Assembly (NCBI GenBank): GCA_905339165.1 | Contig: CAJPFH010000032.1 | Coordinates: forward strand, 1 to 64,000 | Direction of reading: 5' to 3' | DNA length: 64,000 nt | Origin: Flavobacteriales bacterium | GTDB taxonomy: Bacteria; Bacteroidota; Bacteroidia; Flavobacteriales_E; Vicingaceae | In this document: piece after piece, positions 1 through 64,000 of the stretch | Layout: every line of letters starts with the position of its first letter | Numbering within the stretch: position 1 is the first letter of the stretch | Position numbers and translations under genes: made by a program | The notes under the pieces: generated by a model | What the model saw: only the letters and a program-made list of their open reading frames with translations | Told to the model about the DNA's origin: nothing | The model's database searches: none

Positions 1-136
1 CTGGGATTTGAAGAACATAGCCGGAGTGCCGGTAGCCGGAGGCGTATACCTGATACATGTAAATGTACCCGGAGTAGGCGAAAAAGTAATCAAATGGTTT
101 GGGGTACTTAGACCTACCGACTTGAATACGTTTTAA
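1..136 (+). CDS. C-terminal end of a secreted protein (partial)
   Basis: Only the last 44 or so codons are inside the window. The reading frame starts at base 2 and ends with TAA at 134-136. The fragment contains GGVYLIHV, then a Gly/Val-rich turn and KVIKWFGVLRP. This is the beta-strand pattern of the last domain of Bacteroidota secreted proteins (FlgD-like or T9SS sorting-like folds). It lies 32 bp upstream of a PorV/PorQ-family gene on the same strand, so the two are probably cotranscribed. The identity of the full protein cannot be judged from this piece. Confidence 0.6.
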   Translation, partial: WDLKNIAGVPVAGGVYLIHVNVPGVGEKVIKWFGVLRPTDLNTF

Positions 137-168
137 AAAAAGAAAAAAGTTCTATATAAATAATAGAT

Positions 169-1260
169 ATGATGAACAAAAGAAAAATAACGACAGTATT
201 ATTGACTCTTATGCTTTTTCCTATAAGCGGAGTTAAAGCAGGGAATGAAGATAGGTCAGGTGAGGCCGGAGCTACAGAGTTACTTATTAATCCTTGGGCA
301 AGAAGTTCTGGCTTAGGTGGAGCCAACACTGCAAGTGTTACAGGATTAGAAGCGATGTATCTAAACGTTGCAGGCATGGCGTATACTCGTAAAACTGAGT
401 TAATGTTCACTCACACTAGATATTTGGTGGGTTCAGGAATTGGAATAAATGCGTTTGGTTTAAGCCAAAGAGTGGGAGAAGGAAGTGTATTGGGTTTTTC
501 TGTTGTATCCATGAATTTTGGAGATATAGATATTACTACCGTAAACAATCCTGAGGGTGGATTAGGTAAATTCTCGCCTTCTTATATGAATTTAGGCCTA
601 TCCTACGCGAAGGAATTTTCAAATAGTATTTCCGGTGGATTAACATTGAAAATGGTAAACGAAGCCATCTCTAACATACGCACGCAAGGAATGGCTCTAG
701 ATGCTGCTGTTAGGTACGTAACAGGAGAAAATGATCAAATAAAATTTGGTATTGCACTAAAAAATGTTGGACCTCCTATGCGTTATGCCGGAGACGGATT
801 GTCTTTCAGAAATACAAATCCTAACACAGGAGTAAACAGTACCGAAGAACATCGCTCGGCTCAATTTGAATTACCTTCATTATTAAATATAGGGGCCTCG
901 TACGATTTCTTTTTGGTACCTAAAACTGATTCAACAGGTGATAAAATAACCTCTGACCATAAGCTAACAGCCTGTGGAACATTTACATCTAATTCATTTA
1001 CCAGAGACCAATACCGTTTGGGGCTAGAGTACTCCTTTAAGTCGATGTTAACTTTTAGGGCAGGTTATGTAATTGACAGGGCTTCTAAAAAAGAAGTGTA
1101 TAAAGGAATTACACCTGAGGCTCACACAGGACCAAGTGCAGGATTTTCTTTCGATTTACCATTTAATAAAAATGGAAGCACTATCAGTTTCGATTATTCG
1201 TATCGTTTTACAAATCCTTTTCAGGGAACCCATAGCATTGGTGCTAGAATAAACTTATAA
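169..1260 (+). CDS. PorV/PorQ-family outer-membrane protein
   Basis: A 363-residue protein with an N-terminal signal peptide (residues 1-24, ending near VKAG). Next comes the family hallmark, a hydrophobic segment with NPWARSSGLGGA and a conserved N-AGMAYT stretch near residues 65-75. The rest alternates short amphipathic strands and ends in an aromatic strand, as expected for a FadL-like beta-barrel. PorV and PorQ homologues act in the outer membrane as partners of the type IX secretion attachment machinery. This one is a family member rather than clearly the canonical PorV, so no symbol is given. Two adjacent ATGs (169 and 172) could start it. The gene ends just before a strong terminator, so it closes the operon that enters from the left. 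Confidence 0.8.
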   Translation: MMNKRKITTVLLTLMLFPISGVKAGNEDRSGEAGATELLINPWARSSGLGGANTASVTGLEAMYLNVAGMAYTRKTELMFTHTRYLVGSGIGINAFGLSQRVGEGSVLGFSVVSMNFGDIDITTVNNPEGGLGKFSPSYMNLGLSYAKEFSNSISGGLTLKMVNEAISNIRTQGMALDAAVRYVTGENDQIKFGIALKNVGPPMRYAGDGLSFRNTNPNTGVNSTEEHRSAQFELPSLLNIGASYDFFLVPKTDSTGDKITSDHKLTACGTFTSNSFTRDQYRLGLEYSFKSMLTFRAGYVIDRASKKEVYKGITPEAHTGPSAGFSFDLPFNKNGSTISFDYSYRFTNPFQGTHSIGARINL

Positions 1261-1282
1261 TAGAATAAATATAAACTCTATC

Positions 1283-1323
1283 CCAAAGAGAATTCTGAAG
1301 TATCAGAATTCTCTTTGGTTTTT
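1283..1323 (+). terminator. Rho-independent terminator after the PorV/PorQ-family gene
   Basis: A perfect 16-bp stem (1283-1298 paired with 1303-1318) encloses a 4-nt AGTA loop and is followed by five T residues. It lies 22 bp after the stop at 1260 and before greA. Confidence 0.9.
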
Positions 1324-1337
1324 AAAATTTATGGCTT

Positions 1338-1811
1338 ATGTCACAAACTAATTATTACACTTCGGAGGGACTTAAAAAGTTACAAGAAGAATTGAAGCAA
1401 CTGAAAACAGTAGAAAGACCAAAAATTTCAAAACAAATTGCAGAAGCAAGAGACAAAGGTGACTTATCGGAAAATGCAGAATACGATGCAGCAAAAGAGG
1501 CACAAGGTTTACTGGAGCTTAAAATATCTAAATTAGAGGATATCATCAGTAATGCCCGTGTTTTAGACGAGTCGCAATTAGATACGCATCGGGTTTCTAT
1601 TTTAACAAAGGTTAAAATAAAGAATATGATGAATAAAGCAGAAATGGAATACACAATTGTTTCTGAAAATGAAGCTGATTTAAAAGAAAAGAAAATTTCT
1701 ATTGATTCGCCTATCGGAAAAGGATTGCTTGGAAAATCGGTAGGGGAGATAGCTGAAGTAAAAACGCCTTCCGGAATTATTAAGTTCGAAATATTAGACA
1801 TTAAAAGATAA
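1338..1811 (+). CDS. greA: Transcription elongation factor GreA
   Basis: A 157-residue protein, the usual GreA length. Residues 1-75 form the antiparallel coiled coil that enters the RNA polymerase secondary channel. The tip carries the conserved acidic GDLSENAEYDAAKE segment that activates transcript cleavage. The C-terminal FKBP-like domain contains SPIGKGLLGKSVGE. GreA rescues backtracked RNA polymerase by stimulating cleavage of the nascent RNA 3' end. The stop overlaps the next start (TAATG), so greA and the HIT gene are translationally coupled. Confidence 0.97.
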   Translation: MSQTNYYTSEGLKKLQEELKQLKTVERPKISKQIAEARDKGDLSENAEYDAAKEAQGLLELKISKLEDIISNARVLDESQLDTHRVSILTKVKIKNMMNKAEMEYTIVSENEADLKEKKISIDSPIGKGLLGKSVGEIAEVKTPSGIIKFEILDIKR

Positions 1812-2203
1812 TGGCAAGTCTTTTTACTAGAATAGTTAATAAAGAAATACCTTGTTATAAGGTGTTTGAGGATGAAAATTATTTAGCATTTTTAGATATA
1901 TTTCCTTTGGTAAAGGGCCATACATTGCTTATTCCCAAAATAGAAATAGACGATATATTTGATATACATGATCCTATTTTTAGCGGACTATGGCAAACCT
2001 CAAAGATGATTGCTTCCGGAATTAAAAAATCATTTCCTTGTCAAAAAGTAGGAATAACCGTAATAGGATTAGAGGTTCCTCATGCACACATTCATTTAAT
2101 TCCCATCCATTCGATGAATGATATGAATTTTGCAAATCCTAAACTTCAATTATCTAAAAAAGAGTTCGAAGAAATAGCCGAAAGAATTAAGAATAATTTA
2201 TAG
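1811..2203 (+). CDS. HIT-family nucleotide-binding hydrolase
   Basis: A 130-residue cytoplasmic protein of the Hint/HIT branch. It contains the family signature HAHIHLIP (H-x-H-x-H-hydrophobic) near residue 92, with the N-terminal FTRIVNKEIPCYKV segment typical of bacterial Hint proteins. These enzymes hydrolyse nucleotide phosphoramidates or adenylylated compounds; the physiological substrate is not evident. It is coupled to greA by a one-base start/stop overlap, a pairing seen in many Bacteroidota. No clear terminator follows, and the next gene is convergent. Confidence 0.92.
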   Translation: MASLFTRIVNKEIPCYKVFEDENYLAFLDIFPLVKGHTLLIPKIEIDDIFDIHDPIFSGLWQTSKMIASGIKKSFPCQKVGITVIGLEVPHAHIHLIPIHSMNDMNFANPKLQLSKKEFEEIAERIKNNL

Positions 2204-2261
2204 ATAAAAAAAGAGAAAATATCTATTGATAATGAAAAAAATCCATTGCAAAAGAGTTTCT

Positions 2262-2756
2262 TTATTTCATTTCTTTTAATTCGCCTACACTTACATTATC
2301 CGAAAAATCTACCGGAAATTTTTTAGAAACACCTTTTGCCCTGGCTTTAATTTCGCCTTTTACTTTAATAGGAACAGCCTTGTTTTTTCCCATTAAACTC
2401 ATAAGAGTAGGAATGGCCGCTATGCTCATTTGTGAAGGTGTTCCGCTAATTAAGATGTCATGCTTCATATCGGATTTTTTAGGAAGCACCACATTGTTTT
2501 TAATTACCGCATTACCCAATTTTACACCTTTTACATAAACCTGCATATCACCATCAACAATGCTAATCTTGTAGTTATTGGGATTCTGAACTTGCAGTGT
2601 AATTAATACGTCTACTTTTTCTAAAGAAACATTTTGCAACTTAACATCGGTAACCCCAAGCACATTTACCTCTTTATATTTGATGCATGAACTTAGAAGA
2701 AGCGACAAAAAGAGTATTAATACAAGGGGTATTCTATTTTTTAAAAAGTTGTGCAT
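2262..2756 (-). CDS. LEA14-like lipoprotein
   Basis: The start at 2756 (MHNFLKN) is preferred over the longer frame because it gives a short lipoprotein signal peptide ending in the lipobox LLSSC. The mature part (about 140 residues) has the pattern of the LEA14/WHy fold: VTDVKLQNVSLEKVDVLITLQVQNPN, then alternating strands with NPNNYKI and a conserved L-MK-DILISG segment. Such proteins are exported, membrane-anchored beta-sandwiches linked to desiccation or envelope stress; no enzymatic role is known. The start overlaps the end of the upstream dipeptidase gene by 23 bp, so the two are probably cotranscribed. Confidence 0.8.
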   Translation of the reverse strand: MHNFLKNRIPLVLILFLSLLLSSCIKYKEVNVLGVTDVKLQNVSLEKVDVLITLQVQNPNNYKISIVDGDMQVYVKGVKLGNAVIKNNVVLPKKSDMKHDILISGTPSQMSIAAIPTLMSLMGKNKAVPIKVKGEIKARAKGVSKKFPVDFSDNVSVGELKEMK

Positions 2757-4131
2757 AATGGTAAAAGAATAACGGAATCGTTTCAATTCCTTTGATGTAG
2801 TTGAAAATTCCATAGTGTTCATTAGGCGAGTGTATAGCATCGGTATCTAGCGAAAATCCCATTAGCACAGATTTTATGCCAAGTTCTTTTTCGAAAAGTG
2901 CAACTATAGGAATACTGCCACCACCACGAACAGGCACAGATTTTTTTCCAAATGTTTCGTGCATGGCCTTTTCGGCCGCAAGATATCCAGGGTTGTTAGA
3001 GGGAGTAACTACAGGGTCTCCTCCGTGGTGTGGTTTTACCTGCACTTTAACACCAGCAGGAGCAATACTTTCAAAATGGTTTTTAAATAATTCAGTAATT
3101 TTTTTCGATGATTGATGGGGCACTAATCGCATAGAAATTTTTGCAAAAGCTTTTGAAGGTAGTACGGTTTTAGCTCCCTCTCCGATATAGCCTCCCCAAA
3201 TTCCGTTTACATCTAGTGTAGGGCGAATGGAAGATCTTTCCATAGTAGAAAAATCTTTTTCGCCATGCACCGCACTAATATCAAGATGTTTTTTATATTC
3301 TACTTCGTTGAAGGGAGCTTTAGCCAATTCAGCTTTTTCTCTATCGGTAAGTGTTGCCACATCATCGTAAAACCCTGGGATGGTTATTTTGTTGTTTTCA
3401 TCTTTTAAAGAGGCAATCATTTCGCAAAGAATATTAATTGGATTGGCAACGGCACCACCATAAATTCCGGAATGTAAATCGCGATTTGGCCCGGTAACTT
3501 CCACTTCCACGTAGCTTAAGCCCCTTAGGCCAACAGTAATAGAAGGAGTATCGTTTGCAAGTATGGCTGTGTCAGAAATAAGAATAATATCGGCTTTTAG
3601 TTTTTCTTTATTTTCTGTAACAAAAACTCCAAGGTTATCGGAACCCACCTCTTCTTCGCCTTCAATCATAAGTTTTATATTGCAGGGAAGTGTATTGGTT
3701 TTTAGCATTAATTCCAATGCTTTAATGTGCATATACGCCTGACCTTTATCATCGGCCGAACCACGAGCAAAAATGGCACCTTCGGGATGAAGGGGAGTTT
3801 TTTTAATAACAGGCTCAAAGGGTTGAGAGTGCCACAATTCAATGGGGTCAACCGGTTGAACATCATAATGTCCGTAAACCAACACAGTAGGCAAATTCTG
3901 ATTTATTATTTTTTCGCCATAAACTATGGGATGCCCCGCAGTGGCACATACCTCTACCTTTTCGGCTCCGGCTTCTAGCAGGCGTTGTTTTACTTTTTCG
4001 GCTGTACGTTGCACATCGGCTTTGTAGGCGGGGTCGGCACTTATCGATGGAATGCGTAATAAGTCAAGTAATTCTTCAATAAAACGCTCTTTGTTGTGTT
4101 GAATGTACTGGTTAATGATTTCTTTATTCAT
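2734..4131 (-). CDS. M20-family dipeptidase
   Basis: A 465-residue metallopeptidase of the M20/M25/M40 family, similar in layout to cytosolic nonspecific dipeptidase. The zinc-site motifs are present: YGHYDVQPVDP (first His and Asp), ARGSADDKGQ (bridging Asp), and IEGEEEVGS (catalytic Glu pair). Near residue 200 LRGLSYVEVEVTGP starts the lid/dimerisation domain, and GGGSIPIV marks the substrate carboxylate region. There is no signal peptide, so it is cytoplasmic. It likely hydrolyses dipeptides taken up from the medium. It lies 11 bp downstream of gpmI on the same strand. Confidence 0.92.
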   Translation of the reverse strand: MNKEIINQYIQHNKERFIEELLDLLRIPSISADPAYKADVQRTAEKVKQRLLEAGAEKVEVCATAGHPIVYGEKIINQNLPTVLVYGHYDVQPVDPIELWHSQPFEPVIKKTPLHPEGAIFARGSADDKGQAYMHIKALELMLKTNTLPCNIKLMIEGEEEVGSDNLGVFVTENKEKLKADIILISDTAILANDTPSITVGLRGLSYVEVEVTGPNRDLHSGIYGGAVANPINILCEMIASLKDENNKITIPGFYDDVATLTDREKAELAKAPFNEVEYKKHLDISAVHGEKDFSTMERSSIRPTLDVNGIWGGYIGEGAKTVLPSKAFAKISMRLVPHQSSKKITELFKNHFESIAPAGVKVQVKPHHGGDPVVTPSNNPGYLAAEKAMHETFGKKSVPVRGGGSIPIVALFEKELGIKSVLMGFSLDTDAIHSPNEHYGIFNYIKGIETIPLFFYHYAQLFKK

Positions 4132-4142
4132 GGTTTATTTTT

Positions 4143-5660
4143 TTAGATTAGAATTTCTCCTGTCATTTCTTGTGGAACGGGAATATTCATCATTTTAAGA
4201 ATAGTGGGAGCAAGATCGGCCAGCTTTCCGTTTTTAATATTTTTAAAATCATTATCAATTAAAATGCAGGGAACCGGATTGGTGGTGTGTGCAGTGTTGG
4301 GTGTGCCGTCTGGATTGATGGCACAATCGGCATTTCCGTGATCGGCAATAATTAAAAAAGAGTAGCCGTTTTTTATTCCTGCTTTAACAATTTTATTGGT
4401 GCAGGAATCTATTTTTTCTACAGCTTTTATAATGGCCGGATATACTCCGGTATGCCCTACCATATCGGCATTGGCAAAGTTGAGGCAAATAAAGTCGAGT
4501 TCTTTTTTTTCTATTTCATTGAGGGCGGCAAGGGTTACTTGTTCAGCGCTCATTTCGGGTTGTAAATCGTAGGTAGCTACTTTGGGCGAATCAATCATTA
4601 TGCGGCTTTCTCCGGTAAAAGGAACTTCTCTTCCTCCGGAAAAAAAGAATGTTACATGTGGGTACTTTTCGGTTTCAGCTATTCGTAATTGTTTTTTTCC
4701 TGCTTTGGCAAGGATTTCTCCGAGTGTGTTGTTTAAATTATCTTTATTGAATACGATAAAAATATTTTGAAAGGTGCTGTCGTAATTAGTCATTGTAACA
4801 TAATGCAGGGGTATGGTTTGCATTTGAAATTCGGGCATATTTTTTTGGGTAAGAACGCTGGTAATTTCGCGGCATCTGTCGGTTCTAAAATTGAAGCAAA
4901 TAACCACATCGTTGGGTTTTATTCTGCCCATTGTATGGCCTTCTGCATCTACTTTTACAATAGGTTTTATAAACTCATCAGTTTCGTTTTGTTTGTAGCA
5001 TTGTTGAATGGCTTTTACAAAATCTGTGGTGATATTTCCCTTTCCAAAGAGTAGCATGTCGTAGGCTGTTTTAATTCTGTCCCAGCGGTTATCTCTGTCC
5101 ATGGCATAGTATCGGCCAATCATAGATACAATTTGGCCAGCAGATTGATTGAGGTGGTTTTGCAAATGGGTAATATGTCGTATTCCGCTTTTCGGGTCGC
5201 AATCGCGGCCATCGGTAATGGCGTGTATGAATACATTTTGTAATTGGTATGTCTTGGCCATGTCGCAAAGTGCATACAAGTGCGAATCGTGAGAATGGAT
5301 TCCGCCTGATGATACAAGGCCAATAAAGTGAATGCCACAGTTTAACTCTTTTGCTTTTTGAAAGGCATTTTTTAATACTCTATTTTCTTCAAAAGTATGC
5401 TCTTTAATGGCTTTGTTAATACGAACTAAATCTTGGTAAACTACTCTTCCGGCTCCGATGTTTAGGTGTCCCACTTCGGAGTTTCCCATTTGCCCATCGG
5501 GAAGTCCTACATTTTCTCCGCTTGTAAGCAATTCGGAATTTGGATATTTGTTATAACAAGAATCTATGAAAGGCGTTTGTGCATTAAAGATAGCATCTGA
5601 CGGAGAAGAGTTACCTTTTCCCCAACCATCTAATATAATGAGTGCGATTTTTTTATTCAT
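4143..5660 (-). CDS. gpmI: 2,3-bisphosphoglycerate-independent phosphoglycerate mutase
   Basis: A 505-residue enzyme of usual length. It interconverts 3- and 2-phosphoglycerate in glycolysis and gluconeogenesis in the cytoplasm. Visible motifs are LIILDGWGKG at the N-terminus (metal-binding Asp), MGNSEVGHLNIGAG (catalytic phosphoserine), SSGGIHSH and DGRD in the phosphotransferase domain, and IADHGNAD with TNPVP in the C-terminal metal site. A consensus Bacteroidota -7 element (TACATTTG on the minus strand) lies just upstream at 5682-5689. It starts a three-gene run with the dipeptidase and the LEA14-like lipoprotein. Confidence 0.97.
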   Translation of the reverse strand: MNKKIALIILDGWGKGNSSPSDAIFNAQTPFIDSCYNKYPNSELLTSGENVGLPDGQMGNSEVGHLNIGAGRVVYQDLVRINKAIKEHTFEENRVLKNAFQKAKELNCGIHFIGLVSSGGIHSHDSHLYALCDMAKTYQLQNVFIHAITDGRDCDPKSGIRHITHLQNHLNQSAGQIVSMIGRYYAMDRDNRWDRIKTAYDMLLFGKGNITTDFVKAIQQCYKQNETDEFIKPIVKVDAEGHTMGRIKPNDVVICFNFRTDRCREITSVLTQKNMPEFQMQTIPLHYVTMTNYDSTFQNIFIVFNKDNLNNTLGEILAKAGKKQLRIAETEKYPHVTFFFSGGREVPFTGESRIMIDSPKVATYDLQPEMSAEQVTLAALNEIEKKELDFICLNFANADMVGHTGVYPAIIKAVEKIDSCTNKIVKAGIKNGYSFLIIADHGNADCAINPDGTPNTAHTTNPVPCILIDNDFKNIKNGKLADLAPTILKMMNIPVPQEMTGEILI

Positions 5661-5681
5661 TCCGCATTTTAATTACGCCAA

Positions 5682-5689
5682 CAAATGTA
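5682..5689 (-). promoter_or_regulatory. -7 promoter element for gpmI
   Basis: The minus strand reads TACATTTG, a perfect match to the Bacteroidota -7 consensus TAnnTTTG, ending 21 nt upstream of the gpmI start. No clear -33 TTTG was found at the expected distance. Confidence 0.5.
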
Positions 5690-5701
5690 CTAATCCTATT
5701 T

Positions 5702-7420
5702 TCATGAATTATTCTCGGAAACTCGTATATCAATTAATTTAAGTTGTATCTGTACTTTGTTATTCCAAATATTTTCATCAACATGAAAGAGGATATCAAA
5801 TGGTTTTTTAGAAGAAACAAGAGAAAGGTAATGATCCATTCCAAAACCTATGGCATGAAACTCCAAATCCGGCCATTCGCTTTGGTAGGCATTGAACTGC
5901 AGATGATTTTTTCCCACTATTCTAGCAAATTTTGCAAAAACATTTCGAGCCATAAAAATAGGATTCATGTTTTCGGGGCCAAAAGGCTGAAATTGTTTCA
6001 GCACGTTTATAAATTTTTGTGTAATCTCTGTAAATTTTATTTCGGCATCTATTTCTTCTTCGGGTATGAGCATTTCGTCTTCAATAGAAGAGGCTACAAT
6101 TTTTTCGAAGCGGTGAATAAACTTTTCTAGATTTTCGTTTTTAAGTGTAAGTCCGGCCGCATACATGTGTCCTCCAAATTGTTCTAATAAATCGCTGCAG
6201 GCTTCAATCGCATTATACACATCAAAGCCTTTTACAGAGCGTGCCGATCCTGAAATTACGCCATTCGCCTGAGTTAATACGATGGTGGGTTTGTAGTAAG
6301 TTTCAATTAGGCGAGAAGCCACAATTCCCACTACTCCTTTATGCCAGGTTTCTTTATATACTACGGTGGTTTTTCGTTTTTTGTACTCTTCAGAATTTTC
6401 AATCATTTCGGTAGCTTCGAGAGTAATGCACTTATCGAGGTCTCTCCGGTCGTTGTTTTGAATATTAATTAACTCGCCTGTTTTACGGGCTTCATCTTCG
6501 GTTTTAGCCAACAGGGTTTTAACGGCACTAATGCCTTTTTCTATGCGGCCTGCAGCATTGATGCGTGGTGCAAGAAGAAACACAACATCAGATACTGAAA
6601 GTTCTCCTCTTGATTTACTTAACTCTTTAAGTACTTTTATTCCATGTCTTGGGGTTCTATTAAGTTGTTGTAATCCAAAAAAGGTAAAAATTCGGTTCTC
6701 TCCTGTTATGGGTACAATGTCGGCACAAATACTAATGGCTAACAAGTCTAAACATTCTTCTAAATATCGAAAATCGATATTGTTTCTGATGGCGTAGGCC
6801 TGAAGTAGTTTAAAACCTACTCCACATCCGGAGAGTTCTTTGTAAGGATAAGCACAATCGGAACGCTTAGGGTCTAATACGGCACATGCGGGAGGAAGCT
6901 TGGACCCAGGGCGGTGGTGGTCGCATATTATAAAATCAATTTTTTTACTATTAGCATATTCTATTTTTTCAATGGCTTTTATTCCGCAATCTAATGCAAT
7001 AATCAGCGAAAAATCATTTTCCAACGCATAATCAATTCCTTGGTAAGAAATACCATACCCTTCGGTGTATCTGTCGGGTATATAGTATTCCAATTGATTA
7101 TAAAATGTAGAAAGAAAGGCGTATAACATAGCAACCGAGGTGGTGCCATCTACATCATAGTCTCCATAAATTAATATCTTTTCTTGGTTCGAAATGGCTT
7201 TTTCAAGTCGAAAAACTGCCCTATCCATATCTTTCATTAGAAACGGGTCATACAATTGGCTTAGTTTAGGGCGGAAAAAAAGATGTGCTTTTTCAAAATC
7301 ATCAATTCCCCGTTGAATTAAAAGGGTACACAAAGAGGGGCTTAATCCGTTTAAGGCTTTCGATAATTGGTTAATCGACTCAAGGGGCGGTACTTCTTTT
7401 ATTTTCCAACGTTTTTGCAT
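5702..7420 (-). CDS. recJ: Single-stranded-DNA-specific exonuclease RecJ
   Basis: The start at 7420 (MQKRWKI) is chosen. The frame stays open further upstream but would overlap the divergent cysH start and adds residues unlike RecJ. The resulting 572-residue protein has the DHH-family motifs: YGDYDVDGTTS (motif I), LDCGIKA (II), CDHH (III) and ICADIVP (IV), followed by a DHHA1 domain with GGHMYAAGL. A C-terminal OB-fold region completes it. RecJ degrades single-stranded DNA 5' to 3' in recombination and repair in the cytoplasm. The gene stands alone: gpmI lies 42 bp downstream with its own -7 element. Confidence 0.95.
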   Translation of the reverse strand: MQKRWKIKEVPPLESINQLSKALNGLSPSLCTLLIQRGIDDFEKAHLFFRPKLSQLYDPFLMKDMDRAVFRLEKAISNQEKILIYGDYDVDGTTSVAMLYAFLSTFYNQLEYYIPDRYTEGYGISYQGIDYALENDFSLIIALDCGIKAIEKIEYANSKKIDFIICDHHRPGSKLPPACAVLDPKRSDCAYPYKELSGCGVGFKLLQAYAIRNNIDFRYLEECLDLLAISICADIVPITGENRIFTFFGLQQLNRTPRHGIKVLKELSKSRGELSVSDVVFLLAPRINAAGRIEKGISAVKTLLAKTEDEARKTGELINIQNNDRRDLDKCITLEATEMIENSEEYKKRKTTVVYKETWHKGVVGIVASRLIETYYKPTIVLTQANGVISGSARSVKGFDVYNAIEACSDLLEQFGGHMYAAGLTLKNENLEKFIHRFEKIVASSIEDEMLIPEEEIDAEIKFTEITQKFINVLKQFQPFGPENMNPIFMARNVFAKFARIVGKNHLQFNAYQSEWPDLEFHAIGFGMDHYLSLVSSKKPFDILFHVDENIWNNKVQIQLKLIDIRVSENNS

Positions 7421-7495
7421 GCTCTTTACTTGCTGCGAAGGTAAGAATTTACAAGGTTTTTTTAATGCTTGAAAAGGAAGTTCTAAATTTGTTGC

Positions 7496-8164
7496 ATGAA
7501 ACCTTCGTATACGATAGAACCCATTAAAAAAAAGATAGAGCAATATACCAAAGAGGGAAAAAAAGTATTTGCCACTTCATCGTTTCAAACCCACAGCATT
7601 CCATTGTTACATATTCTTAGCCTAATAGATAAAACGATACCTGTTTATTACCTGAATACCGGATTTTTATTTCCTGCAACATTAATTTTTAAAGATCAAC
7701 TATCAGATTTATTGGGCTTAACATTTATTGGAGTAAATCCTTTGGTATCCAAATCGCAGCAGAAGGATAATAACGGTAGTTTGCTGTTTACTTCCGATCC
7801 CGATTATTGTTGCTACTTAAACAAAATTCAGCCTTTAGAACCCATTTTAGGGGAATACGATGTTTGGATAAATGGAATTCGTGCTTCACAGAACGAAAAC
7901 CGAAAACAAATGAAAGAAGAACAACCGGCTCCTTTTGGTTGTATTCGTTATCATCCGGTACTGAATTGGAGCAATGCTATGATTTATCAGTATATTCACG
8001 ATAATAATCTTCCTGCCCACCCTTTAGAAGCTAAAGGATATGTAAGTATTGGTTGCGAGCCTTGCACCAGAAAATTTATTGAGGGCGATAGCGAACGAAA
8101 CAGCCGCTGGTTTGGTTTAAAAAAAACCGAGTGTGGCTTACATACCGATTTGGCTGGAAAGTAA
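7496..8164 (+). CDS. cysH: Adenylyl-sulfate/phosphoadenylyl-sulfate reductase (CysH family)
   Basis: A 222-residue PAPS reductase-family enzyme for assimilatory reduction of activated sulfate to sulfite. The adenylate-binding segment TSSFQTHSI is near residue 28. Two cysteine pairs, CC at about residue 104 and CEPC near 186, are the ligands of the [4Fe-4S] cluster typical of the APS-reducing subgroup. The C-terminal segment ends in ECGLH with the redox-active Cys. No other sulfate-assimilation genes lie next to it. A TauE-type permease at 12.5-13.3 kb may handle sulfite but is separated. A perfect -7 element (TAAATTTG, 7484-7491) ends only 4 nt before the ATG, which suggests a leaderless or nearly leaderless mRNA. 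Confidence 0.92.
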   Translation: MKPSYTIEPIKKKIEQYTKEGKKVFATSSFQTHSIPLLHILSLIDKTIPVYYLNTGFLFPATLIFKDQLSDLLGLTFIGVNPLVSKSQQKDNNGSLLFTSDPDYCCYLNKIQPLEPILGEYDVWINGIRASQNENRKQMKEEQPAPFGCIRYHPVLNWSNAMIYQYIHDNNLPAHPLEAKGYVSIGCEPCTRKFIEGDSERNSRWFGLKKTECGLHTDLAGK

Positions 8165-8178
8165 AAAAAGAATCATAC

Positions 8179-8213
8179 AAAAAAGGTTTCGGGTAAAAAC
8201 CGAAACCTTTTTT
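8179..8213. terminator. Bidirectional terminator between cysH and tRNA-Ile
   Basis: An 8-bp GC-containing stem (8185-8192 with 8200-8207) is flanked by six A on the left and six T on the right, so it can end transcription from cysH (plus) and from the tRNA (minus). Confidence 0.85.
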
Positions 8214-8217
8214 CTTG

Positions 8218-8291
8218 TGGGCCCTGATGGGCTTGAACCATCGACCCCCTGATTATGAGTCAGGTGCTCTAACCAGCTGAGCTAAGGGCCC
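8218..8291 (-). tRNA. tRNA-Ile2 (anticodon CAU, lysidine-modified)
   Basis: A 74-nt cloverleaf on the minus strand. The acceptor stem GGGCCCT pairs with AGGGCCC, with discriminator A; the D-arm is TTAGCTCAGC; the anticodon stem CCTGA/TCAGG has loop CTCATAA; the T-arm is GGTTCAAGCC. The CCA end is not fully encoded. A CAU anticodon with the ACTCATAATC context and this acceptor sequence matches the minor isoleucine tRNA, whose C34 TilS converts to lysidine to read AUA. It does not match initiator or elongator tRNA-Met. It has its own promoter and a downstream terminator. Confidence 0.9.
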
Positions 8292-8312
8292 TGAATAAAA
8301 ATTCGAGGGTTG

Positions 8313-8343
8313 CAAATGTAATGGTAGCAAGTGGATTTGCAAA
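8313..8343 (-). promoter_or_regulatory. Promoter of tRNA-Ile2
   Basis: On the minus strand TTTG (8340-8343) is followed after 19 nt by TACATTTG (8313-8320). This fits the Bacteroidota sigma-A consensus TTTG-N19-21-TAnnTTTG, about 22 nt upstream of the mature tRNA 5' end. Confidence 0.75.
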
Positions 8344-8355
8344 ATTATATATAGC

Positions 8356-8363
8356 TATTTTTG
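8356..8363 (+). promoter_or_regulatory. -7 element for the HAD gene
   Basis: TATTTTTG matches TAnnTTTG exactly. A TTTG lies 16 nt upstream (8336-8339), closer than ideal. Transcription starting about 6 nt downstream would favour the ATG at 8382 over those at 8361 or 8367. Confidence 0.4.
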
Positions 8364-8381
8364 GCAATGAATACCTTTTTT

Positions 8382-9002
8382 ATGCAAAAAAATATTAAAA
8401 ATATTATCTTCGATTTAGGTGGAGTGCTGCTAAACATAAACTACTTGCTTACCGAACAAGCCTTTTTAGAGCTTGGAATAAAAGATTTTCGTTTGGTGTA
8501 TTCAAAAGCGAAACAAAGCTCCCTTTTCGACCAATTTGAAACAGGGAAAATTTCGGCTCATTTGTTTAGAAATGAGCTTAGAAAATACTTACCTAAAGAA
8601 ATTTCTGATAAAGAAATTGATACTGCATGGAATGCCATGTTGCTCGATTTTCCTTTAGAGAGAGTAAAATTACTTAGACAACTAAAAAATAAATACCGAA
8701 TATTTCTGCTCAGCAATACCAACGAAATACATGTAAATGCATTTGAACAAATTTTTATCCGTTCTTTTGGTTCAAATATTTTCGAACATATTTTCGAAAA
8801 GCACTACTATTCAAATATAATAGGTTTAAGAAAACCTAATGCCGATTGTTTTGAATATGTACTTCAACAAAACCAATTAAATCCTATAGAAACTCTGTTT
8901 ATTGACGATTCCGAACAACATGTAGCAGGAGCTATACAATGTGGATTAAAGGCTATTCACCTCAAAGAAAATGAAACGGTAAATGAGATATTAAAAATCT
9001 GA
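8382..9002 (+). CDS. HAD-superfamily phosphatase (subfamily IA)
   Basis: About 206 residues. It has the HAD motifs: IIFDLGGVLLN (motif I, with Gly where many members have the second Asp), LLSNTNE (motif II Ser/Thr), the Lys in LRKPNADCFEY (motif III) and FIDDSEQHVAGA (motif IV acidic pair). An alpha-helical cap lies between motifs I and II. The second acidic residue of motif I being replaced by Gly is common in the alpha-D-glucose-1-phosphate phosphatase-like (YihX-type) branch. The substrate is a sugar phosphate or similar small molecule; which one is not visible. The start is uncertain: TTG 8361, ATG 8367 and ATG 8382 are in frame. The last fits a normal HAD N-terminus and the nearby promoter. 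Confidence 0.85.
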   Translation: MQKNIKNIIFDLGGVLLNINYLLTEQAFLELGIKDFRLVYSKAKQSSLFDQFETGKISAHLFRNELRKYLPKEISDKEIDTAWNAMLLDFPLERVKLLRQLKNKYRIFLLSNTNEIHVNAFEQIFIRSFGSNIFEHIFEKHYYSNIIGLRKPNADCFEYVLQQNQLNPIETLFIDDSEQHVAGAIQCGLKAIHLKENETVNEILKI

Positions 9003-9006
9003 AATT

Positions 9007-9408
9007 CTATTTTATTTCTTGACAAAGTTCTATCAATACCCCATTTGCCGATTTCGGGTGTATAAAGCAAATTAATTTATTATCGGCTCCTTTCTTTGGG
9101 GTGTCGTTTAGTAAGATAAAACCTTCTTCTTTTAAGCGTTTCATTTCATTATAAATATTTTCTACTTCAAAAGCAATATGATGAACCCCCTCTCCTCTTT
9201 TTTCAATAAATCTTGCAATAGCACTGCCTTCTTTTTTTGATTCTAGTAACTCGATTTTAGTTTGTCCAACCAAAAAAAAAGCAGTAAGTACTCCTTCTTC
9301 TTCCACCTCTTCTGTTTTATAGGCCTTACTACCTAATAGTTTTGTATAAACGATTTTAGCCTCTTCAATGTTTCGAACGGCTATTCCAATGTGTTCAACC
9401 TTTTCCAT
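9007..9408 (-). CDS. mce: Methylmalonyl-CoA epimerase
   Basis: A 133-residue vicinal-oxygen-chelate protein of normal epimerase length. It has the paired betaalphabetabetabeta modules: EHIGIAVRNIEEA with the first metal His, KIELLE with the first Glu, GEGVHHIAFEVENI with the second His, and VLIELCQE with the last Glu. The enzyme converts (2S)- to (2R)-methylmalonyl-CoA in propionate and branched-chain/odd-chain acyl-CoA metabolism. No mutase gene lies nearby. It is convergent with the HAD gene, with only 4 bp between stops. A terminator of the upstream minus-strand gene separates it from that gene, so it probably has its own promoter. Confidence 0.93.
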   Translation of the reverse strand: MEKVEHIGIAVRNIEEAKIVYTKLLGSKAYKTEEVEEEGVLTAFFLVGQTKIELLESKKEGSAIARFIEKRGEGVHHIAFEVENIYNEMKRLKEEGFILLNDTPKKGADNKLICFIHPKSANGVLIELCQEIK

Positions 9409-9418
9409 TTTTTATTTC

Positions 9419-9455
9419 AAAAAAAATCCCGCTCGATTTTTCTTCAAAGCGGGAT
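9419..9455 (-). terminator. Terminator of the T9SS-sorted protein gene
   Basis: An 8-bp stem (9426-9433 with 9448-9455), 14-nt loop, then T7 on the minus strand. It lies 21 bp downstream of the stop of the minus-strand gene at 9476. Confidence 0.75.
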
Positions 9456-9475
9456 ATGATATATTGCGTAATAAA

Positions 9476-10267
9476 TTATTTTTTTACGAAAGTTTCCCCC
9501 GTGCTATTGTCATAGTTGATGTAGTAAATCCCTTTCGATAGGTTCGATACATCAACGGAATTACCATACCCTTTTTTTACGATATTTCCATAGCTATCGA
9601 ATATTTCAAAAAGCGTTTCAGCTGTGAACTTAATATCGGTAGCCACTTTTATTGGACTGAATGTTATTTTTTCTGCGGCCGACATGAATTTAACCGATTG
9701 AGAGTAGCGAGGCTTGCCGCTATAATCCACTTGCTTAACTCGAACTTGATTTTCTCCAGAATGTGGATCTACTTTGAAAGTATATTCATTTTCTCCGGCT
9801 GTACCTACACCATCTACTTCGCCCACTTTTACCCATTTATTCCAGCGAAATTGCTCTACAACATAAGTAAGTTTTCCTGTTTCGTTGGTAGATTTCCATT
9901 TAAAATCGCCCTCTTTTGTAGCACTCATGCTCACTATATCGAAAGTGCTTTTGGGTTTTAATACTTCAGGGTTAAGTACCTTCGGCTTACAATCATCTTT
10001 ATGTTTTATTTTAACAATAAGCGGAGTGCCTAACTGAAATTGAAAATTACCAAAATCAATTTCAAAAGCACTGGAGTTTATTTCATCGGTAGTTACTTCG
10101 CCATTGACGGTAACTTCAAATACACAAAAACCAACGCCAGCTCCGGCAAAAGGGTTTTGTACATATAAATTCTTGCCCTGATAATGACCTTCTAATACAA
10201 TTACCCCTGCATTAGCTGAAACCAAGAAAAATAGGCTAAAAACAACTGATATTATAATTTTTTTCAT
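9476..10267 (-). CDS. Secreted protein with T9SS type A sorting domain
   Basis: Starting at 10267 (MKKIII), the protein has about 263 residues with a clear signal peptide ending at SANAG. The middle part is beta-rich with a fibronectin-like segment (KLTYVVEQFRWNKWVKVGEVDGVG...NEYTFKVDPH, positions roughly 130-175). The last 65 residues form a type A sorting domain ending in LSKGIYYINYDN and ETFVKK. It is probably exported by the type IX system and attached to the surface or released. No catalytic motif is visible and the function is unknown. A TAGGTTTG -7 element at 10274-10281 lies only 6 nt before the ATG, suggesting an almost leaderless transcript. A terminator follows, so it is monocistronic. 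Confidence 0.75.
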   Translation of the reverse strand: MKKIIISVVFSLFFLVSANAGVIVLEGHYQGKNLYVQNPFAGAGVGFCVFEVTVNGEVTTDEINSSAFEIDFGNFQFQLGTPLIVKIKHKDDCKPKVLNPEVLKPKSTFDIVSMSATKEGDFKWKSTNETGKLTYVVEQFRWNKWVKVGEVDGVGTAGENEYTFKVDPHSGENQVRVKQVDYSGKPRYSQSVKFMSAAEKITFSPIKVATDIKFTAETLFEIFDSYGNIVKKGYGNSVDVSNLSKGIYYINYDNSTGETFVKK

Positions 10268-10273
10268 AATTAA

Positions 10274-10281
10274 CAAACCTA
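10274..10281 (-). promoter_or_regulatory. -7 element for the T9SS-sorted protein gene
   Basis: The minus strand reads TAGGTTTG, a perfect TAnnTTTG, 6 nt before the ATG at 10267. The rest of the 240-bp gap to the divergent gene shows no other clear element except that gene's own promoter. Confidence 0.4.
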
Positions 10282-10464
10282 TAAATGGTGTTAGGTTACT
10301 CTATTTCTAAGTGCAATATTAAAACCTAATTCACAAAAAACAAAATATTTCTTAATTTTAATCGATTTTAACGGCTTCTTTGTCGAAAGCAATTAAAATT
10401 TAATGGGCGAAAGTAAGTAAAAAAATATTACAGTAATGATTTTTACGTAAAAACATCATTAGTC

Positions 10465-10495
10465 TTTTATTAATACCCAAATTATGGTATGTTTG
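10465..10495 (+). promoter_or_regulatory. Promoter of the peptide-binding lipoprotein gene
   Basis: TATGTTTG (10488-10495) matches the -7 consensus exactly. A TTTT at 10465-10468 sits 19 nt upstream as a degenerate -33 element. The predicted start leaves a leader of about 15 nt. Confidence 0.5.
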
Positions 10496-10517
10496 CAGAT
10501 TAAATTCTCAGCAAAAA

Positions 10518-12266
10518 ATGATTATGAAAAACTTAATTGTATATTCTTCTCTCATTATAGGCTTAATTTCTTGTAATAGTAGCACAAATACAGTAAATAA
10601 TAATGACGGGAAAGGTGGTAAAATATATGGAGGGAAAGTAAACATGAGTGAAGCCGAAGTGGTGAAAACCATTGTGCCTTACTCCTTAACCATACTTTCT
10701 GCCTCTCACGTTTCGTCTCAAATTTTTGAAGGATTGGTTCGTTTAAATCCAAAAGATTTATCGGTTGAGCCGTTGTTGGCCGAAAAATGGGAAATTGATC
10801 CAAGCGGAACCAAATACACCTTTTATCTAAAGAAGGGGGTGCTTTTTCATAACGACCCCTGCTTTAAAAATGGCACAGGAAGGGAATTTAATGCTCATGA
10901 TGTAAAATATACACTTCAAAAAATATGCACGAATACTCCTTATAATTCGGCTTTTCATTTCACTGTAAAAGATATTTTACAGGGAGCTAATGATTTTTAT
11001 TCAGCATCTACTTCAAATAACCCTATTTCAGAATTGGAAGGGGTAAAAATTATAGATGAATATACGATTGAAATAAATCTGACAAAATCCTATCCTCTTT
11101 TTCTAAATATTTTGGCAAGTGCCAGTATGGCTATTATAGCTCAGGAAGCCGATGAAATGTATGCAGAAAAAAATGTGATTGGAACAGGGCCTTTTGTTTA
11201 CCAGAAACCTACCGATGAAAGTTCTCTAACTCTTGTAAAAAATAAGGAATATCATGGAGTAGATGAGTTGGGGAATAAACTGCCATTTATTGACACTCTA
11301 ATGGTTTTCTTTATAGAATCGAAAAAAGTAGAGTTAGACTGGTTTGAAAACGATAAACTCGATTTGATAGTGGGTTTGCCCTCCGAATCAATTAAAGATA
11401 TGGTAGAGAAACAAATTTCCAATTTTGAGAACAGACCACCAAAATATGTATTATCTCGAAATCCTGAAATGGCTACTCAGTATTATGAATTTAATTTAAG
11501 TCGCCCGCACTTCAGCAAGGTTAAGGTTAGGCAAGCATTTAATTATGCCATAGATAGGGACAAAATAATAAATGATATTCTAAAAGGAGAAGCCTATGGG
11601 CCTGGCATACATGGTCTTACTCCACCTACTTTTAAAGGGTACGATATAACAAAAATTACAGGATACACTTATGACCCAGAAAAGGCCAAAAAATTATTAG
11701 CAGAGGCTGGATATCCCAATGGAAAAGGATTTCCAACTATTAAATTGGAACTAAACAGCGGAGGTTCTAAAAATGTAAATGTTGCATTTGAAATACAAAA
11801 ACAACTGCAATCTACTTTAGGAATAAAAATAGACTTAGAGGTAGTTTCGCTTCAACAAAAAATTGAAGATGCAAAATACGGAAGAGCAGATTTATTCCGC
11901 TCAGCGTGGATTGCTGATTACCCATCGCCCGAAACTTTTTTGGTTTTATTATATGGTAAAAACGTACCAGGCTCACTTGATCAACCTTCTTTTCCAAATG
12001 TTACTAGATACATCAATTCGCAGTATGACGAGTTTTTTGAAAAAGGAAAACAAACACTAAACGAAGAGGAACGTTACGAGTATTTTTATAAAGCAGAACA
12101 AATAGCAATGAATGATGCCCCTATTATGGTTATTTGGTACGATGAAAAATATACATTGCAAAAATCGTACTTGCAGGGTTATTATTCTAATCCTATGAAT
12201 TTACGATACTTTGCTGATTCATATTTAAAAACGCCCATTCCGGAAGAAAAAACAGCAAAAAAATAA
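10518..12266 (+). CDS. ABC-transporter substrate-binding lipoprotein (SBP_bac_5, peptide type)
   Basis: A 582-residue lipoprotein with a signal peptide ending in the lipobox LISC. The mature protein is a cluster C solute-binding protein of the DppA/OppA family. It has FEGLVRLNPKDLSVEPLLAEKW near the N-terminus, FNYAIDRDKI in the second lobe, and DPEKAKKLLAEAGYPNG and a tyrosine/tryptophan-rich lobe later. It presumably binds peptides at the outer face of the inner membrane. No permease or ATPase genes are adjacent, so the partner transporter must be encoded elsewhere. ATG codons at 10518 and 10524 are both possible. It has its own promoter and is convergent with the DUF6132 gene. Confidence 0.9.
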   Translation: MIMKNLIVYSSLIIGLISCNSSTNTVNNNDGKGGKIYGGKVNMSEAEVVKTIVPYSLTILSASHVSSQIFEGLVRLNPKDLSVEPLLAEKWEIDPSGTKYTFYLKKGVLFHNDPCFKNGTGREFNAHDVKYTLQKICTNTPYNSAFHFTVKDILQGANDFYSASTSNNPISELEGVKIIDEYTIEINLTKSYPLFLNILASASMAIIAQEADEMYAEKNVIGTGPFVYQKPTDESSLTLVKNKEYHGVDELGNKLPFIDTLMVFFIESKKVELDWFENDKLDLIVGLPSESIKDMVEKQISNFENRPPKYVLSRNPEMATQYYEFNLSRPHFSKVKVRQAFNYAIDRDKIINDILKGEAYGPGIHGLTPPTFKGYDITKITGYTYDPEKAKKLLAEAGYPNGKGFPTIKLELNSGGSKNVNVAFEIQKQLQSTLGIKIDLEVVSLQQKIEDAKYGRADLFRSAWIADYPSPETFLVLLYGKNVPGSLDQPSFPNVTRYINSQYDEFFEKGKQTLNEEERYEYFYKAEQIAMNDAPIMVIWYDEKYTLQKSYLQGYYSNPMNLRYFADSYLKTPIPEEKTAKK

Positions 12267-12298
12267 TTCGTTTCGAGTGTAATCAGAATATATACAGA

Positions 12299-12520
12299 TT
12301 ATCCTTCGGTTGGTTTGTCATTTGTTGTTTTTTTCTGTTTTCTAAACATGTCGAAAACTAGCCAACCCATTACGGCTCCATATAATGTACTGTTATACCA
12401 TACCGAGGTAATGGCACACGATCCACTGCTGCACCCTACAAATTTCCAGTAAAGCCAGCCGGAAACCGAACCAAGTACCAAACCCAACACACCCAATTTA
12501 TACTTTATAACCCATTGCAT
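12299..12520 (-). CDS. DUF6132-family small membrane protein
   Basis: 73 residues with two probable transmembrane helices (residues 7-26 and 44-62). Between them lies a conserved cysteine segment, GCSSGSCAIT (C-x4-C). I recognise this as the small DUF6132 membrane family, often found near sulfur- or thiol-related genes. No function is established. Here it lies 11 bp downstream of a TauE-type sulfite/sulfonate exporter gene on the same strand, so the two are almost surely cotranscribed. Confidence 0.75.
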   Translation of the reverse strand: MQWVIKYKLGVLGLVLGSVSGWLYWKFVGCSSGSCAITSVWYNSTLYGAVMGWLVFDMFRKQKKTTNDKPTEG

Positions 12521-12531
12521 AACCTTTATTT

Positions 12532-13332
12532 TTAATTTTTAAACTCTATATATTCTTTCGTTATTATCAAAATAGACATTATTAGGATAAACCAACCAAA
12601 GGCAGGTTTTAGGTTTTTTGATGGAATGAACTTACTTAAATAAATACCACACAGTATTCCAAATGCAGTAAATAACGAAAACAAAAGTAGAAAATACCAA
12701 TTTATTGGTAAGTAACTAAAGTCACCAAAAAAGCCCAAAAGAGATTTTATAGCAATAATTAACAAAGAAGTGCCTATGGCAGTTTTTACCGGCATTTGTG
12801 TTAAAACCACCAACGCAGGCACTATTAAAAAACCTCCTCCGGCACCCACTATTCCGGTAATTAAACCCACTAGTATTCCTTCTATAAGAATAAGCGGATA
12901 CTTATACTTTGAGATATTTAGATGTTTTTCTTGTACATTATTTTTTATCATAGAAATTGCTGCCATAAACATAATAACAGTAAACAAAATCATAATTCCG
13001 ACTCCTTTGGAAACAGCTTGTTCATTTAGGAAAAATAAAGTATTAGGCAAAGCTGGGAGTAACCACTTTCTAGAAATAAAAACACCTATAAATGCAGGAA
13101 CAGAAAATACAAAGGCGGTTTTAAAATCTATTAACTTATTACGATAATTATGCACAGATGCAACAAAAGCCGATACCCCCACAATAAATAAAGAATATGA
13201 AGTGGCTAAAACTGGCTCTATGTGAAGCAAATAAACTAAAACAGGGATGGTTAAAATAGAACCACCTCCTCCCATAATTCCTAACAATATACCAATTAGA
13301 ATAGCGGTAAAATATGCAATCAATGTTTCCAT
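12532..13332 (-). CDS. TauE/SafE-family sulfite/organosulfonate permease
   Basis: A 266-residue polytopic membrane protein with about eight hydrophobic segments in two homologous halves. Each half begins with a glycine-rich motif (GIMGGGGSILTIPVLVYLL near residue 18 and GIVGAGGGFLIVPALVVL near residue 160), the signature of the TauE/SafE family. Members move sulfite, sulfoacetate or other anions; the exact substrate cannot be told from sequence. Its partner gene for a DUF6132 protein follows at 11 bp. A link to sulfite made by the CysH enzyme at 7.5 kb is possible but only inferred. Confidence 0.88.
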   Translation of the reverse strand: METLIAYFTAILIGILLGIMGGGGSILTIPVLVYLLHIEPVLATSYSLFIVGVSAFVASVHNYRNKLIDFKTAFVFSVPAFIGVFISRKWLLPALPNTLFFLNEQAVSKGVGIMILFTVIMFMAAISMIKNNVQEKHLNISKYKYPLILIEGILVGLITGIVGAGGGFLIVPALVVLTQMPVKTAIGTSLLIIAIKSLLGFFGDFSYLPINWYFLLLFSLFTAFGILCGIYLSKFIPSKNLKPAFGWFILIMSILIITKEYIEFKN

Positions 13333-13438
13333 TTAAGTGTTGCTAAAATTATGGTACAATGGAGGGACTATTTTGTATGCAGACTACGAAAGTATATTAT
13401 TTTTTAATATTTGATAATGCATACGAGATAATTTGAGG

Positions 13439-13446
13439 TATATTTG
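13439..13446 (+). promoter_or_regulatory. -7 element for the cytochrome c gene
   Basis: TATATTTG matches TAnnTTTG exactly, 36 nt before the ATG at 13483. A TTTG at 13410-13413 lies 25 nt upstream, longer than the usual 19-21. Confidence 0.45.
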
Positions 13447-13482
13447 TTGCCGAATTTTAAATAAAAAACAATCTCATAAACT

Positions 13483-13908
13483 ATGAAAAATAGAACAAAG
13501 TTTGCACTAATTATTGCCGCATCGGCCCTAGTATTTGCTTGTGGCGGAGGCAATAAAGAAAAACAAGAAGAAACAGCCACTACTGCTGAAACTGCCCCTG
13601 CTGCCGAAGCCACTCAGGAACCTGCTTCTGGTGCAGGCGATGCGGAAAAAGGAAAAGCCTTATTTGCCGACAAAGGCTGTACCGCATGCCACAACCCGGA
13701 AAACAAAGTAGTAGGACCGGCATTAAAAGATATTGCTGCGGCATACACTGATAAGCCCGGGCAAATGGTTAAATTCCTGAAAGAAGAATCGGAGGCTATT
13801 GTTGACCCATCTCAATACGCTGTGATGCAAGCTAGTTTGGCTATTACAAAAGGAATGTCCGACCAAGAGTTGAACGATATTGCAGCATACATACTTAGTA
13901 CAAAATAA
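13483..13908 (+). CDS. Class I c-type cytochrome lipoprotein
   Basis: 141 residues. A lipoprotein signal ending in VFAC is followed by a Glu/Ala/Thr-rich linker (residues 24-52) and a compact cytochrome c domain with one haem motif, CTACH, near residue 65. Methionines in the region 108-128 can serve as the distal ligand. The architecture is that of a periplasmic electron shuttle tethered to the membrane by a flexible arm. It is a reasonable electron donor for the nearby CuA-bearing NO-reductase-type enzyme or the cd1 protein, but this is inferred from proximity only. It is monocistronic between a promoter and a bidirectional terminator. Confidence 0.9.
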   Translation: MKNRTKFALIIAASALVFACGGGNKEKQEETATTAETAPAAEATQEPASGAGDAEKGKALFADKGCTACHNPENKVVGPALKDIAAAYTDKPGQMVKFLKEESEAIVDPSQYAVMQASLAITKGMSDQELNDIAAYILSTK

Positions 13909-13930
13909 AAATACTTTCATTTAAAAAATT

Positions 13931-13954
13931 AAAGGGGCGTTTTGCCCCTTTTTT
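13931..13954. terminator. Bidirectional terminator between two convergent cytochrome genes
   Basis: An 8-bp stem, AAAGGGGC paired with GCCCCTTT (13931-13938 with 13944-13951), and a 5-nt loop. T-runs on one strand and A-runs on the other serve both convergent cytochrome genes. Confidence 0.85.
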
Positions 13955-14363
13955 ATTTGAATTTTGAATTGATTTCGTGCAACCAATTTTGATATTGCTT
14001 CAAATACTCTGTTAATGCAATAGCTTCTTGTTTATTAATAGAATCGTTTATAATACATGGTGTAGGGTATACTTTAGAAGTATTCAGCAATTTTTGGTTT
14101 TTCTCTCCCAATAAATATAGGTAAAACATAGAGGGTTCATGGTAACGCAAAACATCTGAAATATCAGGTGCTTTACTAGTGTTTATTTCCATAGTATGGC
14201 AGGAGTAACAATGTCTTTCAAAAATCATTTTTCCATTCATTACCAACGAGTCGTTAATAATAGGGGAAGTATAGAAGTTTGGAATTTCAACGGTTTCGGT
14301 TGTTTTCGTTGAACAATTAAATAACAAAGGAACAAGTATTGTAATAACAAAGTAAACTTTCAT
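13953..14363 (-). CDS. Monohaem c-type cytochrome lipoprotein of the HmuY operon
   Basis: 136 residues with a lipoprotein signal ending in LLFNC and a single haem-binding motif, CYSCH, near residue 55. The domain is short; Met61, or a Met near residue 79, could act as a sixth ligand. It is the last gene of a tightly packed run (gap 2 bp) behind a HmuY-like lipoprotein and a TonB-dependent receptor. A cytochrome c in such an uptake operon is unusual. It might reduce haem or metal in the periplasm after import, or be an unrelated respiratory shuttle. No family name is recognised beyond cytochrome c. Confidence 0.8.
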   Translation of the reverse strand: MKVYFVITILVPLLFNCSTKTTETVEIPNFYTSPIINDSLVMNGKMIFERHCYSCHTMEINTSKAPDISDVLRYHEPSMFYLYLLGEKNQKLLNTSKVYPTPCIINDSINKQEAIALTEYLKQYQNWLHEINSKFK

Positions 14364-14365
14364 TT

Positions 14366-15355
14366 TTATAATCTTTGAATCTCAAATGTGGGATAGCCCT
14401 TTTCCCCTGAAGAATTATAGAAATCGATAAACTTTATTTTAAAGTAAATACCATTGTGGCTTTTTACTAAATAAAATAATTTAGGGTGTATGGTAAATGA
14501 ATTGTCCTGATTGTTTCGGATTTTCCAGTCGTAGCCTATTTTATCCCATTCGTTTGAAAACGAAAATAGATTTATATCGTTCAATTTAATTTCGTAAAAA
14601 TTTCTCAAACTGTCTTTGGCGGCTTCTACCCCGTTATTTGAATTAATCAAACAACCTGTAATCACAAAGGGCATTTCTAATTCTGCGAATTTGTGTTGAT
14701 AGTTGGTAAAAAGTAAGTCCCATTCAGTTTTCGGGGGTTCTATAGTTACTTGTTCCCCCCCGTTGTTAAAACTAAAATAAACATGGTTGTAGTTTTTATC
14801 TTTTTTTATTTGAAAAAAGTGTTCGTTTTGGCCGTTTAAATCGGAATATTTGAAAGAATACACATCATTTTGCAGCCCCGTAAAAATTACTTTTTTGTAT
14901 CCGAGCGAATTTCCATTTTCATTAAACTGCCTGTTTATAATATACACTATGTTTGAAGGTGTTCCATTCGAAATTTGAAACCAATTACCAAGTGCCGTGT
15001 AATTTTTATTTCCATCAGATTGATCCCATTGCCAAACCAAATTGTTTATATTATAAATGGAATCAAATATTGTTGAATTTGTGGAAGCGGCCAACATTCC
15101 CTTTGCCGTGTTTAAACGAATAACATATCCGTTTTCGGCACAATCGAATGCCAAATCCCAGTCATATTTTTTATTGCTGCTTACAATTTTGTTGGTATTG
15201 CAATTATAAAATACTTGGTTGTTGTACGGATAACCTATAGGTATAACCACCCTTTCATATGTTCCCGGTTGATGAGGAGGCAGTGGAATTTCTTTTTTTT
15301 CGCATGCAAAAAACAGCGAAATCAGAGCCAGCCAATATGTTGTTTTTATTTTCAA
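14366..15355 (-). CDS. HmuY-family lipoprotein
   Basis: A 329-residue lipoprotein (lipobox LFFAC). Its N-terminal part follows the HmuY pattern seen in the Porphyromonas haemophore: a nucleating V-YNNQVFYNC turn, then KKYDWDLAFDCAENGYVIRLNTAKGM, and LGNWFQIS. HmuY proteins bind haem at the cell surface and pass it to a TonB-dependent receptor. The haem-ligating His pair of P. gingivalis HmuY cannot be assigned here, so the ligand may not be haem. It lies 1 bp after the receptor gene and 2 bp before a cytochrome c gene. Confidence 0.75.
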   Translation of the reverse strand: MKIKTTYWLALISLFFACEKKEIPLPPHQPGTYERVVIPIGYPYNNQVFYNCNTNKIVSSNKKYDWDLAFDCAENGYVIRLNTAKGMLAASTNSTIFDSIYNINNLVWQWDQSDGNKNYTALGNWFQISNGTPSNIVYIINRQFNENGNSLGYKKVIFTGLQNDVYSFKYSDLNGQNEHFFQIKKDKNYNHVYFSFNNGGEQVTIEPPKTEWDLLFTNYQHKFAELEMPFVITGCLINSNNGVEAAKDSLRNFYEIKLNDINLFSFSNEWDKIGYDWKIRNNQDNSFTIHPKLFYLVKSHNGIYFKIKFIDFYNSSGEKGYPTFEIQRL

Positions 15356-15356
15356 T

Positions 15357-17594
15357 TTATAATTCTAACATTAAACTTATAAAACCCGTTCGCCCCCACA
15401 TAATAGGCAGAGATGTAACATCTTTTGCTGAAGAATACCCGTACACACGCCCTTGTATGGGAACATTTGTAATGTTTAAAATGTTTTTGACTCCTATCAC
15501 AAAGGTTAACTTTTCTTTCCATAGTTTTCTTTTTACAGAACAGTCAACCGTATGGTAGTCGGCAATATAACTTTGTTTCACTTCATTGTTTTGACTTAAA
15601 TACTGACTTGCCAATTTACCGGTGTACTTATAATTTATGTCAAAGAATAGTTTGTATTTAGGTAATTTTATCGAAGGGTTACAAATAAATTCGGGCGAGA
15701 AATAGTAGTTTATATTTTGTAATTCTTTCGAAGGTAAAAATAAAAATCCTGTATAATTAGAGCCTGCAATAAACTCTACATATTTGCTTTTATTACGTAA
15801 TAAAAAACTGTACCCCTGCGAATAAAAATTCCCTATGTTAATATAATTCCATTGCGTAATATTTGTTTGAGCTGTAGTAATCATGTTGGTTAAATGATTA
15901 TAGAAGGTACTCACTTCAATAAACCAAGCTTGCTTTTCGTAGCTTTTATTCCACTCAGCCGAAAGTCGGTAATGATTTGATGTTTCTGCTTTTAATTGAG
16001 AATTTCCATACACTTGAATGGACTCGCTGAAATAAAAATCTAAATAGAGTTCTTTTATATTAGGAGCTCTATAGCCTTTTGCAACAGAGCCTTTCAAAGT
16101 GATATCATGAGTGAATTGCAAATTAAAATTAAGAGCATATACCAAGGGTGCGTTATATCGGTTATTTTGAATATAGCGAATTCCTGGATTTACCGTTAGC
16201 TTGTTATTTTTTAGGGGATATATAAAAGTATTTAGAAAAACAGCATATTCGGTTACATCTTCCTTCTTGTTTACAATTCGGGCAGTACTTAATTCAGAAT
16301 ATAAAAATTCTGTTCCGGCCTGAAAATTGAAAAATGTATTTTGTTTTTTTGACGCAAAAATTGGACGAATAAAATATTCGTAAGTAAGTGAAGTGTCATT
16401 CTCTCCTATAGTATTTACGGGAATATACTCCAGTGAAACCAAATCGCGAAAGAATTTTTTTCTGTTGCGTTCATAAATAGAAAAGGCACTAGTAATATCT
16501 AAATGATATGCCTTGCCGAAATTCCAAATGGCATGTGTTCTGGCTATAATCCGCTGTGTGCCATAGTACGTATCAAAGGCTGTTTTATAGTAAGGCGGGC
16601 GTAGTTCTCCTCGATCTTTCATTAATTCATTGAAGTAAGAAATGCTTGTTCTGATTTCCCCCTTTTTAAACAAGCGGGTATAACTGATGTCGGAAAAATA
16701 TTGTTCACGTTGCAACCAAAGTTTATGTCTTGATGTATCCATGGGGGAATACCCCCCGAAAAAATTTCTACCTACCGAAACGGCAAAAATGTTTTTAGAG
16801 CGATTTACTGCCGAAGCTGTAGCTGAAAAGTTGTATTGCCCAACACTTTCAGTATAAACAGTGCTTTTTAGTGAATAAGGTTTTTTGCCATACTTTGATG
16901 AAATTAGGTTTATGGCTCCTCCGGAACTATTGCTTCCGTACACGACAGACACCGGCCCGTATAATACTTCCACTCTTTCGGTATTATTTAAATTAATTTG
17001 TTGTAAATCTAAATTGCCATTTAGTCTCCCGGTAACCGGTACACCGTCTATCATAATGTTTACTTGTTCGCCCGAAAAGCCTTGCAAGTTTACATTACTC
17101 CCAAATGATGGACGATATGAAAATCGCATATTCAATTCGTTACTCAAGGCTTCGTTAATCGTACTGGCTCCTTTGCTGTTTATCTTTTCAGCATCAATTG
17201 TTTTAATGGAGTAGACGCTTTCTTTCTGTGGCTGAATGTGGCGTTGAGCTGTAATTACAAATTCCGATAAATTAAAAACTACAGGTTTCAAAAATACCGT
17301 ATAATCTGAGTGGAGATGTTCAATAAACACTTTATGGGTAAGGTATGCAATATGTGAAATAGTTAGTGAAACAGAATCCGATAAGGGGATAAAAATATTT
17401 CCATTGCTATCGCTTATAAGAAAAAGATCTTTTGTATTTTGCTTCGATACGAAACTTATATGAGCGTTTTCAATAGGTTCTTTTGTTTCTGAATGGGCAA
17501 TATTTATTTGCACAGTTTGACTCTGTACCTCTACAGAAGTTAGAGAAAACAGTACGATAAACCAATATTTCCAACGCCTTTTCAATTTATTCAA
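15357..17594 (-). CDS. TonB-dependent outer-membrane receptor
   Basis: A 745-residue receptor. It has a signal peptide (to about residue 26), a carboxypeptidase-regulatory-like beta-sandwich (27-110), and a plug domain (about 120-235). The plug contains VNIMIDGVPVTG and RVEVLYGPVSVVYGSNSSGGAINLI. A 22-strand-type barrel follows, with GYRAPNIKELY in the middle. It imports a ligand using TonB energy. It is flanked by two HmuY-like genes in the same operon, which points to haem or a related tetrapyrrole/siderophore as ligand. The plug has none of the SusD-partner features. Its start overlaps the preceding gene by 8 bp. Confidence 0.92.
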   Translation of the reverse strand: MNKLKRRWKYWFIVLFSLTSVEVQSQTVQINIAHSETKEPIENAHISFVSKQNTKDLFLISDSNGNIFIPLSDSVSLTISHIAYLTHKVFIEHLHSDYTVFLKPVVFNLSEFVITAQRHIQPQKESVYSIKTIDAEKINSKGASTINEALSNELNMRFSYRPSFGSNVNLQGFSGEQVNIMIDGVPVTGRLNGNLDLQQINLNNTERVEVLYGPVSVVYGSNSSGGAINLISSKYGKKPYSLKSTVYTESVGQYNFSATASAVNRSKNIFAVSVGRNFFGGYSPMDTSRHKLWLQREQYFSDISYTRLFKKGEIRTSISYFNELMKDRGELRPPYYKTAFDTYYGTQRIIARTHAIWNFGKAYHLDITSAFSIYERNRKKFFRDLVSLEYIPVNTIGENDTSLTYEYFIRPIFASKKQNTFFNFQAGTEFLYSELSTARIVNKKEDVTEYAVFLNTFIYPLKNNKLTVNPGIRYIQNNRYNAPLVYALNFNLQFTHDITLKGSVAKGYRAPNIKELYLDFYFSESIQVYGNSQLKAETSNHYRLSAEWNKSYEKQAWFIEVSTFYNHLTNMITTAQTNITQWNYINIGNFYSQGYSFLLRNKSKYVEFIAGSNYTGFLFLPSKELQNINYYFSPEFICNPSIKLPKYKLFFDINYKYTGKLASQYLSQNNEVKQSYIADYHTVDCSVKRKLWKEKLTFVIGVKNILNITNVPIQGRVYGYSSAKDVTSLPIMWGRTGFISLMLEL

Positions 17595-18843
17595 TAATGA
17601 GTTTTAAAGTATGTTTAGAATATGTTGTTTCTAACACAAGCAGATAAACCCCCTTGCATAAATTCTCTGCATTTATTGCATGCATGTATATGCCTTTTGT
17701 AAAGTTTATTTTTTCGCTGTGAACCAATACTCCTTGTATGCTGTAAACAGCAATGTTTCCAACAGTGTTTTCTAAGGCTTCATACAGGAGGTTAAATGAT
17801 CCGTTCGATGGATTTGGATAAGTGCTTATGTTTTTAAGGGTGTTATTGGGTTCATTTATAGCTAGGTTTTTAATAAGTGTTTTATTAAAAATAAAGTGTC
17901 CGTTTGCAGAGCCTCCAAAGTCGGTAAAAACAATTCTATAAAACATAGAGCTATCTATGTTGTAAATAAAATAGGCAATGGTATCGTACACTTTCCATCC
18001 GGTTTGAAAATTGTATTTTTTCCATTCGTAACCAATATCAATCACATTTTTATTAAAAGAAGTTTGTGCTGCGGTAGTATTCATTGCATCATTGAATGAA
18101 GGTAAATGGGCTTTTGCACTCCAAATGTTTCGGTTTTTGAACACCCCTGAAACGGAAACATACATATTTGAAACCCAATCTCGGTGCTTCTGAAAAAGCA
18201 ACTCCCATGTGTCATTATCGGGTTCTTTATCTATTATTTGGTGGTTTACTAAAGAGTAGTAAATAAAATTTCGTTTGGGGTAATTTGCTTTTGTTATACT
18301 AACGGTTTGTGGATTAGTGCCATTTAAATTTGCGTAAGTAATGGTCCACACTCCTGTTTTAAGACTTGTAATTACTAATTTTTTAAAAGAGCCATCGTGT
18401 GTTTTTACCAAATAAATAGAATCTCCGAATGTCCAGTGATTGTTGTTAGGGTTTAAAATTCCCCAGCCCATATCGAACAAACCGGCAGCCCCTCTGTAGG
18501 TATTAAAAGCCCCGTTTGTCCATGATGTATCTGAATTTAGAAGCTGTTTCCATGTATATGCTCCTACGGTATCAAAAGTATTCCATGCACCCGTATCGTA
18601 AGGGGTATTATATAAAAAGCAGGCTGCTTCATTTATTAAGATGGCACTCCCCGCTGCCCCGGGTCCATAACAGGCGAGGGCTATATCCCAATCATTTACA
18701 GGAGTAGATAAAACATCATCATTATCTAAACTATAGAAAACTCTATTTGTGTAGTTTGTTCCGGTTATAACGGTATCGGCATTTTGCCCTATAACTGTTG
18801 AAAGGAAAAAACTTAAAACAAGGAATAAGATTGGCTTTTTCAT
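17587..18843 (-). CDS. HmuY-like protein with T9SS type A sorting domain
   Basis: 418 residues. After a signal peptide (VIGQ), residues 20-330 repeat the theme of the lipoprotein two genes downstream. TNRVFYSLDNDDV, NDWDIALACYGPGA, ILINEAACFLYN and GWGILN match HmuY-like signposts. The last 75 residues form a T9SS sorting domain (STYPNPSNGSFNLLYE, then GIYMHAINAENLCKGVYLLVLE). The protein is therefore probably secreted and surface-attached by the type IX system, unlike classical lipid-anchored HmuY. It overlaps the TonB receptor gene by 8 bp and starts the operon, 84 bp after nirS; only a hairpin and little room for a promoter lie between. Confidence 0.78.
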   Translation of the reverse strand: MKKPILFLVLSFFLSTVIGQNADTVITGTNYTNRVFYSLDNDDVLSTPVNDWDIALACYGPGAAGSAILINEAACFLYNTPYDTGAWNTFDTVGAYTWKQLLNSDTSWTNGAFNTYRGAAGLFDMGWGILNPNNNHWTFGDSIYLVKTHDGSFKKLVITSLKTGVWTITYANLNGTNPQTVSITKANYPKRNFIYYSLVNHQIIDKEPDNDTWELLFQKHRDWVSNMYVSVSGVFKNRNIWSAKAHLPSFNDAMNTTAAQTSFNKNVIDIGYEWKKYNFQTGWKVYDTIAYFIYNIDSSMFYRIVFTDFGGSANGHFIFNKTLIKNLAINEPNNTLKNISTYPNPSNGSFNLLYEALENTVGNIAVYSIQGVLVHSEKINFTKGIYMHAINAENLCKGVYLLVLETTYSKHTLKLIIE

Positions 18844-18862
18844 ATCTGTTTAGTTTTGTTTT

Positions 18863-18895
18863 AAAAAAAGCATACCACACTTTTGTGTGGTATGC
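18863..18895 (-). terminator. Hairpin terminator/attenuator after nirS
   Basis: A perfect 11-bp stem (18870-18880 with 18885-18895), TTTT loop, then T7 on the minus strand. It lies 32 bp past the nirS stop. Only 20 bp separate it from the HmuY-like gene, so it may also act as an attenuator. Confidence 0.85.
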
Positions 18896-18926
18896 TCACC
18901 TTTAATCTACAAAAAACACTATTTTA

Positions 18927-20588
18927 CTAATAGATGTCATGTGTAGTATTGTAAATATTAAATTTACCGGTAGGGTTTTGTACCCAATCTCCTTTAATGA
19001 TTTGTTTTAATTCTAATGTTTTATCATTATAAATTAAAATACCGCTTGTTTTGCCCATAAAAACGGATACCCATAATTCATCACCTGCTTTGTTGTATTC
19101 CATGTGTACCATTCTTCCGTCAACTCCTTCAGGCATATCAATGGTTTTTTTATGTTCAAGAGTTTCTACATCAAAAACATCAATTTTAGAATGTAAAGAA
19201 GCATCGGGATTAAGAGTTCTATCTACCCAAAGGTGTTTCGATTTTGGGTGTGTTTTAACAAACAGTGCACCACCACCACTACCGGGGGCTTGAATTTCTT
19301 TCACAACCGTCCACTGTCCTTCGCCCGGGTTAGTTTTAATGAATGAAATTTTATTTTCGCCAAGGTGGCTGGTTATCCATAAACTTCCGAGTTTGTTCTT
19401 AATGTTTGCTCCTCTTCCGGGGTGAGGTTTAATACCTGTTTCAATCATAGTAACTAATTTTTTATTAGGTACATCAATAACTACCACTTTGTTACTAGCG
19501 TTTGCAGCCACCAAGAAGTATTTTCCGGTAGCATCCCAGCCCCCATCGTGTAAAAAGCGTGCGGAAGCAATTTCGGTTATTTTTGGATTTTTTGGATCAG
19601 AGTAGTCAACAATATCTACCATTCCTCTCTCTTTGATGTTGCAAATCCAAACGGGGTCGGTGTGCGAAGCTACAATAGAAGCTACACGAGCTTCTTCCAC
19701 AAACTCTTTTTCTCCATCGCAAGCATTTCCAGAGGTAGAGGTAACACTGATGGGTTCTAGTGTTTGTGCATCGAAAATAGCTATATGGGCCGGATTGTAA
19801 CCGCCAAACACAAGGTATTTATCTTCGTAGCCTTTAAACTTAGAAACTTCAACTGAGCGGGCATCGTAGGCTCCTCTTACCTCGGCAACAATGGTGGGTT
19901 TTTCGCTGTAAGTATCAATCATAGTAATTCTTCCGTCTCTTCCTACAGAATATATATATCTACCCGATGCCGATGTACGGAGAATATGTACGGCAAATCC
20001 TGTGGGTAAAACGGCTAATGCTTCCTTGGTATCGCCATCAATTACGGCTACTTTTCCGGCATCTCGCATAATTACACCAAAATAGTTGTCTATATTTCTC
20101 TTATGAACAGGCTTGGTGGGTCTATCTGCTACAGGAACAAAAACTTTCCAGGTGGCTTTCATTTCTTCCAAACCAAATGCAGGAATGGCAGGTGGGTCGA
20201 GTTGCAAAAATTTAGTCATTAAAGTAATCTCGTCATCTGTCATAATTCCTTTCCATTCGGGCATACCACCGGGTGTTCCGTTTTCTATAAAAGCTCTGAG
20301 GCCGGCTTCGCCCAATGTTTTTGTTCCGGGTGCAGGGCTACCTTCGGGTGCTTCGGGTAAGAGGTGTGGGCCTGTTGCTCCTTTACGGGCCGATCCGTGG
20401 CAACCTGCACATTTATCAAAGTAAATATTAGAGGCTTTTTCCATTTCGGCTGTTGTGAGCAGAATACCTTCCGTTTTTGGTTGTTCGGTCTCTGCTTTTT
20501 TCTCTTCTCCGGAGCCACCACAAGAGGAGAACACCACCATAGATGCTACTGCTATGTAGTGAAGATTTGTTTTAAGTTTTGCGTTCAT
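18927..20588 (-). CDS. nirS: Cytochrome cd1 (NirS-type nitrite reductase), variant active site
   Basis: The start at 20588 (MNAKLK) gives 553 residues with a lipobox at Cys23, so the protein is membrane-tethered instead of soluble like Pseudomonas NirS. Residues 50-130 form the haem c domain (CAGCH at 60-64; Met109 in GTPGGMP as ligand). Residues 145-553 form the eight-bladed d1 propeller. GFAVHILRTSASGRY holds the proximal His201. FLHDGGWD holds His347, matching one distal His of P. aeruginosa NirS (His369). The C-terminus GKFNIYNTTHDIY is nearly identical to NirS. The other distal His (His327, in YHPEPR) aligns with Val297 in FVEEAR. It would reduce nitrite to NO if that loss is tolerated; a NirN-like role is the alternative. 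No d1 biosynthesis genes are in the window. An FNR-like promoter precedes it. Confidence 0.85.
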   Translation of the reverse strand: MNAKLKTNLHYIAVASMVVFSSCGGSGEEKKAETEQPKTEGILLTTAEMEKASNIYFDKCAGCHGSARKGATGPHLLPEAPEGSPAPGTKTLGEAGLRAFIENGTPGGMPEWKGIMTDDEITLMTKFLQLDPPAIPAFGLEEMKATWKVFVPVADRPTKPVHKRNIDNYFGVIMRDAGKVAVIDGDTKEALAVLPTGFAVHILRTSASGRYIYSVGRDGRITMIDTYSEKPTIVAEVRGAYDARSVEVSKFKGYEDKYLVFGGYNPAHIAIFDAQTLEPISVTSTSGNACDGEKEFVEEARVASIVASHTDPVWICNIKERGMVDIVDYSDPKNPKITEIASARFLHDGGWDATGKYFLVAANASNKVVVIDVPNKKLVTMIETGIKPHPGRGANIKNKLGSLWITSHLGENKISFIKTNPGEGQWTVVKEIQAPGSGGGALFVKTHPKSKHLWVDRTLNPDASLHSKIDVFDVETLEHKKTIDMPEGVDGRMVHMEYNKAGDELWVSVFMGKTSGILIYNDKTLELKQIIKGDWVQNPTGKFNIYNTTHDIY

Positions 20589-20621
20589 AGTTATGTGTTT
20601 AGGTGTTGTTAGTATATGCCA

Positions 20622-20665
20622 CAAAGGTTTACTCTGCATGGCTGCATTGAAATGATTAGTGTCAA
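20622..20665 (-). promoter_or_regulatory. FNR-like box and -7 core of the nirS promoter
   Basis: The minus strand reads TTGACACTAATCAT (20652-20665; FNR consensus TTGATnnnnATCAA), then 23 nt, then ACCTTTG (20622-20628). The box centre is 33 nt upstream of the first T of TTTG, a class II position near -41. The NO-reductase operon and korA/nuoA promoters share this exact geometry. Confidence 0.75.
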
Positions 20666-20733
20666 ATGAATGACTGTTTTTTCGTATGATAAATATTGAG
20701 GTGCATCATGCAAGTATTTACGAAAACATATTA

Positions 20734-22629
20734 TTATAATGTAAGTTTACCTGAAAGAAAACGGAGTACTCTGCTTTCTCCTTTCATTAATTGAATGTTT
20801 GTGAGTTCGTGCCTAACTTCAGGAAACTCTGTTTCCGATAAAATGATTTTTATATTTTCGGGTACTTCTACCTCATCGTAAACATACACGGCAATATCTT
20901 TACGAAGACCTCGTGGACTGTAGTTTTTTGAAAACACCAATTCATTATTTTTTGTGTTGAATACTTCAATTTTTATTTCTGACCTTCCGCTGATAATGGG
21001 TACAGGCGATTGCATGTGCGAAAGATGTGATGAGTTATTTTGCAACTCGTGTATTGGAGAAGATGTATATTTCAAATTTAAAACAAGGGTTCGGTTTGTT
21101 GAAGAATAAAAAGAAAGTTTTTGATTACTGAAATATGGAATTGATACGAAGAATAAAGCACTCAATAAAATGGCAAATGCTATATTGACTTTTGAAAAAT
21201 CTTTTACGGTAAGTTCTTTTTTGTTTAAGTTCACATTTGCATTATTTATAAAATCGGAAATTGTTTTTTTAATATTCTGCCCCGATGTTACAAAAAGTAC
21301 GTTACTGTAATTAACCGAAGATTTTATTACTGGTCTGCGTTTATGATTTAATCGGTTTTTAGCCCACTCAGGTCCGAAACGATAATAGCACGATTCGCAG
21401 CCCAAAATCACTAATTTATTTTTTTCAGAAACCAAAGTTTCATCAAACGCTTTGGCGTTAATATTACCTACGCAAATTGTCTCCGATATTTTTGTGTTCT
21501 GTAAATCCAATCCGTTTAACTGGCTTTTTAAATAGCTACAGGTAATAATGTGATGCTGAGTATTTCCAGCACTATTAATTAAATGGGGCACTATTTTTTC
21601 AGAGGTTATGGCCATCGATTTACATGAGCCTACACAGATATTGCACCCAACACATTTCTCGTTATCTAACCATGCTTTGTCCTCGCCTTTTTCATTTTGT
21701 TTAATCAGAATGGAATCGTAGGGACAGTCTTCGGCACACTGCTGGCAACCATCACACAAATCGGTATTGATAACCGGAATGTAATTTTTGTTTTTCTTAA
21801 ATAGAAACGGAAAAGAGAAAATAAACAGAGTAACAATTAAAATCAAAATCCAGTTCCAACCAACGGAAAATATTTTCATAAAAAAATATCCAAAAAAGTA
21901 ATACCAGTTAAATCCTGTTTCGGTTGGTAATACGGTATCTTGTGCCGGAACATCTAATGAGGCATCAAAAAACAAAGAGATAAGCAACGTAAAAATTCCC
22001 GCATAAAGCATTATTTTTTTAGGAGGAAAAATACCCGGCTTACTTAAATGAATTTCGTGCAACCATAGAAATATAGCGGTAAATGCACAAAAGAAAATAT
22101 GCCCAAAAAGAGTTACTCTAAAAATGCCACCTAGGTATGCTAAATCATTTATTAAAAAAGCTCCGGCAATTGAAGGGTCGAAAAAGGGTAAATAGATTAA
22201 TAGTTTTGCTGTTAATACACCCAATAATTTTGCCTTTTGATCCCACACTAGAACAAAACCCGTTAAGCCTATAAAAACAGTAATAATTAAGGATACTATT
22301 CCAAACAACCACGATTTTACTCGCTTAAACTTACCGGTAATAAGCATGTGTAAAAAATGGAGCACAACAAACACCACAAATAAATCTGACGAGTATCTGT
22401 GTAAATTGCGCATCAAATTTCCTATCCATTGATTGGTAATTTCTACGGTAGATATGTACGATTGAGTGGGATCTACCTTATAAAACAAGAAAAGATAAAT
22501 ACCCGATACAAATGCTATGGCAAAAAAATAAATGGCTAAAGTGCCTAAATGATAAAAAGGATTGTATTTTGTAGAAAATATTTTGCTGAAAAATGCTCCT
22601 ACTCTTAAGAAGATGCCATGCCCGCTCAT
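20734..22629 (-). CDS. Cytochrome b / di-[4Fe-4S] ferredoxin / MvhD-like fusion protein
   Basis: 631 residues with three parts. Residues 25-275 are a cytochrome b6/bc1-type membrane domain with about six helices. His77/His91 and His177/His191 (each H-x13-H) supply both haems, and SGIYLFLFYKVDPT and GLTGFVLVWDQ are family motifs. Residues 290-340 carry two ferredoxin motifs, C292-x2-C295-x2-C298-x3-C302 and C326-x2-C329-x2-C332-x3-C336. Residues 355-440 resemble MvhD/FrhD iron-sulfur subunits, ending in GCESCYYRFGPEWAKNRL, with Cys364, 386, 411 and 414 as possible cluster ligands. A further helix (481-500) and an exported-looking tail follow. The fusion can link a quinone pool to an iron-sulfur partner. 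It lies between SCO and nirS on the same strand. I know no name for it. Confidence 0.8.
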   Translation of the reverse strand: MSGHGIFLRVGAFFSKIFSTKYNPFYHLGTLAIYFFAIAFVSGIYLFLFYKVDPTQSYISTVEITNQWIGNLMRNLHRYSSDLFVVFVVLHFLHMLITGKFKRVKSWLFGIVSLIITVFIGLTGFVLVWDQKAKLLGVLTAKLLIYLPFFDPSIAGAFLINDLAYLGGIFRVTLFGHIFFCAFTAIFLWLHEIHLSKPGIFPPKKIMLYAGIFTLLISLFFDASLDVPAQDTVLPTETGFNWYYFFGYFFMKIFSVGWNWILILIVTLFIFSFPFLFKKNKNYIPVINTDLCDGCQQCAEDCPYDSILIKQNEKGEDKAWLDNEKCVGCNICVGSCKSMAITSEKIVPHLINSAGNTQHHIITCSYLKSQLNGLDLQNTKISETICVGNINAKAFDETLVSEKNKLVILGCESCYYRFGPEWAKNRLNHKRRPVIKSSVNYSNVLFVTSGQNIKKTISDFINNANVNLNKKELTVKDFSKVNIAFAILLSALFFVSIPYFSNQKLSFYSSTNRTLVLNLKYTSSPIHELQNNSSHLSHMQSPVPIISGRSEIKIEVFNTKNNELVFSKNYSPRGLRKDIAVYVYDEVEVPENIKIILSETEFPEVRHELTNIQLMKGESRVLRFLSGKLTL

Positions 22630-22711
22630 TCTGATTCTATACTAAGTCTGCAATATGTTTGGATTTATAAAATAAAAAAATCGAATTGTAAATGCTTAAC
22701 AATTGCTATGT

Positions 22712-23488
22712 CTATAATGTTCTCAAATCTTTAAAAAATAAATCTCTTATAACAAAAAATAATAATCCCGATATAAAAAAAATACCCACACAAATTTGAA
22801 TTATAAATGCCCAGTCGATAATATATTTTTTTGATGTTGCATCGAATTTGAAACAATTCAACAAAAAGCCTTCGTAAAAACTAAGTGATGTTTTCTCTTT
22901 TTTTGCTTCCAGTACGGCCATATCAATATCGCGGGCACTTGGAAAAACACCGTACACAAAGCGAGATATTTTCATTTTAGGGGTTATTACTACCAGTACA
23001 TTCGGATGCAAATAATCGCCCGATTTTTCTTTTATAATTTCAAAATCTATTGAAGATAAAAGTAGCGAAGTGCCTTCTTTATCAGAAGCCACCACTTTCC
23101 AACTTTCTCCGGTAATGTCCCATCGTTTAGTAAATGTTTTTAAATCTTTAGGAGTATCGTAGTAATCGAACGAAAAAGTTAATACCTCATACTCTTTTCC
23201 CAGTCCTTTACTTTTTTTAATGGCCTTCTTTAAGTTGGCTGTAATAATGGAGCATGAGCTGGGGCATTTGGTGTAAATAGGACTTAAAACAATGGGTTTG
23301 TCTTTTATTAATTCAGATAGCTTATTTCGGTTGTTTTGGGAATCGAATACTTCTATATCGGCTAATTGCTTTCCCAAAAACTTGGTCTCGTTGGGGTCTC
23401 GTTGTGAATATAATGAATTATTAAATAAGCATAAAAAGGGCATCAAAAGGATACATCTTATTTTTTTATGAAGGAAGTGCAAACTCAT
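22712..23488 (-). CDS. SCO1/SenC-family copper chaperone
   Basis: Starting at 23488 (MSLHFLH) the protein has 258 residues. It has a signal peptide (to about LYSQ), a thioredoxin fold with the copper-binding CPSSC (C-x3-C) motif in SPIYTKCPSSC, and a conserved His in GDYLHPN. A C-terminal transmembrane helix near residues 225-247 is an addition to the usual SCO layout. SCO proteins deliver copper to the CuA site of haem-copper enzymes. The start overlaps the ctaB stop (ATGA). The gene sits behind the CuA-bearing enzyme genes, which fits a role in assembling that CuA centre. Confidence 0.9.
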   Translation of the reverse strand: MSLHFLHKKIRCILLMPFLCLFNNSLYSQRDPNETKFLGKQLADIEVFDSQNNRNKLSELIKDKPIVLSPIYTKCPSSCSIITANLKKAIKKSKGLGKEYEVLTFSFDYYDTPKDLKTFTKRWDITGESWKVVASDKEGTSLLLSSIDFEIIKEKSGDYLHPNVLVVITPKMKISRFVYGVFPSARDIDMAVLEAKKEKTSLSFYEGFLLNCFKFDATSKKYIIDWAFIIQICVGIFFISGLLFFVIRDLFFKDLRTL

Positions 23489-24372
23489 ATAAATTTTTCT
23501 GCAACTAAAAGAATAAATAAAACCGGCAAAAAAATTATGCAACCCAACATTAATGCAAGTGCCGATTTTTTGGTTCGTGCTCTGTAAAAAACAATTGAAC
23601 TAAGAAACAATAGGCTTCCAAATAAAGAAATAATCCACGAAACGTGCACCCCAACAGATTCATACATATACAAAAGTAAAGCGGTGGGTACAATTAAAAA
23701 GGTAGAAAACATAATTAACATTGATGCGTATTTGGACTGTATTCCGGGAGTTGGTAACATTTTAAATCCGGCTTTATTATAATCATCATTCAGAAGCCAG
23801 GCAACAGACCATGTATGTGGAAACTGCCAAACAAATTGCACTAAAAATAAAAGCACCGCATGAGTGGAAATAGAGCCCGTAGCAGCTGTACAACCAATTA
23901 ATACCGGCAAAGAACCGGCAAAGGCCCCGGGTATTACTGTTAGCCAAGTAATTTTTTTTAAAGGGGTATAGATACACACATACACCAACAATGCTAAGCA
24001 TCCTAATGTAAACGAAAGCAAATTAATTTTCGATAAAAGAAAAATACCCATAACAGAAAATATCATCCCAAGGATAATCGCTTCTCTAACTTCTAATCTG
24101 TAAGAAGGGAGAGGTCTTTCTGAGGTGCGTTTCATCAATGCATCTGACTTTATTTCTAATATCTGGTTAAAAATATTAGAAGCTCCAGTAATTAAAAATC
24201 CGCCCACCGAGAGTAACCATATCGTTACAAAATCAATGTTTCTGTTTACTGCCCACAAGTACGACATTGATGCAGAGAACACCACAAGCAATGACAAACG
24301 TAATTTAACTAATTGAGCATAATCCAAAAGTTTTACGCTCAACCCATTCAACATATTATTCAACGAAAACAT
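23485..24372 (-). CDS. ctaB: Protoheme IX farnesyltransferase (heme O synthase)
   Basis: A 295-residue UbiA-family membrane prenyltransferase with about nine helices. The first Asp-rich motif, ASNIFNQILEIKSDALMKRT, has N-x3-E-x3-D-x3-R near residue 68. The second is NDDYNKAGFKMLP, near residue 193. It attaches the hydroxyethylfarnesyl chain to haem b, making heme O. It lies 9 bp after the subunit I gene and overlaps SCO by 4 bp. Its presence in the operon suggests that the enzyme uses an O- or A-type haem. No heme A synthase (ctaA) gene is in the window. Confidence 0.95.
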   Translation of the reverse strand: MFSLNNMLNGLSVKLLDYAQLVKLRLSLLVVFSASMSYLWAVNRNIDFVTIWLLSVGGFLITGASNIFNQILEIKSDALMKRTSERPLPSYRLEVREAIILGMIFSVMGIFLLSKINLLSFTLGCLALLVYVCIYTPLKKITWLTVIPGAFAGSLPVLIGCTAATGSISTHAVLLFLVQFVWQFPHTWSVAWLLNDDYNKAGFKMLPTPGIQSKYASMLIMFSTFLIVPTALLLYMYESVGVHVSWIISLFGSLLFLSSIVFYRARTKKSALALMLGCIIFLPVLFILLVAEKFI

Positions 24373-24381
24373 TTTCTGTTT

Positions 24382-26061
24382 CTATTGAATTTCCCAAATT
24401 GCCGCAAGCCACTTCCAATTCAAGAAATAAAATACCAAGAACGTAACAAGGAAAATAATAGTAAGCACCAATGTTCCGGGAGCTTCATATTTACGTTTAT
24501 GTGGAGTAGTTTCTTCTCCAAGAGGAGCCGCTATGGCAAGTTGCATATCTTGCGGACCGTTTACCCTAGGGCCAAAAAATACAGAAACAACAATAATTAA
24601 TATCCAAATGAGCATGGATAAAAAAGAGAGTATTCCGCCCAACCCAAATAGAACCCAAACGAAGCCCGAAGCAAGGTTGAAATCATACGTAAAGGGGCCT
24701 CCGGTAAACGCAATATCATAATGCCTTCTGGGAATACCAAACATTCCCAATGCAATCATTCCGATGGCTAATAATGCTATGCCAAAGAAGAACATCCATG
24801 GTTGAATCTTTGCCAGTTTAAAGGCCACTATTTTTCTGCGAAACATTAGAGGAACTAAATAGTATGTAATACCCATAAAGGTTAGGGTAGTTCCTATTAC
24901 CACAGTGCCTTTAAAGTGCCCCACAATAGCTAGTGTATTATGCACAATAATATTGGTTTGTTCCATACCATATATTACGCCTGTTATTCCACCAATAAAT
25001 CCAAAGCCTATTATAGCCAGTGTTATAGAACTAAATGCAGGATTTCCCCATGGCAATTTAATGAGCCAATCGAACAAGCCTTTGTTATGTCCTAACCTTC
25101 TTTGAGCCGCCTCCATAGAAGAGGGAACGGCAAAGGCATGAATCATCGAAGCAAGCACTGCAAGGTACATGGCGTAACTAGTATTCCACACTTTCCAGGT
25201 TGAACTTACTGCAGGGTCAACTAATAGATGGTGAGCCGAAGCAATACTAATGAAAAGAATATAGAATAAGAACGCCACCCTCGAAACCTTTTCGTTAATG
25301 GAACTTCCGCCTAAAACCAAACGTACTGACAAATACCAAATACCTACCATGGCACATACATTTATTTGTTGTGCCGAGTGCCCGAAGCCCCACCAAACCA
25401 AGCGATACCAAGCGGGGTCTATGCTTTCAACCAAACCCAACGACCATAAAAAAGTAGGCACATAAACCAATGCTCCGGAAAGCAATGTTAATACGGCAAT
25501 AATCGCTGCTGCCATTAGTGCATAAGTAAATAAGGGAAGGGTTTTGCCTACTTTCCCTTCTTTTTTTGCTAGGGCAGCATTGCCAAAAAACAATCCTACC
25601 CCGATAAGAGCTCCAACGGCAAAAAGTATTATACCCAAGTAATAAAGTGGATGTGCCTTTAGCGGAACATACGATGTCATTGTTACATCTGCATTGCCAC
25701 TTAGTATCATTACATCGGTAAGAATAAAGCCGGTGGCCATTAATATAAACGACAGCCACCCTAACTTGGGAGCACAAAACCTTGAATTTAAAACCACGGT
25801 TGAACCAAAGTAAAGGCCCGCAATTTCAAAAAATACAATCCAAAATACCAATGCGTTTACACCGTGTAAGCCAATTATTCTGTAATACCAAGGAGAGGAT
25901 AATACATGAAAATCTTGCCAACGAGTAAATACGAGGAGTATAGCTCCTAATGCGGCAATAAGTAAAGAAACTACAGCAAAAACTGCATTTAACCGAAACA
26001 ATTTTTCAGTAGTATTATCTACTTTAAAGCCTGTTATATCACATGTTCTAAAAGTACTCAT
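24382..26061 (-). CDS. Haem-copper reductase subunit I, nitric oxide reductase type (HxxxQ)
   Basis: 559 residues with 12 or more transmembrane helices of the haem-copper superfamily, closest to B-family layout. CuB ligands His228, His277 and His278 are present. High-spin haem ligand His382 is in VGHFKGT. Low-spin ligand His66 is in GLHGVN. Where oxidases have the cross-linked Tyr four residues after the first CuB His (HPxxY), this protein has Gln232 (GHSAQQIN). The second low-spin ligand position, two after His382, is Lys384 instead of His. Loss of the Tyr argues against O2 reduction and for NO reduction, as in the eNOR/sNOR-type families. I recall Gln at this place for eNOR but cannot verify it here. 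Subunit II, a small subunit, ctaB and SCO are in the same operon under an FNR-like promoter. Confidence 0.82.
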   Translation of the reverse strand: MSTFRTCDITGFKVDNTTEKLFRLNAVFAVVSLLIAALGAILLVFTRWQDFHVLSSPWYYRIIGLHGVNALVFWIVFFEIAGLYFGSTVVLNSRFCAPKLGWLSFILMATGFILTDVMILSGNADVTMTSYVPLKAHPLYYLGIILFAVGALIGVGLFFGNAALAKKEGKVGKTLPLFTYALMAAAIIAVLTLLSGALVYVPTFLWSLGLVESIDPAWYRLVWWGFGHSAQQINVCAMVGIWYLSVRLVLGGSSINEKVSRVAFLFYILFISIASAHHLLVDPAVSSTWKVWNTSYAMYLAVLASMIHAFAVPSSMEAAQRRLGHNKGLFDWLIKLPWGNPAFSSITLAIIGFGFIGGITGVIYGMEQTNIIVHNTLAIVGHFKGTVVIGTTLTFMGITYYLVPLMFRRKIVAFKLAKIQPWMFFFGIALLAIGMIALGMFGIPRRHYDIAFTGGPFTYDFNLASGFVWVLFGLGGILSFLSMLIWILIIVVSVFFGPRVNGPQDMQLAIAAPLGEETTPHKRKYEAPGTLVLTIIFLVTFLVFYFLNWKWLAAIWEIQ

Positions 26062-26072
26062 AATATATAATA

Positions 26073-26633
26073 TTAATATCCGTAATTAGCTAATTCGTTT
26101 TCATCTTCAATAACTACAATTTTTCCAATCATTAGATGGTGTCCTATTCCGCAAAACTCGTTACACACTATCATGTACTCGCCTGTTTTATTGGGTTTAA
26201 AATCTAATACATAATCATAGTTGGGAAAAACCATAAAATTCATGTTAATGGGCTGTACCGAAAACCCGTGCATCACATCTTTCGATGAAATATGGAACTT
26301 ATACCATTCGTCTTTTTTCAATACGATAACCGAAGACCAACGCCACATCTGTGCTAGAAGAAAAACATCAGATTCAGGTTTGGGCATAACAACCGGTATT
26401 CCGTTGTCTTCGCCAATTTGATTTTGTTCAATAAACGAGTTGGTAAGTGATGTAAACTCCTCTGGGGTAGTGTAATAAGTAACACTCGATGGATTTTGTT
26501 TTCCGTAAACGTGCCACAAAATCATCCAAAAGAACATAGCAATACACACTACGGTTGCCGCGATAATCCAACCTTTTTCATCGCGGGCTATTTTCTTGTG
26601 TATCCATCCGGAAGGGGGGGCTTCTAAACTCAT
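26073..26633 (-). CDS. CuA-containing subunit II of the haem-copper reductase
   Basis: 186 residues. One N-terminal helix (residues 22-42) anchors a periplasmic cupredoxin domain. The CuA ligands are all present: His122 in DVMHGFSV, then Cys157, Cys161, His165 and Met168 in CNEFCGIGHHLM. The layout (single helix) is that of B-family subunit II. Electrons therefore enter from a cytochrome c or copper protein, not directly from quinol. The segment between helix and cupredoxin (48-90) is longer than usual. It lies 11 bp upstream of subunit I and 12 bp after the small subunit gene. Confidence 0.92.
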   Translation of the reverse strand: MSLEAPPSGWIHKKIARDEKGWIIAATVVCIAMFFWMILWHVYGKQNPSSVTYYTTPEEFTSLTNSFIEQNQIGEDNGIPVVMPKPESDVFLLAQMWRWSSVIVLKKDEWYKFHISSKDVMHGFSVQPINMNFMVFPNYDYVLDFKPNKTGEYMIVCNEFCGIGHHLMIGKIVVIEDENELANYGY

Positions 26634-26645
26634 ATTTTTATTTTT

Positions 26646-26819
26646 TTATTTGGTGAATAAATCTTTTACTTCTGCAGGAATACTCTTTATGAGTATAATT
26701 TCTGCCCAACCCCAAAATATGTAGGAAACAAAATAAACGCCTACTCCCAAAATGAGGAGCAGCCACATATTATTCAGCAAGGATTCAAGAAAAGTGGTTG
26801 ATTGATTTTCTTCGCTCAT
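26646..26819 (-). CDS. Small single-helix subunit of the haem-copper reductase
   Basis: 57 residues from ATG 26819 (MSEENQ). The frame is open further upstream but would run into the promoter. It has one central hydrophobic helix (about residues 17-40, WLLLILGVGVYFVSYIFW) and charged ends. Its position as first gene of the operon, with one helix and such a size, matches the subunit IIa-like peptides of ba3-type enzymes. The function is presumed structural. Homology cannot be proven for so short a protein. Confidence 0.6.
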   Translation of the reverse strand: MSEENQSTTFLESLLNNMWLLLILGVGVYFVSYIFWGWAEIILIKSIPAEVKDLFTK

Positions 26820-26842
26820 AAATATAATTTTTACATTTCGAG

Positions 26843-26886
26843 CAAAGGTGTTTATTGGTAACAAATACCTTTATGATTGTAATCAA
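26843..26886 (-). promoter_or_regulatory. FNR-like box and -7 core of the NO-reductase operon
   Basis: The minus strand reads TTGATTACAATCAT (26873-26886; one mismatch to TTGATnnnnATCAA), then 23 nt, then ACCTTTG (26843-26849). The predicted leader to ATG 26819 is about 19 nt. It has the same box-to-TTTG spacing and the same ACCTTTG as the nirS promoter, and lies next to the Fnr-like gene. Confidence 0.8.
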
Positions 26887-26935
26887 TCGGCAATATATAT
26901 TATCGTATTCAATTCCTTACGAAAACATATCTATT

Positions 26936-27640
26936 TTAAGAAAGATGAACGCCAAATGACGCTATCTTTTTCAACTCGTTAAGTTCATTGATAATGATGT
27001 CTTTTTTATCTAATAGAATTAGGTTTTCCGATTGAAATTCTGATAGAATTTTTGACACCTGCTCTTTAGTGGTACCTGCGTAATCAGAAAGATCCTGCCT
27101 TGAAAGAGTGATATTTAACCGGTTGTTTTTATCGGTACCAAAAGTAGTATTTAGGTACAACAAAGTTTCAGCTACTTTTTCTCGTACATTCATTTGTGCT
27201 AGGTTAAATTGCATTATTTCTGAGTTCTCTAATTCTTTAGAAAAAAACAGTAATAACTTAAATGCAACGCGTGAATTGTTTTCCAAAAAAGTGATGAAGA
27301 AATCTTTAGGAAAAAGGCAAATGGACGAATCTTCGATGGTAGATGCCGATACCGGATAATATTTTGTATTTAATCCTCTATGCCCTAGTATATCTCCTGT
27401 TTTGGAGAAACGAATAATATGATTTTTACCGTTTATTCCGGTTTTATACACTTTTATGATACCCGAATGGATAAAACTGATACTATTTACGGGCATATCT
27501 TCATGAAATATTTTTTGATTTTTGGAGCAAACCAACGTAGTTTTTTTTTCTTCCACTATTTTAACGGCTTCGGGGTCGTTAATTTCTTTCATTAAGCACG
27601 GGGCCTTACAGTCGGCACAAAGCAATCTTTGTCGGTTCAT
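26936..27640 (-). CDS. Crp/Fnr-family regulator with FNR-like cysteines
   Basis: 234 residues. The N-terminus has Cys8, Cys11 and Cys15 (CADCKAPC), and a further Cys108 lies at the end of the cyclic-nucleotide-binding-like beta-roll (SSICLFPKD), like Cys122 of E. coli FNR. Together these could hold an oxygen- or NO-sensing [4Fe-4S] cluster. Cys38 is an extra. A long dimer helix (about 125-150) leads to a winged helix with the recognition segment LSRQDLSDYAGTTKEQVSKIL; the Glu and Ser of E-x3-S fit an FNR-type TTGAT reader. The gene lies directly upstream of the NO-reductase operon on the same strand, with the FNR-like box in the gap. It has its own TACATTTG element. Confidence 0.85.
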   Translation of the reverse strand: MNRQRLLCADCKAPCLMKEINDPEAVKIVEEKKTTLVCSKNQKIFHEDMPVNSISFIHSGIIKVYKTGINGKNHIIRFSKTGDILGHRGLNTKYYPVSASTIEDSSICLFPKDFFITFLENNSRVAFKLLLFFSKELENSEIMQFNLAQMNVREKVAETLLYLNTTFGTDKNNRLNITLSRQDLSDYAGTTKEQVSKILSEFQSENLILLDKKDIIINELNELKKIASFGVHLS

Positions 27641-27662
27641 GATATGTTTTCTTCTTGCACAA

Positions 27663-27670
27663 CAAATGTA
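27663..27670 (-). promoter_or_regulatory. -7 element for the Fnr-like regulator gene
   Basis: The minus strand reads TACATTTG, a perfect TAnnTTTG, 22 nt before ATG 27640. No FNR-like box lies at the distance seen in the regulated promoters, so the gene is probably not autoregulated through one. Confidence 0.5.
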
Positions 27671-27682
27671 ATGCTCATTTAC

Positions 27683-28630
27683 TTAATCTTTATGAGCTTC
27701 TGTTATTTTTTTTCCTTGCCATGTATTTTGCTGATTCATGGTGTTAACGAGGGTATTTACAAATTGATAATTTTTTAGGCCGTTCCATTTTGGTGCAATG
27801 AGAAGGTGAGCGGGCGATTCATTTAAAAAACGTTGTACCACAATATTTTCTGGTATTTGTTCTAACATGTTAATCACAATTTCTTTATACTCATTGGGAT
27901 ATAAAAGAGAGTATTCAGAAGATTTTTGAAGGTAGTCGTTTGCCATTTGTGTATGTTTTAAAATTTGCAGATGGTGCATTTTAATCATACTTATGGGTAA
28001 TTGAGAAAGTCTTTTGGCATGATTTACAAAGGTTTCAGGATTTTCGCCAGGTAAACCTATAATTAAATGAGCTCCTACGGGTATGCCCCTGGAGGCAACT
28101 TGCTTGATAGCCACAATGGAATCATTATATGTATGGCAGCGATTTATTTTTTTTAAGGTTTTATCTTCGGTTGATTCTACCCCTAATTCTACCGAGATAT
28201 AGTATTTTCCGGCAATTTCTGAAAGCAGATCTAAAATTTCGTTATTTAAACAGTCGGGTCGAGTAGAAATTACGATGCCTTTTATTCCGGGGTAATTCAG
28301 TGCCTCGTAGTACATTTCTCTGAGGCTATTTACATAGCTGTACGTATTGCTGTATGATTGGAAATAGGCAAGAAACAAGGGGGTGTTTTTCTTCGTGGCA
28401 AATTTTTTCATGCCCCTTTCCAGTTGGTTGGCGATGCTGTTTTTTACATCGGTATAATAAGGGCTAAATGATTTGTTATTACAGTACGTACACCCATTTA
28501 ATCCTTTTGTTCCATCACGGTTTGGGCAGGTTAAACCTGTGTTAATAGAAAGTTTTTGTGCAGGGGAGCCAAAAACTTTCTTTAAATATTGATGATAGGT
28601 ATAAAAGGGAACGGTTCCGGGTATTACCAC
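27683..28630 (-). CDS. Radical SAM protein of the TIGR01212 (YhcC-like) family
   Basis: 315 residues. The cluster-binding region reads GLTCPNRDGTKGLNGCTYCNN, with its cysteines in the C-x3+-C-x2-C style specific to this radical SAM group. Further family motifs include YFQSYSNTY, GIVISTRPDCLN, ELGVES and HLIIGLPGE. The reaction is not established in the family. No in-frame ATG precedes the cluster motif, and an in-frame stop lies seven codons upstream of 28630, so the GTG at 28630 is the probable start. It lies between the Fnr-like gene and korB, with gaps of 42 and 46 bp. Confidence 0.85.
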   Translation of the reverse strand: MVIPGTVPFYTYHQYLKKVFGSPAQKLSINTGLTCPNRDGTKGLNGCTYCNNKSFSPYYTDVKNSIANQLERGMKKFATKKNTPLFLAYFQSYSNTYSYVNSLREMYYEALNYPGIKGIVISTRPDCLNNEILDLLSEIAGKYYISVELGVESTEDKTLKKINRCHTYNDSIVAIKQVASRGIPVGAHLIIGLPGENPETFVNHAKRLSQLPISMIKMHHLQILKHTQMANDYLQKSSEYSLLYPNEYKEIVINMLEQIPENIVVQRFLNESPAHLLIAPKWNGLKNYQFVNTLVNTMNQQNTWQGKKITEAHKD

Positions 28631-28676
28631 TTTAGAAGAATTTCTTTAGCTCAAACACCCGAAACCATTCTTTTGT

Positions 28677-29708
28677 TTAGTTAATTGTCCAGGTTTTATC
28701 GCCCGAAAGGATAGAGTCTAAATTAGGTTCTCCTTTTTTTGCTTTTGCATTTTCAATTTGAGATTGCATCATTTCCTCGTATACGGGGCGTTCTTCGGCA
28801 AAAAGCACTCCAAACGGACGTGGAAAATGTACATCAGGCACAACAGCATCAAACATTCTGGCAAGCAAATTAGCCTTTGTTTTATCTTGTTCGTTATGTA
28901 TCCAAAGATCGTTTGCACTAACTCCAGTTGTTGTTAAATCAACTATCTCAGGAGTGAGGCCATTCAACTTAATTCCTTTGTTGTTGTTCTCTCCATAAAT
29001 TAGGGGTTGGCCATTTTCAACATAGATGGCTTCCTCTTTTTTGGTTTCTTTGTCGGAATATGCAAAGAAGGCTCCATCGTTAAAGATAGGGCAATTTTGA
29101 TACACTTCAACAAATGAAGTTCCTTTGTGCTGATTGGCTTTTTTTAAGATAGCCTGCATATGTTTTGGGTCTCTGTCTAATGTTCTGGAAACAAAACTTG
29201 CATTTGCTCCTAAAGCTAATTCAGCAGGGTTGAAAGGGGCTTCAATAGTGCCAAAAGGGGTAGATTTTGTAATTTTTCCTTTTTCGGAAGTGGGTGAATA
29301 TTGCCCTTTGGTAAGCGAATAAATTTGGTTGTTAAACATTAGGTAATTTAAATCTAAATTTCTTCGCATTAAATGGATAAAATGGTTACCACCTATGGCG
29401 GTTGAATCACCATCACCCGAAACAACCCAAACGCTTAAATTAGGGTTGGCCGATTTTACACCCGATGCAATGATACCCGCCCTACCGTGAATGCTGTGCA
29501 TTCCGTATGTTTCCATATAATAGGTAAAACGGGAAGAGCAGCCAATTCCGGAAATGAAAACAAAATTTTCGCGGGGAATACCTAAATCAGGAAAAATAGT
29601 TTGTACTTGTTTCAATATAGAATAATCACCGCACCCAGGACACCATTTTACATCTTGGTCGGGAACAAAATCTTTGGCGGTTAATTTATTTTCACTAGTT
29701 GTTATCAT
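28677..29708 (-). CDS. korB: 2-oxoacid:ferredoxin oxidoreductase, beta subunit
   Basis: 343 residues. Residues 15-35 have KWCPGCGDYSIL, and residues 95-125 the thiamine diphosphate motif GDGDSTAIGGN ending in a NN pair (MFNNQIYSLTKGQYS). These are features of the beta subunit of 2-oxoglutarate- or 2-oxoacid:ferredoxin oxidoreductases. It has no [4Fe-4S] domain of its own beyond the Cys pair region. With the fused gamma-alpha subunit encoded 4 bp upstream it forms a two-subunit enzyme that oxidises 2-oxoglutarate (or a similar 2-oxoacid) to the acyl-CoA and reduces ferredoxin. 2-oxoglutarate is the likeliest substrate by family; pyruvate cannot be fully excluded. Confidence 0.9.
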   Translation of the reverse strand: MITTSENKLTAKDFVPDQDVKWCPGCGDYSILKQVQTIFPDLGIPRENFVFISGIGCSSRFTYYMETYGMHSIHGRAGIIASGVKSANPNLSVWVVSGDGDSTAIGGNHFIHLMRRNLDLNYLMFNNQIYSLTKGQYSPTSEKGKITKSTPFGTIEAPFNPAELALGANASFVSRTLDRDPKHMQAILKKANQHKGTSFVEVYQNCPIFNDGAFFAYSDKETKKEEAIYVENGQPLIYGENNNKGIKLNGLTPEIVDLTTTGVSANDLWIHNEQDKTKANLLARMFDAVVPDVHFPRPFGVLFAEERPVYEEMMQSQIENAKAKKGEPNLDSILSGDKTWTIN

Positions 29709-29712
29709 TTGG

Positions 29713-31593
29713 TTAGTTATTTAATAGTTCGTTTACTTTTGCTTTTATTTCATCGGCAGAAAATGGTACTCCTTTAATTTTGTTTAATGAGATGGTAGGA
29801 ATAAGGTACTTAGAACGTATTAAAACAGATAGTTGTCCGTTGTTCATTTCGGGAATAAGAATTTTATCAAATTTTCTTAATACGGCTTCTAAATTTTTTG
29901 GAAAAGGGTTTAAATAACGCAAATGGATATGCGAAACTTCTTTCCCTTCTTTACTCATTTCAATTAAGGAGTTTCTCACGGTGCCATAGGTTGAACCCCA
30001 TGTTAAAACAGCCAATTTCCCGGATTCTTTTCCGAAGTTCACTTTTTGTTCGGGGATATAATCTGCAATTTTATCTATTTTTTGCTGTCTTAGTTTTACC
30101 ATGAATTCATGGTTTTCGGGGTCGTGGCTAGGGTGGCCTGTTTCGTGTTTGCGTTCTAATCCTCCAATTCTGTGTTCTAATCCTGGTGTGCCGGGTATTG
30201 CCCAAGGACGAGAAAGTTTTTCATCTCGTTTGTATGGTAAATAAGGTCCTTCTTTCCATTCGTCTTTCGAAGCAAAGTGAACTTTAATCATTGGTAAAGC
30301 CGCTTCTGTAGGGTATCTCCAAGGTTCAGAGCCATTGGCAATATATCCATCGGTTAAACAAATAATAGGGGTCATGTGTTCTAACGCAATGCGAGCTGCT
30401 TCAAATACAGTATCGAAACAATCGGAGGGAGAAGCTGCTGCAATTACCGGAAGCGGTGCTTCTCCGTGTCGGCAATACATGGCTTGTAATAAATCAGCTT
30501 GTTCTGTTTTGGTGGGCAAACCGGTAGAAGGTCCTCCTCTTTGTACATTAATAACTACCAAAGGAATTTCTAAAATAGTAGCTAAGCCAAGAGCTTCAAT
30601 TTTTAAAGAAAGCCCGGGTCCGGACGTGGTGGTTGCCGCCAAATGTCCGGTGTAAGAGGCTCCAATAGAAGAGCAAATTCCTCCAATTTCATCTTCGGCT
30701 TGGAATGTTTTTACTCCAGATGCTTTATATTTAGAAAGATCGTGTAAAATGTCGGTTGCAGGAGTTATAGGGTATGACCCTAAAAATAAAGGGATACCTG
30801 CTTTTTTAGATGCGGCAATTAATGCAATAGCTGCAGCATGGTTTCCTGTAATACTTCGGTAATTGCCTTTTGCCAGTTCGGCCGAAGCTACCCGGTAACG
30901 ACTGGTAAATATTTCTGTGTTCTCGCCATAATTCCATCCGGCTTGAAGGGCTAAAATATTCCCTTCGGCAATATCGGGTTTCTTGCCAAATTTTTCCTTT
31001 ATGAAGGCTTCAGTATGCTCAGTGGGCCTGTCAAACATCCAGTAGATTAAACCCAATATAAACATGTTTTTTGCACGTTCCACTTCCTTGTTGCCAAGGT
31101 TGGTTCCACTTAAACTTTCTTTAGTGTGCTTTGTAATGTCTATTTCTAATACCTTATAGTCGGATAAAGAGCCGTCCTTAAGCGGATCTGCGTCATCGGA
31201 ATATTGAGCTAAACGCAAACTCTTCTTGTCGAATCCGGCTGTGTTCGCAATAATTACACCTCCTTTTTTTATATTTTTCAATTCTACCTTTAATGCTGCG
31301 GCATTCATGGCCACCAACACATCGTACGAGTCGCCTGGAGTGTTTATTTCCTTACTTCCAAATTGAATTTGGAAACCGGAAACGCCTGCTATGGTGCCGG
31401 CCGGAGCACGTATTTCAGATGGGTAATCGGGGAATGTACAAATATCATTTCCAAAAAAAGCCGATGTGTCCGAAAACTGTGTTCCGGTAAGTTGCATTCC
31501 ATCGCCAGAGTCACCCGAAAATCTTATTACTACATTTTCTGTATCAATAAAATTTACTTTGTTACCCGCAACTTGTTCTTGTGCTGTATCCAT
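29713..31593 (-). CDS. korA: 2-oxoacid:ferredoxin oxidoreductase, fused gamma-alpha subunit
   Basis: 626 residues. The N-terminal gamma domain (about 18-205) has FSGDSGDGMQLTG and DYPSEIRAPAGT. The alpha domain (from about 225) has GSYPITPATDILHDL, GGICSSIGASYTG and TSGPGLSLKIEALGLA, followed by the GGPSTGLPTK turn. The fused gamma-alpha form with a separate beta is characteristic of the two-subunit KorAB enzymes. The gene is divergent from nuoA; the shared intergenic region carries one FNR-like palindrome placed symmetrically for both promoters. A ferredoxin gene closes the opposing complex I operon, so the product, reduced ferredoxin, can feed complex I. Confidence 0.92.
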   Translation of the reverse strand: MDTAQEQVAGNKVNFIDTENVVIRFSGDSGDGMQLTGTQFSDTSAFFGNDICTFPDYPSEIRAPAGTIAGVSGFQIQFGSKEINTPGDSYDVLVAMNAAALKVELKNIKKGGVIIANTAGFDKKSLRLAQYSDDADPLKDGSLSDYKVLEIDITKHTKESLSGTNLGNKEVERAKNMFILGLIYWMFDRPTEHTEAFIKEKFGKKPDIAEGNILALQAGWNYGENTEIFTSRYRVASAELAKGNYRSITGNHAAAIALIAASKKAGIPLFLGSYPITPATDILHDLSKYKASGVKTFQAEDEIGGICSSIGASYTGHLAATTTSGPGLSLKIEALGLATILEIPLVVINVQRGGPSTGLPTKTEQADLLQAMYCRHGEAPLPVIAAASPSDCFDTVFEAARIALEHMTPIICLTDGYIANGSEPWRYPTEAALPMIKVHFASKDEWKEGPYLPYKRDEKLSRPWAIPGTPGLEHRIGGLERKHETGHPSHDPENHEFMVKLRQQKIDKIADYIPEQKVNFGKESGKLAVLTWGSTYGTVRNSLIEMSKEGKEVSHIHLRYLNPFPKNLEAVLRKFDKILIPEMNNGQLSVLIRSKYLIPTISLNKIKGVPFSADEIKAKVNELLNN

Positions 31594-31630
31594 AATGTTT
31601 TTTGAATAATGTGTAACTTATTTTATTCAA

Positions 31631-31704
31631 CAAATTAATTCCAAAACTGTTCATTAAAATATGACAAGTATCATACTTTAGTAATAACGCTATATTTTAT
31701 TTTG
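31631..31704. promoter_or_regulatory. Divergent korA/nuoA promoter region with a shared FNR-like box
   Basis: The palindrome ATGACAAGTATCAT (31661-31674) lies midway. To the left, after exactly 23 nt, is CAAATTA (31631-31637), the minus-strand -7 element TAATTTG of korA. To the right, after exactly 23 nt, is TATTTTG (31698-31704), the -7 element of nuoA. The box differs from TTGATnnnnATCAA at three positions, so binding would be weaker than at the NO-reductase operon. Confidence 0.65.
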
Positions 31705-31724
31705 GCTTGCCTTTAGTAATAATT

Positions 31725-32075
31725 ATGGAAGCCGAAAGTTTAATATTATTTTTTATTGCAGGACTTGTGTTGGTAGGAGGAGGAATATTAGCCTCGCAGT
31801 TGTTGGCTCCAAAATTAAAAAACAAAACAAAGGAAGATGCCTACGAGTGTGGTATTCCAACTGAAGGGGCTGCATGGATGCAGTTTAAATCAGGGTACTA
31901 TTTGTTTGCTATATTATTCTTAATCTTTGAAATTGAAACGGTGTTTGTGTTTTTATGGGCATTAACCATGAAAACACTAGGTATGTTAGCCTTTATCGAG
32001 ATTCTTATTTTCTTTTTTATATTAGGAATTGGTTTACTTTATGCTTGGAAAAAAGGAGCCTTAAAATGGGATTAA
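31725..32075 (+). CDS. nuoA: NADH-quinone oxidoreductase subunit A
   Basis: 116 residues from ATG 31725; a TTG further upstream is rejected because it overlaps the promoter region. It has three transmembrane helices and the family motif [15 protein letters not shown] between helices 1 and 2. The Cys loop and the following [11 protein letters not shown] segment form part of the quinone-site seal at the membrane/hydrophilic junction of complex I. It is the first gene of an 11-gene operon. The stop overlaps nuoB by 10 bp. Confidence 0.95.
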
Positions 32076-32632
32076 AAGAACAAAATAATTTGCAAAATTT
32101 TCCGGGCGAAATTCACAGTGCCGGTAACTCAAATATTATAGTTACTTCTTTAGATGGAATTGTAAATTGGTCGAGAGCAAATTCTTTATGGCCTTTGGTT
32201 TTTGGAACAAGTTGTTGTGCCATTGAAATGATGGCTGCAGGCTCGTCTAAACATGATTGGTCTAGGTTTGGAACCGAAGTAGCCAGAGCCACTCCTCGTC
32301 AAGCCGATTTAATTGTGGTGGCAGGAACCATTGTGCATAAAATGGCTCCGGTATTAAAACGCCTTTACGAACAAATGGCCGAACCAAAATATGTCATAGC
32401 TATGGGTGCTTGCTCTGTATCCGGAGGGCCATTTTTTTATAATTCTTATTCGGTGGTAAAGGGTGTGGACCATATTATTCCGGTTGATGTATATGTGCCA
32501 GGTTGTCCCCCTCGCCCCGAAGCCCTTTTGTATGGTATTATTAAGTTACAAGAAAAAATAAGAGATAAAAAATTATTGAAAGACAAACCCTCAACACCCA
32601 TCATCATTGATAACACTCCAAACAATGGATAG
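32066..32632 (+). CDS. nuoB: NADH-quinone oxidoreductase subunit B
   Basis: 188 residues from ATG 32066 (MGLKEQ); the longer open frame merely covers nuoA. Motifs are [13 protein letters not shown] (two Cys), MGACSVSGG and [15 protein letters not shown]. The four Cys bind cluster N2, which reduces quinone. The C-terminal tail after residue 165 is Lys- and Pro-rich. The gene overlaps nuoA by 10 bp and nuoC by 8 bp, so these genes are translationally coupled. Confidence 0.97.
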
Positions 32633-33086
32633 AGAGGCATTAAAAAATAAATTGACTGAAGTTTTTCCGGACGCTTCCTATTCGGAAAACAAGCAGTTTA
32701 TTATCCTTACTACCACTTCGGATAAAATTACCGGAGTAGCAGAAACACTTAAAAATAATACCGATTTTAGGTTCGACTATCTGTTTTGCATAACCGGAGA
32801 AGACTGGTTAAATTATTTCATAATTACTTATCATTTACGATCTACACATCTTGGGCATGAACTGGTATTAAAAGCAAAAATTGAGAACCGGGAAAAACCC
32901 GAAATAGAAACACTTTCTCATTTATACCCCACAGCCGAACTAAACGAAAGAGAAATTTTTGAAATGTATGGAATCCATTTCCTTCATCATCCCGATTTAC
33001 GTAAGTTGTTATTGCCCGATGAGTGGGAAGGATTTCCGATGAGAAAAGATTATTACGATCCCCTTCATATTGTTGAACTCGAATAA
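32625..33086 (+). CDS. nuoC: NADH-quinone oxidoreductase subunit C
   Basis: 153 residues from ATG 32625 (MDREAL). The typical 30 kDa-subunit segment is at the C-terminus: [42 protein letters not shown], here spread over residues 108-148. It is a separate gene, not fused to nuoD. It forms part of the hydrophilic arm near the quinone site. Its stop is immediately followed by nuoD with no gap. Confidence 0.95.
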
Positions 33087-34205
33087 ATGACAACAGCCGC
33101 AATAGATACAAGCGAAACAAAAGAGTACTTCATTAACATGGGGCCGCAGCACCCGTCTACCCATGGGGTGCTTCGGTTATTACTTACGTTAGAAGGAGAA
33201 ATTATTAAAAATGTTGAGCCCCACATCGGGTACGTTCATCGTGCCATTGAAAAAATGTGCGAAAAAAGTTCATTCCAGCAAATTATACACTTAACGGATA
33301 GATTAGACTACCTCTCTTGCCACATGAACAACGAAGCCGTATGTTTGGCTGTAGAACAAGGCTTGGAAATGGAAGTGCCGGAAAGAGTAAAAGTAATACG
33401 CACTATTATTGATGAGTTAAACCGCATTTCATCGCATACGCTTTGGTGGGGAGTAATGGGCATGGATATGGGAGCTATCACTTCCTTTTTGTACGGATTT
33501 CGAGAACATGAAATGATTACCGAAATTTTTGAAGAAACTTGTGGAGCACGCTTAACTATGAGTTACAATGTGCCCGGGGGGTTGATGTTTGATATTCCCC
33601 CACATTTTCAAAAAATGGTAAAAGATTTTCTTGTTCATTTCAAAAAGAAATTGCCGGAGTATGACACTCTGCTTTCCAATAATATTATTTTTACCGAACG
33701 CACTAAAGGGATTGGCTACCTTAGCAAAGAAAATGCCATTGCTTTTGGCGTAACAGGTCCCTCTGCACGGGCGTCTGGTTTTGCTTGTGATGTGAGAAAA
33801 CTTAAACCATACAGTGCCTATCATAAAGTAAATTTTAAAGAGATTATTTTTACCGAAGGCGATTGTTTTGCGAGATACAAAGCTAGGATTGATGAAATGT
33901 GGGAATCTGTTTCAATCATAGAACAATTAATTGATAATATACCCGAAGGCGATTATTTTGTAAAAACAAAAGCGGTTATAAAATTACCTGTAGGCGAGTA
34001 TTATCAGAGTGTAGAAAGTGCAAGAGGCGAGTTTGGTGTATACATAGTAAGTGACAACAAAAAAAATCCTTACCGAGTAAAATTCCGATCGCCCGGATTT
34101 GCCAATCTTTCAGCCTTAAACAAAATAGCACAAGGCTGTAAAATTGCCGATTTGGTAGCTATAATGTCAACATTAGATTTAGTAATACCTGATATAGACC
34201 GATAA
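33087..34205 (+). CDS. nuoD: NADH-quinone oxidoreductase subunit D
   Basis: 372 residues, the 49 kDa subunit that lines the quinone pocket. Visible are [10 protein letters not shown] (with the quinone-site His), [35 protein letters not shown] and the C-terminal VIPDIDR. There is no nuoE, nuoF or nuoG anywhere downstream, so the hydrophilic arm lacks the NADH-oxidising module. It starts at 33087 directly behind nuoC. Confidence 0.97.
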
Positions 34206-34215
34206 TAATAAAACA

Positions 34216-35307
34216 TTGAAAATACTTAGTATATACGATTTTTCGAACCTAACGCAAGCCATACACACTTGGCTTTCCGGAAAAATGTCGGTTGTTTCAA
34301 CGCAGGTAGTTGAAATGATTTTGGTGGGAACAGTTTTTCTATTGTTTTTTGCTGTGTTAGGTTTAGTGCTGGTGTATGCCGAAAGAAAAGTGTGTGCCAT
34401 AATACAAGTTCGCTTGGGCCCTATGAGAGTGGGAAAATGGGGTACTGCACAAACCCTGGCCGATTTTATAAAATTAGTGTTTAAAGAGCCATTAATTACC
34501 CGCGATGCCGATAAGTTTTTATTTAATCTAGCTCCGTTTATAATTATCATTGCATCATTTATGGCCGTAGCTGTAATGCCTTTTGCAAAAGGTTTACAGG
34601 CAATGGATTTTGATATAGGATTATTTTACATATCAGCCGTATCGTCTATTGGCGTTACCAGTATTCTGATAGCCGGTTGGGCTAGTAACAGCAAATACTC
34701 ACTGATTGGAGCTATACGCAGTGGTGCTCAAATTTTAAGTTACGAACTTTCGGCAGGCTTATCCCTGCTCACTATTGTTATTTTAACAGGAAGTTTACAA
34801 CTTTCCGAAATTGTAGAAAGCCAGGCCGATGGCTGGTGGATATGGAAAGGGCATGTTTCTTCAATTATTGCTTTTGTTATTTTTATTATTGCAGGAACAG
34901 CCGAAACCAATCGTGGTCCTTTTGATATGGCCGAAGCCGAATCTGAATTAACGGCAGGTTTTCACACCGAGTATTCGGGAATTAAATTTGCCTTTTTCTT
35001 TTTAGCCGAATATGTAAATATGTTCATTATAGCAGCTATTGGAGCTACTGTATTTTTTGGCGGATGGATGCCATTACATGTTGGAAATTTTGAAGCATTC
35101 AACAACATCATGGATTACATTCCTTCGGTGGTTTGGTTCTTTATGAAAGTATCGGCTATCATCTTTTTAATGATGTGGTTTCGTTGGACTTTTCCTCGTT
35201 TGCGGATTGACCAATTACTCACTTTAGAATGGAAATATTTATTGCCACTAAGTTTAATGAATATTTTATTAATGGCATTTTTATCACTTATGGGTTGGCA
35301 TTTTTAA
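34216..35307 (+). CDS. nuoH: NADH-quinone oxidoreductase subunit H
   Basis: About 363 residues with eight helices. Motifs are [20 protein letters not shown] near residue 55 and [30 protein letters not shown] near 235, the latter with the acidic residues of the E-channel. The start is probably the TTG at 34216; the next in-frame ATG would remove 23 residues that still look family-like. It follows nuoD by 10 bp. NuoH connects the hydrophilic arm to the proton-pumping membrane arm. Confidence 0.93.
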
Positions 35308-35316
35308 ATAAAAAAC

Positions 35317-35799
35317 ATGAATGAAGTAACCGAATATTTCAGCGATATTTTTAAGGGAGTTCGCTCTCTTCTAAAAGGTATGTCTGTTACCGGGTATTAC
35401 TTTCTTCATCCCAAAGAAATTATTACCCAACAATACCCCGAAAACCGAGATGTATTAAAAGTTCCGGAACGCTTCAGAGGAGAGTTGGTAATGCCTCATA
35501 CCGCAGATAATCAACATCGTTGTACGGGCTGTTCGGCTTGCCAGTTAGCTTGTCCAAATGGTTCTATTATTATAGTTAGCGACCGTATTGAAACCCCAGA
35601 GGGGAAAAAGAAAAAAATTATAGATAAACACGTGTACAATTTAGCCATGTGTACTTTTTGCAATTTGTGCGTACGAGCTTGCCCTACCGATGCCATAGTA
35701 ATGTCGAATGATTTTGAGCATGCTACCTACGACCGAGGAGACCTAATAAAAATATTAAACCAACCGGGTTCTAAAGTATTGGAAGGAATAGAAGAATGA
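35317..35799 (+). CDS. nuoI: NADH-quinone oxidoreductase subunit I (ferredoxin-type)
   Basis: 160 residues with two [4Fe-4S] motifs, CTGCSACQLACP (near residue 69) and CTFCNLCVRACP (near residue 109), clusters N6a and N6b. In a complex without the NADH module, these clusters are the likely entry point for electrons from a docked ferredoxin. The N-terminal amphipathic region is normal for the family. The gene overlaps nuoJ by 4 bp. Confidence 0.95.
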   Translation: MNEVTEYFSDIFKGVRSLLKGMSVTGYYFLHPKEIITQQYPENRDVLKVPERFRGELVMPHTADNQHRCTGCSACQLACPNGSIIIVSDRIETPEGKKKKIIDKHVYNLAMCTFCNLCVRACPTDAIVMSNDFEHATYDRGDLIKILNQPGSKVLEGIEE

Positions 35800-36311
35800 G
35801 TGTAACACTTTTTTACATAACTGCTGTTGCTATTTTATTATTTGCAATTCTCTCGGTAACCACACGGAGAATATTGCGGGCTGCGGTTTATTTACTTTTT
35901 GTACTCATCGGAACTGCGGCTATTTATTTTTTACTTAGATATAACTTCCTAGCGGCCTTACAGCTTACTCTTTATGCCGGAGGAATTATTGTCCTCATTA
36001 TCTTCTCAATCATGCTTACCAGTCAAATGAACAATCAATTAGAAAAACCGAACGATTTACAAGTCGTATTGGCAAGTATAACTTCAGTGGTTGGAGTAGG
36101 GTTAGTACTATTTGTAATTTTAAATCACAGTACCTTTATAACACAGTATTCCGAAAAAATATACCATGTTAAAGAAGTGGCATTGAGTTTAATCAGTTAT
36201 CAAAAAAACGGATATGCTCTGCCTTTCGAAGTCATTAGTGTATTATTATTAGCAGCTATGGTGGCCGCTATTATAATGGCTAAACGCGAACTAAAAAATA
36301 AAGAACAATGA
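35796..36311 (+). CDS. nuoJ: NADH-quinone oxidoreductase subunit J
   Basis: 171 residues with five helices. The conserved segment QLTLYAGGIIVLIIFSIML in helix 3 has the pi-bulge-forming YAGG typical of NuoJ. The start overlaps the nuoI stop and its own stop overlaps the nuoK start (ATGA), giving strong translational coupling. The subunit takes part in coupling quinone chemistry to proton movement. Confidence 0.93.
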   Translation: MSVTLFYITAVAILLFAILSVTTRRILRAAVYLLFVLIGTAAIYFLLRYNFLAALQLTLYAGGIIVLIIFSIMLTSQMNNQLEKPNDLQVVLASITSVVGVGLVLFVILNHSTFITQYSEKIYHVKEVALSLISYQKNGYALPFEVISVLLLAAMVAAIIMAKRELKNKEQ

Positions 36312-36625
36312 TACAGGGAGTGCCATTACAACATATACTTCTGCTAACCACATTGCTTTTTTTTATTGGAGTATATGGGTTTTTTACACGCAAAAATTTA
36401 TTTACCATGCTCATGTCGGTAGAGTTAATGCTGAATGCCGTGGCTATAAATTTTGTAGTATTCAATGCTTATTTGTTTCCTGAAAATTTACAAGGGCATT
36501 TTTTTACAATCTTTATTGTTAGTATAGCTGCTGCAGAAGCTGCCGTGGCCATTGCAATTATAGTAAATGTATATAGAAACATTCGCACGGTAAATGCAGA
36601 GCGAATAAACGAAATGAAGCACTAA
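36308..36625 (+). CDS. nuoK: NADH-quinone oxidoreductase subunit K
   Basis: 105 residues with three helices. The family motif MLMSVELMLNAVAINFV has the conserved Glu in helix 2, and AAAEAAVAIAIIVN has the second Glu in helix 3. Both are proton-path residues. The start ATGA overlaps the nuoJ stop, and nuoL begins 3 bp after the nuoK stop. Confidence 0.95.
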   Translation: MIQGVPLQHILLLTTLLFFIGVYGFFTRKNLFTMLMSVELMLNAVAINFVVFNAYLFPENLQGHFFTIFIVSIAAAEAAVAIAIIVNVYRNIRTVNAERINEMKH

Positions 36626-36628
36626 CGT

Positions 36629-38554
36629 ATGGAAAACTGGAGCTACATCATTTGGATTTTAATTATACCCTTTCTTTCTTTTCTTTTTGCTGCATTGCCC
36701 GGTACTAAATTAAAATCGTCTGTGTCGGGTTTGGTGGGTATTGCCTCTATATTATCGGTAGCTATTCTATCGTATATCACTGCATATTCTTACTTTTTTG
36801 TTTCAGGAAAAACAGATGGGGTGTTTCAAAAAATAATTGCATTCAATTATGTATGGGTGCGTTTTTCTGAAATATTGCAGATAGATATAGGAGGTTTGTT
36901 AGATCCTATTTCGGTTATGATGTTAGTAGTTATTTCTACCATTTCCTTAATGGTGCACATTTATAGTTGGAGTTACATGCACGGAGAGACGGGTTTTGCC
37001 CGATATTACGCTTTCCTCTCTTTATTTACCTTTTCAATGCTGGGATTAGTACTTGCAACTAACATATTTCAAATGTATATTTTTTGGGAATTAGTTGGAG
37101 TATCTTCCTTTTTGCTCATTGGATTTTATTACGAAAAACCTTCTGCCATTGCGGCCTCCAAAAAAGCATTTATTGTAACACGCTTTGCCGATTTTGGTTT
37201 TCTGCTAGGTATATTACTGCTTGCATATTATACAAACACATTCGATTTTATAACCTTAACCGATACTAATGGTGCTCTGATTACTAGTCCTGTAGCGGCA
37301 ACCTTTATGGGAGCATCGGTTTTAACGTGGGCTATGGGATTAATTTTTATTGGCGGAGCAGGTAAATCGGCTATGTTTCCGCTGCACATTTGGTTGCCCG
37401 ATGCAATGGAGGGGCCAACCCCCGTTTCGGCTTTAATACATGCTGCTACCATGGTGGTAGCCGGTGTGTATCTTGTGGCCCGAATGTTTCCGGTGTACTT
37501 AATGGTGGCTCCCGATGCCTTGGAAATAGTAGCTTATACAGGAGGGTTTACGGCCTTGTTTGCAGCTGTTATTGCATGTACACAGCACGATATTAAAAGA
37601 ATTTTAGCATTTTCTACTATGTCGCAAATAGGATACATGATGCTGGCACTAGGAGTTTCTGGTTATGGAGGCGAAAAAGGATTGGGATACATGGCTTCCA
37701 TGTTCCATTTATTTACACACGCCATGTTTAAAGCCCTGTTATTTTTAGGAGCAGGGTCGGTTATACACGCTGTTCACTCCAATCTAATCGGAGATATGGG
37801 TAATCTTAAAAAATACATGCCCATTACTCACATCACTTTTCTAATTGCCTGTTTAGCCATTGCCGGCATACCACCGTTTGCAGGTTTTTTTAGTAAAGAC
37901 GAAATTTTGGTTGCCGCATTTGAACATGATAAATTACTTTTTTCAATAGCCTTTTTTGTTGCCGGATTAACCGCTTTTTATATGTTTCGCTTGTACTTTC
38001 GTGTATTTTGGGGTAAGAAGCAAGCATATCATCATGCTCCTCACGAGTCGCCATTGATTATGATTTTACCTCTTATTCTTCTTGCGGCAGCCTCTTGTTT
38101 AACAGGCTTCATTCCATTCGGCAAATTTGTTTCTTCAGACGGCAAGGAATTGCTTGTGCATACACACTGGAACATTGCGTTGCCGGCAATTGGATTTGCA
38201 TTAACCGGAATTTTTACAGCAATGGCTTTTTACAGAAAAGAAACAAATGCCTCTAAAGACATCACTAACGCTTTAGGGGCTGTTTATAAATGGGCATATA
38301 AGAAATTCTATTTAGATGAGGTATATTTGTTTGTTACCAAAAATATTATTTTTAACGGCATATCGAAAAGTATTGCATGGTTCGATAAAAACATCATTGA
38401 CGCCTCGATGGATGGTATGGCTTTAGTTACAAATTATTTTTCAGATAAAATAAAAGGGGCACAATCAGGTAGTGTGCAGCAATATACATGGTGGTATATG
38501 GTAGGGTCTATAGGTATTGCAGTTTTTGTTTTATATTTTTTAATGATTAGATAA
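36629..38554 (+). CDS. nuoL: NADH-quinone oxidoreductase subunit L
   Basis: 641 residues, an antiporter-like proton-pumping subunit. Helical motifs include YIFWELVGVSSFLLIGFYYEK (the conserved Glu), HIWLPDAMEGPTPVSALIHAATMV and FSTMSQIGYMMLALG (Lys/His region). The long lateral helix and final helix lie in the last 110 residues, as in other NuoL. It is one of three such pumps in the operon. Confidence 0.96.
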   Translation: MENWSYIIWILIIPFLSFLFAALPGTKLKSSVSGLVGIASILSVAILSYITAYSYFFVSGKTDGVFQKIIAFNYVWVRFSEILQIDIGGLLDPISVMMLVVISTISLMVHIYSWSYMHGETGFARYYAFLSLFTFSMLGLVLATNIFQMYIFWELVGVSSFLLIGFYYEKPSAIAASKKAFIVTRFADFGFLLGILLLAYYTNTFDFITLTDTNGALITSPVAATFMGASVLTWAMGLIFIGGAGKSAMFPLHIWLPDAMEGPTPVSALIHAATMVVAGVYLVARMFPVYLMVAPDALEIVAYTGGFTALFAAVIACTQHDIKRILAFSTMSQIGYMMLALGVSGYGGEKGLGYMASMFHLFTHAMFKALLFLGAGSVIHAVHSNLIGDMGNLKKYMPITHITFLIACLAIAGIPPFAGFFSKDEILVAAFEHDKLLFSIAFFVAGLTAFYMFRLYFRVFWGKKQAYHHAPHESPLIMILPLILLAAASCLTGFIPFGKFVSSDGKELLVHTHWNIALPAIGFALTGIFTAMAFYRKETNASKDITNALGAVYKWAYKKFYLDEVYLFVTKNIIFNGISKSIAWFDKNIIDASMDGMALVTNYFSDKIKGAQSGSVQQYTWWYMVGSIGIAVFVLYFLMIR

Positions 38555-38564
38555 ATAGTTAAGT

Positions 38565-40064
38565 ATGGATATTTTAAGTCTGCTTGTAATCATTCCAATT
38601 CTCACAATAATTGGAATTGTGTTTTGTCAAACGCAAAAGCAGACAAGAATTATTGCCGCCATTGGAATGAGCATACAACTCCTTCAGTCTTTATATGTAG
38701 TATGGGCATACCTAAAGGAAAGATCTTTAGGTAATACAGCCGAAATGGTTTTTACAAGGGACTATACATGGTTTGAAACATGGAATATACATTATGCTAT
38801 TGGCATAGACGGTATTTCGGCAGCAATGATTGCTCTTACCGGTGTTGTTATTTTTACAGGAATTTTTGCTTCTTGGAATGTAAAAGATTTATCGAAAGAG
38901 TTTTTTATTTCTCTCATTCTACTTTCAATGGGAGTTTTTGGATTCTTTATTTCATTAGATTTATTTACCATGTTTCTGTTTTACGAAATAGCTGTTATTC
39001 CTATGTATCTGCTCATAGGAATATGGGGTTCTGGAAAAAAAGAATACTCCGCCATGAAACTAACCTTAATGCTGATGGGAGGCTCGGCATTGCTTTTGGT
39101 TGGATTGTTGGGTATATACTTTCATTCGGCACCCGGTGGCGGACCTCTCACGTTTAATATTCTAGAAATTTCTAAAATCGATATTCCCGTTAATGTTCAA
39201 TTGTTTTTATTCCCCTTTACCTTTATAGGTTTCGGAGTATTAGGGGCATTATTTCCTTTTCACACATGGTCGCCAGACGGGCACGCTTCAGCCCCAACAG
39301 CCGTATCCATGTTGCATGCCGGAGTACTAATGAAATTAGGCGGATACGGATGTTTGCGAATAGCTACCTTTTTGTTACCCGATGCTGCTACCGAACTAAG
39401 TACCATATTTATTTTTATGACCGGAACCAGCGTAATTTACGGAGCATTAGGAGCCATTATGCAAACGGATTTAAAATATATAAATGCCTATTCTTCGGTA
39501 AGCCACTGCGGTTTAGTTTTATTTGCAGTTTTAATGCTCAATAAAACGGCATTTAACGGGGCTGTTTTACAAATGCTCTCGCATGGTTTAATGACCGCCC
39601 TTTTCTTTGCCTTAATAGGAATGATTTACGGAAGAACGCACACACGCGATGTTTATAAAATGGGGGGCTTAATGAAAATTCTCCCTTTCCTCTCTGTTTG
39701 CTACGTAATTGCCGGTTTGGCTTCGCTAGGGTTGCCCGGATTAAGTGGGTTTGTAGCCGAAATGACCATTTTTGTTGGAGCATTTCAAAACGAAAGTTTA
39801 TTTCATAGAATATTTACCATTTTAGCTATTTCATCCATAGTAGTAACGGCTGTTTATATATTACGAGTGGTAGGTCTACTTTTACTGGGTCCTGTAAAAA
39901 ACAAAGAATACCTCAGTTTGAAAGACGCTGAATGGCATGAAAAATTGACGGGAGTAGTTTTAATTATTGCTATTGCCATTATTGGTATGGCTCCGCTTTG
40001 GCTTTCGGATATGATTATGGACAGCTTAGAACCAATTATGCAAAAGTTAACATCAATAAAATAG
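38565..40064 (+). CDS. nuoM: NADH-quinone oxidoreductase subunit M
   Basis: 499 residues with about 14 helices. The segments FLFYEIAVIPMYLLIGIWG (conserved Glu), FPFHTWSPDGHASAPTAVSMLHAGVLMKLGGYG and NAYSSVSHCGLVLFA are typical of NuoM. It starts 10 bp after nuoL. It forms the second antiporter-like module of the membrane arm. Confidence 0.95.
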   Translation: MDILSLLVIIPILTIIGIVFCQTQKQTRIIAAIGMSIQLLQSLYVVWAYLKERSLGNTAEMVFTRDYTWFETWNIHYAIGIDGISAAMIALTGVVIFTGIFASWNVKDLSKEFFISLILLSMGVFGFFISLDLFTMFLFYEIAVIPMYLLIGIWGSGKKEYSAMKLTLMLMGGSALLLVGLLGIYFHSAPGGGPLTFNILEISKIDIPVNVQLFLFPFTFIGFGVLGALFPFHTWSPDGHASAPTAVSMLHAGVLMKLGGYGCLRIATFLLPDAATELSTIFIFMTGTSVIYGALGAIMQTDLKYINAYSSVSHCGLVLFAVLMLNKTAFNGAVLQMLSHGLMTALFFALIGMIYGRTHTRDVYKMGGLMKILPFLSVCYVIAGLASLGLPGLSGFVAEMTIFVGAFQNESLFHRIFTILAISSIVVTAVYILRVVGLLLLGPVKNKEYLSLKDAEWHEKLTGVVLIIAIAIIGMAPLWLSDMIMDSLEPIMQKLTSIK

Positions 40065-40074
40065 TGCAACAGAC

Positions 40075-41490
40075 ATGAATATTACCGACTTTTTGCTAAT
40101 GCGACACGAATTGCTGCTCACAGCAATGGTATTGATTATGCTGTTGATTCAAATTTTTACTTCGAATGATTACAACGCTTCTTATTTTGCAATGGCCTTG
40201 TTTTTTATTATAACGGTGTTTGGCTTTGCGCCTTCTGAAAAAGGAGAAATTTTTGGAAATATGTACATCACCGATTCGCTTCGTGTTTTAATGAAAAACA
40301 TTTTAAACATAGGTGTTCTTATTGTCCTTTTTCAATCAGGCGAATGGATATCGAAACCTCATAACGAAGGCAAGAGATATGAGTTTTATTTAATTCTAAT
40401 CAGTACTCTTATTGGCATGAATTTTATGATTTCGGCCGGAGATTTTCTGATGTTTTATTTAGGATTGGAAATTGCTTCTATACCACTTGCAGCGCTAGCG
40501 GCATACGATAAGTATCGCACTAAATCATCGGAAGCAGGTATTAAGATGATTTTATCTGCTGCATTTTCATCAGCAGTGATGTTGTTTGGTATTTCCTTAT
40601 TGTACGGAACCTGCGGCACACTGTACTTTAGTGAAATATCACCACAGATAAACGGAAATATATTGCAAATACTCGCATTCGTTTTCTTTATTTCAGGTCT
40701 TGCCTTTAAAATTTCTTTAGTACCGTTTCATTTTTGGACACCCGATGTTTACGAAGGAGCACCCACTACCGTTACCTCTTATTATTCTGTAATTTCTAAA
40801 GGAGCAGCCGTTTTTATATTTATCATTTTATTATTTACCGTATTTAAAAATTTGATTTCGCAATGGCAACCCATCATTTATATGCTGGCTGTTTTAACCA
40901 TGAGTATTGGAAATCTTTTTGCTCTTAGGCAACAAAACCTAAAAAGATTTTTGGCATTCTCATCAATTGCACAAGCCGGTTTTATTTTATTAGGAATTAT
41001 TGGGGCAGAACAAACCGGAATGGCATCGGTAGTGTATTTTGTGTTAATTTATATTTTCTCCAATTTGGCAGCATTTGGAGTAGTATCTGTTGTTTCTGAA
41101 AAAACCAGTAAAGAAGCCATAGAAGATTATAATGGTTTTTACCGAACCAATCCCAAGCTGAGTTTAGTGCTTATGTTGGGATTATTTTCGTTGGCCGGTA
41201 TTCCTCCGGTAGCCGGATTTTTCGGAAAATTTTTCTTATTCTCATCTGTTGCCTCAGCAGGTTATTATTGGTTGTTATTTATAGCAGCCATTAATGCAAC
41301 CGTTTCGCTATATTATTATTTACTTCCTGTGAAAGCAATGTTTATAAATAAAAATGATACACCGATAGAATATATCCAGTCGAACCCTACGGCTAAAACG
41401 GCACTTATTATTTGTGTAGTGGGGCTACTGCTTACAGGCTTTGCTGGTGTATTATTCGATTATATCACATCACTAAGTTTTGGAATATAA
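40075..41490 (+). CDS. nuoN: NADH-quinone oxidoreductase subunit N
   Basis: 471 residues with about 14 helices. The conserved Glu is in FYLGLEIASIPLAALAAY, the lysine region follows, and HFWTPDVYEGAPTTVTSYYSVISKGAAV is in the middle helix. FLAFSSIAQAGF and GIPPVAGFFGKFFLF are further family segments. It completes the 11-subunit set A-D and H-N. It ends 1 bp before the small unknown gene that follows. Confidence 0.95.
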   Translation: MNITDFLLMRHELLLTAMVLIMLLIQIFTSNDYNASYFAMALFFIITVFGFAPSEKGEIFGNMYITDSLRVLMKNILNIGVLIVLFQSGEWISKPHNEGKRYEFYLILISTLIGMNFMISAGDFLMFYLGLEIASIPLAALAAYDKYRTKSSEAGIKMILSAAFSSAVMLFGISLLYGTCGTLYFSEISPQINGNILQILAFVFFISGLAFKISLVPFHFWTPDVYEGAPTTVTSYYSVISKGAAVFIFIILLFTVFKNLISQWQPIIYMLAVLTMSIGNLFALRQQNLKRFLAFSSIAQAGFILLGIIGAEQTGMASVVYFVLIYIFSNLAAFGVVSVVSEKTSKEAIEDYNGFYRTNPKLSLVLMLGLFSLAGIPPVAGFFGKFFLFSSVASAGYYWLLFIAAINATVSLYYYLLPVKAMFINKNDTPIEYIQSNPTAKTALIICVVGLLLTGFAGVLFDYITSLSFGI

Positions 41491-41491
41491 A

Positions 41492-41809
41492 ATGGAAGCC
41501 ATTAGCGGAAAACATAGCGTAGAAGAAATTAGCGGAATTCGTTGTTCTGTAATCGATAAATTGGCAAGTACCCAACGTGCTAGCTTTTTAAAAAACATAT
41601 TAGAATACAACGGATATACAGTTTTATCGGAAGAGAATGCACGTAAACCAAAAGATCCGGAAGACGCCCCTCTTACATTTAAAGTAGGCGTTACCGATGT
41701 TACTTTTATGCTTCCTATAGCCTTATATTTTCGTAAACTAAAAATACCAATGGGTAATAAATTGGCCGATGAAATTTACTGGTTGCAACAATTAAACTCA
41801 ACTAAATAA
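41492..41809 (+). CDS. Small conserved-looking protein between nuoN and ferredoxin (unknown)
   Basis: 105 residues from ATG 41492, 1 bp behind nuoN and 21 bp ahead of the ferredoxin gene, so certainly in the operon. No signal peptide, membrane helix or cysteine cluster (a single Cys near residue 17). It looks like a small alpha/beta protein: ISGIRCSVIDKLASTQRASFL, then a basic ARKPKDPED loop, then VGVTDVTFMLPIALYFRKL. I do not recognise a family. Its place suggests a ferredoxin-docking or assembly role for the NADH-module-free complex I, but this is only positional inference. Confidence 0.7.
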   Translation: MEAISGKHSVEEISGIRCSVIDKLASTQRASFLKNILEYNGYTVLSEENARKPKDPEDAPLTFKVGVTDVTFMLPIALYFRKLKIPMGNKLADEIYWLQQLNSTK

Positions 41810-41830
41810 TAACCTAAAAAAAGAAAAATT

Positions 41831-42178
41831 ATGGCACTAACTATTACAGAAGATTGTATTAACTGCGGGGCATGCGAACCGGTTTGCCCAAACAATGCAA
41901 TATACGAAGGTGGAGCAGCATGGCGTTTTTCCGACAAAACCAATTTGTCAGGAAGTGTTTCAACTCCTAACGGCAACTCCTTTGATGCTGATGCGGAACA
42001 AAATGCAGTAAGCGATGACTTTTATTTTATTGTTACCGATAAATGTACCGAGTGCAAAGGCTTTCATGATGAGCCGCAATGTGTTTCGGAATGCCCGGTA
42101 GATTGTATTATCGTAGATGAAAACAATAAAGAAGACGAAACCCAACTGCTTGCTAAAAAATCTTGGATGCACGGATAA
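41831..42178 (+). CDS. 2[4Fe-4S] ferredoxin (Alvin-type)
   Basis: 115 residues with two cluster motifs: CINCGACEPVCPNNAI (C-x2-C-x2-C-x3-C) at residues 9-24, and CTECKGFHDEPQCVSECPVD (C-x2-C-x8-C-x3-C) near residue 76, the long-loop motif of the Allochromatium-type ferredoxins. Between the clusters is an acidic insertion of about 45 residues (SGSVSTPNGNSFDADAEQN) that is longer than usual. As the last gene of the complex I operon, opposite korAB, it is the likely carrier that moves electrons from KorAB to complex I. Confidence 0.93.
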   Translation: MALTITEDCINCGACEPVCPNNAIYEGGAAWRFSDKTNLSGSVSTPNGNSFDADAEQNAVSDDFYFIVTDKCTECKGFHDEPQCVSECPVDCIIVDENNKEDETQLLAKKSWMHG

Positions 42179-42205
42179 ATCCTGCTATTTATTCATAAGT
42201 AGAAT

Positions 42206-42240
42206 AAAAATACCAATTGGAAACAGTTGGTATTTTTGTT
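42206..42240 (+). terminator. Terminator of the nuo-ferredoxin operon
   Basis: An A-T rich stem, AAAAATACCAA with TTGGTATTTTT (42206-42216 with 42227-42237), is extended inward by a G-T pair. A T-run follows on the plus strand. It lies 28 bp after the ferredoxin stop. Confidence 0.8.
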
Positions 42241-42331
42241 TTATTCTATTCAGTTTGGAAAACCCCTACTATTTTTTAGGTTTTGATATGCTCAACTTAT
42301 ACAGTATAAAATTGAATGGCAGGCTAACTTT

Positions 42332-43354
42332 TTAGTGAGGCAAGGACGATATAATTTTATAGGCATTCTTAATCATTTCTTCGTTTACGTTCAAATGTGT
42401 AACCATGCGAACTTGTTGTGGTCCAAATGCAATTGCTTTTATATTTTTACTGGCTAATAATTGCAGATGTTTTTGCAGATGAATTTCTTTTTTTAGAGTA
42501 TAAACTACAATATTTGTTTCAACCGGCCACACCTTTTCTACCCATTTTGTTTGTTCTAATGCGTTTCCTAATTGTTTAGCAAGGCGATGATCTTCTTTTA
42601 AACGAACAATGTTGTTTTCCAAGGCGTAAATACCTGCCGCAGCCAAATACCCTGCTTGTCGCATACCGCCTCCTAACACTTTACGGATTCTGCGGGCTCT
42701 TTTAATCAGCTCTTTGTTCGACAAAAGAACAGAACCTACAGGGGCTCCAAGTCCTTTAGATAAACAAACCGAAAGGGTGTCGAAGCAATTTCCCCATTCA
42801 GAAGGGGGTTCTTCGGTTTCGGTTAATGCATTAAAAATTCGTGCACCATCTAAGTGCATATGTAATCCGTATTCGTGGCAAACCCTTGCCATTTCTTTAA
42901 TATTTTCTAAGTGATAGTAGCTTCCTCCACCTTTATTGCAGGTATTTTCAATGCAAAGCAATTGTGTTTTCGGAAAATGCACATCATCTGGATTAACATT
43001 TTCAAGCAGTTGTTGGGCCGATATTCTTCCTCTGTTACCCTCAATTAGTTTGGCTGAAATACCTGAGTTGAAACTTGCTCCACCTCCTTCGTAGTTGTAT
43101 ACATGAGCAAATCGTTCACATATCATTTCTCCGGGTGAATGACTTAAAATTTTTATGGCTATTTGATTGCTCATAGTCCCTGAAGGACAAAATAAACCGG
43201 CTTCTTTGCCAAATAATTTTGCACATTTTTGTTCTAATGCGGCTACTGTTTCATCTTCTTCAAACACATCATCACCCACCTTGGCATTGAGCATAGCATT
43301 GAGCATGCCTTGTGTAGGCTGTGTTACCGTGTCGCTTCTAAGGTCTATGTACAT
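42332..43354 (-). CDS. ltaE: Low-specificity L-threonine aldolase
   Basis: 340 residues, a fold-type I PLP enzyme. It opens with YIDLRSDTVTQPT, typical of the GLY1/LtaE family, and has GDDVFEEDETV. Asp and His sites are in HMHLDGARIFNA, and the PLP-binding lysine is in VCLSKGLGAPVGS. It splits L-threonine and related 3-hydroxy amino acids into glycine and an aldehyde. It has its own promoter region of about 50 bp shared with the divergent outer-membrane protein gene, where only an imperfect -7 element (TACCTTTA) is visible. Confidence 0.94.
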   Translation of the reverse strand: MYIDLRSDTVTQPTQGMLNAMLNAKVGDDVFEEDETVAALEQKCAKLFGKEAGLFCPSGTMSNQIAIKILSHSPGEMICERFAHVYNYEGGGASFNSGISAKLIEGNRGRISAQQLLENVNPDDVHFPKTQLLCIENTCNKGGGSYYHLENIKEMARVCHEYGLHMHLDGARIFNALTETEEPPSEWGNCFDTLSVCLSKGLGAPVGSVLLSNKELIKRARRIRKVLGGGMRQAGYLAAAGIYALENNIVRLKEDHRLAKQLGNALEQTKWVEKVWPVETNIVVYTLKKEIHLQKHLQLLASKNIKAIAFGPQQVRMVTHLNVNEEMIKNAYKIISSLPH

Positions 43355-43406
43355 AAGTAAATTCTATTTATTATTTTTACAGAGTGTTAAAGGTAAATAA
43401 AAAGCA

Positions 43407-44132
43407 ATGAAAAAAATAATAACCATCTTCTTTCTGTTTTTGTCGGTAATTACCCATATTGCTGCTCAGGAATTTCCTTTGCCTTTTCCGGAAGTGAAAG
43501 AAGAAAGAACAGCAGATACCTCCAAAGGTGTTTCCGGTAAAAATTTTATATACTTGTATATGGGTCTCGGAATGATTGTTGGAAAATCGGAAGGAATGGG
43601 GAGCGATATTTTATATGGGCATTCTACGAATTTTGCAATGGGTTTGCGGTTTTTTCATCATTTCAATAAATTTTACCGTATGGGTGTTGATTTAGGACAC
43701 GATGGTTATTCGTACAGATTAAAGCAAGATTCAACAAAAATATTGCCTAATAATCAACTGCACAATCGTGAAAGAATTGTAATCAATAATTTGAATGTAA
43801 CATTTGTAAATCGCTTAACGATTGGCAAAGCCACTAAAGGAATGGGAACCTTTATAGATGTAGGAGGTTTTGCAGGCTGGACGCATACGAGCATTAATTT
43901 TACTCAAAACGACCATATTATAGCTAATGCGGCCAATGCTACCAAAACACAGACTTATCACAGAGGGCTTGTTTTTGTTGAGGATTATCAATATGGTATT
44001 ACAGCCGGATTTGGCCGAAATTTTTTTCGAATAGTTGCAAAATATCGTTTATCGGATAATTTTAAATCGCAGTTTATTTATTCCGAATTACCCCGAATTA
44101 CCGTAGGTTTGGAACTAGGATTACACCCTTAA
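43407..44132 (+). CDS. Predicted outer-membrane beta-barrel protein (unknown)
   Basis: 241 residues with a signal peptide (to HIAAQ near residue 21) and then repeated amphipathic strands rich in Phe, Tyr and Gly: FIYLYMGLGMIVGKSEGMG, FAMGLRFFHHFNKFYRMGVDLGHDGY, and a final strand with RITVGLELGLHP. This fits a small beta-barrel of the OmpA/OMP_b-brl kind. No function can be assigned. Its last 12 bp overlap the end of aroA on the other strand, a tight convergent arrangement without a visible terminator. Confidence 0.65.
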   Translation: MKKIITIFFLFLSVITHIAAQEFPLPFPEVKEERTADTSKGVSGKNFIYLYMGLGMIVGKSEGMGSDILYGHSTNFAMGLRFFHHFNKFYRMGVDLGHDGYSYRLKQDSTKILPNNQLHNRERIVINNLNVTFVNRLTIGKATKGMGTFIDVGGFAGWTHTSINFTQNDHIIANAANATKTQTYHRGLVFVEDYQYGITAGFGRNFFRIVAKYRLSDNFKSQFIYSELPRITVGLELGLHP

Positions 44133-45353
44133 AACTTCTATGCCAGCTTTGGTTAAGTCGTTCCAAAATGAAGGATACGATTTATCGATAACTTTATCGT
44201 TCTCAATTTCTATCTGAGGATATAAAAGGATAAGTGGAGCAAATGCCATAGCCATTCGATGGTCGTGGTACGTATTAATGAAAACATTTTTGGAATGTTT
44301 TTTACAGCCACTTGTAATGTGTAAAGAGTTATTTTTTTTTTTAGTAGTAGCTCCAAACTTATCTAACTCTTTGCAAACGGCCTCTAATCGATTGGTTTCT
44401 TTTATTTGCAGTGTTTCTAGTCCTGTTAGAAGAGCAGGTATATTCAGTGCGGCACAGGTAACCGCCACTGTTTGTGCCAAATCGGGGCAATCGGAAAAAT
44501 CGCACTGAAAGAATTCAGGTAAACAAATGTTTTTGTTTTTTTTTATAGAAATACCAGTTTGGAGAAAGGTTGTTTCAACGCCAAATGTTTTGTAAATGGT
44601 TGAGAGATCAGCATCGCCCTGCAGGCTGTTTTTTTTCAGATTAGGTATGTGAATAACGGCATCTTCTGCAATGGCCACAAAACTGTACCAATATGAAGCC
44701 GCTGTCCAGTCATTTTCAATACAAATGTTTTTAGCCTTGTAGTTTTGCTGATTTATCGAAATGGTGTTTTCAGAAACAGAATATTCAATTCCGAAATGCC
44801 GCATTATTTCTAAGGTCATTTGTATGTAAGGAACAGAAACTCTTTTGCCGGAGAATTTGATTTCTAAACCATTTTCTAGTGTAGGAGCAATGAGTAAAAG
44901 TGCCGATATGTACTGGCTGCTTACCGATGAATCAATCGTGATGGTTCCTCCTTTTAATTTTTTTCCGACAATGTGCAAGGGCGGAAACCCTTCTTTTTCT
45001 TTGTATGTAATATTTGCTCCCAATGTACAAAGAGCATCTACCAGTATTTTTACAGGGCGTTCTTTCATTCGATGACTGCCGGTTAAAAATACATCGCAAG
45101 GAGTACTTGCAAAAAAGGCGGTTAAAAATCTCAGGGTAGTGCCCCCTTGCCCACAATTTTTTTCTTTGTTTTTGTTTTCGAGTAAATGCTTTAAAACAAC
45201 GGTATCTTCGGCCATCGATAAATTTTCTATAGAGAAAACTTCTTTACAAAGAGCTTGTATCATGAGCACTCTGTTGCTTTCACTTTTTGAAGAAACGAGT
45301 TCTACGGAAAATGGAAATACTTTTTTATTTGAGTGGAGTAAACGAATATTCAC
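44121..45353 (-). CDS. aroA: 3-phosphoshikimate 1-carboxyvinyltransferase (EPSP synthase)
   Basis: 410 residues, near the usual length. The N-terminus has SSKSESNRVLMIQAL (Lys and Arg for phosphoenolpyruvate and shikimate-3-phosphate). GGTTLRFL is the counterpart of the conserved Gly-rich PEP loop. LTGSHRMKERP, SSQYISALLL and KETNRLEAV (catalytic region), and YHDHRMAMAFA near the C-terminus, follow. It makes EPSP in the shikimate pathway. It is immediately downstream of aroB (2 bp), forming aroBA with nadE upstream. Confidence 0.95.
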   Translation of the reverse strand: MNIRLLHSNKKVFPFSVELVSSKSESNRVLMIQALCKEVFSIENLSMAEDTVVLKHLLENKNKEKNCGQGGTTLRFLTAFFASTPCDVFLTGSHRMKERPVKILVDALCTLGANITYKEKEGFPPLHIVGKKLKGGTITIDSSVSSQYISALLLIAPTLENGLEIKFSGKRVSVPYIQMTLEIMRHFGIEYSVSENTISINQQNYKAKNICIENDWTAASYWYSFVAIAEDAVIHIPNLKKNSLQGDADLSTIYKTFGVETTFLQTGISIKKNKNICLPEFFQCDFSDCPDLAQTVAVTCAALNIPALLTGLETLQIKETNRLEAVCKELDKFGATTKKKNNSLHITSGCKKHSKNVFINTYHDHRMAMAFAPLILLYPQIEIENDKVIDKSYPSFWNDLTKAGIEVLRV

Positions 45354-45355
45354 TT

Positions 45356-46447
45356 TTACGGAAATTTTTGCAATGCCGATTTTGAGGAATAAAAATGCAA
45401 AGCCTGTGCAATCATTTCTTCGGCTACCTGTACATCAACAATTCCATCGCCTATAGTATTTAGTAGGGTAAAATAAATGTAGCCATTCCGATTTTTTTTA
45501 TCGTTTCGCATTATTTCCATCAATCGACTACAATGGTTATCATTTATTTCTATGGGTTTATAAAGCGAAAAAATAAAGTTGCATATTTCGTCTAATTCCT
45601 GATGAGGCAATCGCCCCGATTTGTATGAAAGAAAACTTTCGCAAATCATTCCCATTGCTACGGCTTCTCCGTGCAGCACCGATAGCTGCTCCCATTCCAG
45701 CGAAAGACTCTCGATAGCATGGCCAATAGTATGGCCGAAATTGAGTAGTTTTCTTTCGTTTTTTTCTAAAGGATCCGAATGTATAATCTGAAGTTTTATT
45801 TGTATCGAGGCGGGAAGTATTTTTTCAATTTCGTTTAAATCGGATAGGGTGCATTTTTTTATTTTTTCCCAAAGATTTTTATCGGCTATTAAAGCATGTT
45901 TTATGATTTCCGCATATCCGGAAAGCAATTGTTTTTTGCTTTGTGTTCGTATAAATCCGGAAAAAATATAAGTCGCTAAGGGTTGAGAAAAAGTGCCGAT
46001 ACTATTTTTTAGGTTTGCAAAATCAATTCCTGTTTTGCCGCCAATAGCAGCATCGCATTGTGCTAGCAAGGTGGTGGGAATATTTATAAATGAAATACCT
46101 CTTTTGTATGTAGAAGCGATGAAACCTCCCAAATCGCAAATTACACCTCCTCCTAAATTAATGAGAAGAGAATGCCTATCGGTTTCTTTTTTGCAAAGCA
46201 TCTCCCATAGGTTTATACAAGAGTGGATGGTTTTGTTTTCCTCTCCGCTTTCAATCTCCAGTATTTCCACATTTTCTAAAGCAGGCACATGGTGTAAAAG
46301 AACCGGTAAACATTGTTCACTAGTGTGTTCATCGCACAATAAAATTATTTTACTGAATGAAGAAAGCTCAATAAATTCTGATAATGAACCGAGAGAGTGA
46401 TTTCCGATTACGATAGGAGGCGAGGGCAAAGTATTTTCGTGTAACAT
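45356..46447 (-). CDS. aroB: 3-dehydroquinate synthase
   Basis: 363 residues. Motifs are SGEENKTIHSC, LINLGGGVICDLGGFIASTYKRG (NAD-binding and substrate region), AQCDAAIGGKTGID and LLNFGHTIGHAIE (zinc His). It converts DAHP to 3-dehydroquinate, step two of the shikimate pathway, in the cytoplasm. The operon order is nadE-aroB-aroA on the minus strand, with gaps of 4 and 2 bp. Confidence 0.95.
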   Translation of the reverse strand: MLHENTLPSPPIVIGNHSLGSLSEFIELSSFSKIILLCDEHTSEQCLPVLLHHVPALENVEILEIESGEENKTIHSCINLWEMLCKKETDRHSLLINLGGGVICDLGGFIASTYKRGISFINIPTTLLAQCDAAIGGKTGIDFANLKNSIGTFSQPLATYIFSGFIRTQSKKQLLSGYAEIIKHALIADKNLWEKIKKCTLSDLNEIEKILPASIQIKLQIIHSDPLEKNERKLLNFGHTIGHAIESLSLEWEQLSVLHGEAVAMGMICESFLSYKSGRLPHQELDEICNFIFSLYKPIEINDNHCSRLMEIMRNDKKNRNGYIYFTLLNTIGDGIVDVQVAEEMIAQALHFYSSKSALQKFP

Positions 46448-46451
46448 TTTT

Positions 46452-48071
46452 TTAAAATTTAGCTACCAGTGGAATTTTTCGGCCTCTTCCAAATGCTTTT
46501 TTCGAAACTCTAATAACCGGAGGAGCCTGAAATCGTTTGTATTCGGAAGAGTTAAGCATTCTGATAGTACGCATTACGATATTTTCATCGTATCCTTCGA
46601 CAATGATTTGTTCTACGTTTTTTTTCTCTTCTATGTAAAAAAATAGAATTTTATCTAACACAGAGTAATCGGGCAACGAGTCGCTGTCTTTTTGATCTGG
46701 TCGTAATTCGGCCGAAGGAGCCTTGGTAATAATATGTTGTGGAATAATTTCTTTGTTTCGGTTTACATAGTTTACCAGTTCGTACACCTGTGTTTTATAA
46801 ACATCACCTAATACGGAAAGGGCTCCGCATAGGTCTCCGTATAAGGTTCCGTACCCTACGGCCAACTCACTTTTGTTAGAGGTATTGAGTAAAATATATC
46901 CGTGTTTATTGGCTAATGCCATAAGGAGTAAACCGCGTATGCGAGCCTGAATATTTTCTTCGGTGATATCGTTTTTTTTGTTTCCGAAAAAAGGAGATAA
47001 GAGGGTTTCTGCACTATCTACGGCTGTTTGTATGGGTAAAATTATTTTTTTACAGGGGATGTGTTGCAATAGCTTTTCCGAGTCGGAAAGAGAATGTTCA
47101 CTGCTGTATTTCGATGGCATAAGAACTGCGGTAATGTTTTCAGCACCTAATGCATCGGCTGCAATGGCAAGTGTTAATGCCGAATCAATTCCTCCAGAAA
47201 GGCCTAAAATGGCTTGACGAAAATTGTTTTTTGAAAAAAAATCTTTAACTCCTACTTTTAAGGCATTGTATCTGTTTTCTATTTCTGAGGGGTATGTTGT
47301 GTAGTTGGTGGTGTTCAACTTTTTTATGTAGGTAAACTGTAAATCTTCTTCAAATGATTTGCAGAGCAAATGAATTTCTCCTTTTGCATTGTAAACACAA
47401 GAGTTTCCGTCAAACACTAAATCGGTGTTGGCTCCTACGGCATTAACATACACAATAGGGGTATTATTTTTTTTTGCTATTTCAGCAAAGAGAGAGAAAC
47501 GTATCTGTGGTTGTTGGCTATGAAATGGCGAGGCAGCTATATTAATGATTAAATCAGGATTTAGTTTTTTCAACTCATGAATAGGGTTATGCGTGTAGTA
47601 TTTTTCTTGCTCAAACCAAATATCTTCGCACACGCTAAGGGCTATGCGGGTGTTTTTAAAAGTAATTAACTTAAACTCGTTGTTAGGTTCAAAGTAGCGA
47701 CATTCATCGAAAACATCGTAATCGGGTAATAGCGTTTTATGAATCTGAGTTTCTATTTTACTTTGGTTTAAAAAGAAGGCCGAATTAAAAAAGGGCTTGC
47801 CCAATACATTTTTATTTAGCGAGGGGCATCCAACAATAGCCGCAACGGAAGTGCAGTGTTCGGCAATGGAGAGTAATGCATTATTGCAATCTTCTACAAA
47901 ATTATTTTGCAAAAGCAAGTCATCGGGAGGATATCCGCAAATACTTAATTCAGGAAATATTATTAATTCGGCTTCTTTTTCTTTTGCTTCTTTTATATAG
48001 GAAATTATTTTACCGCTATTTCCTTCGATATCACCAACTATTGAATTTATTTGGGCAAGAGCAATTTTCAT
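46452..48071 (-). CDS. nadE: Glutamine-dependent NAD+ synthetase
   Basis: 539 residues, two domains. The N-terminal nitrilase-type glutaminase (1-260) has the Glu in LIIFPELSICGYPPDDLL, the Lys in HKTLLPDYDVFDE and the nucleophilic Cys in LSVCEDIW. The C-terminal synthetase has the P-loop LSGGIDSALTLAIA, ARIRGLLLMALAN and TSNKSELAVGYGTLYGD. It amidates deamido-NAD in the cytoplasm. Neighbouring GldB/GldC genes lie on the other strand beyond one more gene. nadE starts the aro operon, 11 bp after an outer-membrane protein gene. Confidence 0.96.
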   Translation of the reverse strand: MKIALAQINSIVGDIEGNSGKIISYIKEAKEKEAELIIFPELSICGYPPDDLLLQNNFVEDCNNALLSIAEHCTSVAAIVGCPSLNKNVLGKPFFNSAFFLNQSKIETQIHKTLLPDYDVFDECRYFEPNNEFKLITFKNTRIALSVCEDIWFEQEKYYTHNPIHELKKLNPDLIINIAASPFHSQQPQIRFSLFAEIAKKNNTPIVYVNAVGANTDLVFDGNSCVYNAKGEIHLLCKSFEEDLQFTYIKKLNTTNYTTYPSEIENRYNALKVGVKDFFSKNNFRQAILGLSGGIDSALTLAIAADALGAENITAVLMPSKYSSEHSLSDSEKLLQHIPCKKIILPIQTAVDSAETLLSPFFGNKKNDITEENIQARIRGLLLMALANKHGYILLNTSNKSELAVGYGTLYGDLCGALSVLGDVYKTQVYELVNYVNRNKEIIPQHIITKAPSAELRPDQKDSDSLPDYSVLDKILFFYIEEKKNVEQIIVEGYDENIVMRTIRMLNSSEYKRFQAPPVIRVSKKAFGRGRKIPLVAKF

Positions 48072-48082
48072 TTGCTTGCATC

Positions 48083-48853
48083 TTAGAAAAATATGCCCAC
48101 TGTAAGAGCAATATAGTTGGTTAATGCATGTGCTTTTTTATCATCTTTCAGCGGTTCTCCCGAAGGGTGGGTAAGTACATTGCCCTTATTATCTACTTTA
48201 TACACTACTTTGTTTTTAGAAAAAACATTGGTGAACCCGTTATGAAAAGATGCACCAAAAACTATAGAGGTGTTTCCGGAAATATTATATTCTGCTCCAA
48301 TGCCAATACACATTGCCGGGCGAAAGAGTTTGGTTTCTTTAGACACGTCTATTTTTTTTTCGGAGTACTCAAACTGAGAACTTACTCCGGCCAACATGCT
48401 GCTAACATTTGCGTTTGCTTTTAATTTCATTCCGGCATCAATTCCCATGTGGGCAAAATAAGTTAAATAGCCAATTTCATTTGTTTTAAGTTTAAGGTGA
48501 AGTGGAATATTTACATATTGCATATTGTATTTTGCTTCGGTAAGACCAACGTATCCAATATTATCTACCTTAACATAGTTGGGATATTCAATGGTTCCAC
48601 CTAAATAAACCACTTCTAAACCAGTTGCAAGAGCGTAATTATTGCTGCCCAGCCCAATATCCATCATAATGCCATACGCAAAACCGAGCGATGGCTTTTT
48701 ATATTTAAATGTACTAGTTTCCGGTTTTAACCAACCCATATTGGGTTCGGCTTTTATCCCAAATCTAAAAGGTCGGTAAGAATCTGCTTCCTCTTGGGTA
48801 AATGCAAAAAGGAAGCAAAACAAAAAGAAAATTATAGCCGTTAACTTTTTCAT
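48083..48853 (-). CDS. PorT-family-like outer-membrane beta-barrel protein
   Basis: 256 residues with a signal peptide (FAFTQE). The body shows the pattern of the 8-strand outer-membrane beta-barrel (PorT-like) family: FRFGIKAEPNMGWLKPE near the N-terminus, GFAYGIMMDIGLGSNNYALATGLEVVYLGG, and PLHLKLKTNEIGYLTYFAHMGID in the middle, ending in a terminal IALTVGIFF strand. True PorT belongs to T9SS, but many such barrels have no known role, so no symbol is given. It precedes nadE by 11 bp on the same strand. Confidence 0.75.
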   Translation of the reverse strand: MKKLTAIIFFLFCFLFAFTQEEADSYRPFRFGIKAEPNMGWLKPETSTFKYKKPSLGFAYGIMMDIGLGSNNYALATGLEVVYLGGTIEYPNYVKVDNIGYVGLTEAKYNMQYVNIPLHLKLKTNEIGYLTYFAHMGIDAGMKLKANANVSSMLAGVSSQFEYSEKKIDVSKETKLFRPAMCIGIGAEYNISGNTSIVFGASFHNGFTNVFSKNKVVYKVDNKGNVLTHPSGEPLKDDKKAHALTNYIALTVGIFF

Positions 48854-48860
48854 ACTTTTG
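48853..48860 (+). promoter_or_regulatory. -7 element for gldB
   Basis: TACTTTTG matches TAnnTTTG exactly and leaves a leader of about 32 nt before the gldB ATG at 48899. No -33 TTTG is seen at the expected place. Confidence 0.45.
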
Positions 48861-48898
48861 AAGAAATTTATTTTATTACAATATTAGTATTTTTAGGT

Positions 48899-49909
48899 AT
48901 GCGTAACACTTGGTTTTGTGTTTTTTTATTAGGGGTAGGTTGTATTTTTTCATGCGTAAATAAACCGGAGATACCTGATGTTACTGGCATTTCGATTGAT
49001 AGTAAAGTAATGCGTTTCGAAAACGATTTATTCGCTTTTAAGGGAAAGGAAATGAACGAGAACGATGTGCAGCAACTTAAAGAAAAATACGGCTTGCTTT
49101 TTGACCGTTTTGTGCAACGTATTATACGTGTAGGTAAACCTGACGACCCTTCGTTGGCCTACTACCTTACTTCTTTTGTAAACGATGAAAATGTATATGA
49201 TGTGTATGTCGATTGTGAAAAGAAATACCGCGATTTTAGCCGTTACGAAAAGGAATTGGAAGATGCTTTTAAACTGCACAAATACTATTTAACCGAAGCA
49301 GTAACACCTGCCATTTATACTTTTGTTTCGGGTTTCAATTATGCCATTGCGGCCGATGATAGCATGCTGGCTATTGGGTTAGATATGTATCTCGGAAAAG
49401 ATTGCAAATATTATCCGCTGCTGGGTTTACCCGGTTTTAAAATTAAAAATATGCAGGAGCAATATATTGTTTCCGATGCGGTGTTTAGTTGGCTTTCGGT
49501 TGAATTTGAAGAACCCCAAACAGCTAACGATTTAATAGGAAAAATGGTTTATTTCGGTAAGTTATATTATGCACTTAAAAAGCTTTTGCCCGAAAAGCAT
49601 GATACTCTACTTACCGGATTTACTGCCAAACAACTGGAGTGGTGCTATAACAACGAAAAAGAGATATGGGCTTATTTTGTAAACAACAATTTATTTTTTA
49701 ATCAGGAGCAAACGGTAATAACAAAATTTATGGGCGATGCTCCTTTTACACCCGGTTTTCCGGAAGGCTCGCCCGGTAGGGTGGGGCATTGGCTGGGTTG
49801 GCAAATTGTAAAAAATTATGTGAAACAACAGTCCGATTTACCTCTTTCGGATTTGATGAAAGAAACCGATTACCATAAAATATTCAACCAGTCGAAATAT
49901 AAACCTTAA
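48899..49909 (+). CDS. gldB: Gliding motility lipoprotein GldB-like
   Basis: 336 residues with a lipobox (IFSC). The GldB-family features are VMRFENDLFAF near residue 40, YDVYVDCEKKYRDFSRYEKELEDAF near 98, and the C-terminal PGFPEGSPGRVGHWLGWQIVKNYV. GldB is an envelope lipoprotein needed for gliding and, with other Gld proteins, for T9SS function in flavobacteria. Many nongliding Bacteroidota also carry it, so motility is not implied. It is followed directly by gldC (TAATG overlap), the arrangement known from Flavobacterium. Confidence 0.88.
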   Translation: MRNTWFCVFLLGVGCIFSCVNKPEIPDVTGISIDSKVMRFENDLFAFKGKEMNENDVQQLKEKYGLLFDRFVQRIIRVGKPDDPSLAYYLTSFVNDENVYDVYVDCEKKYRDFSRYEKELEDAFKLHKYYLTEAVTPAIYTFVSGFNYAIAADDSMLAIGLDMYLGKDCKYYPLLGLPGFKIKNMQEQYIVSDAVFSWLSVEFEEPQTANDLIGKMVYFGKLYYALKKLLPEKHDTLLTGFTAKQLEWCYNNEKEIWAYFVNNNLFFNQEQTVITKFMGDAPFTPGFPEGSPGRVGHWLGWQIVKNYVKQQSDLPLSDLMKETDYHKIFNQSKYKP

Positions 49910-50241
49910 TGCGAATGAAGAACTCCGAGATAAAACTGAATGTTGGGCTTGATGAAAACAATGTTCCCGAAAAAATTACTTGGTATGCCGAAGACTCATC
50001 GGATAAACCTGCCGAAGCAAAAGGCGTAATGCTTACCCTTTGGGATAAAAAAGAGAATAATACCTTGCGTATAGATTTATGGACCAAAGAAATGACGGTA
50101 GAAGAGATGCGTTTCTTTTGCTGTCAAACTATGCTCACTTTGTCCGATACTTTTTTAAGAGCCACCGGAGATGCTGAGAATGCAAGTGTTTTAAAAGAGT
50201 TTGCTGCAAATTTTGCTAAAAAATTAAGCGTACTAAAATAA
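49909..50241 (+). CDS. gldC: Gliding motility protein GldC-like
   Basis: 110 residues (ATG 49909; ATG 49915 is also possible). Conserved features are SEIKLNVGLDENNVPEKITWYAED, the LRIDLWTKEMTVEEMRFF segment and LSDTFLRATGD, as in flavobacterial GldC. It is a small soluble protein of unknown biochemical role that improves gliding. The start overlaps the gldB stop by 1 bp, and the M20 gene follows 5 bp later, so three genes share one transcript. Confidence 0.9.
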   Translation: MRMKNSEIKLNVGLDENNVPEKITWYAEDSSDKPAEAKGVMLTLWDKKENNTLRIDLWTKEMTVEEMRFFCCQTMLTLSDTFLRATGDAENASVLKEFAANFAKKLSVLK

Positions 50242-50246
50242 ATTGT

Positions 50247-51452
50247 ATGTCGAGTATTACACCCCAACATATAAAAAAACAAACCGAAGAAATTATCAAT
50301 GAAGTAATACTTATACGCAGGTATTTGCATCAGCATCCGGAGTTGTCCTTTAAGGAATACAATACAGCGGCCTACGTACAAAAAAAACTTACCGAATGGA
50401 AAATTCCTTTTATAGCAGGCATCGCAGAAACGGGCATTTTAGCCACCATAGAAGGACGTAATCCTTCCAAAAAAACAATTACCCTGCGAGCCGATATAGA
50501 TGCGTTACCCATACAGGAAGAAAACAATATTGATTTTTGTTCTAAGAACCATGGCATTATGCACGCTTGCGGGCATGATGTGCATGCCGCTTGCCTTTTG
50601 GGTGCCGCAAAAATTTTATTCAACCATAAAGAAAAATTTGAGGGAAGCATTCAACTGCTTTTTCAGCCGGGTGAAGAAAAATTGCCGGGAGGAGCATCAT
50701 TAGTAATTAAAGAGGGGGTGTTTGCCAACAAGGCTCCCGCTTCGGTATTAGGCCAACATGTTTACCCACAGTTAGAAGCCGGAAAAGTGGGTTTTAAAAA
50801 AGGAATGTACATGGCATCGGCCGATGAACTATATCTTACTGTTAAAGGGAAAGGTGGGCATGCGGCTCTGCCTTCCGATTACATAAATCCTTTACTCATT
50901 GCTTCAGAAATTCTTATTCGGTTAAACGAGCTTTTTATGAATCCTCAAAAACATATAATACCAAATAATATTCCTACGGTATTGGCTTTTGGAAAAATAG
51001 AAGGAAGGGGAGCAACTAATGTAATACCTGCTGAAGTAAAAATAGAAGGAACATTTCGAACCTTTAATGAAGAATGGAGAAAAGAAGCTCACCAAATTTT
51101 AAAAAATACCGCCCATAAAATTGCCACGGAAATGGGAGGAGATTGTGATTTTAATATTGAAGTGGGTTATCCCTTTTTGGTAAACGATACTACGGTTACC
51201 GAAGTGGCCATAAAGGCTGCCGAAGAATTTTTAGGAAAGGAAAATGTGGTAGACTTAGATTTACGTATGACATCGGAAGATTTTGCATTTTATACCCAGC
51301 TATATCCATCTTGTTTTTACCGCCTGGGTGTGGCCACTAAAAATGCTAAAAATTCAGGGTTGCACACACCTACCTTTAATATTGATGAATCGGCTATGAA
51401 CACCGGTGTGGGTCTTTTTACTTGGATTGCACTAAAGTTGCTTGAAAAATAA
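50247..51452 (+). CDS. M20D-family amidohydrolase
   Basis: 401 residues, N-acyl-amino-acid/hippurate hydrolase type. Motifs are DIDALPIQEE, MHACGHDVHAACLLGAAKIL (metal His and Cys), LFQPGEEKLPGGASLVIKEG (catalytic Glu-Glu) and GKGGHAALPSDYINPLLIASEIL at the dimerisation domain. It hydrolyses an N-acyl or N-carbamoyl group from an amino acid; the substrate is unknown. There is no signal peptide. It lies 5 bp behind gldC and is convergent with the efflux genes. Confidence 0.9.
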   Translation: MSSITPQHIKKQTEEIINEVILIRRYLHQHPELSFKEYNTAAYVQKKLTEWKIPFIAGIAETGILATIEGRNPSKKTITLRADIDALPIQEENNIDFCSKNHGIMHACGHDVHAACLLGAAKILFNHKEKFEGSIQLLFQPGEEKLPGGASLVIKEGVFANKAPASVLGQHVYPQLEAGKVGFKKGMYMASADELYLTVKGKGGHAALPSDYINPLLIASEILIRLNELFMNPQKHIIPNNIPTVLAFGKIEGRGATNVIPAEVKIEGTFRTFNEEWRKEAHQILKNTAHKIATEMGGDCDFNIEVGYPFLVNDTTVTEVAIKAAEEFLGKENVVDLDLRMTSEDFAFYTQLYPSCFYRLGVATKNAKNSGLHTPTFNIDESAMNTGVGLFTWIALKLLEK

Positions 51453-51519
51453 AAATTTTACTTTTTTAGATTTTCACTTTATTTTTTTCTGGGGCTTTTT
51501 CAGTATGGCTTCACGATAT

Positions 51520-54500
51520 TTATTTACTTTTATAAAATCTATACTTTACCTTCATAAGCAAGAAGAACATTACCGGTACAATAATGAGGGTAAGAAAGGT
51601 GGCAAAACTTAATCCAAAAATAACTGTCCACGACATAGGCCCCCAAAATAAAACATTATCGCCTCCAAAATAAATGTTGGGATTATAATCCGAAAGCAGC
51701 GTAAAGAAATTAATATTCATACCGGTTGCCAGCGGAATTAATCCTAGTACAGTGGTAATGGCAGTAAGTAAAACAGGCCTTAATCGTGTTTTGCCGGCAG
51801 CCACAATACAATGCATAGTGTCTTCTATACTTAGTTTTTGGCTCTCTTCTAAATAAAGTTCGCTTTTTCTTTTACTGATTAATAGATTGGTATAATCAAT
51901 TAATACAATGGCATTATTTACAACCACTCCGGCTAATGAAATGATACCAATCATGGTCATTATTACAATAAAATCCATCTGAAAGATAACCAAACCAAGT
52001 AGCACACCAATTAAACTTAGTACTACCGAACTTACAATAATGAGAGGTGCAGAAACTGAATTAAATTGTGCTACAATAATTAAGAAGATAAGAAACACGG
52101 CAATTAAAAGTGCTTTACTTAGAAAGGCCATTTCTTTTTCCTGATCTTCCTGTTCTCCTGTAAATTTAAAGGAGTAGCCTTCGGGCAATGTATAATCTTT
52201 CATTATTTTTTTAAGTTCAGAAACCACTTCGTTTGGATTTCTTCCTTCCGAGATATTAGAAGAAATAGAAACTATGCGATTGAAATTTTTTCTCTTTACA
52301 GCACTATACGTAGAGGTGTAAACCGGACTGGTAATGGTGCTAAGTGGAATTTGGCGTATTTGCCCATTGCTTTGGTCGCGGAAGGTAATTCTTTGGTTTA
52401 GTAATAAATCCTGGCTATACCTGAAATTATCTTTTAACCGGAGTTGAATTGGGTAATCATCTTCTCCATCTTTGTAGGTAGAAATTTCTTTTCCGAATAA
52501 TGCCGTACGTATGGTAGAGGCAACCTGAAAGGTAGAAACATTAAACCTGCGAGCTTTGCTGCGATCCACATCTACCAAGAGTTCGGGTAATCCGGTTTCA
52601 ATATCTAACTTTAAATCTTCTACACCTTTTACATTGTTTAGGTCAATATGGTTTTTAATGGCTACGGCATAGGTAATAATAGAATCATAGTCGTTTCCGG
52701 TAATTTCTATATTGATGGGTTTTTTTCTTGGAGGGCCGTTTTGATTTTTATCTACGGTTATAGTAACCCCCGGTATTCCGGTTATTTTTTTTCGAATTTC
52801 TTCCATCACATCATTGGTATTTACGCCTCTTCTAAATTCGTATTCAACAAAAGAAATGGTTATTCGGGCTTTGTGTGGCGTGTTGCCCAATGAAGCTCCC
52901 TGAGCCGGGTCGCTAGTTCCTTCGCCCACTTGTGCAATGAAAGAATTGGCTAAAAAGTTGCGAGTTACTTCTTTTCCGTTTTCCATTACTTTTTCGTTGT
53001 ATTTAGAAATTACCTCTTCCACCATCTTTTCAACTTTTTGAGCGGCTTTATTTGTGGTGTTAATGTCGGTTCCTATGGGTTTTTCGATAAAGATATTAAT
53101 GTAGGCCGGCTCGTTTTCCGGAAAAAATTCTACTTTAGGTGTAAATACGATCATTAAAAAAAACGAAAAGAAAAGTAAACCAAAAGTGCCTATAAATAAG
53201 TTGCGTGCGTTTTTGCCTCTAAGGACAAACTGTAGTGTTTGCTCATATTTTGCTTCTAAACGAGGCAGCCATTTGTTTTGAAAGGAAACTGATGCAGGGT
53301 ATAATGCATAAAGATTTAAGATTCCAAAAATTGAAGCCACGAAAAATAAATTACCTAATACAAAAAGTTTTAGCAATAAAAAGAGAACTCCCAATCCTGC
53401 AAAAATGGCACTTCTTTTCAGTACACTTTTTGAGTTGGGTTTGGTTTCTTCTGTTTTCATGAACGAGGCTGCAAAAGCCGGATTAATAACCAAGCCAACA
53501 AAAAGAGAAGATCCCAATACGGTAATTAAGGTAATGGGTAAATACTGCATAAATTCTCCCATCATTCCGGGCCAGAAGGCTAATGGTAAAAATGCAGCCA
53601 ATGTAGTGGCTGTGGAGGAAATTATAGGCCACGCTACTTCTCCAACCCCTTGTTTGGAGGCTTCTAATATTGGCAATCCCTCACTTCGCATACGGTAAAT
53701 ATTTTCGATTACCACAATGCCATTATCTACCAACATACCCAGTGCAAGAATGAGAGAAAATAATACGATTAGGTTTAGGGTTACTCCCATTGCCCCTAAA
53801 ATCATAAAGGCCATAAACATTGATAAGGGAATGGCCATGCCCACAAACAAGGCGTTTCGAAGACCAAGAAAAAATAATAATACTAGCACCACTAAAATTA
53901 CACCCGAAATAATGCTATTCTCTAAATTATCAACTTGGTTACGGGTTTTATTACTTTGGTCGTTTGTTACAGAAATGATAAGGTTTTCCGGGAAAATCGT
54001 TTGTTTTGATTTTTCTATTATTTGATTTATTTTGGTAGAAGCCTCCAGTAAATTTTCGCCTCCTCTTTTTACTACATCTAACATCACTACCGGCTGAAAA
54101 TACTCGCGGGCATAACTTTTTACTTCGGCTCCTTCGAATTTAACATCTGCAATGTCTTTTAAATACACGATATTAAAATGTTCTTGTTTAATAATTACAT
54201 TTTTTAATTCGTCTATCGAAGTAAAATCGCCCGAAACGCGAACGGTTCTTCGTTGGTTTTCGGTTAAAATTTCTCCTCCGGATATAGTAAGATTTTCTGA
54301 AGCCACCGCATTTTCAATATCCTGAAAGCTAATTTGCATAGCTTCCATTTTATGCATATCTACTTCAATTTTCACCTCTTTTTCTTCTACACCTCGTATT
54401 TCTACTTTCGATATTTCGGGCAGGTTTTCAATTTCGTCTTCCAGGTATTCGGCATATTTTTTAAGTTGGTCTATCGAGAAATCGCCCGATAAATTAATGT

Positions 54501-54957
54501 TCATAATGGGAAATTCCGAAAAATTGAGTTCAAAAATATTGGGCTCCATAGGCAAATCTTTCGGAAAATCTTTATCGCTGGTGGCCTTATCTACTGCATC
54601 TTTTACTTTGCGTAGCGCTTCGGTAGGGCTTACATCAAAATCAAATTCAACCAAAATAGTAGAGTATCCCTGAATGGAAGTAGATGTAATTTTATCGGCT
54701 CCGTTTATAGATTTAATTTCTTTTTCTAGCGGACGGGTAATAAGTTTTTCCATGTCTGAAGGCGAATTGCCCGGATATGCTGTTCCTACGTATATTTGAG
54801 GAATAATCATTTCCGGAAAATTCTCTTTTGGCATGGAGGTGTATGAAAATAATCCTCCTAATAAAATAATGGCGGTAATTACAAATACTGTTTTTCGGTT
54901 ATCAACAGACCAAGTAGAAACAGCAAACTCGCGAATTATATTTTTCATTTTCTCCAT
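51520..54957 (-). CDS. RND-family efflux permease
   Basis: 1145 residues of the AcrB/HAE type: 12 helices and two large periplasmic loops. SSTATTLAAFLPLAFWPGMMGE and the first-half LGMLVDNGIVVIENIYRM motif, near residue 400, are typical. The second half has SLAGVVVNNAIVLIDYTNLL. It exports drugs, lipids or other hydrophobic compounds with proton motive force, together with the adaptor and TolC-like genes upstream. The operon order is tetR-tolC-adaptor-RND with tight spacing. It is longer than typical AcrB, because the first-half cytoplasmic/periplasmic linker region (about 505-580) carries extra helices. Confidence 0.93.
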   Translation of the reverse strand: MEKMKNIIREFAVSTWSVDNRKTVFVITAIILLGGLFSYTSMPKENFPEMIIPQIYVGTAYPGNSPSDMEKLITRPLEKEIKSINGADKITSTSIQGYSTILVEFDFDVSPTEALRKVKDAVDKATSDKDFPKDLPMEPNIFELNFSEFPIMNINLSGDFSIDQLKKYAEYLEDEIENLPEISKVEIRGVEEKEVKIEVDMHKMEAMQISFQDIENAVASENLTISGGEILTENQRRTVRVSGDFTSIDELKNVIIKQEHFNIVYLKDIADVKFEGAEVKSYAREYFQPVVMLDVVKRGGENLLEASTKINQIIEKSKQTIFPENLIISVTNDQSNKTRNQVDNLENSIISGVILVVLVLLFFLGLRNALFVGMAIPLSMFMAFMILGAMGVTLNLIVLFSLILALGMLVDNGIVVIENIYRMRSEGLPILEASKQGVGEVAWPIISSTATTLAAFLPLAFWPGMMGEFMQYLPITLITVLGSSLFVGLVINPAFAASFMKTEETKPNSKSVLKRSAIFAGLGVLFLLLKLFVLGNLFFVASIFGILNLYALYPASVSFQNKWLPRLEAKYEQTLQFVLRGKNARNLFIGTFGLLFFSFFLMIVFTPKVEFFPENEPAYINIFIEKPIGTDINTTNKAAQKVEKMVEEVISKYNEKVMENGKEVTRNFLANSFIAQVGEGTSDPAQGASLGNTPHKARITISFVEYEFRRGVNTNDVMEEIRKKITGIPGVTITVDKNQNGPPRKKPINIEITGNDYDSIITYAVAIKNHIDLNNVKGVEDLKLDIETGLPELLVDVDRSKARRFNVSTFQVASTIRTALFGKEISTYKDGEDDYPIQLRLKDNFRYSQDLLLNQRITFRDQSNGQIRQIPLSTITSPVYTSTYSAVKRKNFNRIVSISSNISEGRNPNEVVSELKKIMKDYTLPEGYSFKFTGEQEDQEKEMAFLSKALLIAVFLIFLIIVAQFNSVSAPLIIVSSVVLSLIGVLLGLVIFQMDFIVIMTMIGIISLAGVVVNNAIVLIDYTNLLISKRKSELYLEESQKLSIEDTMHCIVAAGKTRLRPVLLTAITTVLGLIPLATGMNINFFTLLSDYNPNIYFGGDNVLFWGPMSWTVIFGLSFATFLTLIIVPVMFFLLMKVKYRFYKSK

Positions 54958-54971
54958 GAAACCGTACTGCT

Positions 54972-56177
54972 TTAGTTATTTTTTATCTGAACCAGTTCTC
55001 CTGCTCTTACCGTATTTCCACCTAATATCACCACTTCATCGCCAAAAGACAATCCTTCTTTTATACGAACATTATTATTGTACATTTCGCCAAGTAATAT
55101 CTGTTTCTTTTGCACCCTTTTATTGTTTCCATCGGTATGTATAACAAATACAAATTTGTTGCCTTTAGAATCTTGCTGAATAATATCGTTGCTGATAATT
55201 ATACTGGAGTCTATTTTTAGATCATTAATTTTAACAACCGATATAAGGTTTGGTTTCAGAATTTCATTTTGGTTTGGGATATCAAAACGCACTTTAAAAG
55301 TTCGGTTTCCCGGATTGATGTAACTGGCTACCTGTGTTACTTTTGTGTTTATTACTTCGTTTAATGAGGGAAATTCCAGTTTTGCTTCGGAGCCTTTTTT
55401 TACATTTAAAATATAATTTTCCGGCACATCGGCACTTACGTAAACAGTACTTATATTTACAATGCGCATCAAGGGCAGCATGCCATTCGTCATTTCTCCT
55501 TCGCGGGTAAAAATCTGATCAATTACTCCATCAAATGGGGCTTTAATCACTGTTTTATCGAGTTGTGCTTGTAAGGCTTCTACTCTTTGTTCTAACGATT
55601 CTTTTTGTGTTTTCGCTTGCAGATATTGCACCTCAGAACCTATTTTTTGTTTCCACAAACTTTCTTGTTTTTCGAATAATGTTTTGGAAAGAGCGTAAGA
55701 GGTTTTTACTTCTTCCAGATTTTTACGAATAATTTCAGCATCGATAAGAGCCAATGTTTGCCCTTTGGTTACATAGTCTCCTTCGTTTACGGCTATACTC
55801 CTTATTACTCCTGGGATTTCGGCATTGAGGGTAATGTTTTTATCCGATTGCAAATTACCTTGTACTTCGATGTAATGTTCAAAAGTTTCGGGAATAATGA
55901 GTTGCGTTTTAACACTTGTATATGCCAATGATTTTGAAGTATCGGCCAAGGCAATAGCATCGTTCAGCTCCTGTATTCTGAGATTTATTTTTTCGTGTTC
56001 TGCTTTCAATGAATCTCTTTCAAAAATCATCTTTTCTAAAGAAGTATGTGATTTTCCTCCACATGAAAAAAGCAGGATACTTGTGGCTATTATACCGAAA
56101 ATTGAAATGATTTTTTCGATTTTTTGTTTTTTAATTTCTACTTTTTGGGTAAGGGTTTGCATGGTACAGTTGGTCAT
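54972..56177 (-). CDS. RND-associated periplasmic adaptor lipoprotein (MFP)
   Basis: 401 residues. It has a long N-region, then a hydrophobic stretch ending in lipobox LLFSC; an alternative ATG at 56162 shortens the N-region. A coiled-coil segment (about 45-80) and lipoyl halves (GDYVTKGQTLALID; ISAPFDG-like VIKAPFDGVI) with a further helical hairpin between them follow. The beta-barrel and membrane-proximal domains complete it. It links the RND pump to the TolC-like channel. The start abuts the tolC stop. Confidence 0.92.
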   Translation of the reverse strand: MTNCTMQTLTQKVEIKKQKIEKIISIFGIIATSILLFSCGGKSHTSLEKMIFERDSLKAEHEKINLRIQELNDAIALADTSKSLAYTSVKTQLIIPETFEHYIEVQGNLQSDKNITLNAEIPGVIRSIAVNEGDYVTKGQTLALIDAEIIRKNLEEVKTSYALSKTLFEKQESLWKQKIGSEVQYLQAKTQKESLEQRVEALQAQLDKTVIKAPFDGVIDQIFTREGEMTNGMLPLMRIVNISTVYVSADVPENYILNVKKGSEAKLEFPSLNEVINTKVTQVASYINPGNRTFKVRFDIPNQNEILKPNLISVVKINDLKIDSSIIISNDIIQQDSKGNKFVFVIHTDGNNKRVQKKQILLGEMYNNNVRIKEGLSFGDEVVILGGNTVRAGELVQIKNN

Positions 56178-57509
56178 TTAATTATTCAAAATTTTATCGA
56201 GTTGATTTTTTGCATTCAGTAATTCATATATAGATGAAATATAATTACCTTGTGCATTGAGCCACTGAGTATGTGCTTGTGTTAGCTCTAGGCTGGAGGC
56301 TATTCCTTCCTTGTGTTTTATGAAGGTTTTGTTATAAATTTTTTCGGCCAGCAAAACATTTTCTTTTTCGTTGTTGAATTTTTCCTTGGCCAGTAAAAAA
56401 TCCGATTGACTTGAATAGGCTTTTAACTTTAATGCTTGTTCCAATTGTTTTTGCTGTGTTTCAATTTTTTCTAAATCTATTTTTGCTTGTGCGGTTTTAG
56501 ACATTTTTATTCCGCTGTCGAATAGGGGAATTTTTAGTTTTAGTCCCCAAATGGTTGAAGGATACCATGGTTTGTTTTCGAAAAAATTGAACTCATTTCG
56601 AAAGGCCGATTGCTGATGCGTAAAAAATGCAGCCAAACTGGGTAAATACCCAAACCGTTCTTTTTTTAAATTGAGTTGCATTAATTTTCGCTGTGTTTCC
56701 AGTAAAGAATAATCAGTATTTTGTGTTATATTTAGTTCTTTGTTTAAAGTGTTTTCCGCATTCAGTTCTGCCAGTATAGTGTTTAGATTATCGGCAATTT
56801 TCAGTTGTTTTTCTAATTCGTATCCCATCTGAAATTTTAGCATGCGGTATGTAATTTCTACCTGATTATGCGATCTGTTTCTAAGATTTTGCAAATTATT
56901 AAGAGTTAATTTTAACTGGTCAACATCTTGTTCTTCGTTAAAACCTAAGGCATTAAATTGTTGTGCATCGGAATAATTTTTTTTAATGTTTACTAAACTG
57001 CTGTCTATTATTTTTAAATTTTCTTCGGCTATTAAAACGGTAAAATAGGCTTGGGTAACCAATTCTTTAATCTCATTTTCGTTTTTGGCTGCTGCTTTTT
57101 CCGAAAGTTCTTTGTATGTTTTTGCCGCTTGTAAGCCTACAATGTAGGAGCCATCGAATAATAATTGGGAAGCGGTAACTGCTGCCGATGTATTGTATTT
57201 AGTTCCAAATTGCACCGGAACCAATAGAGAGGGGTCGGCCATAGGATTAAATGCATTAGCCGGAATGACCTGTGTGGGGATATCAATAAAATTTTGAAAA
57301 TTTCCTTCGGCACTTACTTGTGGCAAACCAATAGAAGTGGTTTCGTTTACTTTTTTCTTGGCAGAAACAATATCGGCTTTTGCGTTTTTTGCCGAATAGG
57401 CATTTTCTATGGCAAACGAAATGGCTTGTTTCAGCGTAAAAGATTCTTGTGCATGAATATTTATGAATATGCTACTAAGACTAAGTATAAGCAGTGAAAT
57501 TTTTTTCAT
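56178..57509 (-). CDS. TolC-family outer-membrane efflux channel
   Basis: 443 residues. The signal peptide ends at NIHAQ. The mature part shows two homologous halves of long coiled-coil helices (FTLKQAISFAIENAYSAKNAKADIVSAKKKV and LKKERFGYLPSLAAFF) alternating with beta-segments, typical of TolC/OprM. It is the exit duct for the pump. It overlaps neither neighbour: 7 bp downstream of tetR and directly before the adaptor gene. Confidence 0.92.
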   Translation of the reverse strand: MKKISLLILSLSSIFINIHAQESFTLKQAISFAIENAYSAKNAKADIVSAKKKVNETTSIGLPQVSAEGNFQNFIDIPTQVIPANAFNPMADPSLLVPVQFGTKYNTSAAVTASQLLFDGSYIVGLQAAKTYKELSEKAAAKNENEIKELVTQAYFTVLIAEENLKIIDSSLVNIKKNYSDAQQFNALGFNEEQDVDQLKLTLNNLQNLRNRSHNQVEITYRMLKFQMGYELEKQLKIADNLNTILAELNAENTLNKELNITQNTDYSLLETQRKLMQLNLKKERFGYLPSLAAFFTHQQSAFRNEFNFFENKPWYPSTIWGLKLKIPLFDSGIKMSKTAQAKIDLEKIETQQKQLEQALKLKAYSSQSDFLLAKEKFNNEKENVLLAEKIYNKTFIKHKEGIASSLELTQAHTQWLNAQGNYISSIYELLNAKNQLDKILNN

Positions 57510-57516
57510 TCTTCGT

Positions 57517-58134
57517 TTATAATTTTTTTATTTTTTGTTGCAGATATTTTTTTCCTTTTTCACTTAATATGCCTTGTAAATGGTAATAAAGCATTTCTTT
57601 ATACACGTCTAAAAAATTATACTCTCCCGGAGGAAAAATTTCGGAATTAAAAACAATATCAATTTTTGATATGTATATTCGGGCAATAATTCCAGCATGC
57701 ACCTCTTTGCGGTATAAGCCTTCTTTTTTTCCTCTGTTAATATTGGTTTCTATGCTTTTTAGTACATAACCTGCGTGGTGTTGTTGCATTTTTTTCCATG
57801 CTTCATGATAGTATTTTTCTAAATCGAAATGCAAGGAAGGGTGTATAGATTGAAGCTTAAAGCTTACATGTTTACTAATGTTTAGCAGCTCATCGATGGC
57901 ATTTTCGCTATTTTTTTTAATGTTTTCGCAAACGAGGGTGTCATCGGCACAGTTTAAATTCATCACCTTTTGCACTAGGTCGTTTTTGTCAGACACGTAG
58001 CGGTAAAGTGTTTTTTTCGATATTTTCAGTTCGCTGGCAATATCGTCCATGGTAACACTTCGTATGCCGCAACGAAGAAAAACCTGTAAAGCACGAATGA
58101 GTAATTCGGTTTCTTTAGGGTCTGTTTTTTTCAT
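57517..58134 (-). CDS. TetR/AcrR-family repressor
   Basis: 205 residues. Residues 8-55 form the DNA-binding domain, with ITMDDIASELKISKKTLYRYVSDKNDLVQ, the usual TetR signature. The rest is an all-helical ligand domain without recognisable detail. It is the first gene of the tetR-tolC-adaptor-RND operon, so it probably controls its own operon. A 14-bp perfect inverted repeat sits just upstream of its promoter. The -7 element TACATTTG ends only 4 nt before the ATG, which predicts a leaderless message. Confidence 0.9.
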   Translation of the reverse strand: MKKTDPKETELLIRALQVFLRCGIRSVTMDDIASELKISKKTLYRYVSDKNDLVQKVMNLNCADDTLVCENIKKNSENAIDELLNISKHVSFKLQSIHPSLHFDLEKYYHEAWKKMQQHHAGYVLKSIETNINRGKKEGLYRKEVHAGIIARIYISKIDIVFNSEIFPPGEYNFLDVYKEMLYYHLQGILSEKGKKYLQQKIKKL

Positions 58135-58138
58135 GCGA

Positions 58139-58195
58139 CAAATGTAAAAAGATTTTTACAATGGAAACATTTAGTTGTATAAAATGTTTCCATTG
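58139..58195 (-). promoter_or_regulatory. tetR promoter and putative TetR operator
   Basis: The -7 element TACATTTG (58139-58146, minus strand) is followed upstream by a perfect 14-bp inverted repeat, CAATGGAAACATTT (58159-58172) and AAATGTTTCCATTG (58182-58195), separated by 9 nt. The repeat covers the -33 region, so binding would block the efflux operon. A further TGTTTCC copy lies just beyond. As a terminator of the upstream ABC-F gene it lacks a U-run. Confidence 0.75.
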
Positions 58196-58268
58196 TTTCC
58201 TTTAATAATTGTAAACAGCTAATAAATAGAGGATTAAATATTTTAAAAAATGAATCTGATACAATTAT

Positions 58269-60224
58269 TTATATAAGTTGTTGGAGTTTTTGTTTTTCGC
58301 CTTCCAACTTTAACTGAGCGTTTTCCCATTCCTGCATGTGCATGTGCAGTTCTTGGTTTAGCCTATCGAACTCGGGAAGCATCTCGTTTGTAAAGGTTTC
58401 TGGATTTTGCAGTTTTTCGTTTAGTATACGAACTTTTTCTTCGGTTTGGGATATGGTTTCTTCTATTTTTTTACTGGCATTTTCTAGTTGACGAATATTT
58501 TTTTCGATTTGTTTTTTTTCTTCGAATCGTTCTTTGTTTTGGTCTTTATTTAAAGGGGCGGCTTCTTTTACCACATTCTTTTTTTCTTGTTTAGCGGCTT
58601 CTAATTCTCTGAAGTTTTCCAGGCTTCGTACTTTCAAGAATTCTGAAATATCTCCAATATATTCTTTTACGTTCCCCTCTTTAAATTCAAATACTTTTTC
58701 GGTTAATCCGTCAAGAAAATCGCGGTCGTGTGATATTACTATCAAGGTGCCATCGTACTTTTTAAGGGCTTCTTTCAGGGTTTCTTTCGAACGTAAATCG
58801 AGGTGGTTAGTAGGTTCATCCATTACCAGTAAATTAATGGGCTGGAGTAAAAGTTTACAAAGAGCCAGTCTGGCTCTTTCTCCACCGGAAAGCACTTTTA
58901 CTTTTTTTTCGGCATCTTCACCGGTAAACATAAAAGCTCCCAATAGGTTTCTAACCCGTGGTCTCATTTCATCGGGAGCCGCATCTTCTATGGTGCTCAG
59001 TAGGGTGCTGTTTCCTTCCAGCACTTCGCCTTGGTTTTGTGCGTAATATCCGATGTTTACGTTGTATCCAATTTTTAATTCTCCGTTACCGGATTCATCG
59101 CCTACAATCATCTTGGCAAGTGTAGATTTTCCTTCTCCGTTTTTTCCTACAAAAGCAATGCGTTCCCCTTTTTCTATATAAAAATTTACATGATTGAATA
59201 CGGTATGGGTGCCGTATGTTTTCGAAACGTTATGGGCCTCAACCACTACTTTTCCGGAGCGTGGGGCAGGCGGAAAATAAAAATGCATATCGCTGGTATC
59301 TTCCTCTTCAATTTCAATGCGTTCAACCTTATCGAGTTGCTTAATGCGAGATTGTACCTGTACTGCCTTAGTGGCCTTTGCTCTGAATCGTTCAATAAAT
59401 TTTTCAGTATCCTGAATCATTTTTTGCTGATTGGTAAATGCGGCCATCTGCTGTATTCTGCGTTCTTTACGCATTTCTACATACTTGCTGTAGGGGGCTT
59501 TGTAGTCGTATGTTTTACCTAAAGAAATTTCTATGGTGCGTTTGGTTACATTATCTAAAAAAGTTTTATCGTGCGAAATAAGTACCACGGCACCTTCAAA
59601 AGTTTTTAAAAAATCTTCGAGCCAGAGAATAGATTCAATATCTAAATGGTTGGTTGGTTCATCGAGTAAAATTAAATCGGCACGTTTCAGAAGAATTTTG
59701 GCGAGTTCTATTCGCATTCGCCATCCACCGCTAAACTCATCGGTAAGGCGAAAAAAATCGGATTTGTTGAAACCTAAGCCCATCAATACTTTTTCGATGT
59801 CGGCATCGAGAGAAAAAGCTCCCAACAAAGTAAGTCGTTCATTGATAGAGGTTAGTTTTTCTATCAATTCCATGTACGTATCCGATTCGTAATCGGTGCG
59901 GGTTTCCAGTTCGGTGTTTATTTTTTCGAGTTGTTTTTCCAGTTCCTGCACTTCGGTAAATGCCGATCGGGTTTCATCAATTACTGTTTTTCCCGATACA
60001 AAGTCCATATCTTGCGGAAGATATCCAATACTGGTTCCGGTTGGAAAAGAAACCGAACCCGAATGAGAATGATATACTCCTGCCAGTATTTTTAGTAGGG
60101 TAGATTTGCCTGCACCATTGCGGCCCACTAAGCCAATACGATCTTGCTTATTGATGATAAGGGTTACATCGTTAAATAAAAAACGCTCGCCAAAATTTAC
60201 CGTTAAGTTGTTCACTCCAATCAT
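58269..60224 (-). CDS. ABC-F family ATPase (Uup/YbiT-like)
   Basis: 651 residues without membrane helices. Two ABC domains have Walker A motifs GRNGAGKSTLLKIL and GKNGEGKSTLAKM, signature motifs FSGGWRMRIELAKILL and LSGGERARLALCKLLL, and Walker B segments LILLDEPTNHLD and LLVMDEPTNHLD. The linker of about 80 residues between domains (P-site tRNA-interaction motif region) is followed by a C-terminal coiled coil (540-650), as in Uup. Such proteins act on the ribosome, often rescuing stalled translation or protecting from antibiotics; the precise role here is unknown. Gene is monocistronic. Confidence 0.92.
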   Translation of the reverse strand: MIGVNNLTVNFGERFLFNDVTLIINKQDRIGLVGRNGAGKSTLLKILAGVYHSHSGSVSFPTGTSIGYLPQDMDFVSGKTVIDETRSAFTEVQELEKQLEKINTELETRTDYESDTYMELIEKLTSINERLTLLGAFSLDADIEKVLMGLGFNKSDFFRLTDEFSGGWRMRIELAKILLKRADLILLDEPTNHLDIESILWLEDFLKTFEGAVVLISHDKTFLDNVTKRTIEISLGKTYDYKAPYSKYVEMRKERRIQQMAAFTNQQKMIQDTEKFIERFRAKATKAVQVQSRIKQLDKVERIEIEEEDTSDMHFYFPPAPRSGKVVVEAHNVSKTYGTHTVFNHVNFYIEKGERIAFVGKNGEGKSTLAKMIVGDESGNGELKIGYNVNIGYYAQNQGEVLEGNSTLLSTIEDAAPDEMRPRVRNLLGAFMFTGEDAEKKVKVLSGGERARLALCKLLLQPINLLVMDEPTNHLDLRSKETLKEALKKYDGTLIVISHDRDFLDGLTEKVFEFKEGNVKEYIGDISEFLKVRSLENFRELEAAKQEKKNVVKEAAPLNKDQNKERFEEKKQIEKNIRQLENASKKIEETISQTEEKVRILNEKLQNPETFTNEMLPEFDRLNQELHMHMQEWENAQLKLEGEKQKLQQLI

Positions 60225-60301
60225 AGGGCTGCGAAATTACGAATCACTTGTTAAAGTTTATTCATACGGCAATTTATATTTTAAAAACAGATAAATAGGA
60301 A

Positions 60302-60309
60302 TACTTTTG
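60302..60309 (+). promoter_or_regulatory. -7 element for the DUF983 gene
   Basis: TACTTTTG matches TAnnTTTG exactly; the ATG follows 11 nt later at 60321. No -33 TTTG is seen. Confidence 0.4.
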
Positions 60310-60320
60310 ACCTAAAAAAG

Positions 60321-60701
60321 ATGAGCCTCATTAAAAAAGGTACCAAACTGTACAGTATTCTTAAAATGAAATGCCCCAATTGCCATGAGGGCCATTTGTT
60401 TAAAAATTCTAATCCGTATAATTTGTCTGAAATAAGTGATATGCCCGAAAGATGTGAGCACTGCCATTTTAAGTACGAAATTGAAACCGGCTTTTTTTAT
60501 GGGGCTATGTATGTAAGTTATGCCTTGACAATTATATTGGTTGTGTTTTTTTTACTGCTTATTTATGTTTTAAACATCAACGATTTTGTGCTTTCGCTTC
60601 TTGTGTTCGGGGGAATTTTGGTGCTGGTGTTTCCTATTGTGTTTAGACTTTCTCGCAGTATCTGGCTCAATATGTTTGTGGCATATAAAAGCAGAAAGTA
60701 A
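60321..60701 (+). CDS. DUF983-family membrane protein
   Basis: 126 residues. The N-terminal part has a zinc-ribbon-like CPNCHEGHLF and CEHCHFKYE pair (two C-x2-C motifs). Two transmembrane helices follow (about residues 57-82 and 88-110). This is the DUF983 layout; its function is unknown. In some bacteria such genes sit near cytochrome oxidase genes, but here the neighbours are an ABC-F gene (divergent) and a quinone reductase gene (convergent). Confidence 0.85.
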   Translation: MSLIKKGTKLYSILKMKCPNCHEGHLFKNSNPYNLSEISDMPERCEHCHFKYEIETGFFYGAMYVSYALTIILVVFFLLLIYVLNINDFVLSLLVFGGILVLVFPIVFRLSRSIWLNMFVAYKSRK

Positions 60702-60721
60702 ATTATTTGATTGGTAGTGGT

Positions 60722-61381
60722 TTAGTAGATGGGTTTTAATTGGTTTATATTATTCAGATAGGTTAGGTATCGGTTTAATTCGCTGCTGCGTTCTTCTTCT
60801 GTTTTTCGGGCGGGGCAATAACTTACAAAGGGAGGTAGAACACGCATGCCTGCAAAATAAAACATACCATGTTGAATGGGAAAAAGGATGGTTTCTAAGT
60901 TTCCGTTTTTCCCTCCGTTGTAGGCTATTTCTGGGCCTCCCGTAGTTAGGGTAAGCAGTGCGATTTTGCTTTTAAAACTTCCGTTTTCGTAAACTCCTTT
61001 GCCATTTCCATAAACAAAACCCATGGCAAAAACTCTATCTACCCATCCTTTTAAAATAGCAGGTAAACCAAACCACCAAAGCGGGAAATTAAAAATTAGC
61101 ACATCGCACCATTGCAGTTTTTCTATTTCTGTTTTTACTTCTTCTACAAATAAATGATGGGTGTGCGCATTTACCTGTTCCATTTGATATTTAAAAAAAG
61201 AGGTATCATTTAATTGCAGAAAATCGGTTTTTCCGCCTACCGGATTAAAGTTCATGCGGTATAAATCGCTTTCTTTTATTTCGCAACCCTTATTCTTGAA
61301 ATGGATAAGGGCAGTAGTTTTTAGTGCAGTACAAAACGATTTTTCTTCGGGGTGTGCATGAATGATTAAAATGTTTTTCAT
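60722..61381 (-). CDS. NAD(P)H:quinone oxidoreductase, flavodoxin-like fold
   Basis: 219 residues from ATG 61381 (MKNILI); longer frame starts add nothing family-like. The NQO1/KefF-type motifs are ILIIHAHPEEKSFCTAL (FMN/FAD phosphate loop), FNFPLWWFGLPAILKGWVDRVFAMGFVYG and LTLTTGGPE (isoalloxazine loop). It probably makes a two-electron reduction of quinones as a detoxifying step. It is cytoplasmic. The 105 bp between it and the next open frame hold no other gene. Confidence 0.9.
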   Translation of the reverse strand: MKNILIIHAHPEEKSFCTALKTTALIHFKNKGCEIKESDLYRMNFNPVGGKTDFLQLNDTSFFKYQMEQVNAHTHHLFVEEVKTEIEKLQWCDVLIFNFPLWWFGLPAILKGWVDRVFAMGFVYGNGKGVYENGSFKSKIALLTLTTGGPEIAYNGGKNGNLETILFPIQHGMFYFAGMRVLPPFVSYCPARKTEEERSSELNRYLTYLNNINQLKPIY

Positions 61382-61486
61382 GGTGTTTTTATTTGTTGTC
61401 TTAATTCTTTTCTTGTGCAAATTTTTAAACTAAATTCGATACGAAGATCCGAACTTTAGTTGTATGAACGATTTGTAGAAAAAAAC

Positions 61487-61618
61487 ATGATGGGTAGAGT
61501 GTTAGAAGTTTTTACAGTAAAACCTAGTAAAAATAATATAACATTTGATTTATTTGCGGGGCTATATCTAATCAGAACTATTGGAAATAGCTACATTCAA
61601 AAGGTAAGAATAGAATAA
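61487..61618 (+). pseudogene. Orphan T9SS type A sorting-domain remnant
   Basis: A 43-codon open frame (ATG 61487 to TAA 61616-61618). It ends in NNITFDLFAGLYLIRTIGNSYIQKVRIE, split here into the pattern A-GLYLIR, then a turn with G-S, then YIQKVRIE. This is the last third of a T9SS sorting domain. It has no signal peptide or passenger region, so it is most likely the surviving 3' end of a deleted secreted-protein gene. The surrounding 61382-61687 stretch holds no other recognisable gene. Confidence 0.6.
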
Positions 61619-61687
61619 CGTAGAATAGGAAACAAGAATAAATAATTTATAACTCGAATTGCTACACAGATGCAATTCTATGCACAA

Positions 61688-62211
61688 TTAATTCTTAATC
61701 CATGTTTGTTTTGCCCTTGTAAGATTATGATTCCATTCGATTTTAAGTACAACCGAATTTAGTTCGTAAACATCATTTAATATTTGCATAGAATAACCAT
61801 TCCAAAATGCCTTGTCTGATGTAATATTATCCGGTTGTTCATCACCATTTAGGATATACTCCCATGTTCCTGAATAAGAAATAGGATTTTCGTATCACAA
61901 GTAGAAGCACCTTCGGTTAAAGTCCAAGTTCCGCTTGCGTTGAGTTTTCCAGCATCTTTATCATTAATGGTTGTGGTTGTAAATTTTAAAACATTGTCTT
62001 TAAAACATTCATTCAAACTAGAATAGTCAGGGCAGTTTTCGCACATTTCGGAATAATTAAACTCTGCCAGTTTCCAATTAGTTTGAGTTAAGTTTTTAAT
62101 TTTCTCTTGAAAATTTTTGATCTTGTTTTTCTCTTCTTTTTTACATGAGTTTAAAAGGATAACAAGAATAGGTGCTAATAGTATTATGCTAATTTTTACT
62201 TTTGTTTTCAT
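61688..62211 (-). pseudogene. Frameshifted lipocalin-like lipoprotein
   Basis: The frame from ATG 62211 opens with a lipoprotein signal (ILLNSC) and then LTQTNWKLAEF and FTTTTINDKDAGKLNASGTWTLTEG, typical of small lipocalin-like domains. It then breaks near a run of four A's (minus strand) at 61887-61890. Adding one A restores a frame that continues with NPISYSGTWEYILNGDEQP and ends at TAA 61688-61690, giving a protein of about 174 residues with a normal domain end. Either the gene is a recent pseudogene or the homopolymer is miscounted. As given, only 120 residues would be made. Confidence 0.7.
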
Positions 62212-62376
62212 TTTGAAATGTGGGAAAAAAAATAAGATTGAGATTATATTTCATGATATTCAATGATCCACAAAAATAAATACTTAAACGTAATTGTATT
62301 ATGATGTAGATCATAGATTTTTTTGATTTGTGCAAATTTTACATATAACGTTTTATCGACTGGCGTTATGGCGGGT

Positions 62377-62516
62377 TTCGGAGCACAAAATAAAGAGATT
62401 GCTTCAGTCGTTCCTCCTTCGCAATGACGAGTACTGTTTGTTGCGTGCGTCATTGCGAGGCAATAAAATGGTTTGTGCGAAAGAGTCGAAGCAATCTTTC
62501 TAATTCGGAGCACAAA
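62377..62516. repeat. Palindromic intergenic element flanked by 13-bp direct repeats
   Basis: The 114-bp core (62390-62503) begins with AGATTGCTTC and ends with GAAGCAATCT. Inner arms TCGCAATGACG (62419-62429) and CGTCATTGCGA (62448-62458) flank a short loop. The arms resemble the widespread ATTGCTTCG-/CGCAATGACG-type intergenic repeats. Identical copies of TTCGGAGCACAAA lie at both ends (62377-62389 and 62504-62516), like a target duplication. An open frame of 89 codons across it (62244-62513) is rejected as a gene. The rest of 62212-62615 shows nothing else. Confidence 0.7.
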
Positions 62517-62615
62517 TTTTCAATAAAAAATTTGCTAAATGAACAACGAGTATATTACAACCTAATTCCTACAAGTTATTTATTGGCTGTAGGTTCACTA
62601 TAGTAGTTAAAAAGT

Positions 62616-64000
62616 TTAAAAGGTAAGATACGGCATCAGCCCATGTAATCCGCCTTCGCGGCCAAAGCCACTTTCTTTGTATCCTCCAAAGGGCGAGGTG
62701 GGGTCGAATTTGTTGTAGGTATTTGCCCAAACCACTCCTGCACGAAGTTTATTAGTTAAATTAAAAATTTTAGAACCCTTATCTGTCCATACACCTGCCG
62801 AGAGGCCAAAAGGGGTATTGTTGGCTTTTTCAATTACTTCTGCAATGGTGCGAAAAGTTTGTACAGCCAGCACCGGACCAAAAATTTCTTCCTGTGCAAT
62901 GCGGTGCGATTGGGCTACATTTAAAAATAAAGTAGGACGAACCCAGTATCCTTTTTTAGGAAGTTCGCAGGGATGAGAGAAAATTTCGGCACCGTCTTTT
63001 ATTCCGTATTCTAAATATTTGCAAATGGTTTGATGTTGTTCTTTCGAATTGATGGCACCTACATCCGTGTTTTTATCTAGTGGGTCGCCTACCCGCAAAC
63101 TTTTCATGCGGTGTTTTAGTTTTTTTATTACTTCGGAAAAAACACTTTCCTGCACAAACAAACGCGAACCTGCACAGCAAACATGTCCCTGATTAAAAAA
63201 TATTCCGTTTATAATTCCCTCTACCGCTTGGTCTAAGGGAGCATCTTCAAAAATAATATTGGCGGCTTTTCCGCCTAATTCAAGCGTTGCTTTTTTGTTG
63301 GTTCCGGCAATGGCTTTCTGAATAATTTTTCCTACTTGGGTAGAACCGGTAAATGCAATTTTATCAATATCCGGATGGTTTACAATGGCTGCTCCGGTTT
63401 TTCCTGCTCCGGTAACAATGTTTACTACGCCTGCGGGTAAATCGGCATCGCGAAAAAGCTCCGCCAGTTTTAAGGCCGTTAGGGAGGTTGTTTCGGCAGG
63501 TTTCAGCACTACGGTGTTTCCGCAAGCCAGTGCAGGAGCAATTTTCCATGCCGCCATGAGCAAGGGAAAATTCCATGGAATAATTTGCCCGGCCACGCCC
63601 AAAGGTGTTGGATTTTTTCCGGGGAAGGCGTATTCCAATTTATCGGCCCAGCCTGCGTAATAAAAAAAATGATTGGCTGCCAAGGGCACATCAAAATCGC
63701 GACTTTCCTTAAAGGGTTTGCCACCGTCCAATGTTTCTATAACAGCAAATTCTCTGGCACGTTCCTGTATCATGCGGGCAATGCGGTACAGGTATTTGGC
63801 ACGTTCTGTTGCCGGAATCTTACTCCAGGAATGGAATGCCTTGCGGGCTGCTTTTACGGCTTTATCTACATCGTTTTCGTTGGCTTCGGCTATTTCGCTT
63901 AGTTTTTCTTCTGTTGCGGGATTAATGGTAGAAAAATATTTTTTTGAACTTGGTTTTACAAACTTCCCATTAATAAACAACTCGTAGCGGGGAGCAATAT
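62616..64000 (-). CDS. Aldehyde dehydrogenase (partial at 5' end)
   Basis: At least 461 residues. The frame runs off the window end with coding sequence still open, and an upstream segment reads IAPRYELFINGKFV, so the true start lies beyond 64000 and the TTG at 63980 is not the start. Motifs are IIPWNFPLLMAAWKIAPALACGNTVVLKPAE (NAD-binding), FTGSTQVGK, the general-base Glu in LELGGKAANI and the nucleophile Cys in GHVCCAGSR. The family oxidises aldehydes to acids with NAD(P)+. Substrate not evident. The protein ends soon after FGGYKESGFGREGG, as usual. Confidence 0.93.
   Translation of the reverse strand, partial: IAPRYELFINGKFVKPSSKKYFSTINPATEEKLSEIAEANENDVDKAVKAARKAFHSWSKIPATERAKYLYRIARMIQERAREFAVIETLDGGKPFKESRDFDVPLAANHFFYYAGWADKLEYAFPGKNPTPLGVAGQIIPWNFPLLMAAWKIAPALACGNTVVLKPAETTSLTALKLAELFRDADLPAGVVNIVTGAGKTGAAIVNHPDIDKIAFTGSTQVGKIIQKAIAGTNKKATLELGGKAANIIFEDAPLDQAVEGIINGIFFNQGHVCCAGSRLFVQESVFSEVIKKLKHRMKSLRVGDPLDKNTDVGAINSKEQHQTICKYLEYGIKDGAEIFSHPCELPKKGYWVRPTLFLNVAQSHRIAQEEIFGPVLAVQTFRTIAEVIEKANNTPFGLSAGVWTDKGSKIFNLTNKLRAGVVWANTYNKFDPTSPFGGYKESGFGREGGLHGLMPYLTF

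Follow-up and report, generated by a model that had tools for sequence, protein, structure and literature searches.

The window, by which we mean the whole stretch of 64,000 nucleotides analysed here, carries genes for nitrite reduction (nirS), probable NO reduction (nor operon), 2-oxoacid:ferredoxin oxidoreductase (korAB) and complex I (nuoA-N), together with an Fnr-like gene, and their promoter regions contain FNR-type boxes and TTTG cores (Table 1). Judged from its residues, the product of 24382-26061 probably belongs to a B-family NO reductase that has a CuA subunit. The nearest matches of this subunit I were ba3-type oxidases, but its cross-linked Tyr is replaced and Lys stands at the second His of ba3 GHFH.

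Table 1. Genes and promoter elements discussed in the text, with their positions in the window
Feature	Position	Strand	Remarks
nirS, cytochrome cd1 nitrite reductase	18927..20588	-	Pfam Cytochrom_D1 4e-112; start 33 nt past TTTG
−7 element of nirS, AACC-TTTG (TAnnTTTG-like)	20622..20629	-	22 nt past box; assigned from class-wide logo
FNR-type box of nirS, TTGACACTAATCAT	20652..20665	-	identical in same-genus genome
B-family heme-copper subunit I, probable NO reductase	24382..26061	-	without active-site Tyr (HPIVY = HSAQQ)
COX2-like subunit, CuA-type motif (CNEFCGIGHHLM)	26073..26633	-	Pfam COX2
57-aa membrane ORF, probable first nor-operon gene	26646..26819	-	from translation; start 23 nt past TTTG
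−7 element of nor operon, CACC-TTTG	26843..26850	-	
FNR-type box of nor operon, TTGATTACAATCAT	26873..26886	-	
Fnr-like protein P0001	26936..27640	-	CADCKAPC, central Cys, helix TKEQVSK; last gene of korA-korB-mnmL-fnr
mnmL-type radical SAM gene, between korB and fnr	27683..28630	-	TIGR01212 8e-86
korB	28677..29708	-	
korA, 2-oxoacid:ferredoxin oxidoreductase alpha	29713..31593	-	TIGR03710 2e-198
−7 element of korA, TTAA-TTTG	31631..31638	-	
Single box common to korA and nuoA, ATGACAAGTATCAT	31661..31674		
−7 element of nuoA, TTAT-TTTG	31697..31704	+	
nuoA-N cluster without nuoE, F, G; 11 subunits	31725..41490	+	nuoA start 20 nt past TTTG
−7 element of fifth site, TATT-TTTG	62271..62278	-	5' of small lipoprotein-like ORF 61849-62211
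Box of fifth site, ATGATCTACATCAT	62301..62314	-	overlooked in the preliminary description

Boxes and cores in the window

The preliminary description of this DNA had reported a box at nirS, the nor operon, korA and nuoA, with exactly 26 nt between box and TTTG in each case. Re-reading of the sequence confirmed the positions of boxes and cores as well as the exact spacing at all four promoters. An additional promoter (62271-62314, minus strand), absent from that description, also has TTTG 26 nt from its box. The window holds five boxes that fit WTGAYN4RTCAW, and TTTG lies at 26 nt on at least one side of four of them, or on 5 of the 10 flanks. With a TTTG background of 0.86% of positions, this corresponds to P ~1e-8, or ~4e-7 once a free choice among 40 spacings is paid for. 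The half-sites of the boxes differ (TTGAC, TTGAT and ATGAT). At the four promoters described earlier the match to TAnnTTTG is exact for TTTG and partial for TA, with T in place of A in the −7 elements of korA and nuoA. The seven bases ACCTTTG, pointed out before as common to nirS and the nor operon, are literally identical, but this identity has little weight, since nirS of the same-genus genome reads ATCTTTG and ACCTTTG recurs at a crp gene of another contig.

Between korA and nuoA a single box serves both directions in the own genome and in the same-genus genome. The kor-nuo region of a further relative (G091, L180:2523-2559) contains two boxes 23 bp apart, one per direction. Each has a TTTG of its own at exactly 26 nt, an argument for the use of both directions. 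Beyond the genus and this split form, the shared korA/nuoA box was absent from the remaining kor loci fetched. The lack of nuoE, F and G is at most a hint of a ferredoxin-fed complex I, because a NuoF-domain gene is present as a separate 584-aa open frame on contig C26 (L274).

Spacing and core across the genome and the class

A genome-wide search for WTGAY-N4-RTCAW-N26-TTTG, proposed in the preliminary description, returned 12 exact matches against 0 reversed ones in the 3.16-Mb genome. One candidate, on contig C34, was set aside as a chance match because of its position inside coding sequence. The box alone was not over-represented in the own genome (79 flanks versus 78 in the control), so that box counts provide no evidence and only the spacing counts do. 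TTTG occurred at offset 26 in 12 of the 79 box flanks, whereas other offsets had a mean of 0.53 and a maximum of 3 (P = 2.8e-13). Offset 26 thus stands far above the others, contrary to the possibility, raised beforehand, that the spacing might be equally frequent by chance. The ATGAY..RTCAT boxes of the distant genome G029 gave the same spacing spectrum, with 12 of 61 at 26.

Across 41 genomes (the own genome and 40 relatives) the motif matched 266 times versus 22 reversed, and at least once in 41 of 41, although single matches can be chance. A sample of the phylum, searched with the stricter TAnnTTTG core, yielded 145 versus 2 matches in 49 genomes of the class and 33 versus 2 in 149 genomes of other classes, which makes the layout mainly a class feature; the genomes in these multi-genome counts are related and hence not independent, and the counts are not formal probabilities. 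Allowing one mismatch brought the search near the control level (67 versus 59); apart from TTTA variants common to both genomes of the genus, such matches were therefore not counted towards the regulon. On these counts, the recurrence of the layout in 41 genomes looks like a shared low-oxygen switch and not like coincidence.

The promoter core was read from a logo built on 58 sites whose ATGAY..RTCAT boxes are symmetric and which had been chosen for box and TTTG only. T (0.69) and A (0.84) appeared at four and three bases before TTTG. The TA pair was recovered without having been selected for, and the core is therefore the Bacteroidota −7 element TAnnTTTG, in agreement with the earlier assignment. 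That chance alone, through AT-rich DNA and a spacing picked afterwards, produced the layout is next to impossible: TTTG is common and the boxes by themselves are not enriched, but the genome-wide P of ~3e-13, the class-wide excess and this independent TA signal at the predicted place all stand against it.

Since the distance to TTTG is fixed at 26 nt, the logo places the TA pair 22 nt from the end of the box. At class II FNR promoters of E. coli the site is centred at −41.5 in front of a TATAAT core, with TTGAT half-sites and the recognition helix ETISR, features drawn in part from an FNR alignment. With its centre at −41.5, a 14-bp site leaves 22 bp to the −12 base, which is the classical activating position. 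The boxes studied here are 14-bp FNR-type palindromes, and the −12/−11 pair begins 29.5 bp downstream of their centre. Their geometry equals that of a site centred at −41.5, in line with the preliminary description, which had noted that FNR-type activators bind near −41. The TGA-N6-TCA palindrome and the 22 bp from box to T-12 A-11 are thus the same as in E. coli, whereas the core is TAnnTTTG instead of TATAAT, the consensus half-site is ATGAY instead of TTGAT, and the usual helix is ETxIR instead of ETISR. The −7 element and the short leaders are those of Bacteroidota −33/−7 promoters (TTTG / TAnnTTTG), which differ in that the −33 region here is a weak T-rich stretch past the box and an activator site lies upstream. 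This stretch follows the box directly, at about −33 to −30 in the class II register, and may be a residual −33 element; the logo of 58 sites contained no strong −33 element for an unaided promoter. The distance from TTTG to ATG had a median of 23 nt (57 sites, five distant genomes), as expected for short leaders and compatible with a class II start site 41-42 bp from the box centre.

With a probability of about 0.8, the window sites are promoters of class II that depend on an FNR-type activator and are used by the housekeeping RNA polymerase of Bacteroidota. A dimer of the FNR family would bind (A/T)TGAY-N4-RTCA(A/T) centred at −41.5 and replace a strong −33 element. It would contact housekeeping polymerase positioned on TAnnTTTG (T-12 A-11 to G-5), 22 nt from the box, and transcription would begin about 5 nt past TTTG. 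At korA/nuoA, one box would be correctly placed for two divergent promoters. The box could instead be a repression operator whose fixed spacing reflects steric blocking of the promoter. For some boxes in family relatives, 3-18 nt separate the end of the box from the ATG of fnr itself, and repression of that gene is plausible there, but a site that ends 22 nt upstream of −12 occupies an activating position and these promoters have no strong −33 element with which to work unaided, so that repression is very improbable as a general explanation.

Genes of the predicted regulon

The single regulon suggested earlier for nitrite/NO reduction, KorAB and complex I gains support from the shared box-N26-TTTG layout and from the functional coherence of its targets. 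In the window these are nirS, the nor operon, korA-korB-mnmL-fnr, nuoA-N and the small lipoprotein-like gene. Elsewhere in the own genome the motif precedes genes for a NarK-type transporter and the porin that follows NarK, oah, a fasciclin gene next to the nos cluster (nosZ), and a pair of neighbouring Crp/Fnr genes. With a TTTA core it precedes mobA, a hemerythrin gene and a gene for a ModE-like regulator. Some good boxes of the own genome do not have TTTG at 26. One lies before the narG cluster (L016:6118-6131) and has TTTG at 22, as in the same genus; another is flanked by bcrC and a dehydrogenase-like gene. Like the partial match of the window cores to TAnnTTTG, such boxes count against the class II reading.

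The exact motif was also found in distant families, before bcrC, bcrD, moeA, ModE-like genes, norB, RIC/ScdA, hemerythrin and FNR genes, and also before a cytochrome c gene resembling the one that precedes narG. In five family relatives the gene that follows it is divergent from fnr and codes for the N-terminus of a P-type ATPase (domain checked for one). Contig C6 of this Bacteroidota genome (L018, L017) carries oah and the genes of a class I benzoyl-CoA reductase, bcrCBAD; G027, G029 and G039 have bcrC/bcrD as well, there under the box-N26-TTTG promoter type. TTGAY..RTCAA boxes with TTTG at 26 stand before DinB-like genes of several family relatives (L044, L049 and L051) and may form a second regulon. 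Judged by eye, part of the TTGAT..ATCAA sites of the own family lie in front of DinB-like genes, and these sites may belong to another regulator.

We compared the predicted regulon with known systems. HcpR of Bacteroides and Porphyromonas is likewise a Bacteroidota activator of the CRP/FNR family and acts on nitrogen-oxide stress genes. It is heme-dependent (PMC12750200), and HcpR2 has the motif GTAACnnnnGTTAC, with hcp as the sole target in most Bacteroides (PMC1274295). The boxes found here do not fit GTAACnnnnGTTAC but read WTGAYnnnnRTCAW, and the present system differs from HcpR in its FNR-like cysteines and the motif ATGAYnnnnRTCAT. The nitrogen-oxide regulons of NnrR, DNR and FNR in Proteobacteria share nir, nor and related targets with FNR-like boxes (PMC1274295), whereas here kor/nuo, oah and benzoyl-CoA reductase are also included and the promoter core is another one. 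A CRP/FNR survey of an anammox-reactor community, which included Flavobacteriales FLB_49, assigned the Flavobacteriales homologue to a MalR-like carbon response (PMC8510549). That survey also dealt with Bacteroidota CRP/FNR homologues under aerobic/anoxic cycling, whereas the regulon predicted here, in a same-genus genome, is an FNR-type denitrification regulon.

We found no description of the box-N26-TTTG architecture in the open-access literature. The regulons of HcpR, NnrR, DNR and FNR are already known (PMC1274295, PMC12750200); shown here are the layout and its conservation, and what seems new is the combination of a Bacteroidota −7 promoter with an FNR-type layout of class II. With odds that we place slightly above even, the layout would mark an anaerobic regulon common to the Bacteroidia. 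FNR-like proteins with an altered helix (ETxIR) and half-site (ATGAY) would activate TAnnTTTG promoters in the E. coli class II register and switch on denitrification along with ferredoxin-linked carbon metabolism, namely korAB, an 11-subunit complex I cluster and benzoyl-CoA reduction, with one dimer on one box able to serve two divergent promoters. Few accounts exist of anaerobic gene control in environmental Bacteroidota, and the low background of WTGAYN4RTCAW-N26-TTTG would allow the low-oxygen regulon of a Bacteroidia genome to be drafted, uncultured denitrifiers and N2O reducers from wastewater included. The layout yields direct predictions of transcript starts, and it would mean that the register of class II activators is retained even where the promoter core has changed completely.

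Candidate FNR-family regulators

Seven proteins with a CRP/FNR domain are encoded in the own genome. One of them, at C45:53409-54122, has CDTCDNKDSIILC, the helix TTETTIR and its own upstream box-N26-TTTG. It has the N-terminal Cys cluster and the central Cys expected of putative [4Fe-4S] ligands, LICYIP aligning with MVCEIP of FNR, with a different N-terminal spacing (CX2CX8C). The recognition helix departs from E..SR, since TETTIR keeps E and R but has I for S. The solved FNR series 5cvr/5e44 was among its best matches. The NCBIfam Fnr model was also its best match, at 104 bits and below the cut-off of 228; the protein is therefore FNR-like but not a member of that curated subfamily. In a survey that covered the fetched part of the matches to P0001 and may miss paralogues, 29 genomes yielded 43 proteins with a helix of the ETxIR type; box-N26-TTTG precedes nine of these proteins, and some are without the cysteines.

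The preliminary description had named the Fnr-like protein of the window as the driver of these promoters. Its gene does have the kor promoter on one side and the nor promoter on the other, the protein shares three N-terminal and one central Cys with FNR in the alignment, and its helix E..SK is close to E..SR of E. coli FNR. Helices of the KEQVSK type, however, were seen only in G000, G001 and G039 among the proteins surveyed, and none was found among the proteins examined from G027 or G036, which hold 18 and 11 copies of the motif; the motif is thus abundant in genomes that yielded no close relative of this Fnr. In addition, no box stands directly upstream of this gene, which ends the kor operon, while the four-cysteine FNR of contig C45 carries the same promoter as its presumed targets and has a widespread helix type. 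We therefore consider it unlikely that the window protein is the regulator. Its position as last gene of korA-korB-mnmL-fnr makes it more likely a target or co-regulator than the main driver, and the main regulator is most likely the FNR at C45:53409-54122, a choice based on co-occurrence and the recognition helix. By analogy, this FNR would be an oxygen sensor.

A tentative extension is that paralogues are layered on the same boxes, the C45 FNR responding to oxygen and the window and NarK-linked FNRs to NO/nitrate, like FNR, NNR and DNR of Proteobacteria. Three FNR-like proteins with N-terminal and central Cys are encoded in one genome, two of them beside nitrogen-oxide genes, and the half-sites vary between TTGAC, TTGAT and ATGAT; against this, no class of sites could be tied to one paralogue. 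Such layering is possible but stands at less than even odds, and we keep the C45 FNR as the main regulator, whose sites may also be used by the window Fnr and by the FNR linked to NarK. The adjacent CRP/FNR genes at L015:9410-10123 and L015:8608-9300 each have their own box-N26-TTTG, and the pairing recurs in other genomes; the second protein of the pair has a helix of the NYLYK type.
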